A stretch of DNA of 64,000 nt, taken from the NCBI GenBank assembly GCA_027486845.1, contig JAIXOL010000077.1:1-64000 (forward strand), given 5' to 3'. Position numbers and translations under genes: made by a program. Each line of letters starts with the position of its first letter. Within the stretch, counting starts at the first letter, position 1. This stretch comes from Cytophagaceae bacterium (GTDB lineage: Bacteria > Bacteroidota > Bacteroidia > Cytophagales > Spirosomataceae). The notes beneath the pieces are model-generated. The model was not told the DNA's origin and did no database searches. It saw only the letters and a list, made by a program, of their open reading frames with translations. Positions 1 to 64,000 of the stretch are shown piece by piece.

Positions 1-1
1 A

Positions 2-886
2 ACAAAAATCTGTTGCCAATCAAGTTTCTTAATTTACATTTGCAAAACTGCTTTTCGACTTATCCACACATGGCTCTCTTTGCCTACATTTAGTGGCTCA
101 CTTTCGCTACATTATACAGGCAAAGCCCTACTTTATTTCGATACTGAGCAATCCGAAGACCAACTTTATCGCAACCTCAACTATATCTTGCAGCGTTGCG
201 AATTAGATGCTCCGCCTGAATGGTTCAAAGCATATTGCCTCATCAACCTCAGTCGCCGAGAACGGATGCACGTAATCATGCAATCCGTCGATAAATTCCA
301 TCACCAATTCAATGGTGTCCATGCGGTCGTCATTGATGGAATAGGCGATTTAATCAGTAGCCTAAACGACGAACGAGAAAGTGTAAACCTCATCGAAGAG
401 CTGCATCGAATGGCCGGAATTTATCAAACCTGCATCGCTTGCGTATTGCACCTCGTTCCAAGCGGAGTCAAACTCCGTGGACACCTCGGCTCAGAACTTC
501 AACGTAAATCAGCGGGAATCCTTTGCATCGAGAAGGACGAAAACACCGATATAAGCTGCATCAAAGCCCTAAAAGTGCGTTCGGGCAGTCCGCTTGATGT
601 GCCACTAATCCAATTTGCATGGGACAAAGAGAAAGGCTACCACGTACACATTGGCGAAAAACCAAAAGAACACAAGCAACAGAGGAAAATTGACGACTTA
701 ACAAATGCAGCCACCGAACTATTCAAAGACAAAGAAAAAATAAACTATTCTCAGCTAATGAATTTCTTAGCTGAAACAATGGGCGTAACCGACCGCATGG
801 CAAAAAACTACATCCGTTTCATGCAAGAACACGGCATCATCGAACACACCCCAATCGGCAAAGACTACCAATTATGCCAAACCTAA
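2..886 (+). CDS. RepA-like AAA ATPase with C-terminal winged helix, 5' partial
   Basis: The frame is open to the left window edge, so the gene probably starts upstream; a TTG at 80 is the only start-like codon of note. The segment LLYFDTEQSE followed about 70 residues later by VVIDGIGDL and then CVLHLVPSG...RGHLGSEL matches the RecA-fold ATPases (AAA_25/RepA-like) common on Bacteroidota mobilizable elements; these regions correspond to the second strand, Walker B and the sensor region. The Walker A loop should lie just beyond the window. The last 80 residues (from about residue 205 of the 268-aa form) look like a winged-helix DNA-binding tail (AKNYIRFMQEHGIIEH). The family usually sits beside integrase, primase or mobilization genes. 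Role in replication or mobilization is inferred from family context. Confidence 0.7.
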   Translation, partial: TKICCQSSFLIYICKTAFRLIHTWLSLPTFSGSLSLHYTGKALLYFDTEQSEDQLYRNLNYILQRCELDAPPEWFKAYCLINLSRRERMHVIMQSVDKFHHQFNGVHAVVIDGIGDLISSLNDERESVNLIEELHRMAGIYQTCIACVLHLVPSGVKLRGHLGSELQRKSAGILCIEKDENTDISCIKALKVRSGSPLDVPLIQFAWDKEKGYHVHIGEKPKEHKQQRKIDDLTNAATELFKDKEKINYSQLMNFLAETMGVTDRMAKNYIRFMQEHGIIEHTPIGKDYQLCQT

Positions 887-918
887 CAATAATACAAAAT
901 TAATCAAATAACACAACT

Positions 919-1017
919 GTGGCAGAGCAGAACGATAGTAGCAGAGCGACGATGGCCGAGTGATGGTAACTGAGCAACGGTGGCTGAGCGGAACGGACCG
1001 CCGATGCGGTCGAAGCC
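919..1017. repeat. Imperfect 15-nt tandem repeats ending in a REP-like hairpin
   Basis: About five degenerate copies of GGTGGCNGAGCRRAAC run from 919 to 994. The last merges into a compound hairpin: GGCTGAGCG (982-990) and CGAAGCC (1011-1017) form the outer arms of the TGAGCG..CGAAGG repeat family seen elsewhere in the first 20 kb, and ACCGC-CGAT-GCGGT forms an inner stem. Confidence 0.6.
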
Positions 1018-1043
1018 AGCTATCGGTGGAGGATGTAAAAAAC

Positions 1044-1085
1044 TTTGGGAAATCAGGGAAACTTCCCTATACGTGATTTCCCAAA
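1044..1085 (-). terminator. Rho-independent terminator of the 79-aa gene
   Basis: TTTGGGAAATCA (1044-1055) pairs perfectly with TGATTTCCCAAA (1074-1085), with an inner GGGAA/TTCCC stem. Read on the minus strand the stem is followed by GTTTTTTAC. It lies directly after the stop of the minus-strand gene ending at 1095. Confidence 0.75.
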
Positions 1086-1094
1086 TTTCCCAAA

Positions 1095-1334
1095 CTAATT
1101 TTGCTCAATTCCACCCAATAAATCATTCTTAGTGCGAAGCAAATCAAAATCAGTTTTAGCAGCAATTTGATTGATGATTTCCTGTCCAATAGACATTAAA
1201 TCTTTTTTAGTAGTAGCCGAAAACAGATTATCGGCATTTTGTTGGCCACCGACACCATTTTGAATAAGTACACTTAGAAGCAAAGCATTTTCGGGAGAAA
1301 CCTCAAATGAAATATTTATTTTTTGATTGACCAT
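1095..1334 (-). CDS. Small hypothetical protein (79 aa)
   Basis: A 79-residue acidic soluble protein with no signal peptide or membrane segment. It is not recognised. It reads as one short beta-rich N-terminus (KINISFEVSPENALLLSVL) followed by helices. The strong terminator directly downstream on the same strand supports a real transcription unit. It sits alone between the RepA-like gene and the defence pair, so its role cannot be read from neighbours. Confidence 0.55.
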   Translation of the reverse strand: MVNQKINISFEVSPENALLLSVLIQNGVGGQQNADNLFSATTKKDLMSIGQEIINQIAAKTDFDLLRTKNDLLGGIEQN

Positions 1335-1374
1335 ACCTCAGAAAAAATAAGCGTGAGTCGCCACCCATACTTCG

Positions 1375-1485
1375 TATCTGAGGCTCTGGTAAGCCTGTAC
1401 AACAAAGCAAAGTAACGCCCACGCATAGCATGGGCGTTTACACTTCACTTCCCGTTGTACATTAAAATTTACCAGATTTCAGATA
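1375..1485. repeat. Long imperfect palindrome in the 1335-1734 gap
   Basis: The arms TATCTGA..CTGGTAA..GTACAAC (from 1375) and GTTGTAC..TTACCAG..TCAGATA (to 1485) pair with interruptions around an inner perfect stem ACGCCCA (1415-1421) / TGGGCGT (1431-1437). The rest of the gap to 1734 is AT-rich and shows no gene. Confidence 0.65.
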
Positions 1486-1734
1486 CAGGAACTTCAGCTA
1501 AACGCTAATCAATATGTTATAAAATCACTATTTTTTATCTATATAAATCAAATTTTATGGTGTAAAGTTATGAAATAACCTAATATCATTATTAATACAT
1601 GCTTAAACAAAATCTATCTTTTAATGTCCTCAAAGAATACTGTATTGATTTATATTGCATTTTAAAATCATTCTATTAAAATATGTAAACAATCAAAGGG
1701 AAATCAGAGATGTGTACATTTTAGAATAATCAAT

Positions 1735-4700
1735 TTATAATTCGACTATTCTATTAGCTGATTTTTCGTTTTCAGAACCATCTTGTCTTTTAGTTCTTGT
1801 TCTGTCAAAGGCAATATTTTGAAAAATTGGAGCATACTTAGTTTTCAGTTGCTGAAAGGCTTCAAGGCTTGCCTTGACAAGCCACCCAGAACCAACCTCA
1901 CTCTTTGAATGATGTTTTACACTTCTCAAATTTCCATTTATCCAATAAGTAGATTCTACCATTAAATTGCCTTCAGAATCTATCCATCTGAAAAGACCAT
2001 TTTCATCATATTCCCATCCCATTTCAAGAGCAATCATAGGATTGAATGCTAACCAATTCAAAATTTTATCAGGAGTTCGATGCTCAAACTCATGCCAATT
2101 GAAAAGTATAAATTCATTAGTATTATGATAAAATGGGTAGTCAAACAATTTTTTGTTATAAACTACTTCAAATGGGAAATAACGATTGAATTTTTGGTGT
2201 TTTTTCCTTGAAATAAAACAATTTCTATCTTCTCTCTCCCAGTTACCACCAAGACATCGAAAAGTTGTGTTTTCTGCCAATATAACGAAATCATCAAATT
2301 TATTTTGATAGCCATTTATTGCATCCTCTACTTTTTCATACCAATTACTTTCCAATCCATAGAAAAAAGATTTATCCTTTTTAAACCCTTCATAGATAAT
2401 TCCATTGATAAAGTCAGGTTGTTTTTGTGGATTAAGCAGCCAAAAGTCAGGGTCAAATGAGTTACTAATTTGCTCAAATCGCTCGTAGTATTCTTGAATT
2501 CCTAAATCATAGAGTTCTTTGAGTAAAATATTAACCGCTAATCTTGAAATTACGAAACTCAAAATTAATCTCGAATTATCAAAAGAAGTATTTCTATCAT
2601 ATATAATGTTAAAACTTGTGTAATCAGCATCTACTTCTAACTCCTTAATTATTCTGAGTAGCTTACTTTTCCATACATTTTTATCAAGTTTTAATATGCT
2701 TTCTAATACACTCGTACAATACTTTAATTTATATTTGACTTCATCTAAACTGATTTCTTCATTCTTAAATATTTGTTCAAATTCATTAAACCCGTCTTGA
2801 TTTATCAATAATTTATTTCGATATATTTTCCAGTTTTGTTCTTTAAGTATAAAACTTACAAAATCATCATCAAAGTCAGATAGTTCAAAGAGCATTTCCT
2901 TAGCTTTATTACTAACTTCAAAAAGTTTTGAGTTCGCTAAAATTTTAAGCTCATTTATGAAGTTTTTGATTATTATTTGATTAGTATCAAAAACACAGTA
3001 TAGAATCTGAATAGTATTTAATTGACTTTTATAAGATGTTTCAAGACAATATTCTTGAAGCCTAACAACAAATCCCGTATCTTCATTTAATAGCCAATTA
3101 ATATAGATAGAAATGGCTGTTTGAGAAAGTGTTAAGTTATTTTGGTTGGCGTAAAAGATTAGTAAATCTGCAATCCCATAGCTAAGAGAAATTTCTTTTT
3201 TACTGAGTAGTGGTAGATTTGGATTTACTTCAGCAGTTAATAGAAGCCTCTCTAAATAAAATTTTATCTCAAAACAAACCTCTTTATCATCAAAATCAGG
3301 TTTTATTACTTCTAAAATTTCTTCTATTTCAAATAAATCACTCGAATTACTTTCAATAGTTTTCAAAGCATAATCTGCAAAGGCTTCTTTTCTGATTTTC
3401 TCTCCATCAATTTCAATAAGCCATTTAAAAGCCTGTAGCCTTTTCGCTCCATCATAACTTTTAATCCAAGTATTTCCTTTATTACCCAAAATCTGATAGA
3501 TTAATTCTCTACCAGTATCATCATAACCTTTGCTGATAGAAAATTCTACCATATCAAAAATGATTGTTTCACGAGCAATATTTTTTTCCTTTAAGGTATC
3601 AGATAAAGTCTTAATATTTGATTCGGTGAGATACGTTTGGAAAAAAGAAAAGATTGATTTCCAATTAAATCCGTAGCTATAAGTAAACTCTTGATTGTTA
3701 AAGTAGAACAACAAATCTTCAAAATTCTTGATTTTACTTTTTAAATCTTCAGTTGTAAAGGTTTGCCCATCGGTTAGTTTTAAATACTTTTCTTCCTTTG
3801 CCTTTTCTTCTATTTCTTGTAATTCAAAATTATCATCAAAGTCAATATTCAAGCTATACAATAAATTATAATAGCTTTGTCTAAGTTCATAAGTTGGATA
3901 GATTGATAAGTAATATCGGAGTTTACTTAAGAACTCATCAAATTCAGATATTGAAAATAGTTTTTCAGCTCTATTAATTAATTTTTGAAGTAAGTCAGTA
4001 TCTGAATAATTGTGAATATAAATGTATAATTTACCCCATAAATCCAAAAGTATTGAGAAATCATGGGAAGTTGTCTGTTCAAGTGTTTTTTCAATAAAAA
4101 TATTTAAAGTTGAGGTATAATCATACAAATTGTTTTCAATTTGCCACTTCATCTGAGTTATGCCATCAAATAAATTGAACATAAGTAACTCCTTCAAGGT
4201 AAAATCTGCAATATCCGTACCTGCATTTTCAGTTGTGTAGTTTATATGATTATTTACTGAATTTAGCCATTGCAACCTTTGGTATGCATTCTGAGGTTCG
4301 TAACGATTTATTTTCCTAATCCATTTAGTCCAATATTCAAGTTGATAATCTTTTCTATATCCAATACCTAAAGATTCATTGTATGCCTTTTTTAACCATA
4401 ATTTTGACATATCAATGTCATTAAGTTCAGCCCAATATTCTGCTATTTTCAAACTTTGGCTAATTCTCTCGTCAAGTGATGACTCTTGATTAACTGACTT
4501 TTCACTGTATTCCAATAATTTTTTTTTAGTTTCAATATCACTAAAGCCTCCTCGGAATACTTGAATTACTATTTTGATTCTCAAATCAAAGCTTTTCCAA
4601 AACTTTGGATAAGTCTCAAATTCGGAGGATAAAAAGTGCCATAATTTTTCGGTATTTTTAGTGCCAGAACTACCTAATGTCTCTACCAATCGCAGCATTA

Positions 4701-4874
4701 TATTTTCTCTTCTCCCGATAATATCACTCCAAGTTCTGTTTTTAATAATATCGTGTTCCTGATAGAAGTATCTCACAATAGGATATACCCTACGAATATC
4801 AAACGTTTCATTAACATCTAAATCAACTTTTAATTTTGCCAAATAGTATAGAATCCTTTCAAATTCAATTTTTA
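1735..4874 (-). pseudogene. 3' half of IS66-interrupted giant STAND ATPase
   Basis: As it stands this is an ORF of 1035 codons starting with TTG at 4842, but the open frame continues upstream without a stop right up to the IS66 end at 4875. With the IS and one copy of the 8-bp duplication removed it joins in frame to the 5' half (6296-9202). This half is almost wholly helical, TPR-like or ARM-like repeat sequence, as expected for the sensor region of STAND proteins, and ends in an aromatic-rich C-terminal domain (about residues 850-1035). No Walker motif or membrane segment is seen. Whether an orphan C-terminal product is translated from the TTG is unknown; it would lack nuclease and ATPase. 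Confidence 0.85.
4867..4874. repeat. Left target-site duplication of the IS66 element
   Basis: AATTTTTA directly abuts the left inverted repeat and is repeated exactly at 6296-6303. Eight-base duplications are the hallmark of IS66-family insertion. Confidence 0.93.
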
Positions 4875-6295
4875 GTTACGACTCAGGTTCTGAGCCAAAT
4901 TAGTTAAATTGAATAAAAAGGTTTACTATTGCCCATTGACAGATAAAGAACTCATATCTCAGCTACAAGGCTCCAATGCTTTTCAAGCCCAACAAATTAA
5001 ATTGTTGGAAGAGAAAGTATTGTTGTTATTATCTCAAATTCAAAGTCAGTCTGTTAAGAAGGACTCACATAATTCGTCCTTACCGCCGTCAAGTGATATA
5101 GTTTCTAAACCTAAAAATCTACGTGTTTCCAGTGGACTCAAAAGTGGCGGTCAACTTGGACACAAAGGTACTACTTTGGAAATAAGTGCTACCCCGGACA
5201 AAATTATAGATTTGAAAAGTTCGTTTTGTTCTAATTGTGGTCAGAACTTACAAGATTCAATTTTTACTTTACAAGCGACACGACAAGTTGTTGAAATACC
5301 GCCTATAAAGCCTATTTATGAGGAATATAGGCAATACACTTGTCATTGTCCACACTGTCAAAACCAACAAATTGCTGATTTCCCAATAGGAGTAAATGCT
5401 CCTATTCAGTATGGCAGTAGCGTTGAATCATTAGTGAGTTACTTTTCAGTTTACCAATATATCCCCTTTAAACGCTTACAAAACGTGTTTTCACAAGTAT
5501 TTTCTATGCCTCTTTCAGAAGGAAGTATTGGTAATATTTTAGAACGTTCTGCTCAAAAATGCACAGGTATTTATCAAATTATCAAACAACAAATCGCCAA
5601 TAGTTCAGTAGTAGGTGCTGATGAAACAGGTGCCAAAGTAAATGGTGCTAAATGGTGGATTTGGGTTTGGCAAAATCTTTTAAATACCTTTATTGTCGCC
5701 TCAGACAATCGTGGCTCTCAAACAATAAATAGTGTTTGGAAGGATGGATTACCTAATGCTACTTTAATTTCTGACCGTTGGGCAGCACAATTAAAGTCAA
5801 CCGTAAAGAACCATCAGTTATGTTTAGCACATTTACTGAGAGAACTTATTTTCTTGGAGGAGTCTGAACTACAACCTTTCGCTAAATCATTCAAAGAACT
5901 TATCGTCTCTATTTTTGATACTCGAAAAATAATTGTTAAGGCATATTTATCCGATTCTAATGAGGCAATTGCTTTTGAAAATAGACTAAACGAACTACTT
6001 CTGATTACTATTGACAGAGAATTATCTCCCAATACGGCTGTTTTTCAAGCGTCCATGATAAAGTACCGCAATTATCTATTGCCTTGCTTATACAATTTAG
6101 ATATTCCTCCTGACAATAATGGCTCTGAAAGGGCTATTCGTAATGTCAAAGTTAAACAGAAGGTATCTGGACAATTCAAAACAGGTCAAAGTGCTTTTTG
6201 TATTATTCGTTCTGTCATTGATACGCTTCTCAAAAGGAAACTCGAGGTATTGCCATACCTTAATCAAATCATCAAATTACAACCTGTGTCGTAAC
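4875..6295 (+). mobile_element. IS66-family insertion sequence (1421 bp)
   Basis: Terminal inverted repeats GTTACGACTCAGG (4875-4887) and CCTGTGTCGTAAC (6283-6295) differ at one base, and an identical 8-bp direct repeat AATTTTTA flanks the element. A single transposase gene fills it; no tnpA/tnpB accessory ORFs are present, as in the single-gene IS66 subgroup. The element lies in opposite orientation to the gene it disrupts. The perfect duplication and intact transposase suggest recent insertion. Confidence 0.95.
4909..6294 (+). CDS. IS66 family transposase
   Basis: A 461-residue TnpC-type transposase. An N-terminal coiled coil (about residues 18-46) is followed by the family's basic HKGTTLE region, a zinc-binding motif CSNCG...CHCPHC (about residues 102-147) and the DDE catalytic core: VVGADETGAKVNG, LISDRWAAQL and the C-terminal NNGSERAIRNVKVK block, where the conserved glutamate lies. 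The start is TTG at 4909, 34 bp inside the element; the stop TAA lies inside the right inverted repeat. The gene appears intact, so the element may still be active. Confidence 0.93.
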   Translation: MNKKVYYCPLTDKELISQLQGSNAFQAQQIKLLEEKVLLLLSQIQSQSVKKDSHNSSLPPSSDIVSKPKNLRVSSGLKSGGQLGHKGTTLEISATPDKIIDLKSSFCSNCGQNLQDSIFTLQATRQVVEIPPIKPIYEEYRQYTCHCPHCQNQQIADFPIGVNAPIQYGSSVESLVSYFSVYQYIPFKRLQNVFSQVFSMPLSEGSIGNILERSAQKCTGIYQIIKQQIANSSVVGADETGAKVNGAKWWIWVWQNLLNTFIVASDNRGSQTINSVWKDGLPNATLISDRWAAQLKSTVKNHQLCLAHLLRELIFLEESELQPFAKSFKELIVSIFDTRKIIVKAYLSDSNEAIAFENRLNELLLITIDRELSPNTAVFQASMIKYRNYLLPCLYNLDIPPDNNGSERAIRNVKVKQKVSGQFKTGQSAFCIIRSVIDTLLKRKLEVLPYLNQIIKLQPVS

Positions 6296-9202
6296 AATTT
6301 TTATATTCATTTCCTCATTCTTGGTCAGAGCAAAAATTGTTGCGAAATCAAAAGGGATACCTATTTTCAAGTATAAGATAATTAACCAATAAATTAGATA
6401 GCTATCACTCCTTTCTTTTTCGAGTTCAGATTTTAATTGAATAATCTCAATACCTTCAATCAGTTCGCGTATCTGTTGTTTATTACCTGAAGTATTTAGA
6501 ATTAGATAGGCTAACCTGATTTTATGATAAAATGATAGTTCTTTGCCTTTAACTATTTTTAAAAGCAGATTGAGAATGTCATTGGCAGATGCACTGTCAT
6601 TTTCTTTCAAGAAATAAAAAGTAATCTCTTCCAGTGTATTAAAACTAAAATCGAAGTTCTTATTGAAGTTGAAGCACTTTATAAGCTGCTTGATTTTCTT
6701 ACCTTCTTTTGCATTTATTAAGAATTCAAAAAGCCCTAAAATTAAATCACTTTTTAGTCGACTACTTTCTTTCTGATAATAATCGTTATGAGATTTCTTA
6801 TTTTCATTTGCCAATGATAGATTTTTTATTTTAGCTATCACATCCTCTATCGAACTAAAGTAATGTGCGACCAAAACCCATTCTTTCAATAATTCATCTA
6901 CTTTATTTCCATAACCCGCTCGCCGATTATTATCAATCAAAATACCATTTTCAGTTATTTCAATTGGTTGTGCCATTCTAAAGAGCAGCTTTGCATCTGA
7001 TTCTTTACCATTTGAATGGATGAATCTTGCTAATTTCATCTTCAGTTTAAGTGTCTCTGTATCATCAGAAGGTAAAAAAATGAACTGTTTGATGGTATCA
7101 TTTCCTATAATAGTAGAAGAAAAATCTAAAAACTTATCTTGATTAAAATTCCATTCTCTCCTTGAAAATTCAGCCGATAGAAATGCAAATCGTAGCAACA
7201 ATTTTACATCTTGTTTCTCTGATGCTATAATTTGACCCATTTTTAAATCTTCAAAGACAAAATAATAAGGCCTCAGATTTTCAACCTGACTTTGAAAGTA
7301 TTGGTGATTTGATAGTTCAATAAAGTCATCATATTGCCCTGCTTCAAAAAGGTGATAAAGTCTATCAAAATTTAATGCAAATACACTGGTTGATTTAGCA
7401 TATTGAGCTAATTTCTGATGGTATTCTAATTCAAGATTGTCGTCAATTTTGTTGAAAGGAGTTATTATGGTTTTTTCTAATAAAAATTGTCTAAAACTAT
7501 TATGAAAAATTGTCCAAGTATCGAAAGAGTTATCAAAAAACTGATGAAAGAAATAAAATAATTGTGTCTGAACACTCCTACGAATATTCCATTCTTTCAA
7601 GAACCTTTCATCAAAACCAAATCGGAGTCTGACAATTAACCCTAAAATGCTAATCAAATCATCATTATCTTCATAATTTTTCAAAACCCTTTCATAATAC
7701 TCTACAATATCATTAATAGGTCTTAAATTTTCTAAGACAGCCTCTTTGTCTTGTGACTCTTTTACAATTTTCAAAATAAAATTCAGATATAGCGGATGTC
7801 CTTCTGAGATTTTGAATATTTTCTCTTTTGTTATTTCATCTACGTTTATAGATTTTGAAATGATACTATTGACAATATCGAATGATAAGGATTTGATTGA
7901 GATACTTCTTTTAGAGTCATTTTGAAGATTCCTAATAGAAATATCAAGGTCCGCTAATTGATATGTTTGGCTACCCAAAATGATAAAAACGCCTTCTGGG
8001 ATTTCTGATGGAGGAGGGAGGTATTTTAATAAACTATCATTTATATTACCATATTCTCTTGGGATGTGGTCTAAACCATCAATAATAATGATGGTTTTTT
8101 CTCCTTTTGATTTATATTCCTGATGAAGTAGCGATAACTGCCTGATAAAAGTCGAATGTATTTGTTCGATACTTCCTCTATATGGATAAACCTTTTCATG
8201 ATAAAAACCTAACTCAGCTATTTGGAAAACTAAATCAAAAAATAAGTTTTTTGCACTACCTCGCTCGGGATAATTCTCTATTTTATATTTGTTTGAGTAA
8301 GCATAATATTTGATTATCCTTTCGGTTCTTTTTTTTAACCATTCCGTGAGTAACGTTGATTTTCCTGTACCAGGTCTACCACTTAATAAAATATATCCTC
8401 CACTTTGATTTTCAATCATTTCATTTAACTCCTTGATAGTTTCAGAATTCGGAGTGTAAATGTCTAAATCTACCCAAAAATCATGATGAAAAATTGTATC
8501 TGCTTCGAGACTTAATACTTTTTTTAGTTCTCTTGCAGTAAACTTAATCTTGCTTTTTAGATTATAATACTCATCAAGTATAAATTTTGTGTATGAATTA
8601 TAGTTCAGCTCAATTTGACTATAATTCATATCAGATGAGTAGTTTGGGCGAATTTCTGAAAACTCAAAGACTAAATTTTTTAGAAATTTCTTAAATTCGG
8701 ATTCCAAAATTCCTAATTCTGATAATTCGTTACTAATAAACGAAGACCATTTTTTTGAGATAGGCTTCTCTTCTCTAATTTTTTGGTAGTATTCTGCCAA
8801 AAAATCTCTAAATGTGCCAATCTTAGTTCCTTTGAGCTTGAGAATATCATTCTCAGAAGGTTTTTGAGATGTAATTATATGTGCAAATACTCGTTTATCA
8901 GGATTATTTTTGCAAAGCTTTTTCCAACTTTCAATAAGGTCACCAATCAAATTCCTAAATACTTTGTAAGAGAAAGTGGGCATTTTGTCTTGGTTAGACC
9001 ACTTCATTTGATAAGCATGTATTTCATCCAAAGTTGCATATTGAATATCATCTAATATACCAGCCTTAGGGTCGCCAATTTTAATCCAGTCGAGACTATT
9101 TTGGATTAAAAGATGATAAGTTTTATCTATAAAAAACTCAATTTGAGGTACTTTGCCCGAAAAATCAATTTTGTCCCCTTTTGATGGTGATAGATTTTGC
9201 AT
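6272..9202 (-). pseudogene. 5' half of IS66-interrupted nuclease-STAND ATPase
   Basis: The 976-codon ORF ends inside IS66; native sequence runs to 6296 (about residue 969). Residues 1-170 resemble the Cap4/DUF4297-type PD-(D/E)XK nuclease: GILDDIQY (49-56), E60 and YQMK (64-67). The P-loop GRPGTGKST is at 275-283, Walker B IIIIDGLDHI at 371-380, then winged-helix and helical repeats. This is the nuclease-NTPase-sensor order of AVAST (Avs) and related anti-phage STAND proteins. Joined in frame to 1735-4874 it gives about 2012 aa. The upstream GTPase gene is only 4 bp away, so the two were one operon. As present, a truncated product with nuclease and ATPase but about half the sensor could still be made. 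Confidence 0.85.
6296..6303. repeat. Right target-site duplication of the IS66 element
   Basis: AATTTTTA, identical to 4867-4874. The two copies encode the same two codons (Lys-Ile) in both halves of the split gene, which shows that frame is conserved across the insertion. Confidence 0.93.
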
Positions 9203-9206
9203 AAAT

Positions 9207-11480
9207 TCAAATCATTATTCCTGTATATTCACTTAGTAATCTTTTTAATTTCATAGTGTCAGAGTTAAGTTTCTCTAATTCTTCAAATGTATTTTTATAC
9301 ATTTCTTTGTCAGAATCGGTAATAGGATTACCTAAATCCTTCATTTGGTTCTGTAAATCAAGAGTGTAAGCATTAAGTTTTCTGTGAGTATAACTATATA
9401 TTTCACTGGTTTTATTTTCTATGGCATTGTTAAATGCTATTTTAATTTGTGGAAAAATTTTTTCTATCCGATTTTCTGTTTCATTGACTATCTTTTTTAT
9501 GCGTGTAGTTCTTCTATTTTCTGCTGTAAAAATAAGATTCCCCAAAAGGCCTGACAACGCTGCCGCAACAAATCCTATTGGTGCAATTAATGCCCCAATT
9601 ATGCCAGTGAAAACAGTTGTCCCAACAATTGAGGTGTAGTCAATACTTGGCATGTTGAATCGCTCTATCTCACTCAAGTCAATCATTTGCTGTTGAGTAT
9701 AGTGATATATATATTCTCTTATTTGTTTCATGTTTGTTTCAATCCACTCATCAGCTATATTTTTCAGATTATTTATGTGGTGTTGATGAGCCAAATTGTA
9801 GGTTTCAAGTAGATTATTTATTCGGTATCTTAGAAAATCTTTAATCTTTGTTTCATTTGGAAGGTTATCAGCTAATGAAATTTTATGCAGGTCATTCTCT
9901 AAAGTTCTTAAAATCTCAGTTTTATCATTGTCTATCTGTAAATTCAACTGTTTGATATTGTCATTTTTTTGGATAGATAGAATTGTATATAAATTGGGAA
10001 TCCTTTGTTGAACCTCGGTAATCATTCCCATAACTTCACTTCTTTTTTTGTCATCAAAGAGCTTACTTCTAAGAATTTCTTCAAAACTTCGTGTAGCGTT
10101 AAGAATGTCATCGCATAGTGCGTTAAGATTCATCAAACCATTTCTATTCGAGTTTAAAATAAAACTCCAAAGCTCGTTTTCGAGACTTTGTAATGAATCA
10201 TAGTTGTCATTTTTCTTTGGTTGATTTTTGGTACTTATGTAGTATATTTTATCTGAAATTTGACTTTTAAGTTCAAATTTATTCAAATCTGATTGCACTC
10301 TCTTTTTTAGACTTTCAAGTATATTGCTATCAAGAGAATCTACTTTGTTAAATACAAGAAATATTTTGTCAGCAGAAGTTCCTAATTCAGAAAGCTGTTT
10401 TTTTATATCCTTTCTAAGGATAAAACCTCCGTTTTGTGCAGGAGAAGCATCTAATAAAAATAGAATAATATTTGAAGTGGAAGCAGTTTGCCATGCATAA
10501 TCATAGATGAGCTCATTAGGCTCATCTAAACCAGGTATATCATATATGGCAAACCCCTTTTCAAGTTGTCGATTTGCCGATTGGATAATGACCAATTTTA
10601 CTTCTTTGTAGTTATCCTCATTTTCATCTTGGGAGGCAAATTTTTGAATGATGTTGGCTTTAAGGGGATATTCTTCTTTTCTGTTGTCTAAATAATGAAT
10701 AATAAGCTTCTCCTTTTTGTTCGAAATTATTTGTATTGGTACTCCCGTAGTTTGGAAAAAGCCAACTGGAGAAAGTTCTTTTTTTAGTAAGGCATTTATC
10801 AAGCTACTTTTTCCTACCCTTGAAGGCCCTGAAATTGCAATTCGATAGATAGACTCCTCTAACTTTTTATATAATTCTGGGCTACCGTATTCATTTGTTT
10901 CAAAATTAAATGGCTCCGTGATTTTTTCTAAATTGCTAATTCTCTCCAAGCAACTATTTTTGATTTCAAAGTAGGTTTCAGGTAAAATCAGTTTTTTAGT
11001 TGAAGATTTTGAATTAAAGACATACTCTCTTATTGTTTCAAGTTGCCCCCGCACTAATGTATTCGTTTTCGGGATTAGTAATGTCTTACTTTTCTGTGAA
11101 GTCCAACTTGATTCTTTATTCAACTCAGTAATAAGATTCTCGTCTATCCAAATATAGAAAAAAGCTTTATTCACTAAATCATTAATTACGAATAAAACTG
11201 GCAGGTTTGAGTTATACCATTGAATAATTTTATTGGTTGAAATAGAAAAATGGATATTCTTTTCAAATATTTTGATTGATTCAGTAGATTTCAATTGAAC
11301 TCCAAAAAATTTACTTTCATTCCGAAAAGAATCATTTTTGAAATTAGATTGAGTGGTTATTTCAACCAAAGCATCAATACCATAGTCTTTACTTATCCAC
11401 GAAGCAACATACCAAGGTTCTATGATTTCTTCAAAATTCCTTTTCGACCTATCTTCGTTGATGTGTGAAGAAACTCTCAT
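9207..11480 (-). CDS. DUF4365 nuclease fused to dynamin-like GTPase
   Basis: A 757-residue two-domain protein. Residues 1-150 match DUF4365, a PD-(D/E)XK-type nuclease: DYGIDALVEI (32-41) and GVQLKST (60-66) give the D...E...QxK signature. Residues 210-450 are a dynamin/YjdA-like GTPase: G1 GPSRVGKSS (218-226), TTG switch I (244-246), G3 DIPG (314-317), G4 NKVD (378-381). A helical stalk follows, interrupted by a hydrophobic glycine-rich hairpin (about 617-652) typical of the membrane-inserting paddle, then a C-terminal coiled coil. Predicted role: a membrane-associated GTPase carrying a nuclease, probably anti-phage. Its stop is 4 bp before the STAND gene start, indicating an operon. The fusion and pairing are not ones I recognise from a named system. 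Confidence 0.8.
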   Translation of the reverse strand: MRVSSHINEDRSKRNFEEIIEPWYVASWISKDYGIDALVEITTQSNFKNDSFRNESKFFGVQLKSTESIKIFEKNIHFSISTNKIIQWYNSNLPVLFVINDLVNKAFFYIWIDENLITELNKESSWTSQKSKTLLIPKTNTLVRGQLETIREYVFNSKSSTKKLILPETYFEIKNSCLERISNLEKITEPFNFETNEYGSPELYKKLEESIYRIAISGPSRVGKSSLINALLKKELSPVGFFQTTGVPIQIISNKKEKLIIHYLDNRKEEYPLKANIIQKFASQDENEDNYKEVKLVIIQSANRQLEKGFAIYDIPGLDEPNELIYDYAWQTASTSNIILFLLDASPAQNGGFILRKDIKKQLSELGTSADKIFLVFNKVDSLDSNILESLKKRVQSDLNKFELKSQISDKIYYISTKNQPKKNDNYDSLQSLENELWSFILNSNRNGLMNLNALCDDILNATRSFEEILRSKLFDDKKRSEVMGMITEVQQRIPNLYTILSIQKNDNIKQLNLQIDNDKTEILRTLENDLHKISLADNLPNETKIKDFLRYRINNLLETYNLAHQHHINNLKNIADEWIETNMKQIREYIYHYTQQQMIDLSEIERFNMPSIDYTSIVGTTVFTGIIGALIAPIGFVAAALSGLLGNLIFTAENRRTTRIKKIVNETENRIEKIFPQIKIAFNNAIENKTSEIYSYTHRKLNAYTLDLQNQMKDLGNPITDSDKEMYKNTFEELEKLNSDTMKLKRLLSEYTGIMI

Positions 11481-11512
11481 TTTGAGTAAAGGATTAAAAA
11501 TTGCATGAAATT

Positions 11513-11520
11513 CAAAGATA
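11513..11520 (-). promoter_or_regulatory. Candidate -7 box for the GTPase-STAND operon
   Basis: CAAAGATA, that is TATCTTTG on the minus strand, matches the Bacteroidota TAnnTTTG -7 consensus and lies 33 bp before the ATG at 11480. No clear TTG -33 element is seen at the usual spacing. Confidence 0.4.
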
Positions 11521-11587
11521 TAAAAATTAGCTATTATTTGTTAATTTTATACTCATTTGAAATGGCTCTATTTAGGCTTATTGGCAT

Positions 11588-11619
11588 AATGGATTAGATA
11601 ATGAATGGATTAGATAATG
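11588..11619. repeat. 16-bp perfect tandem duplication in the 11481-11786 gap
   Basis: AATGGATTAGATAATG occurs twice in direct succession (11588-11603, 11604-11619). The rest of the gap contains the candidate promoter at 11513 and no recognisable gene. Confidence 0.75.
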
Positions 11620-11786
11620 TAAGACTAAACGAAGAAGTTTTTTACCAAGCTACAACCTTTCTGAAAATGCTCCTGTGCATAAAGTTACTGTAATTTAATC
11701 GCCACTTGAGCAAAGCCGAAAGGGATAGAGCAACATGTAGTGCCTACAAATCATAGCTCAATAAAGGTTTTTTGAATTAACTATAC

Positions 11787-12695
11787 TCACAAATTCCTCA
11801 AAAAATCATTCTCAGAAATAACCTCAATCGCAGCACCTTTTTCAATTAGCTTAATCGCCTTTTCTTGCTTACTACTCATACCATCATCGCCCACAACTTT
11901 GTAGTCTTGCTGGCCAACCACCAAAAAATCAGTGTCTTTTGTTATAGCATTGCCAAGTATCCCACCTATATCAGCAATCGCTTGTTGTGCTTTGCTCCGT
12001 ACCATTGATGAAAGCGTACCAGTAAAAACCACCGTTTTACCATAAAAAATGCTCTCTGGGTTATGTTTACTTGGGTCTCCCACAATCTGTTCGGCCACAT
12101 TCTTATAAACCCGCTTTGTCTCCGAAGGCCTATACCCACCCTCAAATAATAGCCCAACAGAAGTCCTAAGTTTTTCAGGAAAATCATCTACCGAATAGAC
12201 CTCAGCTTTATCAAAAGCCTTTAAGGCCAATTCAGCCGTAGCCCTGCTATCGGCTCCAGCTCTATGGTGTTTAAATAAAATACCATTAGCATTGCAAAGT
12301 GTCTTTAAGTCGTAGGCAGGCAAGCCCTGCCACACTTTTTTCGAGAAAATATAACTACAAGAATACTGCAACGATGGAAAAGGCAATTGATAAGCCTCCA
12401 ACGTCCTACGCAGCACACTCATATCAAATCCCGCATTATGAGCAATCAAAAACTGATTTTCAATCAGTGGCTTTATCTCATCCCAAAGCACATTAAACTC
12501 TGGTTTATCCGCTACATCTTCGGGTCTAATGCCATGAATCAACACATTAAAGTAATCAAAGTCATCATACATCGGCTTTATCAACCACGACTTTGTTTCT
12601 ACTATCTGTCTATTCTTCACAAACGTCAACCCAAGCTCACAGGGGCTATCTCTTTGGGCGGTTGCCGTTTCAAAATCAATCGTAATAAAGTCCAT
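11787..12695 (-). CDS. DEDDh 3'-5' exonuclease with C-terminal BRCT domain
   Basis: A 302-residue protein. Residues 1-165 are a DnaQ/epsilon-type exonuclease: FITIDFETA (Exo I, D7/E9), LIAHNAGFDMSVLRR (Exo II), and HRAGADSRATAELA (Exo III with His and Asp). Residues about 215-302 form a BRCT domain (GKTVVFTGTLSS...DFLVVGQQDY), the same type found at the end of NAD-dependent DNA ligase. Exonuclease-BRCT fusions occur widely in Bacteroidota and are thought to act in DNA repair; the substrate is unknown. It overlaps no neighbour but is 17 bp from the next minus-strand gene, so the two may be co-transcribed. Confidence 0.9.
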   Translation of the reverse strand: MDFITIDFETATAQRDSPCELGLTFVKNRQIVETKSWLIKPMYDDFDYFNVLIHGIRPEDVADKPEFNVLWDEIKPLIENQFLIAHNAGFDMSVLRRTLEAYQLPFPSLQYSCSYIFSKKVWQGLPAYDLKTLCNANGILFKHHRAGADSRATAELALKAFDKAEVYSVDDFPEKLRTSVGLLFEGGYRPSETKRVYKNVAEQIVGDPSKHNPESIFYGKTVVFTGTLSSMVRSKAQQAIADIGGILGNAITKDTDFLVVGQQDYKVVGDDGMSSKQEKAIKLIEKGAAIEVISENDFLRNL

Positions 12696-12712
12696 AATCT
12701 CAAATCCAATGA

Positions 12713-13732
12713 TTAGTTTTTCAAATACGGCATTTCAGCCGACTTCACCTGCATTCGTTTAATATCCCGCTTACCCCACTGTTCAGCTACCGCTATGGCC
12801 GTTATCTTTACCGTTACCATCACACCAGTTATCATATTATCATTATACAAACACACAAAATACTCCCCACGTCTGGGGTTCAGCATCCTCGAAAAATCAT
12901 TCACAACCTTACCTTTCTTAATAGAATTAATCGGCTGTCCTTTCATAAATAAACCCATATTCAACTCATCCGTAATAAAATAATCAATATCCTCACCCGA
13001 CTGAATCGACGAAATATAAGAAGTACCACCCAACGCCAATGAGGCCAGCGGTCCATAACCAGGTATTTTCGATACAATCGGCCCCGCAAATCTCGAAAGC
13101 TGCTTTGCTGCTGCATCAAATGCTTTCTGCCCATCTTGGTCAACCCCAATATAATAACTCCAAGCAACTGTATTCGGCGGCAACGTAAAACTCACCGTCG
13201 TTTTATTTCCATTCAAATTGCCCTGTGAATGTACCTTAGCCACTTGGTCAGTCAAATTAACCACCGATGTATCAGCCCGTATCAAATACTTTTCTTGCTC
13301 AATCGTATAAGTAGTATCGTAGGTAGTCTTCCAATAAACCGAAGTATTAAAATTCTTCGTAGCCTCTGATGCAGGAATTCGCTGAATCTTTAACTGACAA
13401 ATACGTCCAGTAATAGCCGAATTACTCAACCTAAACTTATAAATCCCCGTTCTCGTAATCGTCAAAACCTTATTCTCAATCTTTTTGGTCTTATAATCCA
13501 TAAACTTTGAAGACGACGGCAACTCAATAATCTCAAATTCTTTCAATTCCTTACCCTTCACTTCCCGAAAATTCAAAATCATCTTATCACCTTCAGCAAA
13601 ACCATAGTAAAAAACCTCCTCACCAAGTGCAGCAATCTTCAACGTAGTTTCAGCAACATCAATAGGTTCTTGTCCAAAAGCGTAATTACAATAAAACCCA
13701 AACCATAGTAGCAAAGTCGTGTATCTAAGCAT
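12713..13732 (-). CDS. Secreted hypothetical protein (339 aa)
   Basis: The ATG at 13732 is chosen over that at 13771 because it gives a clean signal peptide (MLRYTTLLLWFGFYCNYAFGQ); the longer start would also run through the hairpin at 13750-13768. The mature part is beta-rich, with an N-terminal domain around KGKELKEFEIIELP that resembles a beta-sandwich, and a small glycine/alanine-rich stretch (GPLASLALGGTSYISS) that might insert in or contact a membrane. Function is not recognised. Likely periplasmic or outer-membrane facing. Confidence 0.65.
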   Translation of the reverse strand: MLRYTTLLLWFGFYCNYAFGQEPIDVAETTLKIAALGEEVFYYGFAEGDKMILNFREVKGKELKEFEIIELPSSSKFMDYKTKKIENKVLTITRTGIYKFRLSNSAITGRICQLKIQRIPASEATKNFNTSVYWKTTYDTTYTIEQEKYLIRADTSVVNLTDQVAKVHSQGNLNGNKTTVSFTLPPNTVAWSYYIGVDQDGQKAFDAAAKQLSRFAGPIVSKIPGYGPLASLALGGTSYISSIQSGEDIDYFITDELNMGLFMKGQPINSIKKGKVVNDFSRMLNPRRGEYFVCLYNDNMITGVMVTVKITAIAVAEQWGKRDIKRMQVKSAEMPYLKN

Positions 13733-13749
13733 AGCAAAATTAAATGTGG

Positions 13750-13768
13750 AACGAAGTTGTACTTCGTT
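13750..13768. repeat. Short perfect hairpin AACGAAGT-TGT-ACTTCGTT
   Basis: An 8-bp perfect inverted repeat just upstream of the secreted-protein start. It could be an operator or a 5'-UTR hairpin. Confidence 0.55.
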
Positions 13769-14024
13769 CATTAAGCAGAAATAAACAGCAAGTTTGAATA
13801 AATTTCAAACTGTAAGACTATCACAAAACTCCCTCAACTGCAAGCAATTACTCAGAAATTTATCTTTCGGTATATTTAATGGCTTAATGAAACGGCAAGT
13901 AGCTTATACTCCTATAAATATACCCATCTTTGGTAAGTAGTCAATTTGCCAAATTCCACTGTTCTCTATTATTGTATATGGTAATATTTAATAGCTTGAT
14001 TATAATAAGTTGATAAAATAATGT

Positions 14025-14070
14025 TTGTTTTAAAAAACAAAATAATTATTTTTGTTTAAAATACTAAACA
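14025..14070. promoter_or_regulatory. Two palindromic operator candidates for HipB
   Basis: TTGTTTTAAAAAACAA (14025-14040) and TGTTTA-N6-TAAACA (14053-14070) are dyads sharing the TGTTT half-site. They lie immediately upstream of the hipB start at 14073, where HipB autoregulatory operators are normally placed. Confidence 0.5.
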
Positions 14071-14072
14071 TT

Positions 14073-14375
14073 ATGATTTTGCTACCCAGTCATCAAAAGA
14101 TACTTAGTCAATTAGGTGAAGATATAAAATTGGCACGATTGAGACGAAAGTTGAGTACCGAACAAGTATGCGAACGTGCAGGAATTAGCCGCTCTACGCT
14201 TTGGCAAATTGAAAAAGGCACACCAAGTGTAGCGATAGGCTCATACCTACATGTGCTGTTTATATTTGGCTTAGAAAAAAACTTTTTAGCAATTGCCAAC
14301 GATGATGTTTTAGGTAGAAAACTGCAAGATGCTGAAATTTTAGTAAAAAAACGTGCTTCAAAAACGAAAAAATGA
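14073..14375 (+). CDS. hipB: HipB-like XRE antitoxin
   Basis: A 100-residue Xre/Cro helix-turn-helix protein. The HTH covers about residues 13-65 (LARLRRKLSTEQVCERAGISR...LWQIEKG). The ATG at 14073 is preferred over the TTG at 14052, which lies inside an operator dyad. Its stop overlaps the hipA start (ATGA), the usual translational coupling of antitoxin and toxin. It should bind the HipA kinase, neutralise it and repress the operon. Confidence 0.85.
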   Translation: MILLPSHQKILSQLGEDIKLARLRRKLSTEQVCERAGISRSTLWQIEKGTPSVAIGSYLHVLFIFGLEKNFLAIANDDVLGRKLQDAEILVKKRASKTKK

Positions 14376-15634
14376 GCCAAAGAGAACGAAATATTTTAGT
14401 CTATGCCGATTGGCTGAATAAAGCTCAACCAGCTTTGATGGGAAATTTGTCGGCGATTCAAATCAGAGGTAAAGAAGTATTTGCCTTTGAGTATAACAAA
14501 GACTGGTTAAAATCAAACTATATCCAGCTCGACCCCGATTTGCAATTTTTCTCAGGCCGACAGTTTCTAAATGACTCAAAATCTAATTTTGGTATTTTCA
14601 TGGACTCTTCGCCCGACCGCTGGGGGCGTTTACTCATGAGAAGAAGAGAAGCAATGTTGGCCAGAAAAGAGCAACGAAAAGAAAACCTTTTGTTTGAAAC
14701 TGATTATTTGTTAGGGGTTTATGACGAACACCGTATGGGAGCTTTACGCTTCAAAATCGAAGATACAGGTGTCTTTTTGAATGATAATCGTGCAATGGCT
14801 GCACCACCATTTACCTCATTGCGTGAACTCGAACAAGCAAGTTTGCGACTCGAACAAGAAGATAGCATCAACGACCCCGAATACCTCAAATGGCTAAATA
14901 TGCTCATGGCTCCAGGGTCTTCACTCGGTGGAGCAAGACCAAAAGCCAGTGTAATTGACCCATCTCAACAATTATGGATAGCCAAATTTCCGAGCAAATT
15001 TGATGATAGAAATGTAGGTGCTTGGGAAATGGTTGTGCATAATTTAGCCAAACAAGCAGAAATAAATGTAGCGGATGCCTTTATTGAAAAATTTAGTGGC
15101 CGTCACCATACCTTTATCACCAGAAGATTTGATAGAATCCAGCATCAAAGAATTCACTTTGCATCTGCCATGACATTACTTGGTTATTCTGATGGTGCAG
15201 ATTTTCAAGAAGGAGTGAGTTATTTACAATTGGCCGAATTTATCATGCAAAATGGTGTAAACATCGAAAAAGATTTAGAAGAACTCTGGCGACGAATCGT
15301 TTTTAGCATTTGTGTATCAAATACTGACGACCACCTCCGAAATCATGGTTTTTTACTCACATCCAAAGGTTGGGAATTATCACCTGCCTATGATATAAAT
15401 CCAAACGAAAACGGGTCAGGTTTGAAACTCAATATCAGTGAAACAGACAACGCTTTAGAAATAGATTTGGCCATAGAAGTTACCCCCTATTTTCGTATCA
15501 AAAGCAATAAAGCAATGCAAATCGTGGAATCAGTAAAAAAAGCAGTTTCTAAATGGCGAACCATTGCAACTCAATACAAAATCAGCAAAAATGACCAAGA
15601 ATTGATGAGCAGAGCTTTTGAAAATAGTTTATAA
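14372..15634 (+). CDS. hipA: HipA-type serine/threonine kinase toxin
   Basis: A 420-residue HipA family kinase. The N-subdomain 1 region spans about residues 10-110. The ATP-binding Gly-rich loop is in GSSLGGARPKASV, the lysine strand is LWIAKFPSK, and the catalytic loop and metal-binding motif are NTDDHLRNHGFL and LSPAYDINPN. HipA kinases phosphorylate translation factors such as GltX or a tRNA synthetase, causing growth arrest. This one carries its N-terminal domain in the same chain, unlike split HipBST systems. No truncation is seen. Confidence 0.9.
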   Translation: MSQRERNILVYADWLNKAQPALMGNLSAIQIRGKEVFAFEYNKDWLKSNYIQLDPDLQFFSGRQFLNDSKSNFGIFMDSSPDRWGRLLMRRREAMLARKEQRKENLLFETDYLLGVYDEHRMGALRFKIEDTGVFLNDNRAMAAPPFTSLRELEQASLRLEQEDSINDPEYLKWLNMLMAPGSSLGGARPKASVIDPSQQLWIAKFPSKFDDRNVGAWEMVVHNLAKQAEINVADAFIEKFSGRHHTFITRRFDRIQHQRIHFASAMTLLGYSDGADFQEGVSYLQLAEFIMQNGVNIEKDLEELWRRIVFSICVSNTDDHLRNHGFLLTSKGWELSPAYDINPNENGSGLKLNISETDNALEIDLAIEVTPYFRIKSNKAMQIVESVKKAVSKWRTIATQYKISKNDQELMSRAFENSL

Positions 15635-15691
15635 AACCATGCACTTTGACACAAAGTAACCAGTAAATGGTTCTCTCTTTTCTCCAACAAC

Positions 15692-15794
15692 TTTCCCACG
15701 CACCAACCTATCCGCAGCCTACCAAATCTTACTATTCCATGCTATTGCATAGATAAGATTCCGTAGGCTGCTCCTTCCTATAAGGTCGCCATCA
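15692..15794. repeat. Hairpin cassette, copy 1
   Basis: About 103 bp, nearly identical to 15919-16020. It contains an inverted repeat with arms GCAGCCTAC..AATCTTA and TAAGATT..GTAGGCTGC (15714-15771). Confidence 0.8.
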
Positions 15795-15869
15795 TATAAT
15801 TTCTCTCATCGTTGGTCATTGAGCGTAGTCGAAATGAGCCGAAGGGAATGAGAGAAATTATATCATGGC
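15788..15869. repeat. 22-bp inverted repeat with REP core
   Basis: Arms 15788-15809 and 15848-15869 pair with one mismatch. The loop carries CATTGAGCGTAGTCGAAATG (15817-15836), a member of the TGAGCG..CGAAGG repeat family. Confidence 0.8.
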
Positions 15870-15918
15870 AAAAACACTTCATAAAGCTACCTCCTGTATA
15901 GTTGCATTTTCCTATAAT

Positions 15919-16020
15919 TTTCCCACGCCTCAGCCTATCCGCAGCCTACCAAATCTTACCATTCCATTTTATTTCATAGATAAGATTCCGTAGGCTGCTC
16001 CTTCAATAAGGTAGCCATCA
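15919..16020. repeat. Hairpin cassette, copy 2
   Basis: Second copy of the 103-bp cassette, 227 bp downstream of copy 1, keeping the same inverted repeat (GCAGCCTAC / GTAGGCTGC) with a changed loop. Confidence 0.8.
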
Positions 16021-16088
16021 CCTGCTTTTCTCCGCTGCCTGAGCGAAGTCCACAATGGAATTGCGAAGGCAAAGAAAAGCAGAACATG
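16015..16088. repeat. Second variable-arm hairpin with REP core
   Basis: GCCAT..CTGCTTTTCT pairs with AGAAAAGCAG..ATGGC around a GCCTGAGCGAAG..GCGAAGGC core (16037-16070). It stands in the same position after cassette copy 2 as 15788-15869 does after copy 1, but its stem sequence is different. Confidence 0.7.
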
Positions 16089-16118
16089 GCAGGCATAACA
16101 TTCATAAAAACTTCCCTT

Positions 16119-16533
16119 GCTGCCTGCCAAATCCTAATGGTTTTCTAACAACCAAACTCGAAGCTCCCGTCAAACACTCTCAAAGAAAAATAAACCTCGA
16201 ATTTACCTCACTGACACGCCCAATCCGAAAGCCGCCAACAAAAAGAGAACAGCAAAATTGCAGCCAGTAGCTTCTTGATAGACAAGGGTAAATAAACTCG
16301 TTTGTGCAACTTGGACTCACTTCGTTCGCCTACGTTTCCGCACTTCGCCCTTGTCTATCAAGCTACTGTCTGCATTCTATTTAGCGTTCTTTTTTGTTTT
16401 TGGCGGTTTTCGTTTTTGGGTTCGTCGTGCCAGCGAGGCAAATTTATCAGAGGTTTATCTCTCTTTGAGAGGTAACAGATTGACCTTCGGTCAGGGTCGC
16501 TTCGAGTTGAAAACCATTAGGCTTTAGCAGCCC
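16119..16533. repeat. Long (about 400 bp) imperfect palindrome
   Basis: The sequence from CCTAATGGTTTT (16133) is mirrored by AAAACCATTAGG (16510-16521). Pairing continues inward through CTCGAAGC, CTCTCAAAGA, AAACCTC and CAGTAGCTT blocks to a perfect 15-bp stem at 16274-16288 / 16348-16362, with a 59-nt loop. No gene is evident inside; short ORFs here are products of the repeat. Confidence 0.8.
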
Positions 16534-16648
16534 ACAAAAATTAAAAAAGGTGGCGATTTTTAGTTCTTTCTTTCCTCTTCCAATTACCAGCGAGATAGAT
16601 AGAAAATAATATAAGTCATTAATTATCAATAATTTAAACTAAACAAAA

Positions 16649-16921
16649 ATGAAGACTTTTTACCTCCGTTCGATTTGTAGCAATTGGTTTTATTGCATAG
16701 CTGAAAACGCCTGTATTATCATTTTTAAAGCTACTTTTTATCCTTCAATCAGTCTTTGTGCAGTTTGTCCAACTGAGATTCATGACGACCTCGTTGAGTG
16801 TTCAGAATCGGAATATTTAGAGGTAAGAAACGAGGTTCTAAAAAGGCTAAATATCAATATTCCAAAGCATCAAATTCAAGATTTTTCAATACCAGTTTAC
16901 CCCGACTATTCAAGTTTATAA
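16649..16921 (+). CDS. Small hypothetical protein (90 aa)
   Basis: A 90-residue protein with several cysteines in the first half (residues 9, 15, 22, 37, 40) and an acidic, helical second half (HDDLVECSESEYLEVRNEVLKRLNI). Not recognised. It begins after the long palindrome and 45 bp precede the next gene on the same strand, suggesting it is the first gene of the recombination module. Coding status is moderately supported by position and by normal composition. Confidence 0.5.
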   Translation: MKTFYLRSICSNWFYCIAENACIIIFKATFYPSISLCAVCPTEIHDDLVECSESEYLEVRNEVLKRLNINIPKHQIQDFSIPVYPDYSSL

Positions 16922-16966
16922 CAAGCATTTTTTAATCATTTTCAATATTTTAAACACTTTTCAATT

Positions 16967-17626
16967 ATGTCAAATCGTAAATCAAACACCGCAAAAACAA
17001 CCCAAGCAACCAAATTGTATTTAGTGCCACAAGTGGACAAAGAAACAGGCGAAGAGATTTTTGTTCCAAAATACAAATACATTCCAGGTTCGCCCAAGCA
17101 GTACCGTTACAACTCCCAAAATGGTCAGTTTAATATCAACGGTGAGCGTATTTTATTAGATGGCAAAGGTTCGCCAATTACTCAATTTAGTTTTCAACCC
17201 ATTGCGTGGAGAATATTTGAAGCCCCAATGTTTGGCCGAGACCGTGCCGATAAGTGGTGTGAAATATTTTTCATCGACGACAAAAATTGTGTTTCATGTA
17301 TCATGTTCAACAATACCACATTGGAAGAACTCAATAAATTAGCCGAACAAATGTTTTACGATGATATTACTTTGGCTGATATAGTGCTAACCATGAAGCC
17401 CGAAAAAATCGAATCGAAAACCGAAAACAAATCTTGGTACATTGGACGTTTTTCATACGACTACGCAGAAAAAAATAAAGTTGCCGAACTCCAAGAATTT
17501 GCCAACGACTACCCAATTTTCAGACGTGATACAATCACAGAAAAAGCCATCTATTTGGCAAAATCCGAAAACTTCCACATTCCACCCAAAGCAGAGGTTT
17601 TAGAAGAAGCCAAACAAGCCGCCTAA
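16967..17626 (+). CDS. Uncharacterised protein of a phage/plasmid recombination module (219 aa)
   Basis: Family not recognised. A basic, flexible N-terminus (SNRKSNTAKTTQATK) precedes a compact mixed domain with the strand-rich segment KWCEIFFIDDKNCVSCIMFNNTT (split about residues 100-123) and a helical C-terminus. It lies directly before a DUF932 protein and a PD-(D/E)XK nuclease on the same strand; in phages such genes accompany RecE/RecT-like pairs, so a single-strand DNA-binding or annealing role is a reasonable guess but rests on context only. Confidence 0.65.
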   Translation: MSNRKSNTAKTTQATKLYLVPQVDKETGEEIFVPKYKYIPGSPKQYRYNSQNGQFNINGERILLDGKGSPITQFSFQPIAWRIFEAPMFGRDRADKWCEIFFIDDKNCVSCIMFNNTTLEELNKLAEQMFYDDITLADIVLTMKPEKIESKTENKSWYIGRFSYDYAEKNKVAELQEFANDYPIFRRDTITEKAIYLAKSENFHIPPKAEVLEEAKQAA

Positions 17627-17665
17627 AATCAATCATTTTTTTTCATTTTCTCATTCTATTTAATT

Positions 17666-17707
17666 CCCCTCTCCCGAACCCTGAGCGTAGTCGAAGGGGG
17701 AGAGGGG
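17666..17707. repeat. REP-family hairpin with CCCCTCTCCC arms
   Basis: CCCCTCTCCC (17666-17675) and GGGAGAGGGG (17698-17707) flank CCCTGAGCGTAGTCGAAGGG (17679-17698). It lies between two co-directional genes. Confidence 0.75.
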
Positions 17708-17735
17708 CAAGGAATGGGGCTAAACTTTCAAACTA

Positions 17736-18563
17736 ATGAAACCAACACAAAAAACTATATCTTGGGAAATCGAACAAAAACCCATCTATTCAAATAATAG
17801 CCAGTTAAGAAACTACCAAGCAATTTTTAGAAACGATAACGGTCAACTCCTAAACGTAGCAAAAACAAGCTACACACCAACCCCCAACCAAAGATTTGTA
17901 GAAGTAGTTGAAAAAATGCAAGAAATTACAGGTTTTCCGCTGCAAACCTATGACGAATTCGAGGGAGGAAAAAAGGTTTTAGCATTTCTTGAATGTACCG
18001 AAGCAATCAAAGTTTACGGCTATGATTTTAAAGATTATATGATTATTGGCAACAGCCACGACAGCAGCACAGGCTTTTTTATGGGTAACAGTTCAAAAAT
18101 GATTCGTTGCTCAAATCGTTTTTCAAAAATCTTTCGTCAGTTGCAAGTACATCACACAAAAAACCATGATGTGAAAATTGATGGTTTACTCCGATACTTT
18201 GAAACGTATATGCGTGAGCGTAAAGAATTATACATCAAAATGGCACGAATGCACACCGCCAAAATTGAAAGTTCAATCAAAAAGGCATTAGTTGAGCGAT
18301 TGACAAGAATGAACGAGGAGGAAAAATTGGGTATTGCCGAACTCTCACCAAGAAAAAGAAATCTGATTGATAACATAAACGCATCAATCGAGAGAGAATG
18401 CCTTGATTTAGGCGATACCGCTTTTGGGCTATTACAAGGTATTACGCACCACACAACCCACGTAAGAAAAAATAAAGAAGAAGTTTTTGGGAACGTATTA
18501 GGCGGAGCCGCCCGAATCAACGAAGAAGCATTTAGATTCTGTGAACAATTAATTGCTGCCTGA
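17736..18563 (+). CDS. DUF932 phage/plasmid-like protein
   Basis: A 275-residue protein of the DUF932 / TIGR03299 family, found in phages and conjugative elements. Family signatures seen are YQAIFRNDNGQLLNVAKTSYTPTPNQ near the N-terminus, the central ASTGFFMGN-like segment (SSTGFFMGNSSKMIRCSN) and the C-terminal GLLQGITHHTTHVRKNKEEVFGNVLGG. Biochemical role is unknown. The stop codon TGA is supplied by the REP repeat at 18558-18577, so the present C-terminus may have been set by repeat insertion. Downstream genes follow on the same strand. Confidence 0.85.
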   Translation: MKPTQKTISWEIEQKPIYSNNSQLRNYQAIFRNDNGQLLNVAKTSYTPTPNQRFVEVVEKMQEITGFPLQTYDEFEGGKKVLAFLECTEAIKVYGYDFKDYMIIGNSHDSSTGFFMGNSSKMIRCSNRFSKIFRQLQVHHTKNHDVKIDGLLRYFETYMRERKELYIKMARMHTAKIESSIKKALVERLTRMNEEEKLGIAELSPRKRNLIDNINASIERECLDLGDTAFGLLQGITHHTTHVRKNKEEVFGNVLGGAARINEEAFRFCEQLIAA

Positions 18564-18577
18564 GCGTAGCCGAAGGC
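18558..18577. repeat. REP-family palindrome overlapping a stop codon
   Basis: GCCTGAGCGTAGCCGAAGGC. Its TGA is the stop of the DUF932 gene, and the ATG of the next small ORF follows immediately. Confidence 0.8.
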
Positions 18578-18736
18578 ATGTACAAATTTTCAACAAAAAA
18601 AGGGCTTGTATTCAGAACCGAATACAGCCCCTTAGAAATCTCAAAATTTTATCATTTTGATGCTTTCGACAGCAAAGCAAATAGATTTGTCATTCTGACA
18701 AAAGACGTAAATTTCAAAACATTTGAATTTATCTGA
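18578..18736 (+). CDS. Small hypothetical protein (52 aa)
   Basis: ATG at 18578, TGA at 18734-18736, encoding MYKFSTKKGLVFRTEYSPLE and so on to KTFEFI. The composition is like its neighbours, with alternating charged and aromatic residues and no membrane segment. It fills the gap between the DUF932 gene and the nuclease gene on the same strand, which supports it being real. Not recognised. Confidence 0.5.
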   Translation: MYKFSTKKGLVFRTEYSPLEISKFYHFDAFDSKANRFVILTKDVNFKTFEFI

Positions 18737-18758
18737 TAATCTTTCAATTAAATAAAAC

Positions 18759-19472
18759 ATGAAGAATACAAATATTTTTAGCTCCCCTTTAGGGGATGGG
18801 GGTTACCGCCAATATCCAGCAATTTCAAACAGTGATTTAACCGAATTTAGGGATTTTATTTTTGGAATCAAAAGGTTTAAACCAGTCAATACTTTTGCTT
18901 TCGGTAGTGCCTTCCACGAGGTTTTATTAGAACCCAAAGTACCCCACATTTTCCCCGATTCAGTTGATAAAGACCAAATTTTACATTTATCAAACAAAGT
19001 TCGAGAAAATAAATTTTGCAAATGGGCATTGCAATTTTCAAGAAAAGAACAAGGTTTTTTATTTGATGATGTCCAAACAAATTTACCTTGCAAAGCTAAA
19101 ATTGATATGGTTTTAAGCCAAAATCTAATTGTAGATTTCAAAACCACAAGCCAACGAAGCGAGGCAGCTTTTCTAAAATCTTGCTTAGAATACGAATACG
19201 ACCGCCAAGCAGCATTCTATTTAGATGCTGCCACAAATCACAATCATTTTGGTAGTCAAAGGAAAAGCAATATGAAGTTTATTTTTGTAGGAGTTCAGAA
19301 AAAAGCACCTTATGATTTATATATTTTCGATACTTCAAAAGATGCAGCTTTTATCGAACAGGGTAGAAAAAAACACAAAGCCCTATTACGCAGATGGAAA
19401 GAAATGGGAGGCGTTCCCAATGCTTTTGTACCATCCACATGGAATGTAGAACTTTTAAATCAAGCCGCCTAA
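18759..19472 (+). CDS. PD-(D/E)XK nuclease, RecE/exonuclease VIII-like
   Basis: A 237-residue protein of the PDDEXK exodeoxyribonuclease type. Visible motifs are FGSAFHEVLLEP (about 48-59), CKAKIDMV (acidic residue at motif II), LIVDFKTT (DxK, about 127-134) and YDRQAAFYLD (the motif IV glutamine). Expected role is 5'-3' resection of double-stranded DNA for recombination. Residues 8-15 (SSPLGDGG) are encoded by a CCCCTTTAGGGG palindrome that looks like an in-frame repeat insertion. The stop overlaps the next ATG (TAATG). Confidence 0.8.
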   Translation: MKNTNIFSSPLGDGGYRQYPAISNSDLTEFRDFIFGIKRFKPVNTFAFGSAFHEVLLEPKVPHIFPDSVDKDQILHLSNKVRENKFCKWALQFSRKEQGFLFDDVQTNLPCKAKIDMVLSQNLIVDFKTTSQRSEAAFLKSCLEYEYDRQAAFYLDAATNHNHFGSQRKSNMKFIFVGVQKKAPYDLYIFDTSKDAAFIEQGRKKHKALLRRWKEMGGVPNAFVPSTWNVELLNQAA

Positions 19473-19843
19473 TGTTTGAAATTTATTACAAAAAACTCCT
19501 TACATATCGTGAGGAGTTTTGGAAGCTAAATAGCCTAACGCTAAGAAACCGAAAACTTTCAACAATGGTACACGCAGCTAATATTTGCGGGATTGATTTA
19601 GTAGATTTTATTAGCGAATACGAAGGAGAAAAAGCAGAATTAGAATTTGCAAAAGCAAAAACCATTCTGCAAAAGCAAACTGAAAAGCAGACCGAGAAGC
19701 AGGCAGAAAAGCAAAAAGCAAGTTTTAAATGTCCTTTTTGCGAATACCATGCAGAAAGTTCAAAAAGCCTTTCAGGTCATTTGAAAAGACACAGCCCCAA
19801 GTACGATGTCTTCAATATGAAGACTCAAACAAGAGCAGTTTAA
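19472..19843 (+). CDS. C2H2 zinc-finger protein (123 aa)
   Basis: The ATG at 19472 overlaps the stop of the nuclease gene by one base, so this start is preferred to upstream in-frame codons. Residues 1-60 are helical; residues about 66-83 are a short tandem repeat (KQTEKQTEKQAEKQK); then comes FKCPFCEYH...SLSGHLKRHSP, an exact C-x2-C-x12-H-x3-H classical zinc finger with the usual Phe and Leu core positions. Such fingers are common in eukaryotes and rare in bacteria. Translational coupling to the nuclease suggests it helps target or regulate it on DNA (inference). Confidence 0.75.
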   Translation: MFEIYYKKLLTYREEFWKLNSLTLRNRKLSTMVHAANICGIDLVDFISEYEGEKAELEFAKAKTILQKQTEKQTEKQAEKQKASFKCPFCEYHAESSKSLSGHLKRHSPKYDVFNMKTQTRAV

Positions 19844-19866
19844 ATAATAAATGAAAGCTTTATAAA

Positions 19867-19900
19867 CCCCGATGCCTGAGCGAAGCCGAAGGCATCGGGG
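19867..19900 (+). terminator. REP-family hairpin acting as terminator
   Basis: CCCCGATGCC and GGCATCGGGG enclose TGAGCGAAGCCGAA (repeat core 19874-19893), followed by GCTTTTGC. It lies 24 bp after the zinc-finger gene. Confidence 0.6.
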
Positions 19901-19938
19901 GCTTTTGCACAGCTTTCGCACCCACCCTCCAGCCCTTC

Positions 19939-20030
19939 AAAATTTCTTTCCAATGGTCAAATAAGCCAATTTTTTAAGAGTGATAATTTAAAAAATCAGC
20001 TTATTTGACCTGAAAATCGAAAAGAAATTT
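19939..20030. repeat. Imperfect palindrome with perfect 12-bp stem
   Basis: AAATTTCTTT (from 19940) pairs with AAAGAAATTT (20021-20030); inside, GGTCAAATAAGC (19955-19966) pairs perfectly with GCTTATTTGACC (19999-20010), then TTTTTTAA with TTAAAAAA. Confidence 0.8.
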
Positions 20031-20136
20031 ACCAACCGCACCCACCCATCTCCACTCGGCTCACACGCTTGATAAGGTATTTATCTACTTTTCATCAACT
20101 CAACCTTTGCTACATAGCTGGGCATCCACCTAACTA

Positions 20137-20316
20137 CCTATCAGCAACAGCAAATTTACGAGACTGCCTAAGACAGCCGCAAGACCAAGCTCCGTTTGGA
20201 TAAAAAATCTCCATCTCGTTGCTTAAATATCGAGATAGTATTTTTTATCCAAAGTCTTGCACCCAAGCCCTACGGGTGGCTTAGGCAGCTCGTGTAGCAT
20301 GGGCGTTGCTGATAGG
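20137..20316. repeat. Long imperfect palindrome (about 180 bp)
   Basis: CCTATCAGCAAC (20137-20148) and GTTGCTGATAGG (20305-20316) are the ends; CTGCCTAAG/CTTAGGCAG, GCAAGAC/GTCTTGC and TTTGGATAAAAAAT (20195-20208) / ATTTTTTATCCAAA (20240-20253) continue the pairing to an ATCTCG/CGAGAT tip. Confidence 0.8.
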
Positions 20317-20353
20317 TTTCAGCCAAGGTTTCACTTTTATAATTTCAAATAAC

Positions 20354-20716
20354 ATGAAAAATTTACTCTGCATTTTCGCAATTGCCATCGTTTCAAGCAG
20401 CTTTGCCCAAGACACAACTAAAATCAGCTATCGAGGTAGAAACATTACTATGATAGCTTACCGCAATCCAACTCAAGATAAAAAGCTAAAAGAAGTACAA
20501 CTCAAATGCGATTCACTACAAATGTCATCGACTTGTAACGTCGCTCAAATTTGGGAAATTGAAGATGGGCTAAATGCACGAAAGGGAATTATCTACAAAG
20601 CCCTACATAACGAAGAAACCAAAGAAGTACATCAGAATGCAAAGAAGTATTTCACAGTTTGTAGAGGTAACTACGATAGATATAAAGCATGTGTACAAAA
20701 GAATGGGGTGAAATAA
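20354..20716 (+). CDS. Small secreted hypothetical protein (120 aa)
   Basis: The ATG at 20354 gives a clear signal peptide (MKNLLCIFAIAIVSSSFAQ, cleavage after Ala-Gln region); an upstream in-frame start at 20306 would bury it. The mature protein of about 100 residues is basic and hydrophilic with four cysteines (two near CDSLQMSSTC, two near VCRGNYDRYKAC), which may form disulfides in the periplasm. Not recognised. It is flanked on both sides by long palindromes. Confidence 0.6.
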   Translation: MKNLLCIFAIAIVSSSFAQDTTKISYRGRNITMIAYRNPTQDKKLKEVQLKCDSLQMSSTCNVAQIWEIEDGLNARKGIIYKALHNEETKEVHQNAKKYFTVCRGNYDRYKACVQKNGVK

Positions 20717-20836
20717 CCCCTTTTTTCTTCCTTCTCGCAAGGCCAATGCACAGAAGCGGTTCGGAATAAATTACGTTTCCCCAATGCTTCTCCATACGCA
20801 CATATTTACACACAAGTCACTTGCAATTTAGCCGTT

Positions 20837-20950
20837 GTGGTGGCGGTTGCAAGGGTTCGCTACGCCAGTCTGCTATTTAGCTAAGCAAAGGCAAACGCAC
20901 CTTAAACCGCATCCTGCCCTTGCAACCGAGGGGATAAACCCCGCCACCAC
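20837..20950. repeat. Imperfect palindrome before the A-depleted block
   Basis: GTGGTGGCGGTTGCAAGGG (20837-20855) pairs with CCCTTGCAACC (20917-20927) plus CCGCCACCAC (20941-20950), with a 13-nt insertion in the right arm. Confidence 0.75.
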
Positions 20951-20952
20951 TT

Positions 20953-21400
20953 TTGGGCTGCTTGTCATTTTCCGTTCCTTGCGTGTTGCTTGGCTTCCCG
21001 TTGGCGGCGGTTCCGCCCTTTCTCCTTTTCTCATCATGTTCTTCGGTTGTTCCTTCGCTCTTTCGTTCCGTTTGTCGGGGCTTGGTTATCCAGTGGTTGC
21101 TTGGGCTGGTTCTGCGGCCACTCGTCCTTTTGTTGCTGCGGCTGCTTTGGTGCCAGGTGTTCAGTGGGTTGCTGCCCAGCGTGTCACCTCCTCAGCTTTT
21201 CTCTTTGCGGTGGCTGGTCTTTTGCTTCCTCGTCCTGCCTTGGTTTCTTGGCTCGTGTCCTTCTCGGGCGTGGTGGTCGTCTGCTCGGCTGGCTGGCGGG
21301 TGTTCCTGCTCCGTGCCTTGCTTGGCCGTCCAGTGGTTTTGGTTGGCGGCCCCATCTCGCTCGGGCTTTGGCTGCCATAGCCAAAGGATTCAATGAATAA
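20953..21400. other. GC-rich, A-depleted strand-asymmetric block
   Basis: In an AT-rich window this 450-bp stretch is rich in G, C and T but nearly free of A on the plus strand. Three plus frames are open at once here (20835-21380, 20953-21396, 20990-21400), which is the expected result of lacking A, since all stop codons contain A. None gives a recognisable protein. The minus-strand reading is Lys/Arg/Pro/Gln-rich and low in complexity. Function unknown. Confidence 0.7.
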
Positions 21401-21510
21401 TGGTAATTAGGAGTATTACATGATTGATTTTAATTTTGCAAAAATATCATGTCCATCACAAAACCATTTTTGTCCACTTTAAGTCAGGTTATTATTTGTA
21501 AACTAACAAA

Positions 21511-21642
21511 ATGTCTATATTTGTTATCATGAATAAAAAACTTTTTAGAGCTGCATTTATCTCATCACCAATAATAGGAATAATCGGAAGTACATCATTA
21601 TATCTTATTGATAACCTAATTATTACAAAAAATCAAAAATGA
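21511..21642 (+). CDS. Small membrane protein coupled to the glycosylase gene
   Basis: An ORF of 43 codons from ATG 21511 (37 from ATG 21529) with one hydrophobic helix (FISSPIIGIIGSTSLYLI). Its TGA overlaps the next gene's ATG (ATGA), the arrangement of translational coupling. A TTG-N19-20-TATATTTG promoter-like sequence overlaps the first ATG (about 21496-21522), so this could instead be a short leader. Not recognised. Confidence 0.4.
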   Translation: MSIFVIMNKKLFRAAFISSPIIGIIGSTSLYLIDNLIITKNQK

Positions 21643-22313
21643 CATTGAAAAGTGAGGAGTTTTTAGCAAAAGCTGACCCAATTCTTGAAAAGATAATACT
21701 TCAAGTAGCTAAACCTGCAATTATATCTACCAAAGATGTTTTTTATGATTTGATGAGTTGTGTTTTAGAACAACAAATTCATTACCGAAGCACAAAAAGG
21801 ATTTTTCAGAAAATGCTCAACTCGGCAAACTTGGAAAGACTCAGCATAGATAATTTCCAAGTTTTTGAAGAAAAATCGTTTGGAAACGTTAAGTTGGCCA
21901 TGGGTAAATATGAAACCATCGTGAGAATTTTAGAATTTTGGGAAGTAAACAATATCAATTGGCAGACGTTGAGTGATGAAGAAATAACTTCAAAATTATC
22001 CTCAATTAAAGGTATTGGTAAATGGACGATTGATATGATTTTACTTTACACATTAGAGCGACCAAACGTTTTCCCTTACGATGATTTTCACCTAAAGCAA
22101 ATCATGGTTTTGCCATATGGACTCGATGAAAAAGTAAGGTTAAAAGCTCAAATGTTAAAAATTCCAGAAAAATGGGGAAATCAGAAATCATTAGCAGTAT
22201 CGTATTTGTTAGAATGGAAAAACTTTAAAAAAATGCAACGAGCAAGAACCGATTTACAGAGACATACTGACTGTTTTTTTGTTAGCATTTCAAATATTGA
22301 AGTGAGTTGCTAA
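21639..22313 (+). CDS. DNA-3-methyladenine glycosylase II family protein
   Basis: A 224-residue HhH-GPD base-excision glycosylase of the AlkA type. VLEQQIHYRSTKRIFQKM matches the helix that contacts the base; LSSIKGIGKWTIDMILLYTLERPNVFPYDDFHLKQ holds the helix-hairpin-helix and the catalytic aspartate (DDFHLK, with the conserved Asp). It would remove alkylated purines such as 3-methyladenine. It lacks the N-terminal TBP-like domain of E. coli AlkA, as many short homologues do. The last 25 residues after KKMQRART do not match what I expect for the family and may be a divergent tail. Confidence 0.85.
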   Translation: MTLKSEEFLAKADPILEKIILQVAKPAIISTKDVFYDLMSCVLEQQIHYRSTKRIFQKMLNSANLERLSIDNFQVFEEKSFGNVKLAMGKYETIVRILEFWEVNNINWQTLSDEEITSKLSSIKGIGKWTIDMILLYTLERPNVFPYDDFHLKQIMVLPYGLDEKVRLKAQMLKIPEKWGNQKSLAVSYLLEWKNFKKMQRARTDLQRHTDCFFVSISNIEVSC

Positions 22314-22564
22314 AGTAATTCTTTTTTTACTATTTTTCCAAAACCCTTCAACAAAGTTCTTGCTTTAACATGCAGCATTATATAAAGGATTGATAGTTAA
22401 TGAATTAAATCTAAAATTGCTAAAAGGACATCATAATGCTGGTCGTTGGAAAAATTGTTCGCTAATACAAAGACTATTACGAATATTTATGAGTTACCTC
22501 CAAGCGTAACGAACGACATAGACTAACACATACGATAAAAAAATCAACACTTCTATTTAAGTAA

Positions 22565-22599
22565 TTCTAAATTTCTTCTAAATTCAAATTGTAAATTTG
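22565..22599 (+). promoter_or_regulatory. Response-regulator site and -7 box of the two-component operon
   Basis: TTCTAAATTTCTTCTAAATT (22565-22584) occurs identically at 24597-24616 before the TonB receptor gene. It is made of 11-bp direct repeats, as OmpR-family regulators bind. TAAATTTG (22592-22599) is a consensus -7 box only 4 bp before the ATG, so the mRNA may be leaderless. No TTG -33 is present; the site occupies its place, suggesting activation. Confidence 0.6.
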
Positions 22600-22603
22600 T
22601 CGA

Positions 22604-23278
22604 ATGAAAATCTTGATTGTAGAAGACGAAAAGGAATTGGCCAAAGACATAGTAAAATATTTGTCTGGGCAAAATTATGTTTGTGAAGTAGCTGAAAACT
22701 ACCATCAGGCAATTGAAAAAATCACTATTTATCAATACGATTGTATTCTGTTGGATTTAATGTTACCTGACGGAAGTGGACTTGCCCTGTTGGAAATTGT
22801 GAAACAAGAAAACAAACAAGATGGTGTTATCATTATTTCTGCAAAAAATTCTATTGAAGACAAGGTAAAAGGATTACATATAGGAGCTGATGATTATTTA
22901 GCTAAACCTTTTCATCTTTCAGAGTTAGCAGCAAGAATACACGCTATTATTCGTCGGAAACAGTTTGATAGTTCAAACATTATTCAGCAGAATGAAGTAA
23001 AGATTGACTTGTTAGCCAAGACTGTAAAAGTGAATGGCATTGAAATTTCATTGACAAAAAAAGAACTGGATTTGTTGTTATTTTTCATCGGAAATAAAAA
23101 CCGTGTTATCTCAAAAGGGGGCTTAGCAGAGCATTTATCTGGTGACCTTGCCGATATGTTTGACAATCACGATTTTGTTTATGCACACGTTAAAAATTTG
23201 AAAAAGAAATTAACGGACGCCAATTATGGTAATTATATTAAAACAATTTACGGAACTGGCTATAAGTGGGAGATATGA
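22604..23278 (+). CDS. OmpR-family response regulator
   Basis: A 224-residue regulator. The receiver domain (1-120) has the acidic pair ED (7-8), phospho-acceptor D51 in CILLDLMLPDGSG, and the conserved Lys in ADDYLAKPF. The winged-helix output domain (about 128-224) ends in the characteristic VYAHVKNLKKKL...YIKTIYGTGYKW. Its stop overlaps the kinase start by 4 bp. It probably autoregulates and controls the TonB-dependent protein downstream through the shared 20-bp site. The signal sensed is unknown. Confidence 0.93.
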   Translation: MKILIVEDEKELAKDIVKYLSGQNYVCEVAENYHQAIEKITIYQYDCILLDLMLPDGSGLALLEIVKQENKQDGVIIISAKNSIEDKVKGLHIGADDYLAKPFHLSELAARIHAIIRRKQFDSSNIIQQNEVKIDLLAKTVKVNGIEISLTKKELDLLLFFIGNKNRVISKGGLAEHLSGDLADMFDNHDFVYAHVKNLKKKLTDANYGNYIKTIYGTGYKWEI

Positions 23279-24561
23279 GTAATAAACTATTGAATAAAAC
23301 GCTTCGTCCTCAATTGCTCTTTGCATTTATCTTGTTTGCATTGAGTATTCCTACTTATTTTCTAATGGTAGATTGGATTTGGCTAAAAGAATTGGATGAA
23401 AATAATCAATTAATTGCACAGCGTATCGAAAATGAATTTAACAAACAGAAAATTGGTGACGAAAAATTAGTAGAAAAAATCCAATTTTGGAATGAAATTC
23501 AATCCATAGGGAAAATTGAACCAGCATTTCAACTTTTTGTCAATGATAGTGTTTACACTATTCGTAAGCCAAACTTGTATTCAACAAAGGAAGAAGTTAA
23601 TCGTTTTCGATGCATGGTGAAAAATATAAAAATAAACAACAAAGAATTCACACTTACGATTGAATCTAATGTAGAAGAAAGTGAAGAAACACTTTCTTAC
23701 ATTTCTTTAGTTACATTTTTTCTTTTTCTAATTTTGTTACTTGGCTTTTGGATTTTAAACCAACGATTATCAAAAGAAATATGGCAACCATTTTTTAATT
23801 CACTCGAAAAATTAAAGAATTTTGACTTAACAACAAGGCAAAGTATTTATTTTGATAAAACTGATACAAAAGAATTTGAAGAACTAAATCAGACCTTGCA
23901 AAAGTTGATTGAAAAAAATATTTCTGTTTACACGCAACAAAAAGAGTTTATTGAAAATGCCTCTCATGAATTGCAAACACCTTTGGCTGTTTTGAAATCC
24001 AAATTGAATTTGCTTTTGCAGAATAAAAACCTCACTAATGAACAATCTGAAATAATAAATGCCATAGAGTTAACTCTTTCAAGAGTATCAAGAATAAACA
24101 AAAACTTATTGCTATTGGCTAAAATTGAAAACGAACAGTTTGCATCAACAGAAAATATTGAAATCTCTGAATTAATAAAAGAAACCCAAGAATTGTTTTC
24201 TGATTACATCAATGATAAGCGAATTTCAGTTAGTTGTAATCTTGTCGAAAATTTTAGAATTTCTATCAACAAAACTTTGTTTGAAATATTTGTTAGCAAT
24301 TTACTTATAAATGCCATAATACACAATACCATAAACGGAACGATACTTATCAATTTAAATAATAAAATATTGACGATATCCAACACTGGTAATTCTTCTT
24401 TGAACCCTAATAAATTATTCGAGCGATTTGCAGTTTCTTCTTCTCAGACAACAAATAGCGGACTTGGACTTGCTATTATAAAAGAAATTTGTAATCGTTA
24501 TCAATGGCAAATAAGTTATTCGTTCAAGAATAATCTTCATTCCTTTTCTGTGGAGTTCTAA
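23275..24561 (+). CDS. Sensor histidine kinase
   Basis: The ATG at 23275 overlaps the regulator stop (ATGA), so it is chosen over GTG 23266. 428 residues: a short cytoplasmic start, TM1 (about 13-32, LFAFILFALSIPTYFLMV), a periplasmic domain of about 110 residues, TM2 (about 140-160, LVTFFLFLILLLGFWIL), then HisKA with phospho-accepting His in ENASHELQTPLAVLKSK, and HATPase_c with N-box (LLINAIIHN) and G-boxes (SGLGLAIIKEIC). Partners with the adjacent regulator. The tandem with a downstream TonB-dependent protein suggests control of envelope uptake or remodelling. Confidence 0.93.
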   Translation: MSNKLLNKTLRPQLLFAFILFALSIPTYFLMVDWIWLKELDENNQLIAQRIENEFNKQKIGDEKLVEKIQFWNEIQSIGKIEPAFQLFVNDSVYTIRKPNLYSTKEEVNRFRCMVKNIKINNKEFTLTIESNVEESEETLSYISLVTFFLFLILLLGFWILNQRLSKEIWQPFFNSLEKLKNFDLTTRQSIYFDKTDTKEFEELNQTLQKLIEKNISVYTQQKEFIENASHELQTPLAVLKSKLNLLLQNKNLTNEQSEIINAIELTLSRVSRINKNLLLLAKIENEQFASTENIEISELIKETQELFSDYINDKRISVSCNLVENFRISINKTLFEIFVSNLLINAIIHNTINGTILINLNNKILTISNTGNSSLNPNKLFERFAVSSSQTTNSGLGLAIIKEICNRYQWQISYSFKNNLHSFSVEF

Positions 24562-24596
24562 AATATCTTATCGACTTTTTCAATTTGTGTTCTTTC

Positions 24597-24630
24597 TTCT
24601 AAATTTCTTCTAAATTGCTTCTCATCTTTG
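24597..24630 (+). promoter_or_regulatory. Response-regulator site upstream of the TonB receptor gene
   Basis: Identical 20-bp site (24597-24616) followed after 6 bp by CATCTTTG (24623-24630), a near-consensus -7 box; the spacing matches the regulator promoter (7 bp). A further half-repeat GCTTCTC follows. Confidence 0.6.
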
Positions 24631-24655
24631 CATTATAATTTAAATTCTATAAGCA

Positions 24656-27076
24656 ATGAGTAAGGCGGTTTTATTTGTAATGGGTATATTTTTAACAACA
24701 TTTGTTTATGCACAAAGTGTTTCAGAGAGTTCTAAATCAATTACTCTTTCAGGAGTTGTAAAAGACAAAAGTAGTAAAGCAAATTTACCTTTTGTAAATG
24801 TAGTTTTGAAAACAGAAAAAGACAGCAGTTTTGTAAGTGGTACCGTTACCAACGAAGAAGGACGATTTTCAATAACAAAGATAAAATCAGGCAACTACTA
24901 TTTTGAAGTTTCTTATATAGGCTACAAAACAATAAAACAGTCACTTTTTGTAGGCAATCTATCAGAATATCTTGATATTAAAACCATTGAAATAGAAGAA
25001 AAATCCACAGAATTACAAGAAGTTGTTGTAATAGGAAAGACAGCCGAAATAAGTGAGAAAATGGATAAAAAAACATTTTCTTTGAAAGATAATATTAGTC
25101 AAAATGGTGGTTCGGTACTTCAAGCAATGCAAAATTTACCAAGTGTAACCGTGCAAGATGGAAAAGTACAGCTACGTGGGAATGATAAAGTAACTGTACT
25201 TATTGATGGTAAACAAACAGCATTGACAGGTTTTGGTAACCAAACCGGATTAGATAATATTCCAGCATCTGCGATTGAAAAAATTGAAATTATCAACAAT
25301 CCGTCTGCAAAATATGATGCAAATGGAAACGCAGGAATTATTAACATCATTTATAAAAAAAATAAGAAAGAAGGGTTTAATGGAAAGGTTGGTTTTACAA
25401 CAGGGTTAGGTTCACTATGGGTGCGAAAAGAAAATTTACCAACTATAGAACCACAATACACTTTTACACCAAAAATAAATCCAAGCGTTTCACTCAATTA
25501 TAGAAAAAACAAAATCAATGTCTTTTTTCAAGGCGATTATTTATATACTGAAACGCTGAACAAAAATGAGTTTGTAACACGAAATTATGATAATGGTGAA
25601 GTCATAAATTCGCAATTAAAACGGAATAGAAATACACATTTTACAACACTCAAATCGGGAATTGATTATTCAGTCAATGACCAAAACTCATTGACTATTT
25701 CAGGACTTTTTGGTAGTGAAAAAATTATAGACCGTGGAGACCAACCATTTTTTAATGGCAATTTTTCAGAACGAAAAAGACTTTGGCAGTTTTTGGAAGA
25801 TGAATTAAAAACGACCATAATGGCAACTGCAAATTATCAGCACAAATTTAAAGAACCAGGTCATTTACTAAATATTGGTTTCAATTACACATTTCATAGG
25901 GAAGATGAAAAATATTTTTACGACAATTATTTGCCAACCTCAACTGGAACAGATGCGTTTAAATTATTGTCGGACGAGCAAGTGTATGATTTTAATTTTG
26001 ACTACATAAAACCACTTAAATACGGACGAATTGAAACAGGCATAAAACTTCGCAATAGAAATATTCCAACAAATATGCAATTCATTCCAGGTGTAAATTC
26101 TGTTTTAGACATCAATGCAGGTGGTTGGGCAACTTACAAAGAATTAATTCCTGCGGTTTATGGCAACTACATTTTTGAAAATAAACGATGGGAAGCCGAA
26201 TTAGGATTACGAATGGAATATGTGAAAATACAGTATGACGTAAATCCTAATCATATCGTTTATAAAAGTGATGGTTATAATTACACCCAACCATTCCCAA
26301 ACTTACGTATGGCATACAAAATAAATGACAATAATAAAATTTCCTTTTTCTACAACCGAAGAGTTGACCGACCAAATGAAGTAGATATTCGTATTTTTCC
26401 AAAATATGATGACGCAGAAATAATTAAAGTTGGAAATCCTGCATTGCGACCACAATTTACCAATTCCATAGAATTAGGTTACAAAAAAAATTGGGAAAAG
26501 GGCAGTATATATAACGCTATTTATCACCGATTTGCTGACGGAACCATTACAAGAATTTCAAGCATAGTTCCACCAAGTAATTTAATTTATGCCATATTTC
26601 AAAACGTAAATAAAAGCTACAACACAGGAGTTGAGATGGTTTTTACACAAGAAATTTCTAAATTGTACTCATTCAATATAAATTTAAACGGATACAGAAA
26701 TCAAATCGATGCTTTTACGGTTGAAAACAAATACCCTACGATAAATACATTTTCAGCAGACAAACAAGAAATGTATTCTGGAAACATAAAATTGAACAAT
26801 ACGTTTCATTTTTCAAAAAATATTGACACACAAATAACCGCCATTTATTTAGCACCAGATATTATTCCACAAGGCAAAATAGAATCAAGGGTTTCGTTAG
26901 ACTTTGGACTAAAAAAAGCAGTTCAAAATGGAAAAGGCGAATTGTTTTTTAACGCAACAGATTTGTTAAACACAATGATAATCAAAAAAGAAATCAACGG
27001 ACAAGGATTTTTTTATACGAGTGATGACTATTATGAAACGCAAGTGGTTAGACTTGGTTATAGTTATAAATTTTGA
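24656..27076 (+). CDS. TonB-dependent outer-membrane beta-barrel protein
   Basis: An 806-residue outer-membrane protein. Signal peptide MSKAVLFVMGIFLTTFVYAQ; carboxypeptidase-regulatory-like domain (about 29-110, SGVVKDKSSKANLPFVNVVL); plug domain (about 130-225) with DGKQTALTGFGN and IEIINNPSAKYDANGNAGIINIIYK; then the beta-barrel (outer-membrane beta-barrel family type) ending in the aromatic YETQVVRLGYSYKF. The ligand is unknown. Members of this type often sit with two-component genes. It is controlled in all likelihood by the preceding regulator. Confidence 0.9.
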   Translation: MSKAVLFVMGIFLTTFVYAQSVSESSKSITLSGVVKDKSSKANLPFVNVVLKTEKDSSFVSGTVTNEEGRFSITKIKSGNYYFEVSYIGYKTIKQSLFVGNLSEYLDIKTIEIEEKSTELQEVVVIGKTAEISEKMDKKTFSLKDNISQNGGSVLQAMQNLPSVTVQDGKVQLRGNDKVTVLIDGKQTALTGFGNQTGLDNIPASAIEKIEIINNPSAKYDANGNAGIINIIYKKNKKEGFNGKVGFTTGLGSLWVRKENLPTIEPQYTFTPKINPSVSLNYRKNKINVFFQGDYLYTETLNKNEFVTRNYDNGEVINSQLKRNRNTHFTTLKSGIDYSVNDQNSLTISGLFGSEKIIDRGDQPFFNGNFSERKRLWQFLEDELKTTIMATANYQHKFKEPGHLLNIGFNYTFHREDEKYFYDNYLPTSTGTDAFKLLSDEQVYDFNFDYIKPLKYGRIETGIKLRNRNIPTNMQFIPGVNSVLDINAGGWATYKELIPAVYGNYIFENKRWEAELGLRMEYVKIQYDVNPNHIVYKSDGYNYTQPFPNLRMAYKINDNNKISFFYNRRVDRPNEVDIRIFPKYDDAEIIKVGNPALRPQFTNSIELGYKKNWEKGSIYNAIYHRFADGTITRISSIVPPSNLIYAIFQNVNKSYNTGVEMVFTQEISKLYSFNINLNGYRNQIDAFTVENKYPTINTFSADKQEMYSGNIKLNNTFHFSKNIDTQITAIYLAPDIIPQGKIESRVSLDFGLKKAVQNGKGELFFNATDLLNTMIIKKEINGQGFFYTSDDYYETQVVRLGYSYKF

Positions 27077-27904
27077 CGAAACAGCAGACCCGAAAAACGC
27101 CAGCATGTAATAAGAGTTTTGGAAAATGGTGGCATGAGTGCTAAATTGAACATTAGTAATTCTATTTGGCATTTATCCAGAGTGGAATATTTGCCCAAAT
27201 GGCTATCGGAGTACTTACCTAATCTTAGATTTAGAGCGGACTTTTGGTTAAATTTGACTTAATAACGATTATTTGTTGTAAGATTCTTACCTTAAAACAA
27301 CTTAAATTTAACCAAAAATATTTCTTAGATATGTGCCTCGATAATCATATGTCTTAAAAGACACTAAAATCACTATCTTTTTGCAGTTTTACATGTGCTA
27401 CATGCGTGTTTTACATTTACAAGGAAAAACTATTTTAGGATAGTGTTTCGAATAAGCTATTCGTTTTCTTTGTAAGATAAGTTTTTGAATAGTGTTTCAT
27501 AATAATCGCATTGTCCTACATAGACACATTATCACAATCTCAAGCAGAACGCTGCTAAAAATTGGGGATTAAATTAAGCTATTATAAACCCAGACTTTAG
27601 AAAGGTAAAATAAAGTTAAATTTAAATTTAACTTAGGAAGTATGTGTAAAAGAGCGGAGATAGCGACCTTTATATATTATATTCATATACGGGTAAATGT
27701 AATATCAGTATAATAACATTGAATAAAGGTATTAGCAAACCAGAATAGAAACAATATTGGGTTATTTTGCTCATAACTAGCAAGGATTACAAAGTAAGAA
27801 AGATATTTAGAATTATTTGAAAAGTAAAAAATACTTAATGAAGAATATTAACTTAGAGAAGTATTTACGCCGTCCCAAAATTATTTTTAAGACGGCATAA
27901 TATT
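27077..27904. other. 828-bp intergenic region with a 14-bp inverted repeat
   Basis: No gene was recognised. TTTTGGTTAAATTT (27242-27255) and AAATTTAACCAAAA (27305-27318) form a perfect stem enclosing a smaller GTTGT..ACAAC stem. Near the end GCCGTC (27869-27874) pairs with GACGGC (27891-27896), just after the minus-strand gene ending at 27905, and may act as a weak terminator. The rest is AT-rich. Confidence 0.5.
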
Positions 27905-29374
27905 CTAAACCCCAATAAACTCCATCCGCCCATTCGGAATATCCAAATCAGCTACCCGCCTTTGGTTGGCAGGTATGACTGCCAAAGGGTCAGATTGCCC
28001 CTCCAAGACAACCGATAATGGGTTCGCTGAACCATTATAAACTTCAAACTGTGCCTGCTGCACATTTTGCGGAACAGTAATCACCAATACATTTTCAGCA
28101 TGATAAGCAATCAATTTCTTATCTCCTGACTGAACTGTATAATTCTGACGAATAATCTTGAAAGATTCTCCAGTATCACCTTTAGGGCCTTTCAAATCAA
28201 GCAAATAATGCCTTGTTGCCGTACCATCAAACAGCGAAACAATGCGATAAACTCCCTTCGTCAAAGTTTTGGTAGTTGGAATCGATGGTACTACACCATC
28301 ATAGAAAACCCCACCATTCGATACAGATAACGTAGCCCCTTGAGGATTCTCAATCATCAGAGTCAAATCAACCTGCTGATTTTGGCCAACATTTGGAAGA
28401 AATAGAGCATTACTAATACCTTCGGTTGGTACTCCTACAACCAAAAAACTATCAGATTTTTGAATCTGGTAACTGGCCGTATTCACTAATTTTGCATTTC
28501 CAATCATTGACTCCTTTTCTGGATTCTGTACCAATTCATCAATACCTGTTTGAATCATTGCTTGAATCTCCAAGTTTGATGGATAGTCCAGTTTCGTGCT
28601 TCGGTAAAGACCATTAGTGCCATAAACCATCACATGGCTTTCTCCTAATACATCCATCAAAAATTCAGTCTCAAGATAAACTTTCACTGGTCGAGCAGTG
28701 GTATTCACAACAGCAAAAGTCAAGTTGCTATCTTTCAACGTCAATTTGAAGTATGGGTCATCAATCTGCTGTCCATCATGGAAGTAAATCGTTGCACCGT
28801 TCTGTCTACCAGATAATTCAAAATCGCCCGAACTTTCGAAAAACAACTTAGGGTTGAGTTGTTGCATCAATTGGGGAGTTGAGCCAATCACGCCCACAAC
28901 TTGGCTTGCCAAAGTTTCGGTTGGGTTGCTTGTATTTCCGCCACCAGCATTACTCCCAGTTCCCGAGCTGCCCGAGTTTCCTGTACCTCCGCCATTATTT
29001 TGATTATTACCAGTATCCGCACTAAGTTTGATTTGATAATCGCCATTATTCAAAATACTCTTCATATTAGTCTTTTGAAGCGTACTGGCCATATACCTTA
29101 GTGCATCAATTTGTGCATTAGCACCCAAAAACTCTTTCAGCAACTTAGTACCCTCCAAAATCTGAATTTTGTAAGCACTACCACTTCCTGACTCCAAGAA
29201 CAAGATACCTTTGACTGGTAAAACCGTTTTACCAATATCAACTGAAACAGCCAGTTGCTCCTGCAAACTGCTAATTATCAACCCAATTAAGTTAATGATA
29301 CTCGTATATTTTCGGGTTTTGCCATCCGCAATAACCTCAAAGCCTCCACCAGAGGCATTCTTAAAAGTCTTCAT
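27905..29374 (-). CDS. Uncharacterised protein with Gly/Asn/Ser-rich linker (489 aa)
   Basis: Family not recognised. No signal peptide. The N-terminal part (1-120) has amphipathic segments (IINLIGLIISSLQEQL); residues about 122-155 are a low-complexity Gly/Asn/Ser linker; the rest is beta-rich with a single collagen-like motif GPKGDTGES (about 408-416). The last 70 residues look like a small beta-sandwich. The layout resembles phage tail or surface-fibre proteins, but that is only shape. Neighbours on the same strand (196 and 258 aa) are probably co-expressed. Confidence 0.6.
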   Translation of the reverse strand: MKTFKNASGGGFEVIADGKTRKYTSIINLIGLIISSLQEQLAVSVDIGKTVLPVKGILFLESGSGSAYKIQILEGTKLLKEFLGANAQIDALRYMASTLQKTNMKSILNNGDYQIKLSADTGNNQNNGGGTGNSGSSGTGSNAGGGNTSNPTETLASQVVGVIGSTPQLMQQLNPKLFFESSGDFELSGRQNGATIYFHDGQQIDDPYFKLTLKDSNLTFAVVNTTARPVKVYLETEFLMDVLGESHVMVYGTNGLYRSTKLDYPSNLEIQAMIQTGIDELVQNPEKESMIGNAKLVNTASYQIQKSDSFLVVGVPTEGISNALFLPNVGQNQQVDLTLMIENPQGATLSVSNGGVFYDGVVPSIPTTKTLTKGVYRIVSLFDGTATRHYLLDLKGPKGDTGESFKIIRQNYTVQSGDKKLIAYHAENVLVITVPQNVQQAQFEVYNGSANPLSVVLEGQSDPLAVIPANQRRVADLDIPNGRMEFIGV

Positions 29375-29429
29375 TTTCGTTTATTAAAATTTGAATTATG
29401 TATGCTATTATTTGCGAACAAACCTTGTC

Positions 29430-30020
29430 CTACTCTGCTAAAACAGTCAGATTTCGATAAGTCATATACATCGTTTGTGGGGCTCTTTTATTGCCACCAA
29501 AGTAGAATAAGGTAATCTGACCGTTTTCATATTCCTCCCTGATTCCTGACGCAATAATCGTGTATCTTAGTTGCCCGTCAACCCAGAATGAGTATTTTTC
29601 ATTAGCCAAATCAATCAAAATCTCCAAACAAACGGTGTTTTCAAGCTCAACCTCTACAACCTCAGAAGGTAACATACTCCATTCAGGAGAATCGGGATTG
29701 CCATGATGAATGTAAGGTGATAACTCTATTTTTCTGCTCGCAGGATTCCATCGCCAGCCCCAACGAACAGAGTAACTCTGACAATTCATTCTATTTGTTC
29801 CCGAATGAATACCCATTAACTTGTTCCAATCACCTTGGTCAGCATCACCAAAATTGTAGGTATGACTATTATCAAATTTGATTTCTGCCTTTACACTTCT
29901 CACATTTCTAAAATCAGCAAAATATGAATCAGAGCATGATACACAAGATAGAGGCATGAGTTTACTATGGCAGCCCTTCGAGATTTTTAATCGAGGACTG
30001 CTCGAATGTACTATATGCAT
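29430..30020 (-). CDS. Uncharacterised beta-rich protein (196 aa)
   Basis: Not recognised. The central part (VKAEIKFDNSHTYNFGDADQ..WNKLMGIHSGTN..YSVRWGWRWNP..KIELSPYIHHG) and the closing KYSFWVDGQLRYTII...ITLFYFGGNKRAP have the alternating strand pattern of a jelly-roll or lectin-like fold. No signal peptide is obvious. It stands 78 bp after the 258-aa gene and 55 bp before the 489-aa gene on the same strand. Confidence 0.6.
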   Translation of the reverse strand: MHIVHSSSPRLKISKGCHSKLMPLSCVSCSDSYFADFRNVRSVKAEIKFDNSHTYNFGDADQGDWNKLMGIHSGTNRMNCQSYSVRWGWRWNPASRKIELSPYIHHGNPDSPEWSMLPSEVVEVELENTVCLEILIDLANEKYSFWVDGQLRYTIIASGIREEYENGQITLFYFGGNKRAPQTMYMTYRNLTVLAE

Positions 30021-30097
30021 AAAAAAGAAGATTAATTGTAATTAATTTGAAGAAATGGACTTAGAGATAATCTAAGTCCACCTAATTTGATACTGGC

Positions 30098-30874
30098 TTA
30101 TACTCCGGTATCCACTTTCGCAATTTTCACGGCATTGTACGAGCCATTCTTCAAAGGATACTTTTCACCGTTCACATCCTGAAAGAAGCTCACACCAACC
30201 GCCACAAAAATCGGAGAGGTAAGATTTAAGTTTTGGTTTTGCCCATCGCCGAGGCTCACATCTAAGACAGTCTCAGGTACTGCCGCATTACCAACTTCAA
30301 TAAAATCACTTTCATCGTCCAAGGTTGTAAACTCCGATAGCTCAAAGTTGATATTCGAGGCACAGCCAAAGAAGCGATAATGCGTTGCACCACGTGGGGC
30401 AGCAATCACAATTCTTGAGTTATGGGCAGGCATTTTTGCCAAAACCTCACCCGTCTGACGATTGACACTCACCTCAGGTTTAAGATAAACCACACTGCCA
30501 AAAATGGCATTTTGGTTAAAATCAAAACCTTCAAACAAGCCTGTTTCATCATCCAAAACCCCTCGTTGCCCACGAGCATTAACCCCATCTTTCTTGATTA
30601 CCTCACTCATCTTCTGAGTAACACGAGCCGTCAAATATTTATCCGACCCCTGCGAAATCACGATTCGCATAGCATCTCGAAGCAATTTGCCAGATGAAGC
30701 TGCATTGCCAAACTCAGCCGCATTTTCACGAGTACGCTCCATCGTTGCCGAATTGTTAAACTGCTCTTTTGAGCCTCCACCTGCCCTACGAATAAGGGCT
30801 TTTCCACCTTGCGAATAACCTGAGAGTCCGCCCAAGTTACCCTTGTACTTAATTAAACCAATCTGTTCTGCCAT
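30098..30874 (-). CDS. Uncharacterised conserved Bacteroidota protein (258 aa)
   Basis: Family seen in Bacteroidota but without a known role. The N-terminus is distinctive: GLIKYKGNLGGLSGYSQGGKALIRRAGGGSKEQ, rich in Gly, Lys and Arg, followed by a helical stretch (RENAAEFGNAASSGKLLRDAMRIVI) and a beta-rich C-terminal half with IVIAAPRGATHYRFFGCA. No signal peptide. First gene of the three-gene minus-strand set that ends at 27905. Confidence 0.6.
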   Translation of the reverse strand: MAEQIGLIKYKGNLGGLSGYSQGGKALIRRAGGGSKEQFNNSATMERTRENAAEFGNAASSGKLLRDAMRIVISQGSDKYLTARVTQKMSEVIKKDGVNARGQRGVLDDETGLFEGFDFNQNAIFGSVVYLKPEVSVNRQTGEVLAKMPAHNSRIVIAAPRGATHYRFFGCASNINFELSEFTTLDDESDFIEVGNAAVPETVLDVSLGDGQNQNLNLTSPIFVAVGVSFFQDVNGEKYPLKNGSYNAVKIAKVDTGV

Positions 30875-31060
30875 ACTGCACGATACATTTTAAGTGTTGA
30901 AAAAAAATGAAACACCCTTTTCATGAAAAGATTTCGATGGCAAGATTAATTAATGCAAACGTTTTTTCTTAGTGGAGCATGTTGCGGAGGTATGTTTGTT
31001 CCGAAATGACAGTGTCATTGATAAATAAATAATTACATTTGCTTTTAAATTATTTATTTT

Positions 31061-31078
31061 GTTCACATATTTGTGAAC
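31061..31078. promoter_or_regulatory. Palindromic operator of the HigBA module
   Basis: GTTCACA-TATT-TGTGAAC, a perfect 7-bp dyad, 29 bp before the higB start. It overlaps a near-consensus -7 element (CATATTTG). Autorepression by HigA is the expected use. Confidence 0.6.
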
Positions 31079-31106
31079 TTATTGCTGCTTCTTAAATGTT
31101 TAATAA

Positions 31107-31427
31107 ATGGAGATATTGTTCCGAAACCAACTTTTAGTGGATTTATATGAAGGGAAAAAGGTCAATGATAACAGATTTAAATCTAACCCGACAATAGTAA
31201 AACAGTATAGGAAAACTGTGGATAAACTGCACGCCATCTCTCATGTTGAAGAAATGTATAAAATGCAAAGCTTAAAATATGAAAAACTAATAGGAGATAA
31301 AAGCGGACAAAGTTCAGTTAGAATAAATGAGCAGTATCGCTTAATTTTTGAAGAGATACTCTCAGATAAAGAACCTTTTCAAGTTGTAATATTTGCCCTT
31401 GAAGAAATAAGTAATCATTACCAATAA
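31107..31427 (+). CDS. higB: HigB-like toxin (RelE/ParE superfamily)
   Basis: A 106-residue ribosome-dependent mRNA interferase candidate. The C-terminal half has the family signature LKYEKLIGDKSGQSSVRINEQYRLIFE, containing the Arg and Tyr positions used in RelE-fold toxins. It is encoded before its antitoxin, the reversed order typical of higBA. The gap to the next gene is 19 bp. Confidence 0.8.
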   Translation: MEILFRNQLLVDLYEGKKVNDNRFKSNPTIVKQYRKTVDKLHAISHVEEMYKMQSLKYEKLIGDKSGQSSVRINEQYRLIFEEILSDKEPFQVVIFALEEISNHYQ

Positions 31428-31446
31428 ACTTAACTAAAATAACCTA

Positions 31447-32556
31447 ATGAAACCAATAAACCTTTCCGAATTAACCCCATTTTCTGCCACTCATCCGGGG
31501 GAAATGTTGGCAGACGAACTGGAGGCAAGGGGCATTATACAACAAGAGTTTGCCCAACAGATTGGTATGCAAAAATCACAATTAAACGAAATAATCAAAG
31601 GGAAACGCTCATTAAATGCCGAAACTGCAATTCTGCTTGAAGCAGCTCTTGGTATTTCTGTTGATTTTTGGATGAAAGCACAAAATAACTATGACCTTGC
31701 TTTGGCTAAAATGCAAAGCAAGGTTCAAGAGCAAGCAACCGCTATTGCTGCCTGGAACATGATGAAAGTACATGTACCAGTTCAATATTTCAAGTCCCAA
31801 AACTTATTAACAAATAACCCTATTGAAGATATTAATACAGTAAACAAAATTTATAATGTTACTAATCTTAATTTATTAGCCGCTGCTGTTTCGACACCAC
31901 AGTTCCTTAGGTTTAGAAAGTCGGATAAACTTCAAGAAGATAAAATCAACTTAATTGGTTGGGTCAAATATTTAGAGTATCAAGCCAAAAGTATTGAAGT
32001 GAATCAATTTAGACCAGAATTAAAAAGTGAGGTTATCTCTAAACTTAGAGAAGCTATTCGTATAAATGAAAACTTAAAAGAGCAGGTTAAATTAATTCTC
32101 AGTGATGTTGGTATTAAAATTATTTACCAAGAAAAAGCAGATAAAGCAGCTATTGATGGATGTTCATTTTGGTCAGGCGAGAACCCAGCAATTGGGATTA
32201 CCTTTCGCCATAAGCGGATTGATAATTTCGCATTTACTTTGTTTCATGAATTAGGCCACATTTTTTTACATTTAGTCAATGATAGAAATGCAAGTTTTAT
32301 TGATTTAGTTACTGAGGAAAAAGAATATAAAAATAGTAAAGAAGAGAAAGAAGCAGATGAGTTTGCAAAAAATAATTTAATTCCTTTAAACGAATGGCTA
32401 AATTATAATGCAGAGGGTGATGTGTTAAAAGATTACAGAATATTACAGTTTTCTAAAAAAATAGATATACACCCTGCAATTATAAGGGGAAGAGTTTGCT
32501 TTGAAAGAAATTCATATAGATTGCCAAAGTCAATGATTGACTATAGTATTAACTAA
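31447..32556 (+). CDS. higA: HigA antitoxin fused to ImmA/IrrE metallopeptidase
   Basis: A 369-residue fusion. Residues 12-85 are a HigA-type HTH (HPGEMLADELEARGIIQQEFAQQIG...LNEIIKGKRSL). Residues about 200-340 are an ImmA/IrrE (COG2856) zinc peptidase with FHELGHIFLH, the HExxH site, and a downstream glutamate in EKEADEFAKN. Typical HigA is about 100 residues, so this antitoxin could also cleave a protein partner, possibly its own repressor domain, in response to stress (inference). Confidence 0.85.
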   Translation: MKPINLSELTPFSATHPGEMLADELEARGIIQQEFAQQIGMQKSQLNEIIKGKRSLNAETAILLEAALGISVDFWMKAQNNYDLALAKMQSKVQEQATAIAAWNMMKVHVPVQYFKSQNLLTNNPIEDINTVNKIYNVTNLNLLAAAVSTPQFLRFRKSDKLQEDKINLIGWVKYLEYQAKSIEVNQFRPELKSEVISKLREAIRINENLKEQVKLILSDVGIKIIYQEKADKAAIDGCSFWSGENPAIGITFRHKRIDNFAFTLFHELGHIFLHLVNDRNASFIDLVTEEKEYKNSKEEKEADEFAKNNLIPLNEWLNYNAEGDVLKDYRILQFSKKIDIHPAIIRGRVCFERNSYRLPKSMIDYSIN

Positions 32557-32568
32557 ATCTGTCAATAT

Positions 32569-32639
32569 GACATAAAAAGCTGACAAAATATTCTATGGCA
32601 TTTTAATTGAAACTCAGAAGCTTTAAGGCTTTTTATGTC
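32569..32639. repeat. 12-bp perfect inverted repeat after higA
   Basis: GACATAAAAAGC (32569-32580) and GCTTTTTATGTC (32628-32639), spaced by 47 nt. It lies 12 bp past the higA stop and could mark an island junction or a terminator. Confidence 0.5.
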
Positions 32640-32704
32640 CCAAAATTAAAACTTTATACTATTTGAAGATAAAACTGACATTTTAACATATAAATTCAAT
32701 AAGC

Positions 32705-32830
32705 CGAATAAAAAAAGAAAATGCTCTCGCCGTCGCCAAACATAGAAGAGCATTTTCAAGAGTTTTAAGCGGTTTGATACTCGAAGCGGGAATTATTCAC
32801 CCGTTCGTGAACGCTTGTGTTGTAATAACG
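32705..32830 (-). ncRNA. Candidate structured small RNA with terminator
   Basis: On the minus strand a consensus promoter (32834-32864) is followed by about 120 nt able to fold into several stems: CGTTC/GAACG, CGGG/CCCG, AAGCG/CGCTT, and a perfect 11-bp terminator stem GAAAATGCTCT / AGAGCATTTTC (32717-32757) followed by TTTTTTTATT. No ORF of note is inside. The family is not recognised; 6S-like RNAs of Bacteroidota are one possibility. It is divergent from the CBASS operon. Confidence 0.55.
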
Positions 32831-32833
32831 CTA

Positions 32834-32864
32834 CAAAGTTAGAAATAGTTATAATCAATTCCAA
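32834..32864 (-). promoter_or_regulatory. Consensus Bacteroidota promoter of the small RNA
   Basis: On the minus strand TTG (32862-32864), exactly 20 nt, then TAACTTTG (32834-32841). This matches the TTG-N20-TAnnTTTG arrangement also seen before the serine palmitoyltransferase gene. Confidence 0.65.
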
Positions 32865-32976
32865 TAATTGTACTTTTCTAATTTTTATTCGTTTTATTCT
32901 TCTTCACAAAAAGCGTTCCAGTACCATAGGCTGCAATTAGTTTAATTTTTTAACAAACTTAAAATTGTATTTTATT

Positions 32977-33147
32977 ATGGCAACAAACGGAGCAAAAGGT
33001 GGCGGACGCCACGGAGCAGTTCGTGAACGCTCACAAACATTCAACCCCCAAACAAACCAATTCGTAAAACGAGATACCAATACAGGTCGTTTCATGGATG
33101 TTAAGCAAGATGGGTCACCATTTAAGGGTGTTCGTAAAGAGAAGTAA
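32977..33147 (+). CDS. Small basic protein (56 aa) leading the CBASS region
   Basis: The ATG at 32977 gives a 56-residue protein starting MATNGAKGGGRHGAVRERSQ and containing VKRDTNTGRFMDVK; highly basic, glycine-rich at the N-terminus, no hydrophobic segment. I recall similar small proteins in Bacteroidota genomes but no assigned role. It is separated from the LRAT-like gene by a stable hairpin (33153-33173), so it may be a separate or attenuated unit. Confidence 0.65.
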   Translation: MATNGAKGGGRHGAVRERSQTFNPQTNQFVKRDTNTGRFMDVKQDGSPFKGVRKEK

Positions 33148-33152
33148 GAAAA

Positions 33153-33173
33153 GAGGTGGGTTTTCCCCACCTC
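33153..33173 (+). terminator. Hairpin between the small basic gene and the CBASS operon
   Basis: GAGGTGGG (33153-33160) pairs with CCCACCTC (33166-33173) around a 5-nt loop. No clear U-run follows, so it may attenuate rather than stop transcription into the operon. Confidence 0.5.
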
Positions 33174-33201
33174 ACATTTATCAATTTTAAATTTCAAAAG
33201 C

Positions 33202-33615
33202 ATGAATTTAATTCAACAATATGGTATTGAAGCTGGCGATATAGTTTCACGCCAAAAGAGAGGTGTTCCATTAGTAACACATTATGGTATCTCATTGGGA
33301 TATAATCATTTAGGACAATATTTATTTATAGAAAATATGATAAATGATGGAGTTCGTGTCATTACGGGAGATGACTTTTTACAAAACTCCAGTGGCATTC
33401 AAGTAGAGAAAACTGGTTCTTGGCAAAATAGACAAAGAATTATCAATACTGCTCTCTCTTACAAAGGGACTCCTTATTCACTAACTACTTTTAACTGTGA
33501 ACACTTTGTCAACTTGGTAAGAAATGGGCAACGTCAAAGTAAACAAGTTACCAAGGTAGTTTCGGTTTTAGGAGTTGCTGCGTTTACTTGGTTTGTATCA
33601 AAAGCTATCAAGTAA
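33202..33615 (+). CDS. LRAT/PLAAT-like cysteine acyltransferase or phospholipase, membrane-anchored
   Basis: A 137-residue NlpC/P60-superfamily protein of the LRAT type. GDIVSRQ (12-18), THYGISLG with catalytic His27, and TFNCEHFVNLVR with nucleophile Cys99 match the H...NCEHF signature of PLAAT phospholipase/acyltransferases. A hydrophobic C-terminal helix (about 117-133, TKVVSVLGVAAFTWFVS) would anchor it to the membrane, as in PLAAT. The stop is 2 bp before the Cap5 start, placing it in the CBASS operon. It may act on phospholipids as an accessory or second effector (inference); no link to CBASS is known to me. Confidence 0.75.
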   Translation: MNLIQQYGIEAGDIVSRQKRGVPLVTHYGISLGYNHLGQYLFIENMINDGVRVITGDDFLQNSSGIQVEKTGSWQNRQRIINTALSYKGTPYSLTTFNCEHFVNLVRNGQRQSKQVTKVVSVLGVAAFTWFVSKAIK

Positions 33616-33617
33616 TT

Positions 33618-34769
33618 ATGGATGTGACAAAGAAGAGAAAAGACCGAAAAGATATTCCAGCAAAAACTGTTAATCTATTATGGGCAAGAACAGCAGGGCG
33701 TTGTCAGTATGAGGGTTGTAATGAAGTTTTGTCCAGAGATATTCTAACAAAAAAGAATTATAATGCTGCATATATAGCACACATTATTGCAGCAGAAGTA
33801 GATGGACCAAGAGGAGATGAAGTATTATCCTCCAAGCTCTGTCAAGATTTTGAAAATTTAATGCTAATGTGCGATAAACACCACCGCTTGATTGATAGAA
33901 TTGAATTAAAAGAGCATACTGTGGATATACTTAAGGAGATGAAGCGTAAGCACGAATCATTGATAGAGAGATTAACAGATTTTAAGAGCAAAGAAGAATC
34001 TGAAATTTTACTATTTGGAGCTAATATTGGAAATCAAAAGTTCTTATTGACAAGCGAAAACGCACGTGAAACAATTACCAAAACGCATTATCCAGCAAGC
34101 CAATATGGAATAGAATTAGGTATTCATAATAGTGGTGTACTTGACCATCGACAAGAATATTGGCTAATGGAACAAGCCAGTTTAAGAACAAACTTTGAGA
34201 GCAAAATAAAGTATGCTCAAGAAAAAGGCATTATTAGACATCTATCCGTTTTTGGTTTAGCCCCACAACCGTTACTAATTTTTTTGGGCAGTCTTTTAGG
34301 AGATTTGCATCCAACCGAAGTTTATCAATGCCATAGAGAACCCAAAACTTGGAAATGGCTTAATGAACACGACGATATTGTTTTTGAAATACGGCGACCT
34401 CAAAAGATAACTAAAACTGTTGCATTAAATTTTTCATTGAGTGCTACGATTACAGATGACCGTATTCAAAAAATATTAGGTATGGATTGTTCTATATGGA
34501 CGTTTACTGTAAATAATCCCAATAATGATTTTTTGCGGAACAGAGAACAATTAACAAGATTTAGAAAGGAAGTAAGATTGTTATTGAATGAAATTAAAGC
34601 TGTCCATGGCCAAGAAAATATCATTCACGTATTCCCTGCGATGCCCAATGCAACAGCAATTGAATTGGGAAGGGTGAGAATGCCTAAAGCAGATTTGCCC
34701 ATGTTGATTTATGACCAAAACTACCAGAATCCAGCTTTCGGGTTTTATGAAACATTAAAAATAGAATAA
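33618..34769 (+). CDS. cap5: CBASS effector Cap5 (HNH endonuclease-SAVED)
   Basis: The ATG at 33618 is chosen because an earlier in-frame start overlaps the LRAT gene. 383 residues. Residues 1-105 are an HNH nuclease: CQYEGC (29-34), AHIIA with His55, ENLMLMCDKHHRLID (N80, C85, H88-H89). Residues about 150-383 are a SAVED domain, which binds cyclic nucleotides; LSVFGLAPQPLLIFLGSLLGD is a characteristic stretch. Cap5 homologues tetramerise on binding cGAMP-type messengers and degrade double-stranded DNA. It is directly followed (1 bp gap) by the CD-NTase. Confidence 0.9.
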   Translation: MDVTKKRKDRKDIPAKTVNLLWARTAGRCQYEGCNEVLSRDILTKKNYNAAYIAHIIAAEVDGPRGDEVLSSKLCQDFENLMLMCDKHHRLIDRIELKEHTVDILKEMKRKHESLIERLTDFKSKEESEILLFGANIGNQKFLLTSENARETITKTHYPASQYGIELGIHNSGVLDHRQEYWLMEQASLRTNFESKIKYAQEKGIIRHLSVFGLAPQPLLIFLGSLLGDLHPTEVYQCHREPKTWKWLNEHDDIVFEIRRPQKITKTVALNFSLSATITDDRIQKILGMDCSIWTFTVNNPNNDFLRNREQLTRFRKEVRLLLNEIKAVHGQENIIHVFPAMPNATAIELGRVRMPKADLPMLIYDQNYQNPAFGFYETLKIE

Positions 34770-34770
34770 A

Positions 34771-35970
34771 ATGACACCTCAAATAAATAGAGAATATAGT
34801 AAAATTCTTGAAAAAATTGCTGCAAATTTAGACATTACAGCTACTCAGTATCAATTAGCAGTTCAACGCTACGAAGCCGTTGGGAATTGGCTGGATGCCG
34901 ATAATTCTCCTTTGAAACCTTACAAACCTAAAATAACACCTCAAGGTTCATTTAGACTTGGAACGGTTATAAAGCCTTTGCTTGAAGGAGAAGAATATGA
35001 TGTTGATTTGACTTGTAAATTACATATTCTAAAAGAAACGATTACACAACAAATGCTAAAGAAAATGGTTGGGGACCGTTTAAAAGAAAATGAAAATTAC
35101 AAACGAATGTTATCACCCGAAAAACGTAGATGTTGGCGACTTCAATACAAAGAAGATTTTGCTCGATTTCATTTAGATATTGTTCCTTCAATTCCTGATA
35201 CTGAACATGAAATTCTCCTCTTAGAAATAAGAGGCGTCCCCCGAAATATTGCTCAACATGCTCTTTGTATAACTGATAATGAAACATGGGATTATGACAA
35301 AGATTTCCCTAAAAGTAACCCCGAAGGTTATGCAATTTGGTTTACTGAACAAATGCGAGTTGAGTTTCAAAGAAAAAGAGAGCTTTTAGCCAGTGATTTA
35401 CAAATGAAAGTGGATAGTGTACCTGAATACCGAGTGAAAACACCTTTACAAAGAGTCGTTCAGTTACTAAAACGTCATAGAGATATTCGTTACAATGATG
35501 ACGAGCATAAACCTATTTCAATTATTTTAACAACTCTTTCTGCTCACGCTTATAACAATGAAGTAGATATTTTTGATGCACTGAGAAATATTTTAGCAAA
35601 AATGGATAGCTTCATAAAACGTGATAATGAAGGTAAATTTTTAATTGCCAACCCTGTAAATCCATTAGAAAATTTTGCTGATAAGTGGAACGAAAATCCC
35701 GAAAAGGCAGTCAGATTCTTTGAATGGCTGAATGAGGCACGAAGAGATTTAACTGCAATTCCTGGCAAAACACAAATTGAAATTTCAGGAATTCTAAAAC
35801 CAGTTTTTGGGGAAAAGGTCGTAACTAAGTCATTTAGTGATATAGCAGAAGAAATGCGAATCGAAAGAGAAAAAGGTAATCTATATATGGCAACGAGTAC
35901 AGGGATTTTAGGGTTAAACAAGTCTGAACAAAGTACTAAAGTACCTAATCACACCAATTTTGGAATATGA
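34771..35970 (+). CDS. CBASS CD-NTase (cGAS/DncV-like), first
   Basis: A 399-residue nucleotidyltransferase. PQGSFRLGTVI (57-67) is the GS motif, EYDVDL carries D77 and D79, and FHLDIVPSI supplies D136, completing the metal triad. Cap5 partners usually make cGAMP-type dinucleotides; the exact product is not readable. ATGA overlap with the next gene. Alone with Cap5 and E2 this would be a short type II CBASS. Confidence 0.92.
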   Translation: MTPQINREYSKILEKIAANLDITATQYQLAVQRYEAVGNWLDADNSPLKPYKPKITPQGSFRLGTVIKPLLEGEEYDVDLTCKLHILKETITQQMLKKMVGDRLKENENYKRMLSPEKRRCWRLQYKEDFARFHLDIVPSIPDTEHEILLLEIRGVPRNIAQHALCITDNETWDYDKDFPKSNPEGYAIWFTEQMRVEFQRKRELLASDLQMKVDSVPEYRVKTPLQRVVQLLKRHRDIRYNDDEHKPISIILTTLSAHAYNNEVDIFDALRNILAKMDSFIKRDNEGKFLIANPVNPLENFADKWNENPEKAVRFFEWLNEARRDLTAIPGKTQIEISGILKPVFGEKVVTKSFSDIAEEMRIEREKGNLYMATSTGILGLNKSEQSTKVPNHTNFGI

Positions 35971-36458
35971 AGATTTCAAACTCAATAAATAACATTTCAA
36001 TATATGCTCAAGGTAATAAGTTAGAGAAAATGTATTCAACCAAATCTGATTTAAAGTTTGTAAAAAACGAAATGGTATGGGAGAGTGAAATAACTCCTTC
36101 TCTGCTTAGTAAAATATATACAATTCGAATAAACTATACATTGGGTAAGCCGCCTATTATTCGTGTAGTTTCTGAAAAACTACTGAGATTAGAAAACGAA
36201 AAGCTCCCTCATGTTTATTCAGATAAAAAGCAACAATTATGCTTATACTATCCAAAAAATAATGAATGGAATGGGAATATGTATATTGCCGAAACAATTG
36301 TTCCTTGGGCTTCTGAATGGTTATATTTTTATGAAAATTGGCTAATAACTGGAGAATGGCATGGAGGAGGAGTACACCCAGAAGACTCAAAAAAGAAAGA
36401 AAAATTCAGCAATTATATTTTAAAAAAATGTAAAATTGGTAATGGCAAATACTCATAA
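35967..36458 (+). CDS. CBASS E2-like conjugating protein
   Basis: A 163-residue E2-type protein: PHVYSD followed by LCLYYP with candidate active-site Cys92, then the diagnostic AETIVPWASEWLYFYENWLITGEWHGGG. No E1 or JAB protease gene is present, which matches the short type II CBASS layout where an E2-only protein acts on the CD-NTase. It overlaps the CD-NTase by 4 bp and the next gene by 17 bp. Confidence 0.85.
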   Translation: MKISNSINNISIYAQGNKLEKMYSTKSDLKFVKNEMVWESEITPSLLSKIYTIRINYTLGKPPIIRVVSEKLLRLENEKLPHVYSDKKQQLCLYYPKNNEWNGNMYIAETIVPWASEWLYFYENWLITGEWHGGGVHPEDSKKKEKFSNYILKKCKIGNGKYS

Positions 36459-37308
36459 GCATTTCCTTAATTATAGAGCAAAATTGAATTTAAGTAATAC
36501 GACCTTCAACAGTTTAAAAACTGCACAATCAAGTGTTCAAAAACAACTTGAAAAATACTTTGCCAGTAAACCGAACTATCAAGTTCGACAGTTTAAAGTA
36601 CAAGGTTCGAAGAGTATAAATACACTTATTCGTAAGCAAGGTGATACAGTGGATATTGATTTTGGAATATATTTTTATCCAAAACCCAATGTGCAACCCG
36701 CAACATTAATAGAACAAGTTTACAAAGCTTTATATGGAATGAGACATACTTATGCACCAATAAGAAAAAACAAGTGCGTTAGAGTTTCTTACAGCGATAC
36801 TTCAAAAATTCATATTGATGTTCCTATATTTTATTTGGAAAAACTTAGAGGCGAAAGAAATCCTCAATTAGCCACAAGAGACCGTTGGGTCGAAAGCGAT
36901 GCTACTGAATTTGAAAATTGGTACAAAGGAAAAAGAAAGGGTAATACTCAATTGACACAAATAATTCGTTATCTCAAAGGTTGGGCAGATAGTCAATCAG
37001 TAGAGATGCCTAAAGGAGTTGCAATGACTGTTTTAGCATCAAAATACTTTTGTAGTCATGAGAGAGATGATATTGCATTTTTAGAAACTTTGAAAGCTAT
37101 AAATGATGCCTTGAAAGACGATTTTATTTGTCTGATGCCAGCAAAACCTTATGATGATTTGTTAAGAAAAATAACAGTTGGTAAGAAAAGAAATGATTTT
37201 TTTGAAAGACTTAAGGCTATAATTCACGATGGAGATTATGCAGTTAAAATAAAAAATGAAGATATTGCTTATCAAAAGTGGAAAATACATTTAGGTAAAC
37301 ATTTCTGA
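36442..37308 (+). CDS. Second CD-NTase-like nucleotidyltransferase
   Basis: The ATG at 36442 is preferred to the TTG at 36436. 288 residues, of the CD-NTase fold but clearly different from the first enzyme: QGSKSINTLI (54-63) is the GS motif, DTVDIDFG carries D71 and D73, and IHIDVPIFY supplies D126. All catalytic residues are present, so it looks active rather than a dead paralogue. It overlaps the E2 gene by 17 bp and is the last gene before the terminator. Its product and whether it pairs with the first CD-NTase are unknown. Confidence 0.8.
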   Translation: MANTHKHFLNYRAKLNLSNTTFNSLKTAQSSVQKQLEKYFASKPNYQVRQFKVQGSKSINTLIRKQGDTVDIDFGIYFYPKPNVQPATLIEQVYKALYGMRHTYAPIRKNKCVRVSYSDTSKIHIDVPIFYLEKLRGERNPQLATRDRWVESDATEFENWYKGKRKGNTQLTQIIRYLKGWADSQSVEMPKGVAMTVLASKYFCSHERDDIAFLETLKAINDALKDDFICLMPAKPYDDLLRKITVGKKRNDFFERLKAIIHDGDYAVKIKNEDIAYQKWKIHLGKHF

Positions 37309-37317
37309 CAATATTAA

Positions 37318-37349
37318 AAAAGCGACCTCAAACGAAGTCGCTTTTCCTT
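37318..37349. terminator. Bidirectional terminator of the CBASS operon
   Basis: AAAAAGCGAC and GTCGCTTTTC form the stem around CTCAAACGAA. A CCGC-TTCG-GCGG hairpin (37354-37365) follows. The minus strand also has a T-run. Confidence 0.75.
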
Positions 37350-37391
37350 TTTACCGCTTCGGCGGCCGCATCAAACAATGGAAGCAATTCG

Positions 37392-37595
37392 CTACCAAAA
37401 ATCTTTACTTTTCAGCCATTTAATAAGCTGTTTTAAAATGAGGGAGGTTAAGAAACTTACTGCTGCACCCACCATCGAAAGAATAGCCGTCTTCACCAAA
37501 TCAGCGGGATTGAGGCTTGTCATAAAACTAACCAAAGTTCCACCAATCGTCCCCACCTTCGTTCCACTATCCATCGTATGATTTCCCATCTCCAC
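37392..37595 (-). CDS. Small membrane protein (67 aa)
   Basis: One or two hydrophobic helices (SFMTSLNPADLVKTAILSMVGAAVSFLTSLILKQLI) ending in a basic tail (KWLKSKDFW). The size and layout resemble holin-like small membrane proteins, but no family is recognised. It belongs to the minus-strand set with the 71-aa, DUF5675 and nuclease genes. Confidence 0.55.
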   Translation of the reverse strand: MEMGNHTMDSGTKVGTIGGTLVSFMTSLNPADLVKTAILSMVGAAVSFLTSLILKQLIKWLKSKDFW

Positions 37596-37603
37596 TATTA
37601 CTT

Positions 37604-37630
37604 TAATCGTAAATCGTAATTCGTAAATTA
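37604..37630. repeat. Short 7-bp repeats CGTAAAT/CGTAATT
   Basis: TAATCGTAAATCGTAATTCG continues as CGTAAATTA; three tandem 7-bp units. The same motif recurs at 51441-51508. Confidence 0.6.
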
Positions 37631-37631
37631 A

Positions 37632-37847
37632 CTATTCCCCTCCCTCAACTGTCATTTGGCTAATAGCACCCATTACTCCCCCCGTTACGGCTAAGTAGCC
37701 TGCCACAGCCACAACCCCAGCAGGCAGAGAAATAGGAGCAGTCAAAACAACTCCACTAATACTGGCCAGCGTTAAACCAATGTTTCTAATCACCCTAAAA
37801 AACTTGGGTGTAGGTTTCTTTGTTCTTTCTACAAGTGTCTTTATCAT
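37632..37847 (-). CDS. Small membrane protein (71 aa)
   Basis: A basic N-terminus (MIKTLVERTKKPTPKFFRVIRN) precedes two adjoining hydrophobic segments (IGLTLASISGVVLTAPISL and GVVAVAGYLAVTGGVMGAI) and a short acidic tail. Not recognised. 36 bp upstream of the 67-aa gene and probably co-transcribed with it. Confidence 0.6.
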   Translation of the reverse strand: MIKTLVERTKKPTPKFFRVIRNIGLTLASISGVVLTAPISLPAGVVAVAGYLAVTGGVMGAISQMTVEGGE

Positions 37848-37890
37848 AAAAAATAAGTTTAGATAACTGATGGCTGAGTAAAATCGAAGC

Positions 37891-38286
37891 CTATGAAATA
37901 ATTTTCAGAAATACTTCTTCATCTTTCTCAAAAGCATCAAAAATTAGCTTTTTCAATCGCTCATTGGCAAATCGAGAATTGATGCCTCTTCCTGCCGAAG
38001 TATGTTGTAAAACAGGAGCTATGCAGCCCTTCAATTCCTTCAAAGCATCATTAGCAGGATGAATAATAATAAATTCTCTACTCGGAACTTCGGTAACATG
38101 CACATGCCACTTAAACCGCTGGCTGAACCTTTTCTTCAACTGATACCTACCCTCTGGAATACAAGAAATCTGCTTTTGATTCTCTTTCCACGGCAATTCA
38201 ATCGACGAACAAATCTTTTCTTTATCAAGATAAATTTCACCATTCGTTCCATCTTGAAAATACTCCCTTTTTAAAGTCAATTCCAT
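37891..38286 (-). CDS. DUF5675 family protein (131 aa)
   Basis: Matches DUF5675: the N-terminal ELTLKREYF..GTNGEIYLD, then SSIELPWKENQKQISCIPEGRYQLKKR and IHPANDALKELKGCIAP. The pattern of conserved His, Asn and Cys (FIIIHPAN...GCI) is like the L,D-transpeptidase-type or endolysin-like fold seen for related proteins; enzymatic activity is unproven. It overlaps the set that includes holin-like proteins, which fits a phage-lysis-derived cassette (inference). Confidence 0.75.
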   Translation of the reverse strand: MELTLKREYFQDGTNGEIYLDKEKICSSIELPWKENQKQISCIPEGRYQLKKRFSQRFKWHVHVTEVPSREFIIIHPANDALKELKGCIAPVLQHTSAGRGINSRFANERLKKLIFDAFEKDEEVFLKIIS

Positions 38287-38289
38287 AGC

Positions 38290-38784
38290 TTACAAACATT
38301 GGCTAACGATACGTTTCTGCTTTCGACTATAATTTCTCCAAATCCAAGGAGCAGTAGGGTTTTTACAGAACCACAGCCCCAAGCCAGTTTGCTTCGCTTG
38401 CAACTCCACCCAATCCAAATTTGCTTTCGTACAAAAATAAGGATTTCGCCACGCCAACCCCTTTGCAATTAGCAAACTGTCCACCGACTCACCATTCACA
38501 ATGATTTCAACCACATTGCGTTTGTAATAATCAGTAGCCACCAAACGAATTTCGCACATCTTTCCATACAAAAGATTCTCCACATAACTCTTGACATTCA
38601 GACCGTAAAACTGGTCTTTCTCAGGAGCATCCACATTCATCAACCTACAACGGAGTTTAGAACCATTCACCTCAACATCATAAGTATCGCCATCCAACAC
38701 TTTCACAACCGTTCCCTCAAACATCTGAGCGAAAGTCGAAAGGCTCACCATGAGCCATGCCAAAGAAAAAATTAGTCGTTTCAT
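38290..38784 (-). CDS. Secreted thermonuclease-family nuclease
   Basis: A 164-residue SNase-fold nuclease with a signal peptide (MKRLIFSLAWLMVSLSTFAQ). Catalytic and calcium-binding residues are visible: VVKVLDGDTYDV (Asp pair), LRCRLMNVDAPE (Arg and Glu), and DYYKRNVVEI (second Arg). Expected to hydrolyse DNA and RNA in the periplasm or outside. The stop is 3 bp from the DUF5675 start, so they are co-transcribed. Confidence 0.88.
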   Translation of the reverse strand: MKRLIFSLAWLMVSLSTFAQMFEGTVVKVLDGDTYDVEVNGSKLRCRLMNVDAPEKDQFYGLNVKSYVENLLYGKMCEIRLVATDYYKRNVVEIIVNGESVDSLLIAKGLAWRNPYFCTKANLDWVELQAKQTGLGLWFCKNPTAPWIWRNYSRKQKRIVSQCL

Positions 38785-38883
38785 AGCTCGAAGGTATAAG
38801 CCGTTTGAAACCCAGCAAAATGCAGCGTGCTATCCGTTCCGATAAAGCAATTTTTTGATAATTTGAGTATCTTTGTAAGACCA

Positions 38884-38916
38884 TTCAATTGGTGAATCAC
38901 TGATTCATCAATTGAA
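38884..38916. repeat. 33-bp near-perfect palindrome
   Basis: Left 38884-38899 and right 38901-38916 pair with one mismatch around a single central base (TTCAATTG..TGAATCA-C-TGATTCA..CAATTGAA). It lies 118 bp before the 64-aa gene and lacks a U-run, so an operator is more likely than a terminator. Confidence 0.75.
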
Positions 38917-39033
38917 GAAAATTAAACTGAAGCTTTCAATATTTGAATGTAATCTTCAGTTATTGATATTGAATAATATTGAGAAGAGAATTGGAAAACC
39001 TATAAAAAAGCATAGATAAAGTATCAAAAAGGT

Positions 39034-39228
39034 ATGATTGAGTTAAACCGAATGTGTATCTATCCAAAAGATGTGCAGCGAATCACTGGTCGAACCGAAA
39101 GATATGGTCGAAAGCTCTTAAAAAGAATAAAAGACCATTATCAAAAAGACCACCACCAATTAGTTTCCATCAAAGAGTTTTGCCAATACACAGGCTTAAA
39201 AGACGAAGATGTGAAACGCTACTTCTAA
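39034..39228 (+). CDS. Small conserved helix-rich DNA-binding-like protein (64 aa)
   Basis: A 64-residue protein, basic (MCIYPKDVQRITGRTERYGRKLLKRIKDHY) with a second helix pair VSIKEFCQYTGLKDEDVKRY. Bacteroidota genomes carry many such short proteins; the shape is like an excisionase or MerR-type half winged helix. It stands near the right limit of the accessory DNA. Target unknown. Confidence 0.65.
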   Translation: MIELNRMCIYPKDVQRITGRTERYGRKLLKRIKDHYQKDHHQLVSIKEFCQYTGLKDEDVKRYF

Positions 39229-39444
39229 TCAAGAAATCCACTAATTTCTACAAGTAAATTAGCTTCTTCAAAGTCATACATTTTAACTCATTTTGATTGT
39301 ATTTAAAACTACATTTTTCTAACTTTACACCATAGTCAATCGAATCAAGCCGATTCAAACGCAATCAAGAAAGTGGTGTCCTAATAGGTGTCCCAAGCGA
39401 AAATAGAGGTTTTTAAATTGCTTATAATCAGTTATTTATGGGTT

Positions 39445-39690
39445 TAGGTTAGAATCTGGCCACCCCGACTTAAAGCCTTAGAGAAATCTAAGGCTTTTTT
39501 TGTTTTTAAAGAACTTTTAATTGAGTAGAAATTGTCAGTTTGAATCTGGCGGGGACGCCGAGTTCACCCCGACAAAAACCTTAGAGGAATTTGAGGATTT
39601 TTTGTTTTTGATGAATTTTAAAAAATAACCCGATATTATTCTATTCAAATTTGGTAGGGAGACCAGTTTACACCGATTTATAATTGAAAT
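39445..39690. repeat. Three degenerate tRNA-3'-end-like repeats
   Basis: GAATCTGGCCACCCCGAC (about 39453-39469), a second GAATCTGGCGGGGACGCCGA..CACCCCGAC (39541-39573) and a third, weaker copy near 39648. Each of the first two is followed by CCTTAGAG-A-TCTAAGG or CCTTAGAGGAATTTGAGG and T-runs. They resemble decayed tRNA 3' halves, as left by repeated site-specific integration; no complete tRNA is folded. The rest of 39229-39767 shows no gene. Confidence 0.45.
39474..39500 (+). terminator. Strong hairpin terminator
   Basis: AGCCTTAGA-GAAA-TCTAAGGCT, a perfect 9-bp stem with a GNRA tetraloop followed by TTTTTTGTTTTT. Confidence 0.7.
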
Positions 39691-39767
39691 ACTCATCACA
39701 GGGAAATAAAAAAAGCCAATCATGCAGTTTCGCACAATTGGCTTTTCATTAAGGACTCATTACCAAA

Positions 39768-40274
39768 TTACTTTGGTAAAACAACTGTGTCAATTACGTG
39801 AATTACACCATTAGTTGCATTTAGGTCAGCAACTATTACAGTTGAAGTTCCACCTTTTTCGTCAGTCAAAATTACGCTTGAACCCTTCAAAGAAGCTTTC
39901 AATTTTCCACCTTGTACTGTTGTTAAAGTTGCTGTTCCATTACCTGCTTTGATTGCTGCAACAACGTCGGTAGCACTAAATTTTCCTGCTACAACGTGGT
40001 AAGTCAAGATTGCTGTCAAAGTTGCTTTGTTTTCTGGTTTTACCAAAGTCGCAACCGTTCCTGCTGGTAATTTATCGAAAGCAGCATTGGTTGGAGCAAA
40101 TACTGTAAAAGGGCCAGCACTTTTAAGTGTTTCCACTAAACCCGCTGCTTTTACTGCTGCAACAAGCGTTGTGTGGTCTTTTGAACCTACTGCAATGTCA
40201 ACAATGTCTGATTTTTGTGCGAAAGTACTTAATGAGATAAGTACTGAAACGAATACTAATGCTAAATTTTTCAT
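39768..40274 (-). CDS. Secreted fasciclin-domain protein
   Basis: The ATG at 40274 is chosen because it begins a clear signal peptide (MKNLALVFVSVLISLSTFAQ). 168 residues, one FAS1 domain with its two signature blocks: FTVFAPTNAAFDKLP and ILTYHVVAGKFSA, ending NGVIHVIDTVVLP. FAS1 proteins mediate adhesion or, in bacteria, unknown envelope functions. A GATGCGG..CCACATC hairpin (40284-40301) lies 10 bp before the start. Confidence 0.88.
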   Translation of the reverse strand: MKNLALVFVSVLISLSTFAQKSDIVDIAVGSKDHTTLVAAVKAAGLVETLKSAGPFTVFAPTNAAFDKLPAGTVATLVKPENKATLTAILTYHVVAGKFSATDVVAAIKAGNGTATLTTVQGGKLKASLKGSSVILTDEKGGTSTVIVADLNATNGVIHVIDTVVLPK

Positions 40275-40627
40275 TTGATTTTTGATGCGGAACGCCACAT
40301 CGGCTTTAATTTAAATGTTTAAATATTATATTTGTTGACTCAACTAACGGGCTAAATTAAACATGTGATTTAAAAATTAACAAATAATTTATAATTCGTT
40401 TAATGTCAGTTTGCTAATTCAATTATTTATAAGTTAGATTTAAAGTGCTAATTTATCAACTTACACTTATATAAGGTTTTGTTTAACTTATTTGTTTAAA
40501 AATTAAACAAATATTATTTGGGTATAGCTTTTATATACTTAAAAGTCTGATTTTTGAGTGAAGAAAATATTCAAATTTTGTTTATCTTGCAATGTTATTT
40601 TTTTAATAAAATCTTGAAAAACGAACC
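40275..40627. promoter_or_regulatory. AT-rich intergenic region with a 23-bp dyad
   Basis: Divergent promoter region of the fasciclin and dehydrogenase genes. ATTTGTTTAA (40490-40499) and TTAAACAAAT (40503-40512) form a perfect 10-bp dyad with a 3-bp spacer, likely an operator. GATGCGGAACGCCACATC (40284-40301) is a short hairpin. Confidence 0.5.
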
Positions 40628-41647
40628 ATGACAGTAGAAAGCAACACACTGATAATTTCAAAATCCATCATGCAATCTACCTTTGAGGGTATATTGTTGA
40701 ATAACGGTTTAAGTGAAAATAAAGCAAAAACTTGTGCTGAAATTTTCACCATCAATAGCCTTGATGGAATCTATACGCATGGGGTAAATCGTTTTCCAAG
40801 ATTTATAAAATATCTGAAGGGTGGTTTTGTGAAACCAGACGCAGAGCCAAGTTTAGTTTCAAAATTTGGTGGAATTGAGCAATGGGACGGTAATCTCGGC
40901 CCCGGCCCATTAAATGCCATTCATGCAACCGATACGGCTATGAGATTGGCCAAAGAACACGGAATCGGTTGTGTAGGTTTATCAAATACAAACCATTGGA
41001 TGCGTGGCGGAGCTTACGGCTGGCAAGCTGCCAAAGCAGGTTTTATTTTTATTGGTTGGACGAACACAATAGCCAATATGCCCGCTTGGGGAGCAACCGA
41101 TGCTAAGTTGGGTAATAATCCTTTGGTGATGGCATTGCCTTACGAAAACGAAGCGATTGTGTTGGATATGGCTATGTCGCAGTATTCGTTTGGGGCAATG
41201 GAATTGGCTGCAATGAAGGGCGAAAAATTATCAGTTGCAGGTGGTTATGATGGCGATGGAAATATCTCGGATGACCCAAATGCGATTCTGAAATCTTGGC
41301 GTTCGATGCCAGTTGGATATTGGAAAGGAGCGGGGCTTTCGCTTTTACTCGATATCCTGTCAGTAGTTCTTTCGGGTGGACTTTCTTCGCATGAAATCAG
41401 CAAGGAAGAAGTTGAATATAGACTTTCGCAGGTTTATATTGCTATTGATATTTCAAAATTAGGCAATAATTCGTCAATTTCGGCGGCTGTCGAACGAATC
41501 ATCGAAGATTATCATCAATCAATTCCAATTGACGATTCCAAGAAAATTACTTTCCCAGGCGAGCGAGTACTGAATACAAGAGAAAAGAATACAGCTAACG
41601 GAATCCCAGTTTTAAAAAACATTTGGGAAGAAATCTTGTCGTTATAA
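40628..41647 (+). CDS. Ldh-family oxidoreductase (YiaK-like 2,3-diketo-L-gulonate reductase)
   Basis: A 339-residue member of the malate/L-lactate dehydrogenase (Ldh_2) family. Seen are DGIYTHGVNRFPRF (active-site His with Arg), GIGCVGLSNTNHWMRGG, GWTNTIANMPAWGA and NPLVMALPY. This layout, especially the HGVNRFP and TNHWMRGG segments, agrees best with 3-dehydro-L-gulonate 2-dehydrogenase / YiaK. Start context and length are normal for the family. Substrate remains to be confirmed. Confidence 0.85.
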   Translation: MTVESNTLIISKSIMQSTFEGILLNNGLSENKAKTCAEIFTINSLDGIYTHGVNRFPRFIKYLKGGFVKPDAEPSLVSKFGGIEQWDGNLGPGPLNAIHATDTAMRLAKEHGIGCVGLSNTNHWMRGGAYGWQAAKAGFIFIGWTNTIANMPAWGATDAKLGNNPLVMALPYENEAIVLDMAMSQYSFGAMELAAMKGEKLSVAGGYDGDGNISDDPNAILKSWRSMPVGYWKGAGLSLLLDILSVVLSGGLSSHEISKEEVEYRLSQVYIAIDISKLGNNSSISAAVERIIEDYHQSIPIDDSKKITFPGERVLNTREKNTANGIPVLKNIWEEILSL

Positions 41648-41685
41648 AAACCCTTCGTGAAACTTAGTGCCTTAGTGGTAAAATC

Positions 41686-42948
41686 CTAAGTCTTTCTTTT
41701 CTTCTTTTTAGCCGATGGGAAAAGTACATTGTTTAAAATAAGGCGATACCCTGGCGAATGCGGAAAAAGATTTAAGTCAGTGGGTGTTCGGTGAAAACCT
41801 CGACGACCTTCAGGGTCGTGTCCGCCATAAAACACCCATTGACCAAGCCCAATTTCGCCGTATATATATCTGTTCGATTCCTTACTTTCACCCATCACTA
41901 AAACGTTTGATTTGACTGTTTTTTTATTAAAAGCAGTCGTTTGACCCATAAATTCTCGAATCAAATGCTCATGATTTTGCACCAACATAGCCGGAATAAA
42001 ATCCCATTTGGCTGAAAAATCGAATAGGTTGAAGTAACTATTAATTTCCTCATCAAATCTACCATTTGAAGCGTTTATATCAGAAAACGACATCGAATTA
42101 TAACCGTAACCATCGCCATCGTTGAGGTATAAAGTGAAGTCTTCAAATGCAAAAGTTTTATTAAAATCGAGCATTTCTTGGGCCTTATTGTCAACATTAT
42201 CGCCATCGAAGCGACTACTTACAATATCAACTCCTTCGGCAGAAAGAGCAATATCGAGGGTTTCTGCACCCGAACACATCGCAAATAAAAATCCTCCTCC
42301 CATACAATAGGCTTTAATGGTTTTGGCAACATCAAGTTTGAGTGCCGAAATCTTATTGTACTTAAATCGTTGGGCAATTTCTTCTTGAGCTTTCATGTCT
42401 TTATAGCTCATTCGACGCATATTTCGACCAAATTGTCCAGTAAAATCTTCATGATGCAGGTGTAGCCAATCGTATTTATTAAGGTCGCCTCGCAGAATTT
42501 CTTCATCATAAACTATCTCAAATGGTATTTCGGCGTATTTCAGCACCTGTAAAACAGCATCGGTATCTTCAAACGATGAAAGACTGATTTTTGAAGGTGT
42601 ATAAACTGCGATACGTGCTGCTTTGTGCAGTCGCATGATTTCCATGTTTATATCAGGATTCGAGATTTGTTGTTTAAGTGTTTGTACATCGGCATCCGAA
42701 ATGATATCAAACGAAACGCCTCGAATCAAGCATTCTTTTTGAGTATTTGATGTATAATTTATCAAAAAACTCCCTCCTCGATAATTGAGCAGCCAGTCGA
42801 TTTCGGTATTATTTTTTAGGCTTGTGTAGGCTATTCCATAAGCTTTTAGATGATTAGTTTGGCTATTATCCATCGGAATTAAAATGGCATTGGCGAAACT
42901 TTGCCCCGCAAACAAGAGCAATAACAGAGGAAGAAATCTATTAGACAT
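41686..42948 (-). CDS. Secreted protein with class I glutamine-amidotransferase-like fold
   Basis: 420 residues with a signal peptide (MSNRFLPLLLLLFAGQSFA). Homologues in Bacteroidota are often annotated asparagine synthetase B, but no ATP pyrophosphatase domain is visible. The segment AYCMGGGFLFAMCSGAETLDIAL resembles the nucleophile elbow of the GATase1-like superfamily, and HLHHEDF and GGHDPEG may be part of the site. No substrate can be assigned. Basic tail (KKKKRKT). Confidence 0.7.
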   Translation of the reverse strand: MSNRFLPLLLLLFAGQSFANAILIPMDNSQTNHLKAYGIAYTSLKNNTEIDWLLNYRGGSFLINYTSNTQKECLIRGVSFDIISDADVQTLKQQISNPDINMEIMRLHKAARIAVYTPSKISLSSFEDTDAVLQVLKYAEIPFEIVYDEEILRGDLNKYDWLHLHHEDFTGQFGRNMRRMSYKDMKAQEEIAQRFKYNKISALKLDVAKTIKAYCMGGGFLFAMCSGAETLDIALSAEGVDIVSSRFDGDNVDNKAQEMLDFNKTFAFEDFTLYLNDGDGYGYNSMSFSDINASNGRFDEEINSYFNLFDFSAKWDFIPAMLVQNHEHLIREFMGQTTAFNKKTVKSNVLVMGESKESNRYIYGEIGLGQWVFYGGHDPEGRRGFHRTPTDLNLFPHSPGYRLILNNVLFPSAKKKKRKT

Positions 42949-43055
42949 GGCTCAAGTATTTAAAGAATTTAATCAAATATACTGAAAAGAATTCTTAATA
43001 AAATGCTTGTGAGAAATAAAATTATTTGCTGATAATCAGATGGTTATAAGGGGTT

Positions 43056-43523
43056 TTAAATATGGTGTTTGCTCAGTTGATCAACGAATTTCAAGATTAT
43101 CTTCACTTGATTTTCCTCTGATTTTATGGAAATAATTTGTTCGATTATGTTGTTTTTTTCATCTTCTGAAAGATTTTCGAAGGCTTTTAAAACTTCTGCA
43201 TCATTGAAAGTTTCTATGATTTCTTTTTCGGCGATTTGTTCTTTTGTTGTCAGTAAATAGAGCGTCACGTTCACGGTGTCGCCACCACTTTTTTTAATTT
43301 CTTTTCGTATCTTATGATTTACTGAAATCAATTTGTCCTGTCCTGAAATCGTAAATAAGTTGATACTTTCAATCTTGTAATCATCAATAAAGCCCGAAAC
43401 TTTCAGCGAACCCCATTTTCCGATAATCTGTTTTGTGTTGGGAATTTGAATATGATATGTCCAAGCTCCTTTATTGGGCTCATATTTCAATTCAAGCTTT
43501 TGGTCTTTTACTAAATAGTTCAT
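43056..43523 (-). CDS. DUF1905/YdeI-type protein
   Basis: 155 residues. Residues 1-100 match DUF1905 (GAWTYHIQIPN, WGSLKVSGFIDDYKIESINLF, VTLYLLTTKEQ), followed by a short OmdA-like tail that normally begins with EVLKAF(E)NLSEDEKN. The function of this fold is unknown. It is followed by the next minus-strand gene 27 bp away and may be in its operon. Confidence 0.8.
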   Translation of the reverse strand: MNYLVKDQKLELKYEPNKGAWTYHIQIPNTKQIIGKWGSLKVSGFIDDYKIESINLFTISGQDKLISVNHKIRKEIKKSGGDTVNVTLYLLTTKEQIAEKEIIETFNDAEVLKAFENLSEDEKNNIIEQIISIKSEENQVKIILKFVDQLSKHHI

Positions 43524-43550
43524 TACATTTGGTAGCTGTCTTATGACTTT

Positions 43551-44510
43551 TCAGTTTATAGAAAGACTTTGAGCTGCACTTTTTCCCGAGATAAATGCTC
43601 CTTCGATACTACCAATCCCAAAACCATCTCCTGCAAAAATCAGAGGAAATTTGGTAGTTTTCGATGCCAAAAAAATATCATCGTAGCGTTCGGAGGCCAA
43701 ACTATATCGCCAACGATGTACTTGGCAACTTTCTACCGAATCAGCAGGAATCAAATCTGTTATTTCGGAAAGTAATAGATTGCCAATTTGAGTCAAATCA
43801 TCATCAAAATGTGCTAAACTAAAAACTGGATTGGCATGAATAGTTGCCGAGAAAATCGGAGAAATTCCTTTTTGAAAATTATCGGCAATCCAAGAAATAT
43901 TGCCTTTTTGGAGGCTGATTCCGCCTGGACTTGGAATGTTTGTTTGGGTTTTCAAACTTGCCATAACGGCTATACAAGGTTGATAATGAATACTTTGTAA
44001 AGATTCAATGTCCGTAAAGGCCATTTCACTTTTCTGCAATAATTCAATAGCTTGTGGGGCAGGAGCGGTGCAAATCAAAGCATCAGATTCGTAGAAATTG
44101 CCTGCTTCAGTTATTACTTTACAGCCGTTTTCGGTTTCTAATATACTGATTACTTTTTCGTTAGTTTTGATGTTGAGCCCTTCTGCCAAAAACTTTGGAA
44201 TCGTATTCATTCCATCAATACCGATAACTCTTGCGTGTGAAAAGGTTTTATCTCCTTCTTGCAAATTCCATTCTTTGGCAATGTTTTTTTGAATAATATT
44301 TTGTGTAAATGCTTGAAAATCAGTAGTTTTTGTAGAAAAATATTGAGCTCCATGGTCAAAACGAGCTTCACCTGCTCGACGAGTTGCCATACGACCGCCT
44401 ACACCTCTTCCTTTATCGAGAATGATTACTTCCCAATTATTTTTTATTAATTCATGGGCGGCTGTCAAACCAGATAAACCCGCTCCGATGATGATGCAAG
44501 ACTTTTTCAA
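43551..44510 (-). CDS. FAD-dependent oxidoreductase, renalase/amine oxidase-like
   Basis: 319 residues. The Rossmann dinucleotide motif is IIGAGLSGLTAAHEL (6-20), followed by VIILDKGRGVGGRMATRR and RFDHGAQYFSTK, both diagnostic of the renalase-like branch, and the closing FAD motif LIFAGDGFG..GSIEGAFISGKSAA. Bacterial renalases oxidise aberrant NAD(P)H isomers. Substrate is inferred from homology only. Confidence 0.85.
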   Translation of the reverse strand: MKKSCIIIGAGLSGLTAAHELIKNNWEVIILDKGRGVGGRMATRRAGEARFDHGAQYFSTKTTDFQAFTQNIIQKNIAKEWNLQEGDKTFSHARVIGIDGMNTIPKFLAEGLNIKTNEKVISILETENGCKVITEAGNFYESDALICTAPAPQAIELLQKSEMAFTDIESLQSIHYQPCIAVMASLKTQTNIPSPGGISLQKGNISWIADNFQKGISPIFSATIHANPVFSLAHFDDDLTQIGNLLLSEITDLIPADSVESCQVHRWRYSLASERYDDIFLASKTTKFPLIFAGDGFGIGSIEGAFISGKSAAQSLSIN

Positions 44511-44633
44511 TTTAGTGTAATATTTTTGGTGAAATGTTTTATAAACTACTGATAGACAGTGTTTTGTTTTACAATTAGCTAATGATTGCCGTTCGTGGGA
44601 CTTTCTTATTTAACCATCATCTGCACGAAAGGT

Positions 44634-45224
44634 TTATTTTTTTCTTTGTAACCAATGATTGGCTTTATAGCACAGCCAAGCCGAACTAGCTCCAATGACC
44701 GCTCCAACCAACACATCACTCGGATAATGTACTCCTAAGTGTAAGCGTGAATACGCAACTGCTCCCGCCCATGTGTAAGCAGGCACAACAACATACCATT
44801 TTTTGAAAGTTAGACTTAATGAAGTTGCCGTTGAGAATGCGGCAGTAGTATGTCCAGATGGAAAAGCAGGGTCATTTTCTATGTAGTATGGAAGAATAAT
44901 GGGGTAGGTTATATATGGGCGATCACGATTGATTATTTTTTTGAGTGAATAGGTGGTTCCCATCGAAATCGCTAGCGTAGCCAATGAGGTAAGTCCTTGT
45001 CGTTGGAGGTTTTTATCTTTCTTGATAAAGCCCGAACCCAACAAGCTGATTGGAAAGGCAACACTTAACGGATACACCGATTTGCTAATGCTATTTAATG
45101 ATTTATCAAGATTTTGGTTGCGGTCTTGATTGATGTCTTTGAGAATATCAATGTCAAGATTTTGGGCAAAAGGACTGAAACTTATTAGAAAAAGTGTAAA
45201 GAAAATTATAGCGATTTTTGTCAT
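44634..45224 (-). CDS. PAP2-family phosphatase
   Basis: 196 residues with a signal peptide or anchor (MTKIAIIFFTLFLISFSPFAQ). The phosphatidic-acid phosphatase signature is complete: KKIINRDRP, FPSGHTTAAF and SRLHLGVHYPSDV, which hold the catalytic Lys/Arg, Ser-His and Arg-His-Asp. At least two hydrophobic segments accompany it. It probably dephosphorylates lipids such as undecaprenyl pyrophosphate or lipid A at the periplasmic side. Confidence 0.92.
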   Translation of the reverse strand: MTKIAIIFFTLFLISFSPFAQNLDIDILKDINQDRNQNLDKSLNSISKSVYPLSVAFPISLLGSGFIKKDKNLQRQGLTSLATLAISMGTTYSLKKIINRDRPYITYPIILPYYIENDPAFPSGHTTAAFSTATSLSLTFKKWYVVVPAYTWAGAVAYSRLHLGVHYPSDVLVGAVIGASSAWLCYKANHWLQRKK

Positions 45225-45358
45225 TGTTTTGGGTGTAGAACAATCTACTAACTTGTTGGTAAGTATTGGGAGTAGTTAGGAATTTGAATTTATTTCTTAA
45301 TAACTTAACCCTTTTTATCCACTTTTTGAGCGAACAGGATGTTCGCTTTACAGTTAAG

Positions 45359-45904
45359 CTATTTGATTATAACTCGTTCATTACTAAGCAAATGTTGATT
45401 TTCTTCGAGAGTCATACTTGATTTTTCGTTGTCGAAGTCGTCTTTATACGCTTCTTTTAACTGTTTACGTTTGATAGCTTCGAGGCAACGTCTGACGTCG
45501 TTGCGGTCTTCGAGTTCGAGCATCGGTACTTCGGCTGGCTTGCCGTTGTCGTCTTTGGCAACCATCGTAAAATACGAGGTATTGGTATGCTTTTGTTCGC
45601 CAGTTTTTACATTTTCGGATACTACTCTAATGCCAATTACCATTGAGCTTCTGCCTACATAATTTACAGAGGCATGAAGTGAAAGTAATTCGCCGACCTC
45701 AATTGGTTGTAAGAAATTTACACCATCAACCGACACAGTAACAACATACGCACCTGCGTGTTTCGAAGCACAGGCATAAGCTACTTTATCCATGAGTGAA
45801 AGAAGGATTCCTCCGTGAATTTTACCACCAAAATTGGCGTAAGACGGAATCATTAATTCGGTAATTGTAGTGCGTGAATAAGAGATAGGTTTCGATTTTT
45901 GCAT
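45359..45904 (-). CDS. Acyl-CoA thioesterase (hotdog fold)
   Basis: The ATG at 45904 is chosen; a longer start at 45931 would sit directly after a TATCTTTA -7-like box. 181 residues. YANFGGKIHGGILLSLMDKVAYACASKHAG is the hotdog signature with the Asp in the helix, followed by VTVSVDGVNFLQPIEVGELLSL and VGRSSMVIGIRV. It belongs with YciA-type acyl-CoA thioesterases; the 60-residue charged C-terminal tail is an extension. An AGCGAACA-GGA-TGTTCGCT hairpin lies just past the stop (45329-45347). Confidence 0.88.
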   Translation of the reverse strand: MQKSKPISYSRTTITELMIPSYANFGGKIHGGILLSLMDKVAYACASKHAGAYVVTVSVDGVNFLQPIEVGELLSLHASVNYVGRSSMVIGIRVVSENVKTGEQKHTNTSYFTMVAKDDNGKPAEVPMLELEDRNDVRRCLEAIKRKQLKEAYKDDFDNEKSSMTLEENQHLLSNERVIIK

Positions 45905-45963
45905 TGATTTATAAAAAATTGTAGAACTCATTGTAAAGATAGGGGAGTTTTAAAATAAAACAA

Positions 45964-45995
45964 AAACGCCACCGCAATCTTGTGCTGTGGCGTTT
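45964..45995 (-). terminator. Terminator of the 1225-aa surface protein gene
   Basis: AAACGCCACCGC and GCTGTGGCGTTT form a 12-bp stem with one mismatch; on the minus strand it is followed by TTGTTTTATTTT. Confidence 0.75.
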
Positions 45996-46143
45996 AATAT
46001 AAACCCTAACCCATAAAAATTAATAGCGTATAAATATTACTTTTTTTTGTAATATTTTTCTATTTGCTTTTGCAATATTGCCCCATAAATTATTAAAAGG
46101 CACTTTGCTTTTCAAATTTGTTATAATAATTAATAATAAAAAT

Positions 46144-49100
46144 TTATTTTTGTGTTTTTTCAAGATTGTTTACTTTGGCTTCGAGAACCTCAATTTGCTT
46201 ATTTGCCTTAATCATATAAAGTGTAAGCTCTTCGATTTTCTCTAATAATTTAGCACTTGTTTCCATTACATCCATGCCACTTTTTGCCATTTGTTCAGCC
46301 GATGGAACGTTTGGTAAATGATGGTAGTAATCGATATGTTTTTCAACATCTCTGAGTGGCATTAACTTATATCCATTTTCGAAAACATAATCGGCCCAAC
46401 GGTCAGAATTAGCTACTGCTACTCTTACCCTTTCGGTCAAGATTCCGCCTTTAACGTACAATTGAAAGTCTCCAGGAAATGAGTTGATACCCGTTCCGAT
46501 TACTACTTTTCCATTGTTTGAATTTTGCAAACGGCCATCAGTGATTGCCCAACCTGCTCCAGTATTACCTCCGCCAGTTGTTACTCCATCATTGACCAAA
46601 ATTACGTTTCCATTATCATCAACCGAAAGCACTTTTCCGTATCTATCACCTGCTGCAGATGACGATTTAAGTTTTGCAAACTGTAAACCGCTCACACCAT
46701 CGGTACTTGTCGAGATTACAACACCTTTAGTATTATTGTTTAAAATAGCCCCACCTGTGTCGGACTTCCAAAGTTCGACTGTTGGAGTTGTTCCTCCATT
46801 TGTGGTTGGCGTATTTACCAAAATTACATTACCGTTGGCATCAACTGAAAGGACTTTTTGAGTAGTTACGGTTGGGGTATTATTGCTACTCAGTTTTGGT
46901 AAAGTCAGAGCATTGATTGAGACAGTACCTGTGTTTGCATTGCTTATGTTATCGGCTGAAACTGTCCACGATGATGGTGTATTTACAACCGTACCTGTTA
47001 CACCAACCGAGTCTCTTACCAAAATTACGTTTCCGTTATCATCTACCGAAAGTACTTTTCCTGATGGTCTTGATGCAGGAAATGATAGTTTTAATTGGTT
47101 AAGTACTATGCCACTACGGTTGGTTAATGAACCATTGGTTATTAAATTGCCCGATTCGATATTAATACCACTTTTTACTGATAAACCATTACTGATGTTG
47201 GCTTTACCAAGGTTTGAATTAACGATGTCGTTACCACTAATTGTCCAAGGTGAAGGTGTACTATTCGGTACATTTCCTAAAATTACATTTCCTGCATTAT
47301 CAACAGTTAAGAATTTTTGTGTTGAAATCGGTGAAATTGATTCGCTTGTGAAAGGTAGAGTAAGACCATTGTTGATTATGACTCTACCTGTATTGCTGTT
47401 GACAATTGTTGTGCCTGAAGCTGACCACAACGATGAAACTACTGGTGTTGAACTACTGACTACGCCTACCGAATCTTTCACCAAGATTACATTTCCGTTA
47501 TCATCAACCGAAAGTACTTTACCGTAGCCTTTTCCTGCTGGATTTGAGGCTTTCAACTGAGCAAACTGTAATCCACTTTTATTTTCTACGGCACTATTAA
47601 GCTCTAAAGTACCAGATTGTAAGCGGAAACCATTTTTTGCCCAAAGTCCATTGTTAATGTAAACGCCACCTGTATTTTTATTGGAAATATTTGTCCTATC
47701 TAAAGTCCAATCAGATATTGGGGCTGTGATTGGTGGCACATTAGCCAAAATTACATTACCTGTATTATCAACAGTCAAGAATTTTTGTGTTGAAATCGGT
47801 GTAATTGTTTCACTTGTAAAAGGTAAAGTAATACCATTGTTGATTATGACTCTACCTGTATTGCTATTGACAATTGATGTGCCTGAAATTGCCCACAACG
47901 ATGAAACTACTGGTGTGCCGACTACGCCCACCGAATCTTTTACCAAGATTACATTTCCGTTATCATCCACTGAAAGTACTTTTCCGTAGCCTTTTGCTGC
48001 TGAATTTGAGGCTTTCAACTGAGTAAATTGTAATCCACTTTTATTTTCTATGGCACTATTAAGCTCTAAAGTGCCAGATTGTAAGCGGAAGCCATTTTTT
48101 GCCCAAAGTCCATTATTGATATAAACGCCACCCGTATTTTTGTTGGAAATATTTGTCCCGTCTAAAGTCCAATCAGATATTGGGGCTGTGCTTGGTGGTA
48201 CATTGGCCAAAATTACATTACCTGTTTTATCAACTGTAAGGAATTTTTGAGCTGATGTTGTAACTGTAATATCACTGTTTAATTTCGATAAAATCAAACT
48301 ATTATTGATATTAACCGAACCAATATTGCTATTTCCTATATTGTCACCATTGATGTTCCAAGGTGAAGTACTCACAGGTATTGTGCTGCCGGTGGCCACA
48401 GAATCTCTTACCAAGATTACATTTCCGTTATCATCCACCGAAAGTACTTTTCCATTAGGACGAAATGCTGTATTTGAAGCCTTAATGTTTCCTAATTGTA
48501 TGAGACCATTTAATGTTACCTTACCTGCATTTGTGTTAGACAGCGTACTGCCATTGAGTCCCCAATATGAAGGAGCTGAAGTGCTAATTGAGTCACGGGC
48601 TAAAACAATTAAACCATTATCATCTACTGTTAAGATTTTGCCATTTGATTTAATGGTTGGCGAAATCGTACGGAGGCTTTTGAATCGGATATTACTCAAA
48701 ATTACATCGCCAGCATTGTTGTTCTCGATAGAACTGCCTTTTAAAGTCCAATAACTCGGTGCTGACACAGCTGTCGTGGATGAAGTTCCGACCGAGTCGC
48801 GTACTAAAATCACTCGTCCTTGTTTATCGACAGATAATACTTTAAGATTTGATTTTTCGGCAGGGGAATCACTGTTCAATTGCTTAAATTCTAAACCACT
48901 TAGATTTACTGTTTTACTATCAACAGATAAAGCACTTCCAGGGTTTTGGGTGTTAATCCCTACACGAGCTTTATCGAAATCGCCATAAATAAGTGCTACA
49001 TTTTGAAAATTATTATCGATATATAATTTATTATTTCCAATCTCATTCATACCAGCCTTATAACCAATAAAGACATTACCATCGCCCACCGAACGTAGGC

Positions 49101-49821
49101 CTGCCTGTGTACCAACACCTACATTCTGTGAACCCGTAATATTAGTATATAAGGAATTTGCTCCGACAGCTACATTGTCACTACCTGTTTGGCTACGAAG
49201 TAATGACTGATAACCAATCGCAATATTATTCAGACCTAAGTTAGCATCATGCAAAGCATAAGCACCAATGGCAATAGAGTTATAACCAAGACTTCGATGG
49301 CCAGCTCTATAACCGAAAAAAGTATTGCCAAAACGAAAATCAATCAAACCTGAACGATAATTATTAACTTTAAAAACTAAAGATGTAGTATCAACTGTAC
49401 CCAGAAAGTTTTGTTCAGCATTTAAACCCGAATTTCCTCCTAAACTCCAACCAGAACTTCCAGTTGAAGGAGCTGATGAAAAGGGGTCTGAATTAATTGG
49501 TGCACCATCAATATTACGGGCATAAAGACCTTTCCAAACTTCCCCATCAAAGAAATAGAAACCTGTAAAAAAATCAATCTGATAAACCATCAAACCAGTT
49601 GCTGGATTCTTAACACCTGCTCTTTGGGCTAAGGTCATTCGAGGAATCAGTAAGCCTTTTGATGTAGAAGTGAGATCCAATAATGCTGAACTATCGGGCT
49701 TTAAGGTGCCTATACCAACATTTGCGTTCTGTGCGAGTGTGGTAAAGGCACTCAAAAGTAGCAACATGAATGCTCCGACTCTCAGTCGGAGATTCTTGAA
49801 AGTTAAAATTATTACAGACAT
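46144..49821 (-). CDS. Large repeat-containing surface protein (1225 aa)
   Basis: The protein starts with a signal peptide (MLLLLSAFTTLAQ after a basic N-terminus). Residues 170-280 resemble YadA/Hia head repeats (NSIAIGAYAL, NNIAIGYQSL, DNVAVGANSL, QNVGVGTQAG). Residues about 300-1110 hold 11 copies of a GKVLSVDDNGNVILV-type motif alternating with a SWTL.G..I.NSNTG.V.INNGL motif. The C-terminus (1130-1225) is a small domain SDRWADYVFENGYKLMPL plus LPNVPSAEQMA and a coiled coil, the layout used by Bacteroidota surface fibres. Probable adhesin or tail-fibre-like protein. Confidence 0.8.
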   Translation of the reverse strand: MSVIILTFKNLRLRVGAFMLLLLSAFTTLAQNANVGIGTLKPDSSALLDLTSTSKGLLIPRMTLAQRAGVKNPATGLMVYQIDFFTGFYFFDGEVWKGLYARNIDGAPINSDPFSSAPSTGSSGWSLGGNSGLNAEQNFLGTVDTTSLVFKVNNYRSGLIDFRFGNTFFGYRAGHRSLGYNSIAIGAYALHDANLGLNNIAIGYQSLLRSQTGSDNVAVGANSLYTNITGSQNVGVGTQAGLRSVGDGNVFIGYKAGMNEIGNNKLYIDNNFQNVALIYGDFDKARVGINTQNPGSALSVDSKTVNLSGLEFKQLNSDSPAEKSNLKVLSVDKQGRVILVRDSVGTSSTTAVSAPSYWTLKGSSIENNNAGDVILSNIRFKSLRTISPTIKSNGKILTVDDNGLIVLARDSISTSAPSYWGLNGSTLSNTNAGKVTLNGLIQLGNIKASNTAFRPNGKVLSVDDNGNVILVRDSVATGSTIPVSTSPWNINGDNIGNSNIGSVNINNSLILSKLNSDITVTTSAQKFLTVDKTGNVILANVPPSTAPISDWTLDGTNISNKNTGGVYINNGLWAKNGFRLQSGTLELNSAIENKSGLQFTQLKASNSAAKGYGKVLSVDDNGNVILVKDSVGVVGTPVVSSLWAISGTSIVNSNTGRVIINNGITLPFTSETITPISTQKFLTVDNTGNVILANVPPITAPISDWTLDRTNISNKNTGGVYINNGLWAKNGFRLQSGTLELNSAVENKSGLQFAQLKASNPAGKGYGKVLSVDDNGNVILVKDSVGVVSSSTPVVSSLWSASGTTIVNSNTGRVIINNGLTLPFTSESISPISTQKFLTVDNAGNVILGNVPNSTPSPWTISGNDIVNSNLGKANISNGLSVKSGINIESGNLITNGSLTNRSGIVLNQLKLSFPASRPSGKVLSVDDNGNVILVRDSVGVTGTVVNTPSSWTVSADNISNANTGTVSINALTLPKLSSNNTPTVTTQKVLSVDANGNVILVNTPTTNGGTTPTVELWKSDTGGAILNNNTKGVVISTSTDGVSGLQFAKLKSSSAAGDRYGKVLSVDDNGNVILVNDGVTTGGGNTGAGWAITDGRLQNSNNGKVVIGTGINSFPGDFQLYVKGGILTERVRVAVANSDRWADYVFENGYKLMPLRDVEKHIDYYHHLPNVPSAEQMAKSGMDVMETSAKLLEKIEELTLYMIKANKQIEVLEAKVNNLEKTQK
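47275..48200. repeat. Tandem 462-bp duplication inside the surface protein gene
   Basis: The block around 47291-47737 and that around 47753-48199 match almost base for base at an offset of 462 bp (154 codons), so frame is kept. Copy number could change by recombination. Confidence 0.75.
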
Positions 49822-50458
49822 TTCTTATAATTAATTAATCGTAAGTATAAAACTTACTTTCGGGTTAAGTGACTAAAAAGGGCCACAGTGTTGACTTATT
49901 TAATTCAAATAGCATGCCAAAAAAATGAACTGATTAAATATTCTATAATGGTTTGATAATCAGCGTCTTGGCGTTGATGTTTAGGTAGATATAGGTTAAT
50001 TAAAGATTAAAGAAAGTTGGATGTTGGAATAGTTTGAGTACCTTTAACTGTAAAGTTTAACTTTTGCTAAGGTAACTTGATTTTGAAAAAGCAAATGGAT
50101 GAAGTTTAAAAATTGCTTAATTTTTAGCAATATTCATTGATTTTCAGAGTACTTTGTTAATTAATTTTACGAGATGTTTTTTGATTTTTTCTATAAATGA
50201 ATATGTTTGCAGTTACCTGTATTCAGAAAAGGAGTATTATTCACTTATAATATAATTTTATACAATAAATTCTACTAATAATCATAGAAAAGAATTTAAT
50301 TTTGGTGAAAACCCTTTTTACCGAACAATATTGCTAATGATTAATAATGAAATTTTGGGAGAAGTAAAGAAAACTAATTACTTTTGTGCCGAGTGTAGTA
50401 GGGTTTAGTTGAGGACAGTAACAGGCAAAATACTAAGAAAAATTAAGAAAATATTAAG
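49822..50458. promoter_or_regulatory. 637-bp divergent intergenic region; pfkA promoter
   Basis: AT-rich with no ORF of note. TACTTTTG (50379-50386) preceded by TTG at 50355-50357 (21-nt spacing) is a good candidate pfkA promoter. No riboswitch-like conserved structure was recognised. Confidence 0.45.
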
Positions 50459-51433
50459 ATGAAACGAATAGCAGTTTTTACTTCAGGAGGTGATGCACCG
50501 GGTATGAATGCATGTATCAGAGCCGTAGTTAGAGGAGCAATATACCACGGTTTAGAGGTTTACGGCATAAGAAGAGGATATAATGGAATGATTACGGGTG
50601 ATATTTTTCCGATGTATTCACAAACAGTAAGTAATATAGTTCAGCGTGGTGGTACAATGCTTAAATCGGCGAGAAGTAAGGAATTCATGACTCCCGAAGG
50701 TCGTAAAAAAGCGTATGAAAACCTAATGAATGCCGGTATTGAAGGACTTGTTGCAATTGGCGGAAACGGAACATTTACAGGTGCTGAAGTTTTTTATAAC
50801 GAGTACGAAATTCCAACGGTAGGTTGCCCAGGAACAATTGATAATGACCTTTATGGAACTGATTATACGATTGGTTTTGACACTGCAGTAAATACTTCAC
50901 TCGAAGCAATCGACAAAATCAGAGATACTGCTGACTCCCACGACCGTGTGTTTTTTATCGAAGTAATGGGTCGTGACTCGGGATATATTGCTATCCAATC
51001 TGGTATTGGTGGTGGAGCTGAAATTGTGATGGTTCCAGAAACACACACTCCACTCAAAAAAGTAATTAGTACATTGAAAGATGGTTGGTCACGCTCTAAA
51101 TCTTCATCAATCGTAGTGGTTGCTGAAGGTGACGAAGAAGGACACGCCGTTGATATTGCCGAAAAAATCAAGAATCAAGTAGCCGATAAACTCGATATTC
51201 GCGTAACAACCCTCGGACACATTCAACGTGGAGGTGCACCAACTGCTTACGACCGTATTTTGGCGAGTCGCTTAGGTTTAGGAGCCGTCGAAGGACTTAT
51301 CAAAGGGTACAAAAATGTTATGGCAGGAGTTGTAAACAACGAATTGGTTTTTACCCCATTTATTGATACTATCAAGAAACCAAAACCAATTCACGACGAT
51401 TTGTTGAGAATGGTGCATATTTTGAGTATGTAA
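50459..51433 (+). CDS. pfkA: 6-phosphofructokinase
   Basis: 324 residues, the normal size of bacterial ATP-dependent PfkA. FTSGGDAPGMNACIRAVVR is the nucleotide-binding glycine loop, IGGNGTFTGA the phosphate region, PGTIDNDLYGTDYTIGFDTAVNT the fructose-6-phosphate site with the catalytic Asp, and GHIQRGGAPTAYDR the effector or substrate Arg block. The catalytic IDND and the G at GGNGTFT are intact; the second glycine residue of the GGDGT motif is Asn here (GGNGTF), which is worth noting because GGD/N differences separate ATP- and PPi-dependent enzymes. Converts fructose 6-phosphate to the 1,6-bisphosphate in glycolysis. Confidence 0.95.
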   Translation: MKRIAVFTSGGDAPGMNACIRAVVRGAIYHGLEVYGIRRGYNGMITGDIFPMYSQTVSNIVQRGGTMLKSARSKEFMTPEGRKKAYENLMNAGIEGLVAIGGNGTFTGAEVFYNEYEIPTVGCPGTIDNDLYGTDYTIGFDTAVNTSLEAIDKIRDTADSHDRVFFIEVMGRDSGYIAIQSGIGGGAEIVMVPETHTPLKKVISTLKDGWSRSKSSSIVVVAEGDEEGHAVDIAEKIKNQVADKLDIRVTTLGHIQRGGAPTAYDRILASRLGLGAVEGLIKGYKNVMAGVVNNELVFTPFIDTIKKPKPIHDDLLRMVHILSM

Positions 51434-51440
51434 TTTTAAT

Positions 51441-51508
51441 TTACGATTTACGACTTCGGATTTACGATTTAGAGCAAAGCTATTCGTAATTCGCATTTCG
51501 TAAATCGT
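51441..51508. terminator. Palindrome between convergent pfkA and ydcF-like genes
   Basis: TACGATTTACGA (51441-51452) pairs with TCGTAAATCGTA (51497-51508), with further CGTAAAT-type repeats between. It lies between two converging genes and may terminate both. Same motif family as 37604-37630. Confidence 0.55.
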
Positions 51509-51515
51509 ACATTCT

Positions 51516-52283
51516 TCAAATCCACCCCATCACTTTATAGGCACAGTAGCCGATTATTTCTCTGAAAATTAATTGACTGTAAGCCAAATATTCTTCTTTA
51601 GGTAGAATACTATGCCAATAATAAACTCGCTCGTGTGAAAGATAGTGTGCACCAAATGTGTCTATTTTTACATTGGCTTTCTCAAAGCACGCACTTGCTC
51701 TTCGTAGGTGAAAACCCGAAGTAATTAGTAAATACGATTGATTTTTGAAATGTTTTTTCAGAATTTTTGAGCAGTTGAAGGCATTTTCCTGCGTATTTTG
51801 TGCATGAGTTTCCATAAAAATAGATGATTTCGGCACTCCACTGATAATTAGGTATTTAGCAATTTCTTCCACTTCTTTTTTAGGCGTTTTCCCGAAAATC
51901 CTTATTTCCCCGCCGCTTATCAAAACTTTTCTGATTTTTCCATTTTTGTATAATTCTATAGTCTGGGCGATACGGTCGGCAGATTTACCGAGAAATATAT
52001 TTTCTTTTGGTAATTTTTCTTCATTGATTGTACCACCTGTTAAAATAATGCCCACGTCGTGAGTTTTTATGCTAGAAATTGAGCTTGGTGGAATTTCCCA
52101 ACAAAGCAATAATTCATTGATGAGCAATGGATTTGAGAAAATATACAGAAAAATAAATGCAGCAATGACTAATTTCTTCGATTTAGTACGGTTTTTTGTG
52201 TAAATAGCACAGACCAGAAATAAACATAAAATGCCAATCGGCATAGTGAAAAATGTTAGAAACTTAGAAGCAATATAAAACAT
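51516..52283 (-). CDS. YdcF/SanA (DUF218)-family membrane protein
   Basis: 255 residues. Two N-terminal membrane helices (about 3-27 and 36-55) precede the DUF218 domain: DVGIILTGG, SADRIAQTIELYKNGKIRKVLISGG, THAQNTQENAFN and YLLITSGFHLRRASACF. Relatives (ElyC, SanA) affect envelope integrity and peptidoglycan precursor metabolism at low temperature; biochemical activity is unknown. The gene converges on pfkA. Confidence 0.85.
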   Translation of the reverse strand: MFYIASKFLTFFTMPIGILCLFLVCAIYTKNRTKSKKLVIAAFIFLYIFSNPLLINELLLCWEIPPSSISSIKTHDVGIILTGGTINEEKLPKENIFLGKSADRIAQTIELYKNGKIRKVLISGGEIRIFGKTPKKEVEEIAKYLIISGVPKSSIFMETHAQNTQENAFNCSKILKKHFKNQSYLLITSGFHLRRASACFEKANVKIDTFGAHYLSHERVYYWHSILPKEEYLAYSQLIFREIIGYCAYKVMGWI

Positions 52284-52390
52284 AAGAATTCGTTTAGTTT
52301 AAGAAAAAAATCTGAGTATTTGTTATTTTGGTAGATTCAAACAACTACTAATTTAACAAGCCTTTAACAAAAAACACGCAATTAAGTATT

Positions 52391-52398
52391 TATCTTTG
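52391..52398 (+). promoter_or_regulatory. Candidate -7 box of the thioredoxin-like gene
   Basis: TATCTTTG, a consensus TAnnTTTG box, 14 bp before the ATG at 52413. No clear TTG -33 is seen. Confidence 0.5.
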
Positions 52399-52412
52399 TG
52401 AAATAATATAAA

Positions 52413-53891
52413 ATGAATAAAACCTGTACTGATATGAGAATTAGCCGTGCGGCGTTCCGCTATTTTAAAAGTCTATTATTAATTGCTTCAATTATTTTTT
52501 CTGCCGAAACCTTTGCCCAAGATGGTCATTTAATAAAGGTACGAATGAAAGGAGTCGTCGAAGGAAAAACCTGTCACTTAGCCCATTTTTTTGGCTATAA
52601 TCAATATATAAAGGTTGATTCGGCCAAAGTTGAGAATGGTGAACTGAATTTTAAAGGAAAAGACCCTCTTAAGGGAGGTATTTATCTGATTGTACTTTCC
52701 CCATCGAAATACTATGATTTTGCTTTAAATGGTAAAGAACAGTTCATGGAAATCGAAGGTGATACGACTGATTTTGTGAGTTCGGTGAAATTTAAAGGTT
52801 CTAAAGAAAACGAAGTTTTGTTTGGATACCGTAAATTTTTGCAAGATAAAAGTAAGGAAGCAGAAGCCATGAGTGTATTAGCAAAAATGAAAAACGACCC
52901 TGATTCTCAGGAAATGAACCGAAAGAAAATGGAACTTATTCAGAAAGAAGTAGATACTTACATAAAGAATACGGTCAAAGAAAACGAAGGATCGTTTGCA
53001 GCTAAGGTAATCAAGGCTAATATTGACCCCGAATTACCAACAATATTGCCTAAAAAAGCCAATGGTCGCCCTGATTCTACATATTTATTCAACTATTACA
53101 AAGGACATTATTTTGATAATCTTGATTTTGCGGATGACCGTTTGCTCCGTTCGCCATTTATTCATAGCCGTATTGAGCGATATTTTAAAGATTTAGTTTA
53201 TCAAACAACTGACTCGGTGAATCATGATGCGGATAAAATTTTGAAACTCGCCAAAAAAAACCAAGATGTTTATCGTTGGGCTTTATGGTGGGTAACGAAT
53301 AAATACGAAAATAACGAAATCGTTGGACTTGATGGTGTATTTATTCACTTAGCCGAAAATTATTATTTGAAAGATGCCGATTGGTTGGACTCAACTCAAC
53401 GTGCAAAATTCAAGGAAAGGGTTGACATCTTGAAACCTTTGCAGACAGGATTAGTATTTCCTACTTTAATTGTAGCCGATTCTTTAGGCAGAGAGTATAA
53501 CCCTATGCAAAGTAAAACCAAATATACAATCGTGCATTTCTACGACCCAGATTGTGGACATTGTAAAGAATCTGCTCCAAAATTAATGGAGTTTTATAAC
53601 AAAAATAAAGATAAAGCAACCATATATAATGTTAGCGTGGCTTATGACACCAAAAAGATGAACAACTTTGTGTTTGGCTATAAAACACAGCCGTTGTTAA
53701 ACCTTTGGGATTCGAAAGGTAGGTATTATTTCAGAAAAAGTTTTGATGTATATTCTACGCCAACTAATTATATTTTAGATAATGATAAAAAAATCATCGC
53801 TCGCCGAATACCCGTCGATAAATTAGAAGATTTTATTAATTTCTACGAACGTCAGCAAATGCAAAAAATGACTGGTAATACTGGAAAATAA
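52413..53891 (+). CDS. TlpA-like thiol-disulfide protein with DUF5106
   Basis: 492 residues (471 if translation starts at the ATG 52434). A signal peptide ends at SAETFAQ. A DUF4369-like beta-domain (about 30-130, MKGVVEGKTCHLAHF..GGIYLIVLSP) is followed by a DUF5106-like helical domain (about 180-330) and a thioredoxin domain (from about 350) with DPDCGHCKES, the CxxC site, and a cis-Pro region (DVYSTPTNYIL). Such proteins act in periplasmic disulfide chemistry in Bacteroidota. Convergent terminator follows. Confidence 0.88.
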   Translation: MNKTCTDMRISRAAFRYFKSLLLIASIIFSAETFAQDGHLIKVRMKGVVEGKTCHLAHFFGYNQYIKVDSAKVENGELNFKGKDPLKGGIYLIVLSPSKYYDFALNGKEQFMEIEGDTTDFVSSVKFKGSKENEVLFGYRKFLQDKSKEAEAMSVLAKMKNDPDSQEMNRKKMELIQKEVDTYIKNTVKENEGSFAAKVIKANIDPELPTILPKKANGRPDSTYLFNYYKGHYFDNLDFADDRLLRSPFIHSRIERYFKDLVYQTTDSVNHDADKILKLAKKNQDVYRWALWWVTNKYENNEIVGLDGVFIHLAENYYLKDADWLDSTQRAKFKERVDILKPLQTGLVFPTLIVADSLGREYNPMQSKTKYTIVHFYDPDCGHCKESAPKLMEFYNKNKDKATIYNVSVAYDTKKMNNFVFGYKTQPLLNLWDSKGRYYFRKSFDVYSTPTNYILDNDKKIIARRIPVDKLEDFINFYERQQMQKMTGNTGK

Positions 53892-53909
53892 ATAAGAAAA
53901 ATCTAAAAT

Positions 53910-53945
53910 AAAAAGCCCCAAAAATAGCGACTTTCGGGGCTTTTT
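53910..53945. terminator. Bidirectional terminator
   Basis: AAAAAGCCCC and GGGGCTTTTT, a perfect 10-bp stem with T-runs on both sides, between two converging genes. Confidence 0.9.
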
Positions 53946-53948
53946 ATT

Positions 53949-54422
53949 TTATGCCAGCTTATTAATCTTCTTGGTATAAAATGCTGATAAACCAAGAATT
54001 GCCACCACAATGCTGATGATTACAAAAAATAATCCATTGCTTGATTTTGGGTTTTGACTTGATATTACTATGTGTAGTTCAACAAAAAAGAATAAAGTAC
54101 TTATAGCGACACAGATTAAATCTAATAATTGTTTGCCGAGTTTTACCCTTTCTTCCAAATTATTGTTGCTCAACTTGATAGGCAAATTTAGGTAGCTAAA
54201 CGGATGCTTACGAACACTTGCCATAAAACCAACCAAAGCCAAATTAATGATTGGAATAAAGAAAATGGTGTATTTTTCACCCCAACCGTTGGGTTTTCCA
54301 TCAATGCCAAAGTGAATCGGAATTATGTCAGGCATATTGGCAAATGAATATGCTGCATAAACTAAATTGATGATAGCAATCAGAATTGCTAAAAAAACGA
54401 GTGAGTTGTTGTGAGGTTTCAT
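53949..54422 (-). CDS. DUF1648/SdpI-like membrane protein
   Basis: 157 residues with four predicted membrane helices. PDIIPIHFGIDGKPNGWGEK in the first loop is the DUF1648 signature, and the rest resembles the C-terminal transmembrane part of SdpI-like proteins (NLALVGFMASV, LICVAISTLFFFVELHI). Its role is unknown, although SdpI members confer immunity to a bacteriocin-like toxin. Confidence 0.8.
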   Translation of the reverse strand: MKPHNNSLVFLAILIAIINLVYAAYSFANMPDIIPIHFGIDGKPNGWGEKYTIFFIPIINLALVGFMASVRKHPFSYLNLPIKLSNNNLEERVKLGKQLLDLICVAISTLFFFVELHIVISSQNPKSSNGLFFVIISIVVAILGLSAFYTKKINKLA

Positions 54423-54622
54423 TTCTGTACAGAATTTTGAATGTAAAACATCCAGTTCTACGCACGAGGCTCAAGCAGGGTGTGAGAACTGACTAATGAA
54501 ACAAATTTCGGCAAGAAAATTGATTTTGTCAATGAGATTTTGATTAGTGGAGGTTGGGCTGTTTGGTTGGCTTTTTAACGAATGAGATGCAGTATGAGTA
54601 TTGAGTATGTTGAAAAGAATTT

Positions 54623-55207
54623 CTACGCTACATCTTCCTCTTTTTCGAACACGATATTCTCGTAAATATCTGATAAAGAAAGAGTTATTTCTAATTTCTC
54701 AAGATTAATTGTAGCATTCTGCTCAGTAAATTCTTCATAAGTCCAAAGGGCATCGCTGACTCTACTATATAATTCAACGCTTATTTCGTACTGAGAAACC
54801 AACATATAATATTGCACCGAGGCTATTGCTTTATATTTTTTCAGTTTGACTGTTTTGTCGTACTTCTCGGTCGAGGTTGATAAAACTTCAACAATTAAAC
54901 TTGGATGTGCGATTTTGTTTGTCTGCCTCAAATCGAATGGATTACAAGTCAGCATTACATCTGGGTAAGGATAATAAAAATCCTTGATGGCTTCCAATTT
55001 GACACTTTCTCTGAATACGTCACAATGTTGTTTTCGTTGTTTTCTTATCGAAAACTCGATATTACTGGCTAATCTACTATGATTAAGTGTTGTTCCAGCC
55101 ATTGCAAAAATTTCACCATCAAAATACTCATGGCGAATCTCGCTTGTTTCTTCTAAGGCAAAATATTCTTCAATTGTATAACGTTTTTTTTCAACAGACT
55201 CTCCCAT
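54623..55207 (-). CDS. Uma2-family (DUF820) nuclease-like protein
   Basis: 194 residues. YTIEEYFALEETSEIRHEYFDGEIFAMAGTTLNHSRLASNI is the Uma2 N-terminus, followed by YPDVMLTC and HPSLIVEVLSTSTEKYDKTVKLKKYKAIASVQYYMLVSQ, with the PD-(D/E)XK-type Asp, Glu-Val and Lys. These proteins are widespread in cyanobacteria and Bacteroidota; their targets are unknown. It is followed by the accC gene on the same strand, but a terminator intervenes. Confidence 0.85.
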   Translation of the reverse strand: MGESVEKKRYTIEEYFALEETSEIRHEYFDGEIFAMAGTTLNHSRLASNIEFSIRKQRKQHCDVFRESVKLEAIKDFYYPYPDVMLTCNPFDLRQTNKIAHPSLIVEVLSTSTEKYDKTVKLKKYKAIASVQYYMLVSQYEISVELYSRVSDALWTYEEFTEQNATINLEKLEITLSLSDIYENIVFEKEEDVA

Positions 55208-55314
55208 AACTATTGTTTTTTTACAAATATAGTAATTTTCTAAATTTGATTATATCAATGCTGAAATACTTCTATTTTATCCGAAGTAGTTTTTGAATTG
55301 TTTTTAAAATAAAA

Positions 55315-55349
55315 AAAAAGGTCTAAAAGTTTAGTTTCAGACCTTTTTT
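55315..55349 (-). terminator. Terminator after accC
   Basis: AAAAAGGTCT and AGACCTTTTT pair perfectly around AAAAGTTTAGTTTC; the minus strand continues into a T-run. It sits 2 bp after the accC stop. Confidence 0.85.
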
Positions 55350-55350
55350 G

Positions 55351-56862
55351 TTATCCTCTCAAAGTAAGTCGATTTCTACGCCATTGGCTGGTTTGAGTCG
55401 CAGCTGACGAGTTTTGTACAGAGCTATTATTTTGCTTACGCTTCAATATTTCAGCGGCTAAAACTGCGGCAATTTCAAACTCTATCGTCGGAGTTTCTAG
55501 GTACAAAACCTCTGGAGTAAAGTATAAACCCACAAAACGAGTATCGAATTTTCCGCTGACGAAAGCCTCATGTTGAAGAGCAAATTTACAGAATGGTAGG
55601 GTAGTGGCTACACCCGTAATCTTAAATTCATCAATTGCACGAATCATTTTTTCAATAGCTTCAGTGCGGTCTTTTCCATAAGCAATGAGTTTCGCAATCA
55701 TAGGGTCGTAGTGAATCGGAATTTCCATACCTTCTTCTATGCCATCATCCACTCGTACGCCATTGCCTTGCGGACGTACATAAGTTTGCAAAAGTCCAAC
55801 ATCTGGCAAGAAATTATTGGCTGGGTCTTCAGCACAAACTCTTACTTCGATTGCGTGCCCGTTTATCTTCAAATCTGCTTGTTTGAAACTCAATTCTCGT
55901 CCTTCTGCCACGAATATCATTTCTTTTACTAAGTCGATTCCCGTAATCATTTCCGTTACTGGGTGTTCAACTTGCAAACGAGTATTCATTTCTAGGAAAT
56001 AAAAATTCAAATCTTCATCCACAATAAACTCCACCGTTCCTGCACCATAATAATTACAGGCTTTGGCCACCAAAACAGCACAATTGCCCATTGCTTCTCT
56101 GATTTCAGGCGTAAGCACTGCCGATGGTGCTTCTTCAACCACTTTTTGGTGACGTCTCTGAATCGAACATTCACGCTCAAACAGATGCACTACATTGCCA
56201 TGTTTGTCACCCATTATCTGAATTTCGATATGCTTGGGTTTCGTAATGTATTTTTCGATGAAACACGCTCCATTGCCAAATGATGAAATCGCTTCACCAA
56301 CAGCTCGGTCCATTTGATCGTCAAATTCGGCTTCGTTTTCTACTACTCTCATACCTTTTCCGCCGCCACCTGCACTGGCTTTTATCAAAACTGGATACCC
56401 AATTTCGGCTGATTTGTGTTTGGCTGCTGCACGGTCAGTAATGGCATCAGGTGTACCAGGAACCATCGGAATGTTATATTTCGCAACCGTATGCTTCGAT
56501 GATAATTTATCACCCATTACCTCAATTGACTCAGGCGATGGTCCAATGAAAATCAAGCCAGCTTCTTGTACTTTTCTCGAAAAGTCGGCATTTTCTGATA
56601 AAAATCCATAGCCAGGGTGAATCGCATCAACTCCTAAACTTTTGGCTACTTCTATAATCTTATCGCCTCTCAAATATGAATCTTTCGAAGCAGCAGGCCC
56701 GATACAAACAGCTTCGTCTGCATATTTTACATGTGGAAAGTTTCGATCAGCTTCCGAAAAAACGGCTACCGTTTTTATACCCATTTCACGAGCAGTTCGC
56801 ATCACACGAACCGCAATTTCGCCTCTATTGGCAATTAGTATTTTACGAATCGACTTTATCAC
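55351..56862 (-). CDS. accC: Acetyl-CoA carboxylase biotin carboxylase subunit
   Basis: 503 residues. The ATP-grasp motifs are complete: KILIANRGEIAVRVMRTAREMG, KASAGGGGKGMRVV, HIEIQIMGDKHGNVVHLFERECSIQRRHQKVVEEAPS, and FYFLEMNTRLQVEHPVTEMITGIDLV. It carboxylates biotin on the BCCP protein for fatty-acid synthesis. It is about 50 residues longer than typical AccC because of a C-terminal tail (from about residue 450, AAVLAAEILKRKQNN) of low-complexity Ser/Gln/Arg. No accB is adjacent. Confidence 0.94.
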   Translation of the reverse strand: MIKSIRKILIANRGEIAVRVMRTAREMGIKTVAVFSEADRNFPHVKYADEAVCIGPAASKDSYLRGDKIIEVAKSLGVDAIHPGYGFLSENADFSRKVQEAGLIFIGPSPESIEVMGDKLSSKHTVAKYNIPMVPGTPDAITDRAAAKHKSAEIGYPVLIKASAGGGGKGMRVVENEAEFDDQMDRAVGEAISSFGNGACFIEKYITKPKHIEIQIMGDKHGNVVHLFERECSIQRRHQKVVEEAPSAVLTPEIREAMGNCAVLVAKACNYYGAGTVEFIVDEDLNFYFLEMNTRLQVEHPVTEMITGIDLVKEMIFVAEGRELSFKQADLKINGHAIEVRVCAEDPANNFLPDVGLLQTYVRPQGNGVRVDDGIEEGMEIPIHYDPMIAKLIAYGKDRTEAIEKMIRAIDEFKITGVATTLPFCKFALQHEAFVSGKFDTRFVGLYFTPEVLYLETPTIEFEIAAVLAAEILKRKQNNSSVQNSSAATQTSQWRRNRLTLRG

Positions 56863-57143
56863 GATTGTTCAATTGATTTAGTTTTGTTGTATTTTAATTT
56901 TAGTCATCAGTAAGTAATCTTCGGTCCACGTTTTTTAGTATTTTAAATTTAGGTAATTGAATGGGCATTGAATACCTTGTTTTTGAAGCCAATAAGGATT
57001 TCTCACTGCTTACTAAATTACTACCAACTGCTAAATTTGACTATTTTACCACTAATTAACACCAAAATCGAATTAAATTTTTAAATATCTCCTAAAAATA
57101 TTGCATATTTTGTGTAGATAGGATTTTTCAAAGAAACTGCTGT

Positions 57144-57174
57144 TTGTTTTACTACCAAAAAAGCGTTAATTTTG
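57144..57174 (+). promoter_or_regulatory. Promoter of the serine palmitoyltransferase gene
   Basis: TTG (57144-57146), 20 nt, then TAATTTTG (57167-57174), close to the Bacteroidota -33/-7 consensus and 70 bp before the ATG. The remaining gap back to 56863 is AT-rich and holds no gene. Confidence 0.6.
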
Positions 57175-57244
57175 CATACTATTTTAGTGAAAAGTTTGTA
57201 ATGGTTTACTGAAAAATTGATAACTTTTAATTGATAATTGTAAA

Positions 57245-58507
57245 ATGGCACAAGATATTTTTGATAAAGCTCTCAATAATTTAGGTCCTATTGGGTCGCA
57301 GGCTAAATTGCTTAATTCTCATCATTATTATTCTTTTCCAAGACTTTCGGGCGAACTTGGTCCGCACATGGAGTTTATGGGCAAAAAGATGTTAAACTGG
57401 TCTTTAAATAACTATTTAGGTTTAGCAAATCATCCAGAAGTACGTCAGGCAGATGCTGAGGCGGCGGCTGAATACGGTTTGGCTTATCCGATGGGAGCAA
57501 GAATGATGACCGGAAATACCGAATTGCACGAGCAATTTGAAAAACAATTGGCCGAATATGTTGGTAAAAAAGATTCTTTCCTTTTGAATTATGGCTACCA
57601 AGGTGTAATGTCGGTTATTGAATGTATCGTTGATAGAAAAGACGTTATCGTGTTTGATGCCGAAAGCCACGCTTGTTTAATTGATGGTATTCGTCTGCAC
57701 AAAGCAAAAGGTGGAACTTACTACCAATTTGCTCATAACGATATGGAAAGTTTGGAGAAAAACCTCATAAGAGCAACCAAATTGGCTGATGAACAAGGCG
57801 GTGGAATTTTGGTCATTACAGAAGGTGTTTTTGGTATGTCAGGAAAGGTTGGTAGCTTAGATAAAATCGTTGATTTTAAGAAAAAATATAATTTCCGTTT
57901 ATTGGTTGATGATGCTCATGGATTCGGTACAATGGGCGAAACTGGTGCGGGGGTGCCCGAATATTTTGGTGTGCAAGACCAAGTTGATTTACACTTTTGT
58001 ACATTTGCCAAATCCATGGCGGCTATTGGTGCATTTATTGCAGCTGACCCAGAAGTTGTGATGTTCTTGAAATATAATATGCGTTCGCAAACTTATGCAA
58101 AGGCCTTGCCGATGCCGTTTGTTGTGGGTGGAATGAAACGTTTGGAATTGATGAAGAATCATCCGGAATTTAGAGATAATCTTTGGACAATCGTGCGTGC
58201 TCTACAAGAAGGCTTCCGAAAGCGTGGATTTGATATTGGCGATACAACTTCTCCAGTTACACCGGTATTTTTACAAGGAAATTATGACTTACCAACGGTT
58301 ACCAATTTGATTCGTGATATGCGTGAAAATATGGGTATTTTCTGTTCTGTAATTATTTACCCCGTCGTTCCTAAAGGTGTTATTATGCTGCGTATTATTC
58401 CTACCGCTTCGCATACACTCCAAGATGTAGAATATACAATGGATTGTTTCGAGAAAGTACAAACAAAATTGCAAGCGGGCGAATATGCTTCGTTGGTGGT
58501 GGCCTAA
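57245..58507 (+). CDS. spt: Serine palmitoyltransferase (alpha-oxoamine synthase family)
   Basis: 420 residues, PLP-dependent. WSLNNYLGLANHPEVRQAD, GARMMTGNTELHEQFEKQLAEYVGK, LLVDDAHGFGTMGETGAGV and the PLP lysine in FCTFAKSMAAIGAF are those of the AOS family. Spacing and length fit the soluble homodimeric SPT of Bacteroidota (condensing L-serine with palmitoyl-CoA to 3-ketosphinganine) rather than KBL, which lacks the extended N-terminus. It would start sphingolipid synthesis. Alternative: another AOS enzyme such as CqsA-like or KBL. Confidence 0.88.
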   Translation: MAQDIFDKALNNLGPIGSQAKLLNSHHYYSFPRLSGELGPHMEFMGKKMLNWSLNNYLGLANHPEVRQADAEAAAEYGLAYPMGARMMTGNTELHEQFEKQLAEYVGKKDSFLLNYGYQGVMSVIECIVDRKDVIVFDAESHACLIDGIRLHKAKGGTYYQFAHNDMESLEKNLIRATKLADEQGGGILVITEGVFGMSGKVGSLDKIVDFKKKYNFRLLVDDAHGFGTMGETGAGVPEYFGVQDQVDLHFCTFAKSMAAIGAFIAADPEVVMFLKYNMRSQTYAKALPMPFVVGGMKRLELMKNHPEFRDNLWTIVRALQEGFRKRGFDIGDTTSPVTPVFLQGNYDLPTVTNLIRDMRENMGIFCSVIIYPVVPKGVIMLRIIPTASHTLQDVEYTMDCFEKVQTKLQAGEYASLVVA

Positions 58508-58536
58508 AAAAACTTCTTTAATTATGTAATTTCTAT

Positions 58537-58567
58537 AAAAAAGTCTGGTTTCGACTAGACTTTTTTT
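58537..58567 (+). terminator. Terminator after the SPT gene
   Basis: AAAAAAGTCT and AGACTTTTTT, perfect 10-bp stem, followed by T and GTT. Confidence 0.88.
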
Positions 58568-58713
58568 GTTTATTGGTAAAAAACCCTGTTTTTTTATTGT
58601 ATTTTTAGATGAAAAATTTGTAATTTTTTATAATATTTCTATCTTGCAATCGCTTTATTATTCAATAACTCACAATAACTTAATTATTCACCCAAAAACC
58701 TTTTATTTCTATT

Positions 58714-58896
58714 ATGGATAAGTACAAAGAATTAACCGACCTTGTAGCTTCTTTAGCAGCAGATTTCGACAAGTTTTATGACAAAGGAAACAATGCTGCG
58801 GGTACTCGTGTAAGAGCAGGAATGGCTGATTTAGCTAAATGGGCCAAAGACACAAGAGCTGAGGTTCAAGCTAAGAAGAATGCTGCGAAAGCTTGA
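58714..58896 (+). CDS. Histone H1-like protein Hc1
   Basis: 60 residues. MDKYKELTDLVASLAADFDKFYDKGNNAAGTRVRAGMADLAKWAKDTRAEVQAKKNAAKA matches in order: the acidic helical start, the GNNAAGTRVRAGM segment, and the Lys/Ala tail. (Positions given as segments 1-20, 21-40, 41-60.) Hc1-like proteins condense nucleoid DNA; this short form is typical of Bacteroidota. A strong terminator follows at 58981. Confidence 0.88.
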   Translation: MDKYKELTDLVASLAADFDKFYDKGNNAAGTRVRAGMADLAKWAKDTRAEVQAKKNAAKA

Positions 58897-58980
58897 TGAA
58901 TGCAAACAACTTTTCGATGAATTAATACTTCTTTTCTTAAATAAGTTTAATGAATCTTAAAGGTTTACTTCTCATTAACC

Positions 58981-59012
58981 AAAAAATCTCGAAGATTCCT
59001 TCGAGATTTTTT
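58981..59012. terminator. Bidirectional terminator
   Basis: AAAAAATCTCGAAG and CTTCGAGATTTTTT, 14-bp perfect stem with ATTC loop. It separates the histone-like gene from the converging Gfo/Idh/MocA gene. Confidence 0.92.
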
Positions 59013-59036
59013 GGTTTTTTTAAGTTCCTTGATTAA

Positions 59037-60119
59037 TTATAGATATACTACTTGGCCAGTGCGAACAGACTCGTCGCAGGCGAAAGCGATTTTTAAACTA
59101 TTCACTGCATCTTGTACGTGGTCGGCAAGGTCGATGTTTTCTGTTATGGCTTTCAAAAAATAGCGTTGTTCACGGTTACAAAGTTCTTGATGATTGGGTT
59201 CATCGCTCAAATTAAACCAAGTATCTTGTTTAATGAATTGATTGTTGGCATCAATATCAGCATGATGAAAACGTAGTGATTCGGTTTTTGTATGAGCATC
59301 AACATTATCCGATTTTCCTGTACCGCCAGCTTCTTTTGCCACAATAGATACACAACCTTTTGGCCCGATTACATCTTTAATGAAAAATGCTGTTTCGCTC
59401 ATCATTGGCCCCCAACCAGCTTCGTACCAACCCACCGAACCATCTTCAAAACGTATCTGTAATTGTCCGTAATTATAATTATTTTCGGCAATATCGTCGG
59501 TCAATCTGGCTCCTATGGCCGTTACTTGCAGTGGTTTTGAGCGAGTCATTTGGCACATCACATCAATATAATGTACGCCACAATCAACAATAGGGCTAAG
59601 ACTTTTCATCAAATTGCGATGCACATCCCACATTACGCCGTGACTTTGTTGGTTGAGGTTCATACGCATAACAAGCGGTTTACCGAGTTCGTGAGAAAGT
59701 TCTACGAATTTCTCCCACGAGGGATGATGACGTAAGATATAACCTACAACTAATTTTTTGCCAGATTTTTGTGCAGCGGCAGCCACTCTTTCTGAACCTG
59801 CAACGGTATCGGCCAATGGTTTTTCGATAAAAACATGACAATTATTTTCGAAAGCCATGATAGCAAATTCTTCGTGGGTATCGGGGTAAGTTGAGATACA
59901 AACTGCATCTGGTTTGGTTTCGGCAAGGGCAGTTGCATAATCTGAAAATAAGGTATAGCCGCCACCCAATTTTTCATTGAGAACTTCTTTGCTTTTTCCA
60001 GTCGATACAATACCGCAAATTTCAAAACCGTCAATTAATTGATAGGCTTGTGCGTGCGAAGCTCCCATATTTCCGCAGCCAACTACGAGTACTCTTACAG
60101 GTAATGTTGAGGTTGACAT
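59037..60119 (-). CDS. Gfo/Idh/MocA-family NAD(P)-dependent oxidoreductase
   Basis: 360 residues. Rossmann motif VLVVGCGNMGASHAQAY (10-26), CISTYPDTHEEFA and the catalytic-type EKPLADT (EKP at about 98-100) with a C-terminal GFO_IDH_MocA_C alpha/beta domain. Members oxidise sugars, inositols or related polyols. The substrate cannot be read from sequence alone. No sugar-transport or kinase neighbours are adjacent. Confidence 0.88.
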   Translation of the reverse strand: MSTSTLPVRVLVVGCGNMGASHAQAYQLIDGFEICGIVSTGKSKEVLNEKLGGGYTLFSDYATALAETKPDAVCISTYPDTHEEFAIMAFENNCHVFIEKPLADTVAGSERVAAAAQKSGKKLVVGYILRHHPSWEKFVELSHELGKPLVMRMNLNQQSHGVMWDVHRNLMKSLSPIVDCGVHYIDVMCQMTRSKPLQVTAIGARLTDDIAENNYNYGQLQIRFEDGSVGWYEAGWGPMMSETAFFIKDVIGPKGCVSIVAKEAGGTGKSDNVDAHTKTESLRFHHADIDANNQFIKQDTWFNLSDEPNHQELCNREQRYFLKAITENIDLADHVQDAVNSLKIAFACDESVRTGQVVYL

Positions 60120-60148
60120 AGTGTAATAATGAATTGTGTAAAAAGGTT

Positions 60149-60709
60149 TTATGATTTATTTTTTAAATGTTTTTCTAATCTTTCATTGATTTCTTGAAGT
60201 AAAGCAAACTGTTTGGCTTGGGTATCGAACAAAGTTTTGATTTGTTCTTCTAAAAGTAAATCAATCTTTTGGTGTAAACCTCTGATTTCCATTTCAGCTT
60301 TCAAATTTACCAAATAATCGTTTTCGCTTCTCATTCTATCTTTTTCTTCTTGGCGGTTTTGGCTCATCATAATTATCGGAGCTTGCAGTGCCGCAATGGT
60401 TGATAAAACCAAATTCATCAAGATAAATGGATAAGGGTCAAATCTATCTTTTTCTGGAAGCGTAGCATTAATAATTATCCAAACTGTAAGAATAACACCG
60501 AAAAAGATAATAAATTTCCAACTTCCACCAAAAACTGCAACTTTATCCGAAATTGCTTGTCCGCGAGAAATGATTTCTTTGGGCGGATTCAGTAGGTTAT
60601 TAACGATTAACTCCTCTTCTTTGATTGTTTGTTCCACAATCTTATGCAATTTACTAAGGTGTTCTTGTTCGCTTGCAAACAATCCGTCTATTTCATTATT
60701 ATTCATCAC
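60149..60709 (-). CDS. DUF1003 membrane protein
   Basis: 186 residues. Two membrane helices (WKFIIFFGVILTVWIIINATL and FILMNLVLSTIAALQAPIIMM), the latter followed by SQNRQEEKDRMRSENDYLVNLKAEMEI, the DUF1003 signature. The N-terminus is acidic and the C-terminus forms a coiled coil. Related proteins are called cyclic-nucleotide-binding or RsbR-like only loosely; the role is unknown. Confidence 0.85.
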   Translation of the reverse strand: MMNNNEIDGLFASEQEHLSKLHKIVEQTIKEEELIVNNLLNPPKEIISRGQAISDKVAVFGGSWKFIIFFGVILTVWIIINATLPEKDRFDPYPFILMNLVLSTIAALQAPIIMMSQNRQEEKDRMRSENDYLVNLKAEMEIRGLHQKIDLLLEEQIKTLFDTQAKQFALLQEINERLEKHLKNKS

Positions 60710-60729
60710 TATAACGGTTTATGATTAAG

Positions 60730-60758
60730 AAACCCCGCCAAGATAGTTGGCGGGGTTT
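60730..60758 (-). terminator. Terminator of the M4 protease gene
   Basis: AAACCCCGCCA and TGGCGGGGTTT, a perfect 11-bp stem, 20 bp past the stop of the minus-strand protease gene; CTTAATC follows on the minus strand. Confidence 0.8.
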
Positions 60759-60778
60759 AATACTTTTATTAATAATTC

Positions 60779-63700
60779 TTACTCTCTTATTACTTTTCGT
60801 ACTATATTTCCTTGTGAAGTTTCGATTTTTACAGAATATAAACCTTTTGGTAACTCTCTAATATTCAATGAGTTATTGTTTGAAAGTTTATCAAAACTCC
60901 TCGTGTTTTTGCCAGTTGTTGAATAAAAATTTGCTTCTTTGAAAATCGCACCCGTTGGCAATTCGATACGAAGTTCGTCAGCCGTTGGATTAGGAAATAT
61001 TATGACTTTGATATTTTCGTTCGGTTCATTGGCCAAAACTGCAATTTTATTTTCGATGCTATTCGATGCCGCACTGAAACAGCCATCATCCGTTACGGAT
61101 TTTACTGTATAAACTCCATTTAGGTCAGGTTTTAGAGTTGTTGCAGTGGTTTGTCCACCAACTGGATTTCCGGCCACATACCATTGGAAGTTTTTACCGC
61201 CAGTAATTACATAGTTTCCACCACTTAAAGTAATTCTTGGGGCAGCAGGAATGATACAGAATGTCTGGGTAGTGGTGGCTGCATTAAATTGCGTATTTCC
61301 AGCTTGGGTTGCTTTTATACTTGCTTTTCCTGCATTTGCTCCAACTTTCACCGTATTTCCACTGATTGAAATATCGCCCGAACCCACTGAAAAGGCAACA
61401 GCTAAATTTGAATTCGTTGAGGCTGAAACTGTGAAACTTTCACCAATGTTTTTATCTGCAATCGTACCAAAATTAATCGTTTGGTCGGTTTTTGTGGTTG
61501 TAGTGCTTCGTGTTCCTTGAGCGTACCAAACTGCCCAAGAAGCATCTGGTAAGAATTGTTTGGGTTTGCCTGAAGGCGAAATTTTGTTTTTGTCTATACC
61601 AATAACGTTTACATCTTGTTGTTTTCCATTGAGTGTATTATAGAGCATTTTATCATCCAGACGAGAATAACCAGGATAACCCACATCATTGTTTTCGTTG
61701 ATTCCATCAATCGCATCATCGCCTGTTTTGCTTAAATCAATCGCAATTTGATAGTAGATATTTGGTTCATCTTCCGTAAAATAATCAAAAGCAATTACAT
61801 CTTGAGAATTTTTTGAGAATGATGGATTTCCGATACTCTCTCCTGCTTCGAGGTCGGTAAATAATTTTTCTATTTTACCACTTCCGATGGTATTTTTTGT
61901 AATATCCCACGCTTTTATGAAGCCTACATCCCAAAATTCGATTGTTCCCGATATACTTTTTACACTATTAAAAGCATCATAAATAATGTCTTCTCCAGCA
62001 TAATCCCATTCGAATGAATCGGCGTACTGTACCTCACCAGTGCTTACACCAGTTGAATATGTCGGATTATAAAGTGGTAATTTATAGCGAGTTCCTTTGC
62101 CATCTTCTAAATTAAAAACATACATAAATTTATCACCAGCTTCTGTTAGTGCTGCCAAACGTTTACCATCTTTTGATACCGCAACATTTCCCCAAACCGC
62201 ATCAGATGAAATTTTTGTTTCGGTGTAGTTTCCAGTTAAACTAATTTTACGAATAGTTTTATCTTTTCCGACAAAGTAAGCAAATAAACCATCGTCTGTA
62301 ACACTTGGTTTAGCTAAGCATCCACTCGACGAAATTACTCGGTATTCACTCACTGCTGCATTTGCTTTTGCGGTATAAAGTTTGCCCGATGAAGGTTCAA
62401 AAACTAAAATAAAGTCTCCGCCGTTATTGGCCGGAATATTTTGCTGAGTCTGAGTTGGAGCAGGCGGTGTAGTAGTTGTTGAACTACCATTTGGGTCTGT
62501 TATACCAACTAAATCGAATGCGGATCTGGCAGCATTAAGAACATTATTATCGGTCGGATACAAATCTGCAGCTGCCCTAATTACCGCTAAACGAGCATCA
62601 ATAAATTTTGAAGTACGAGTCAAATATTTACTTAAAGCACGGTAATATATCTGCTCTGCTTTGTCTTTTCCGACGTTGGCGTTTGAAGCAAATAAATAAA
62701 AAGCATAGTTTGGAATACCACTATTTACATGAACACCACCATTATCTCCTTCATCGGTGTTTGGCAGGTTGGCATATTGCGACATCGTCCTGGGCTGATA
62801 ACCAGGATCGTTTTTTCCTCCTTGATTTGGGTTTGACAAACTACGTAATGCTCCTGATGGAAATGAACCAACTTTAATGACATCTTCGCCTAGTGTCCAA
62901 TCGTCACGGTCAATCATTATCCCGAAAATATCGGCAAAAGATTCATTTAATGCACCCGATTGTTTTTGGTATTCTAAGCGAGCCGTTGCTTCAACTACAC
63001 CGTGTGTCATTTCGTGGCCAGCTACATCTAATGCACCTGCTAATGGCTTAAAGGCATCACGACCATTGCCGTACCCCATAAATTCACCGTTCCAATAAGC
63101 ATTATCCATACCTTTACCGTCATCATCTGCAATATTTATTACCGAAATGATGTTACCGCCTTTACCATCTAGCGAATTTCGACCAAATTTTGCCCGATAA
63201 TATTCATAGCACAAACCTGCATTAGAATGAGCCGAAACTGATGTTGCACTCCAGTTATTGATGCTATTCGATTTTATTTGGTCGTACTTCATATTATCGG
63301 ATGTTGAGTTCAGAGCATCAATTGTCCAAATTGCACCAATAGGGTCGTCAGGAAGTTTTGAGGTTGTTTTGTACATGAAACGTTGTGTATCTATCATGTA
63401 GTTGGTGCTGCTAATCTGCTGTACATTGAATGTACGAGAAAAACCATTCAAATCTTTGGCAGTTGCTTTGAAAGGTACGTTGAGCGAGCAAGTGTTATTG
63501 AATTTCTTCAAAACTTCTCCAGTATTGGCATCGACGAAATATGTCCAACGTTCCAATAAATTAGGGCGAACTGTAAGGTTATAAGCCAAACGCTCATCGG
63601 CAAAATTACCGTCTTTGTGATAGATGATTAGTTCTGTTGTGTTTTGCATCTTACCCAGCAATTTACCAGTTACGCCAGTTTGCTGCACGATTGATTTTTT

Positions 63701-64000
63701 GCTTACATCGGCCAATGCAAACTCAATAGCTTTGTCATCTGAAAGGGTAGGAGAAATAGAAGCTAAATTTGGAGTTGGGAAATTACGGCCATTCAAGACA
63801 TCAATTTTTTCACCCTTTGTGTGCAACCAAATTTCTCCGCCATAGACAGGTATATTCTTGTATTTTTGTTGTAGCTGAATATGAGTCATACCGATTTCGT
63901 CGGACTCCATATTTATCATTTCTAGTTCTTGGTTGGGGTCTTCGATTTTAAGAGCTGCCTTTACATCAGTAAGAAATTCAATAGCCATCATTTGCAAGCC
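60779..64000 (-). CDS. M4-family metallopeptidase with T9SS sorting domain, 5' partial
   Basis: The N-terminus lies beyond the right edge. Visible order: FTP propeptide (about 1-110 of the part seen), M4 catalytic domain with HEMTH (about 328-332) and NESFAD (about 351-356, the third zinc ligand Glu), a WD40/beta-propeller-like region (about 530-820, SSGKLYTAKANAAVSEYRV...), Ig-like and bacterial repeats, and a C-terminal type IX secretion domain (from IIFPNPTADELRIELP, ending KGLYSVKIET). A secreted neutral protease, exported across the outer membrane. Confidence 0.92.
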   Translation of the reverse strand, partial: GLQMMAIEFLTDVKAALKIEDPNQELEMINMESDEIGMTHIQLQQKYKNIPVYGGEIWLHTKGEKIDVLNGRNFPTPNLASISPTLSDDKAIEFALADVSKKSIVQQTGVTGKLLGKMQNTTELIIYHKDGNFADERLAYNLTVRPNLLERWTYFVDANTGEVLKKFNNTCSLNVPFKATAKDLNGFSRTFNVQQISSTNYMIDTQRFMYKTTSKLPDDPIGAIWTIDALNSTSDNMKYDQIKSNSINNWSATSVSAHSNAGLCYEYYRAKFGRNSLDGKGGNIISVINIADDDGKGMDNAYWNGEFMGYGNGRDAFKPLAGALDVAGHEMTHGVVEATARLEYQKQSGALNESFADIFGIMIDRDDWTLGEDVIKVGSFPSGALRSLSNPNQGGKNDPGYQPRTMSQYANLPNTDEGDNGGVHVNSGIPNYAFYLFASNANVGKDKAEQIYYRALSKYLTRTSKFIDARLAVIRAAADLYPTDNNVLNAARSAFDLVGITDPNGSSTTTTPPAPTQTQQNIPANNGGDFILVFEPSSGKLYTAKANAAVSEYRVISSSGCLAKPSVTDDGLFAYFVGKDKTIRKISLTGNYTETKISSDAVWGNVAVSKDGKRLAALTEAGDKFMYVFNLEDGKGTRYKLPLYNPTYSTGVSTGEVQYADSFEWDYAGEDIIYDAFNSVKSISGTIEFWDVGFIKAWDITKNTIGSGKIEKLFTDLEAGESIGNPSFSKNSQDVIAFDYFTEDEPNIYYQIAIDLSKTGDDAIDGINENNDVGYPGYSRLDDKMLYNTLNGKQQDVNVIGIDKNKISPSGKPKQFLPDASWAVWYAQGTRSTTTTKTDQTINFGTIADKNIGESFTVSASTNSNLAVAFSVGSGDISISGNTVKVGANAGKASIKATQAGNTQFNAATTTQTFCIIPAAPRITLSGGNYVITGGKNFQWYVAGNPVGGQTTATTLKPDLNGVYTVKSVTDDGCFSAASNSIENKIAVLANEPNENIKVIIFPNPTADELRIELPTGAIFKEANFYSTTGKNTRSFDKLSNNNSLNIRELPKGLYSVKIETSQGNIVRKVIRE

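Follow-up and report, generated by a model that had tools for sequence, protein, structure and literature searches.

The described systems closest to the locus reported here are the AVAST type 3 receptor SeAvs3 (PDB 8DGC), the AVAST type 1 receptor Avs1b (PDLC02159, NF041810), the Cap4 nuclease-STAND protein P0011 and, for mobile DNA, the ISBst12 group of the IS66 family, whose members have a single transposase ORF according to the sections of PMC12898284 used here. The mechanism of Avs3, on which our analogies draw, is taken from excerpts of PMC11291478.

We report that a stretch of 64,000 nucleotides from a Cytophagaceae bacterium (the window; GCA_027486845.1, contig JAIXOL010000077.1, positions 1 to 64,000) carries two minus-strand ORFs that are one gene broken by an IS66-type element. 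We consider it highly probable that this gene encodes an Avs3-like STAND receptor of the AVAST/Avs kind (approximately 2012 aa), that the element is of the ISBst12 type and that the receptor is most likely inactive here. The features of the locus are as follows.

117-1575: left flank, 90% identical to the Emticicia aquatilis element
1735-4866, minus strand: C-terminal part of the broken gene, remaining sensor, 1043 codons plus stop
1738-2331, minus strand: predicted C-terminal beta-rich domain, C-part residues 846-1043 (model; the Avs3 match, 988-2070, reaches the end)
2464-4866, minus strand: predicted helical-repeat sensor, later part, C-part residues 1-801 (predicted model, VIA)
4867-4874: target-site duplication AATTTTTA, left copy
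4875-6295, plus strand: IS66-family element, single-ORF (ISBst12-like) type, 1421 bp (group as described in part of PMC12898284)
4875-4889: left terminal inverted repeat, GTTACGACTCAGGTT
4909-6294, plus strand: transposase ORF of the element, 461 aa
6281-6295: right terminal inverted repeat, AACCTGTGTCGTAAC
6296-6303: target-site duplication AATTTTTA, right copy
6296-9202, minus strand: N-terminal part of the broken STAND-nuclease gene, 969 codons including one target copy
6305-7435, minus strand: predicted helical sensor, first part, residues 590-966 (predicted model)
7475-8479, minus strand: STAND NTPase with winged helix, residues 242-576 (Pfam, Avs1b profile, VIA)
8513-9202, minus strand: putative PD-(D/E)xK (Cap4/Avs3-like) nuclease domain, residues 1-230 (model topology, 25-row alignment, fold match)
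9207-11480, minus strand: intact upstream gene, DUF4365 domain plus dynamin-type GTPase, 4 bp before the STAND gene
16640-20527: right flank, 93% identical to the E. aquatilis element

The element has the transposase, terminal inverted repeats and 8-bp target duplication of the IS66 family. Its ORF reaches 232 bits with NF033517, the NCBIfam model for IS66 transposases (cut-off 180), and matches Pfam DDE_Tnp_IS66 at 1.6e-31, the 15-bp inverted ends match at 14 of 15 bases, and the bordering direct repeats are perfect copies; the chance of an 8-bp match at exactly both repeat positions is approximately 3e-5 (base composition alone). One ORF fills the 1421 bp, as described for the ISBst12 group in the relevant part of PMC12898284. 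The window element matched no named IS element; its other matches were 72-84% identical pieces in its own genome and one 67% copy in a second genome (two of the 11 genus genomes in all). The IS66 element with a perfect duplication, as proposed in a first-pass annotation of the locus, is thus borne out. The same annotation treated excision as an expected event, which is not supported, since the movement of an ISBst12-group element is called copy-and-paste in the sections of PMC12898284 used here.

On either side of the element the minus-strand gene sections are 1735-4874 and 6296-9202. As it stands, the N-part ORF (6272-9202, 976 aa) has its own ATG start and continues seven codons into the element, the C frame is open to the element with a stop inside the terminal repeat, and Lys-Ile is coded at both sides. 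The length to be removed, i.e. the element and one repeat, is 1429 and no multiple of three; the frames of the ORFs, however, differ by one (2 mod 3 for the N part and 1 mod 3 for the C part), so that its removal brings them together in phase, giving a reconstructed gene of 966 + 3 + 1043 = 2012 aa. This agrees with the first-pass annotation, which had claimed a protein of about 2012 aa, a codon phase kept on subtracting 1429, the same Lys-Ile at both flanks and a frame open up to the IS end on both sides. Its wording "split in frame" applies to the empty site, because the present frame is closed, and position 4842, given as the start of the C part, is merely the first start-like codon (TTG) past the element.

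The domain order proposed earlier, i.e. Cap4-like nuclease, P-loop ATPase and long helical sensor, is supported, and a C-terminal beta domain can be added from the predicted model. In the intact receptor the N-terminal domain would cut DNA and the NTPase would act as the switch, followed by the sensor and then the beta domain. The P-loop NTPase with its winged helix, followed by a helical sensor as in STAND proteins, is found by Pfam, the Avs1b profile and the predicted fold, and the motifs GRPGTGKST, IIIIDGLDH and FHNSF were recognised by eye. PD-(D/E)xK nucleases have a helix-strand-strand-strand-helix-strand core, an invariant acidic residue and a (D/E/Q)xK motif. This topology is present in the predicted model of residues 1-230, where D44, D51, D52, Q65 and K67 are invariant (the last four in 25/25 alignment rows). 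Together with the Avs3 fold match, the topology and the D51-D52...Q65-x-K67 pattern suggest that the effector looks like a nuclease. The Pfam model Cap4_nuclease (PF14130) matched 0/25 family rows at E≤1 and also missed a true Avs3 (L083). Searches of PDB and Pfam with the nuclease domain alone found nothing, and hhalign gave no convincing sequence match for it (31.9% to Avs3, 0.4% to P0011).

The structures of the halves were predicted separately (mean pLDDT 79), and on these models Foldseek and VIA find an SeAvs3-like fold over the whole length. For the N half, SeAvs3 2-971 is Foldseek rank 1 (E 2.1e-16); in VIA the match has Z 15.2 over 796 aligned residues at a large rmsd (29.5) and stands fourth; the three rows above it, MalT (16.5), NRC1 (15.8) and a further STAND protein (15.4), align to the NTPase and the helices. 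The C half matches SeAvs3 988-2070 as the sole Foldseek entry at ≤1e-3 (E 1.2e-9), and in VIA with Z 14.6, 759 aligned residues and rmsd 9.8 (next row Z 11.1), a match by predicted fold only, at 10% identity, in a class of helical proteins that easily score high Z. In hhalign the family reaches two Avs3 proteins at 95.9% (E 5.7e-9, columns 75-688), with the sensor unmatched by sequence. A family-profile sequence search of PDB returned no Avs3 at E up to 1 or up to 10, and none of the PADLOC or NCBIfam models tested names the family Avs3. The Avs3a model PDLC02167 matches L083 at 2.1e-188 and L084 at 1.8e-166, and is absent among the matches of the intact members P0006 and P0007 at E≤1. On predicted models, our preferred reading of the intact family is a divergent AVAST-type STAND receptor with a layout most like Avs3.

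Judged by sequence, the nearest model to the family is the NTPase of Avs1b: the Avs1b profile matches the NTPase in 23/23 rows, and hhalign to a true Avs1b gives 99.8% (E 6.8e-29). The match begins at Avs1b position 211, so that the Avs1b effector region lies outside it, and the neighbour is a DUF4365-dynamin gene rather than an Avs1a MBL gene. An NTPase nearest to Avs1b within a whole nearest to Avs3, together with a sensor that cannot be aligned to Avs3 by sequence and a silent Avs3a model, would also be expected of a distinct AVAST lineage whose trigger is not the terminase. We regard this as quite possible if still tentative; against it, the predicted C-half fold match to Avs3 extends over the entire sensor and through the beta domain. 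It is compatible with the Avs3-like receptor that we prefer except for the trigger. For the Avs3-like receptor, the sensor of the intact relatives would most likely have a conserved phage protein as its ligand, which, if Avs3 is a guide, would be the large terminase. Binding would lead to NTP-dependent oligomerisation of the receptor, oligomerisation would pair the nuclease domains for DNA cutting, and the infected cell would then die ahead of phage production.

In the present strain an ISBst12-type IS66 element has inserted in the sensor-coding part, leaving the 8-bp duplication, and nothing longer than a nuclease-NTPase piece of 976 aa, with approximately a quarter of the sensor, can now be made from the N part. 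Family-invariant residues are kept at 73/73 positions in the N part and 33/35 in the C part, and neither part has a further stop or frameshift. With no decay visible beyond the insertion, it looks recent; intact relatives, left out singly, keep 76-100%, so conservation gives no date. Close to its beginning the C piece offers a TTG, but no ATG before codon 57. The promoter consensus is TTTG-N15-21-TANNTTTG; no such motif faces the C piece between 4700 and 5300. Because the N piece has no more than 976 aa and no likely start or promoter was found for the C half, the receptor is most likely inactive in this strain, and the gene, as read from its sequence, a probable loss-of-function allele. The complete set of invariant residues in the N piece, its own ATG, the intact upstream neighbour and the 33/35 retained in the C piece would also fit an N piece that still acts, be it as a product freed from restraint by the full sensor, by inhibiting other receptors or jointly with a separately translated C piece. 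We consider this very unlikely, since a recent insertion predicts the same conservation, the C piece has the poor start and missing promoter motif just described, and the genome has no other copy as a working partner. Slightly less likely again is that the 976-aa fragment is still made from an operon with the DUF4365-dynamin gene and has a role of its own, inhibiting related receptors or forming one chain of a two-piece receptor; if true, an immune sensor of one chain would have been turned by a mobile element into a device of another kind.

Among 26 relative loci from the genome collection, found with two peptide patterns of the N-terminal domain (a scan in which stand-alone C halves therefore could not appear), 21 have a single ORF (1946-2090 aa) that reads through the junction without interruption, 20 of these from Bacteroidota (record title), and two (L047 and L048) are themselves broken. 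The uninterrupted orthologue that the first-pass annotation had suggested looking for is thus found, the nearest being that of E. aquatilis (NZ_BMKK01000001.1; 2029 aa, 58%/48%), to which both halves align without a gap at the junction. When 148 genomes, the own genome included, were searched with each half, both halves led, in each of G004, G021 and G117, to one and the same open frame (that of G117 having only 1595 aa and lacking the C-terminal end); the own genome has no second copy of either half, and one IMG/VR scan returned a single distant STAND-like protein (L067). That the window shows two ORFs flanking an element could mean that the halves were always separate genes with the element between them by coincidence, a reading of practically no probability and ruled out by the single-ORF relatives, the same-genus orthologue among them, while neither frame closes before it reaches the element, the two are in phase counting the duplication, and the halves cover non-overlapping stretches of one solved chain. 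The first-pass claim that they are halves of one gene stands on these grounds. An assembly join as the cause of the split is judged unlikely because the duplication, the inverted ends and the collinear orthologue agree.

The E. aquatilis orthologue has the same DUF4365-dynamin neighbour (54%). This partner adjoins the receptor at one of the 26 loci (L024; several loci are cut by contig ends) and is therefore no general companion; an IMG/VR scan with it gave no match. In the open-access literature we found no paper joining DUF4365 with dynamin, and none on an Avs defense system disrupted by an insertion sequence. Relative to E. aquatilis, 32-46% of four-fold sites are equal in the module and 76-96% in four flank genes; positive selection is judged insufficient as the cause of the module divergence because the four-fold sites have also strongly diverged. 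With deep divergence between two species inside nearly identical flanks, the receptor and its neighbour appear, from these comparisons, to occupy an exchangeable mobile-element slot. The left flank gene is matched in 4/11 genus genomes, at 100% in G000 and G004 and at 23-29% in the others, which leaves no third state for testing a genus-wide cargo hotspot.

The insertion itself is an ordinary, everyday bacterial knockout. Behind it is an Avs-like family of approximately 2000 aa, left unnamed by the PADLOC and NCBIfam models tested here, with an Avs1b-like NTPase within an Avs3-like whole; intact members are present in named cultured strains and can be tested against phages, and the present strain represents a natural, probably loss-of-function allele. 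The locus is also an example of how genes of this kind go missing in annotation: nothing in Pfam, NCBIfam or PADLOC matches the C half significantly, and it is plausible that the halves would be annotated as unrelated, as foreseen earlier. The cassette moreover shows the receptor and neighbour diverging while the flanks of the slot stay near-identical.

Compared with known systems, the broken receptor is like SeAvs3 in size, domain order and the consecutive ranges 2-971 and 988-2070, and the true Avs3 relative L083 shares the D...Q-L-K pattern (D65, Q85-L-K87, by eye). It differs from SeAvs3 in that the halves have 10-13% identity to it and the Avs3a profile misses P0006 and P0007. With Avs1b it shares a similar length and a homologous NTPase and early helical region (E 4.3e-31 for the window N half), whereas the NCBIfam model scores 79 and 89 bits in two family members against a cut-off of 1500. 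Avs1b is named a protease by NCBIfam and has an Avs1a MBL partner at L065, while the receptor here has a predicted nuclease-like effector and no adjoining MBL gene. P0011 has the same order of nuclease, STAND and long C terminus (hhalign 98.8%, columns 15-675); it matches Pfam Cap4_nuclease, unlike the receptor family, and the nuclease domains alone do not align. Finally, the window element resembles members of the ISBst12 group, e.g. ISDge4, in its single transposase ORF (461 aa here, 449 aa in ISDge4), its imperfect inverted ends and its 8-bp direct repeat, the group being described from a different host in the sections of PMC12898284 used here.

We report that a gene for a predicted STAND-nuclease receptor, about 2012 codons when reconstructed, is broken in the window by an insertion element, and that its surroundings are as follows:

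1735-4866, minus strand: C half of the receptor gene
4875-6295: insertion element, 1421 bp
6296-9202, minus strand: N half of the receptor gene
9207-11480, minus strand: intact gene, DUF4365 plus dynamin-type GTPase, upstream of the receptor gene and 4 bp from it

The sole ORF of the element encodes an IS66 transposase (232 bits against a cut-off of 180), its inverted ends are 15 bp long with 14 of the 15 bases equal, and AATTTTTA is present on both sides (4867-4874 and 6296-6303), an 8-bp match with a chance of approximately 3e-5 at just those two positions, given the base composition. Restoring the site removes 1429 nucleotides and the N and C ORFs are one frame apart, so the two halves join in phase. 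The N-half frame stays open 7 codons into the element and the C-half frame is closed by a stop codon within the terminal repeat.

Using the C half as query against 148 genomes (own included) gave matches in four, i.e., the own genome, Emticicia aquatilis (G004; NZ_BMKK01000001.1), G021 and G117; the N half matched the same four and two remote STAND proteins in G030 and G086. In the three relatives both halves match open frames of 2034, 2087 and 1596 codons, respectively, the G117 ORF (1595 aa) being shorter, unbroken and still crossing the insertion site. E. aquatilis is of the same genus and shares this locus, and its 2029-aa protein aligns to the N half at 58% and to the C half at 48%; the three residues encoded by the target sequence fill a three-residue space in a gap-free alignment. 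A scan of a genome collection with two peptide patterns from the N-terminal domain identified 26 loci, 21 with a single ORF of 1946-2090 aa and three ending at contig edges (L036, L045 and L046). In a Prevotellaceae MAG (L047, 8989-11283) a stop after 195 aa leaves the putative nuclease domain alone, next to an integrase-like ORF (by eye), and in Hymenobacter sp. CA2-7 (L048, 6486-10200) a homologue has decayed through several frameshifts. Next to the latter come a transposase-like ORF and then, by eye, cas1/cas2-like ORFs and a stretch of CRISPR-like repeats. Within reach of this N-terminal-pattern scan no homologues kept as two separate genes were seen. The first-pass annotation had read two minus-strand ORFs (1735-4842 and 6272-9202, both present) as halves of one gene split by IS66 and had suggested looking for an uninterrupted orthologue over the junction; E. 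aquatilis provides it, and observation and reading both hold.

Structures were predicted for each half aligned with 22 relatives (mean pLDDT 78.9 for N and 79.5 for C). For both predicted models the top solved Foldseek match was SeAvs3, the AVAST type 3 sensor, bound to phage terminase (8DGC; E-values 2.1e-16 for N and 1.2e-9 for C). With VIA the N half maps to residues 2-971 of the SeAvs3 chain (Z 15.2, 796 residues) with an rmsd of 29.5, and its domains are therefore set differently; three STAND/NLR chains covering NTPase and helices scored slightly higher (Z 15.4-16.5). The C half maps to 988-2070 (Z 14.6, 759 residues, rmsd 9.8; next row Z 11.1). Two independent models mapping to consecutive, non-overlapping parts of one chain provide further, separate evidence that the halves belong to a single gene.

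The ISDge4 paper (PMC12898284) describes one ORF per element for the ISBst12 group of IS66 and terms the movement copy-and-paste; ISDge4, of that group, has imperfect ends resembling those of the window element and, likewise, an 8-bp direct repeat. No close second copy was found in the own draft genome (5.36 Mb, 82 contigs, the window being contig 39), and drafts often lose identical repeats; the remaining matches are pieces 72-84% identical.

Apart from the insertion neither half has a stop or frameshift, and residues invariant in 21 full-length relatives are retained at 73/73 (N half) and 33/35 (C half) positions. Intact relatives, left out one by one, themselves keep 76-100%, so the retention reveals no decay, yet it does not date the insertion. 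With the element in place, the nuclease-NTPase part is cut off from approximately 1040 residues, which comprise sensor and beta domain. Bacteroidetes-type promoters have the consensus TTTG/TANNTTTG, and no such motif facing the C half was present in 4700-5300. Loss of receptor function in the window strain would be the simplest outcome.

The receptor and DUF4365-dynamin genes are also together in E. aquatilis; they adjoin in 1 of the 26 loci, and the latter is therefore not a general partner. It possibly encodes a fusion of a nuclease-like domain with a dynamin-type GTPase and is perhaps a defence gene in its own right; by eye, its DUF4365 part shows a D...Q-L-K pattern, and the sequence around residue 640 is hydrophobic. 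The flanks common to the two Emticicia loci are 90-97% identical in long matches and the gene pair 65-66%, while equal four-fold sites amount to 76-96% in four flank genes versus 32-46% in the pair, and the G+C content of the pair (29-31%) is below that of the flank (37-42%). On the simplest reading, a distant homologue has replaced the cassette as a whole in the same position. The diverged cassette covers window 1600-15900 and 6150-14840 of the E. aquatilis locus (L012), with an extra window block at ≈11.5-15.7 kb.

CBASS-type genes are present in a row 22 kb away (PADLOC):

33588-37308: HNH-SAVED effector (4e-153), CD-NTase (6.2e-142), E2 (1.7e-49) and a second, different CD-NTase-like gene (1.8e-84)

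A pair of cyclase-like genes in one CBASS row seems unusual. By eye, a HipA-like kinase gene (14372-15634) and an XRE-metallopeptidase (ImmA/IrrE-like) gene (31447-32556) were also seen. In the own genome neither a second receptor copy (searched with both halves) nor matches to two Avs2 models and one Avs3a model were detected. Among the relatives, G011:C6:4733228-4737329 (L075/L078) carries another broken STAND receptor, an Avs2 homologue that is interrupted by an in-frame TAA and continues as a second piece in a different frame. An IMG/VR contig filed as viral (3300028026_000079; L067 1-5823) encodes, next to a recombinase-like ORF, a STAND-like protein of 1940 aa whose N-terminus shows, by eye, a D...QVK pattern.

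In the model, residues 14-111 fold as helix-strand-strand-strand-helix-strand plus one short extra helix, and D44, D51, D52, Q65 and K67 are invariant in all 25 alignment rows. We take this D...QxK pattern to be a form of PD-(D/E)xK, and the N-terminal domain is a predicted PD-(D/E)xK nuclease. Searched alone by sequence (PDB, Pfam, a Cap4-STAND protein, Avs3) it gave no or weak matches; the Pfam Cap4 negative weighs little because a true Avs3 escapes the same model.

As published, a viral protein bound to the SeAvs3 sensor leads to tetramerisation and pairing of nuclease domains (PMC11291478), and Avs1-Avs4 are described to cut both phage and host genomes (PMC12931631). By analogy with Avs, the sensor of intact family members would bind a viral protein, and a tetramer with paired nuclease domains would then cut phage and host DNA. 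As an event the insertion is commonplace; of use to a specialist would be the unnamed receptor family and the likely exchange of the cassette.

At its cut-offs Pfam identified P-loop/STAND-type NTPase domains as the sole matches in the N half, and nothing significant in the C half. Avs1b models matched 23/23 (PADLOC) and 21/21 (NCBIfam) rows, confined to the NTPase region and far below the 1500-bit NCBIfam cut-off (for the two members shown, 79 and 89 bits). Profile comparison with a true Avs1b (L065, accompanied by an MBL partner) gave 99.8% and E 6.8e-29 over columns 244-751. With two Avs3 proteins from relatives (L083 and L084; Avs3a model 2.1e-188 and 1.8e-166; L083 vs SeAvs3 itself 1.4e-107) it gave 95.9% and E 5.7e-9 over columns 75-688 only, and the Avs3a model did not match the two intact family members tested. 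We class the receptors as an unnamed and divergent AVAST-like family rather than as Avs3 members: by sequence they fall outside Avs3, yet Avs3 is nearest by whole fold of the predicted models, and their NTPase leans to Avs1b.
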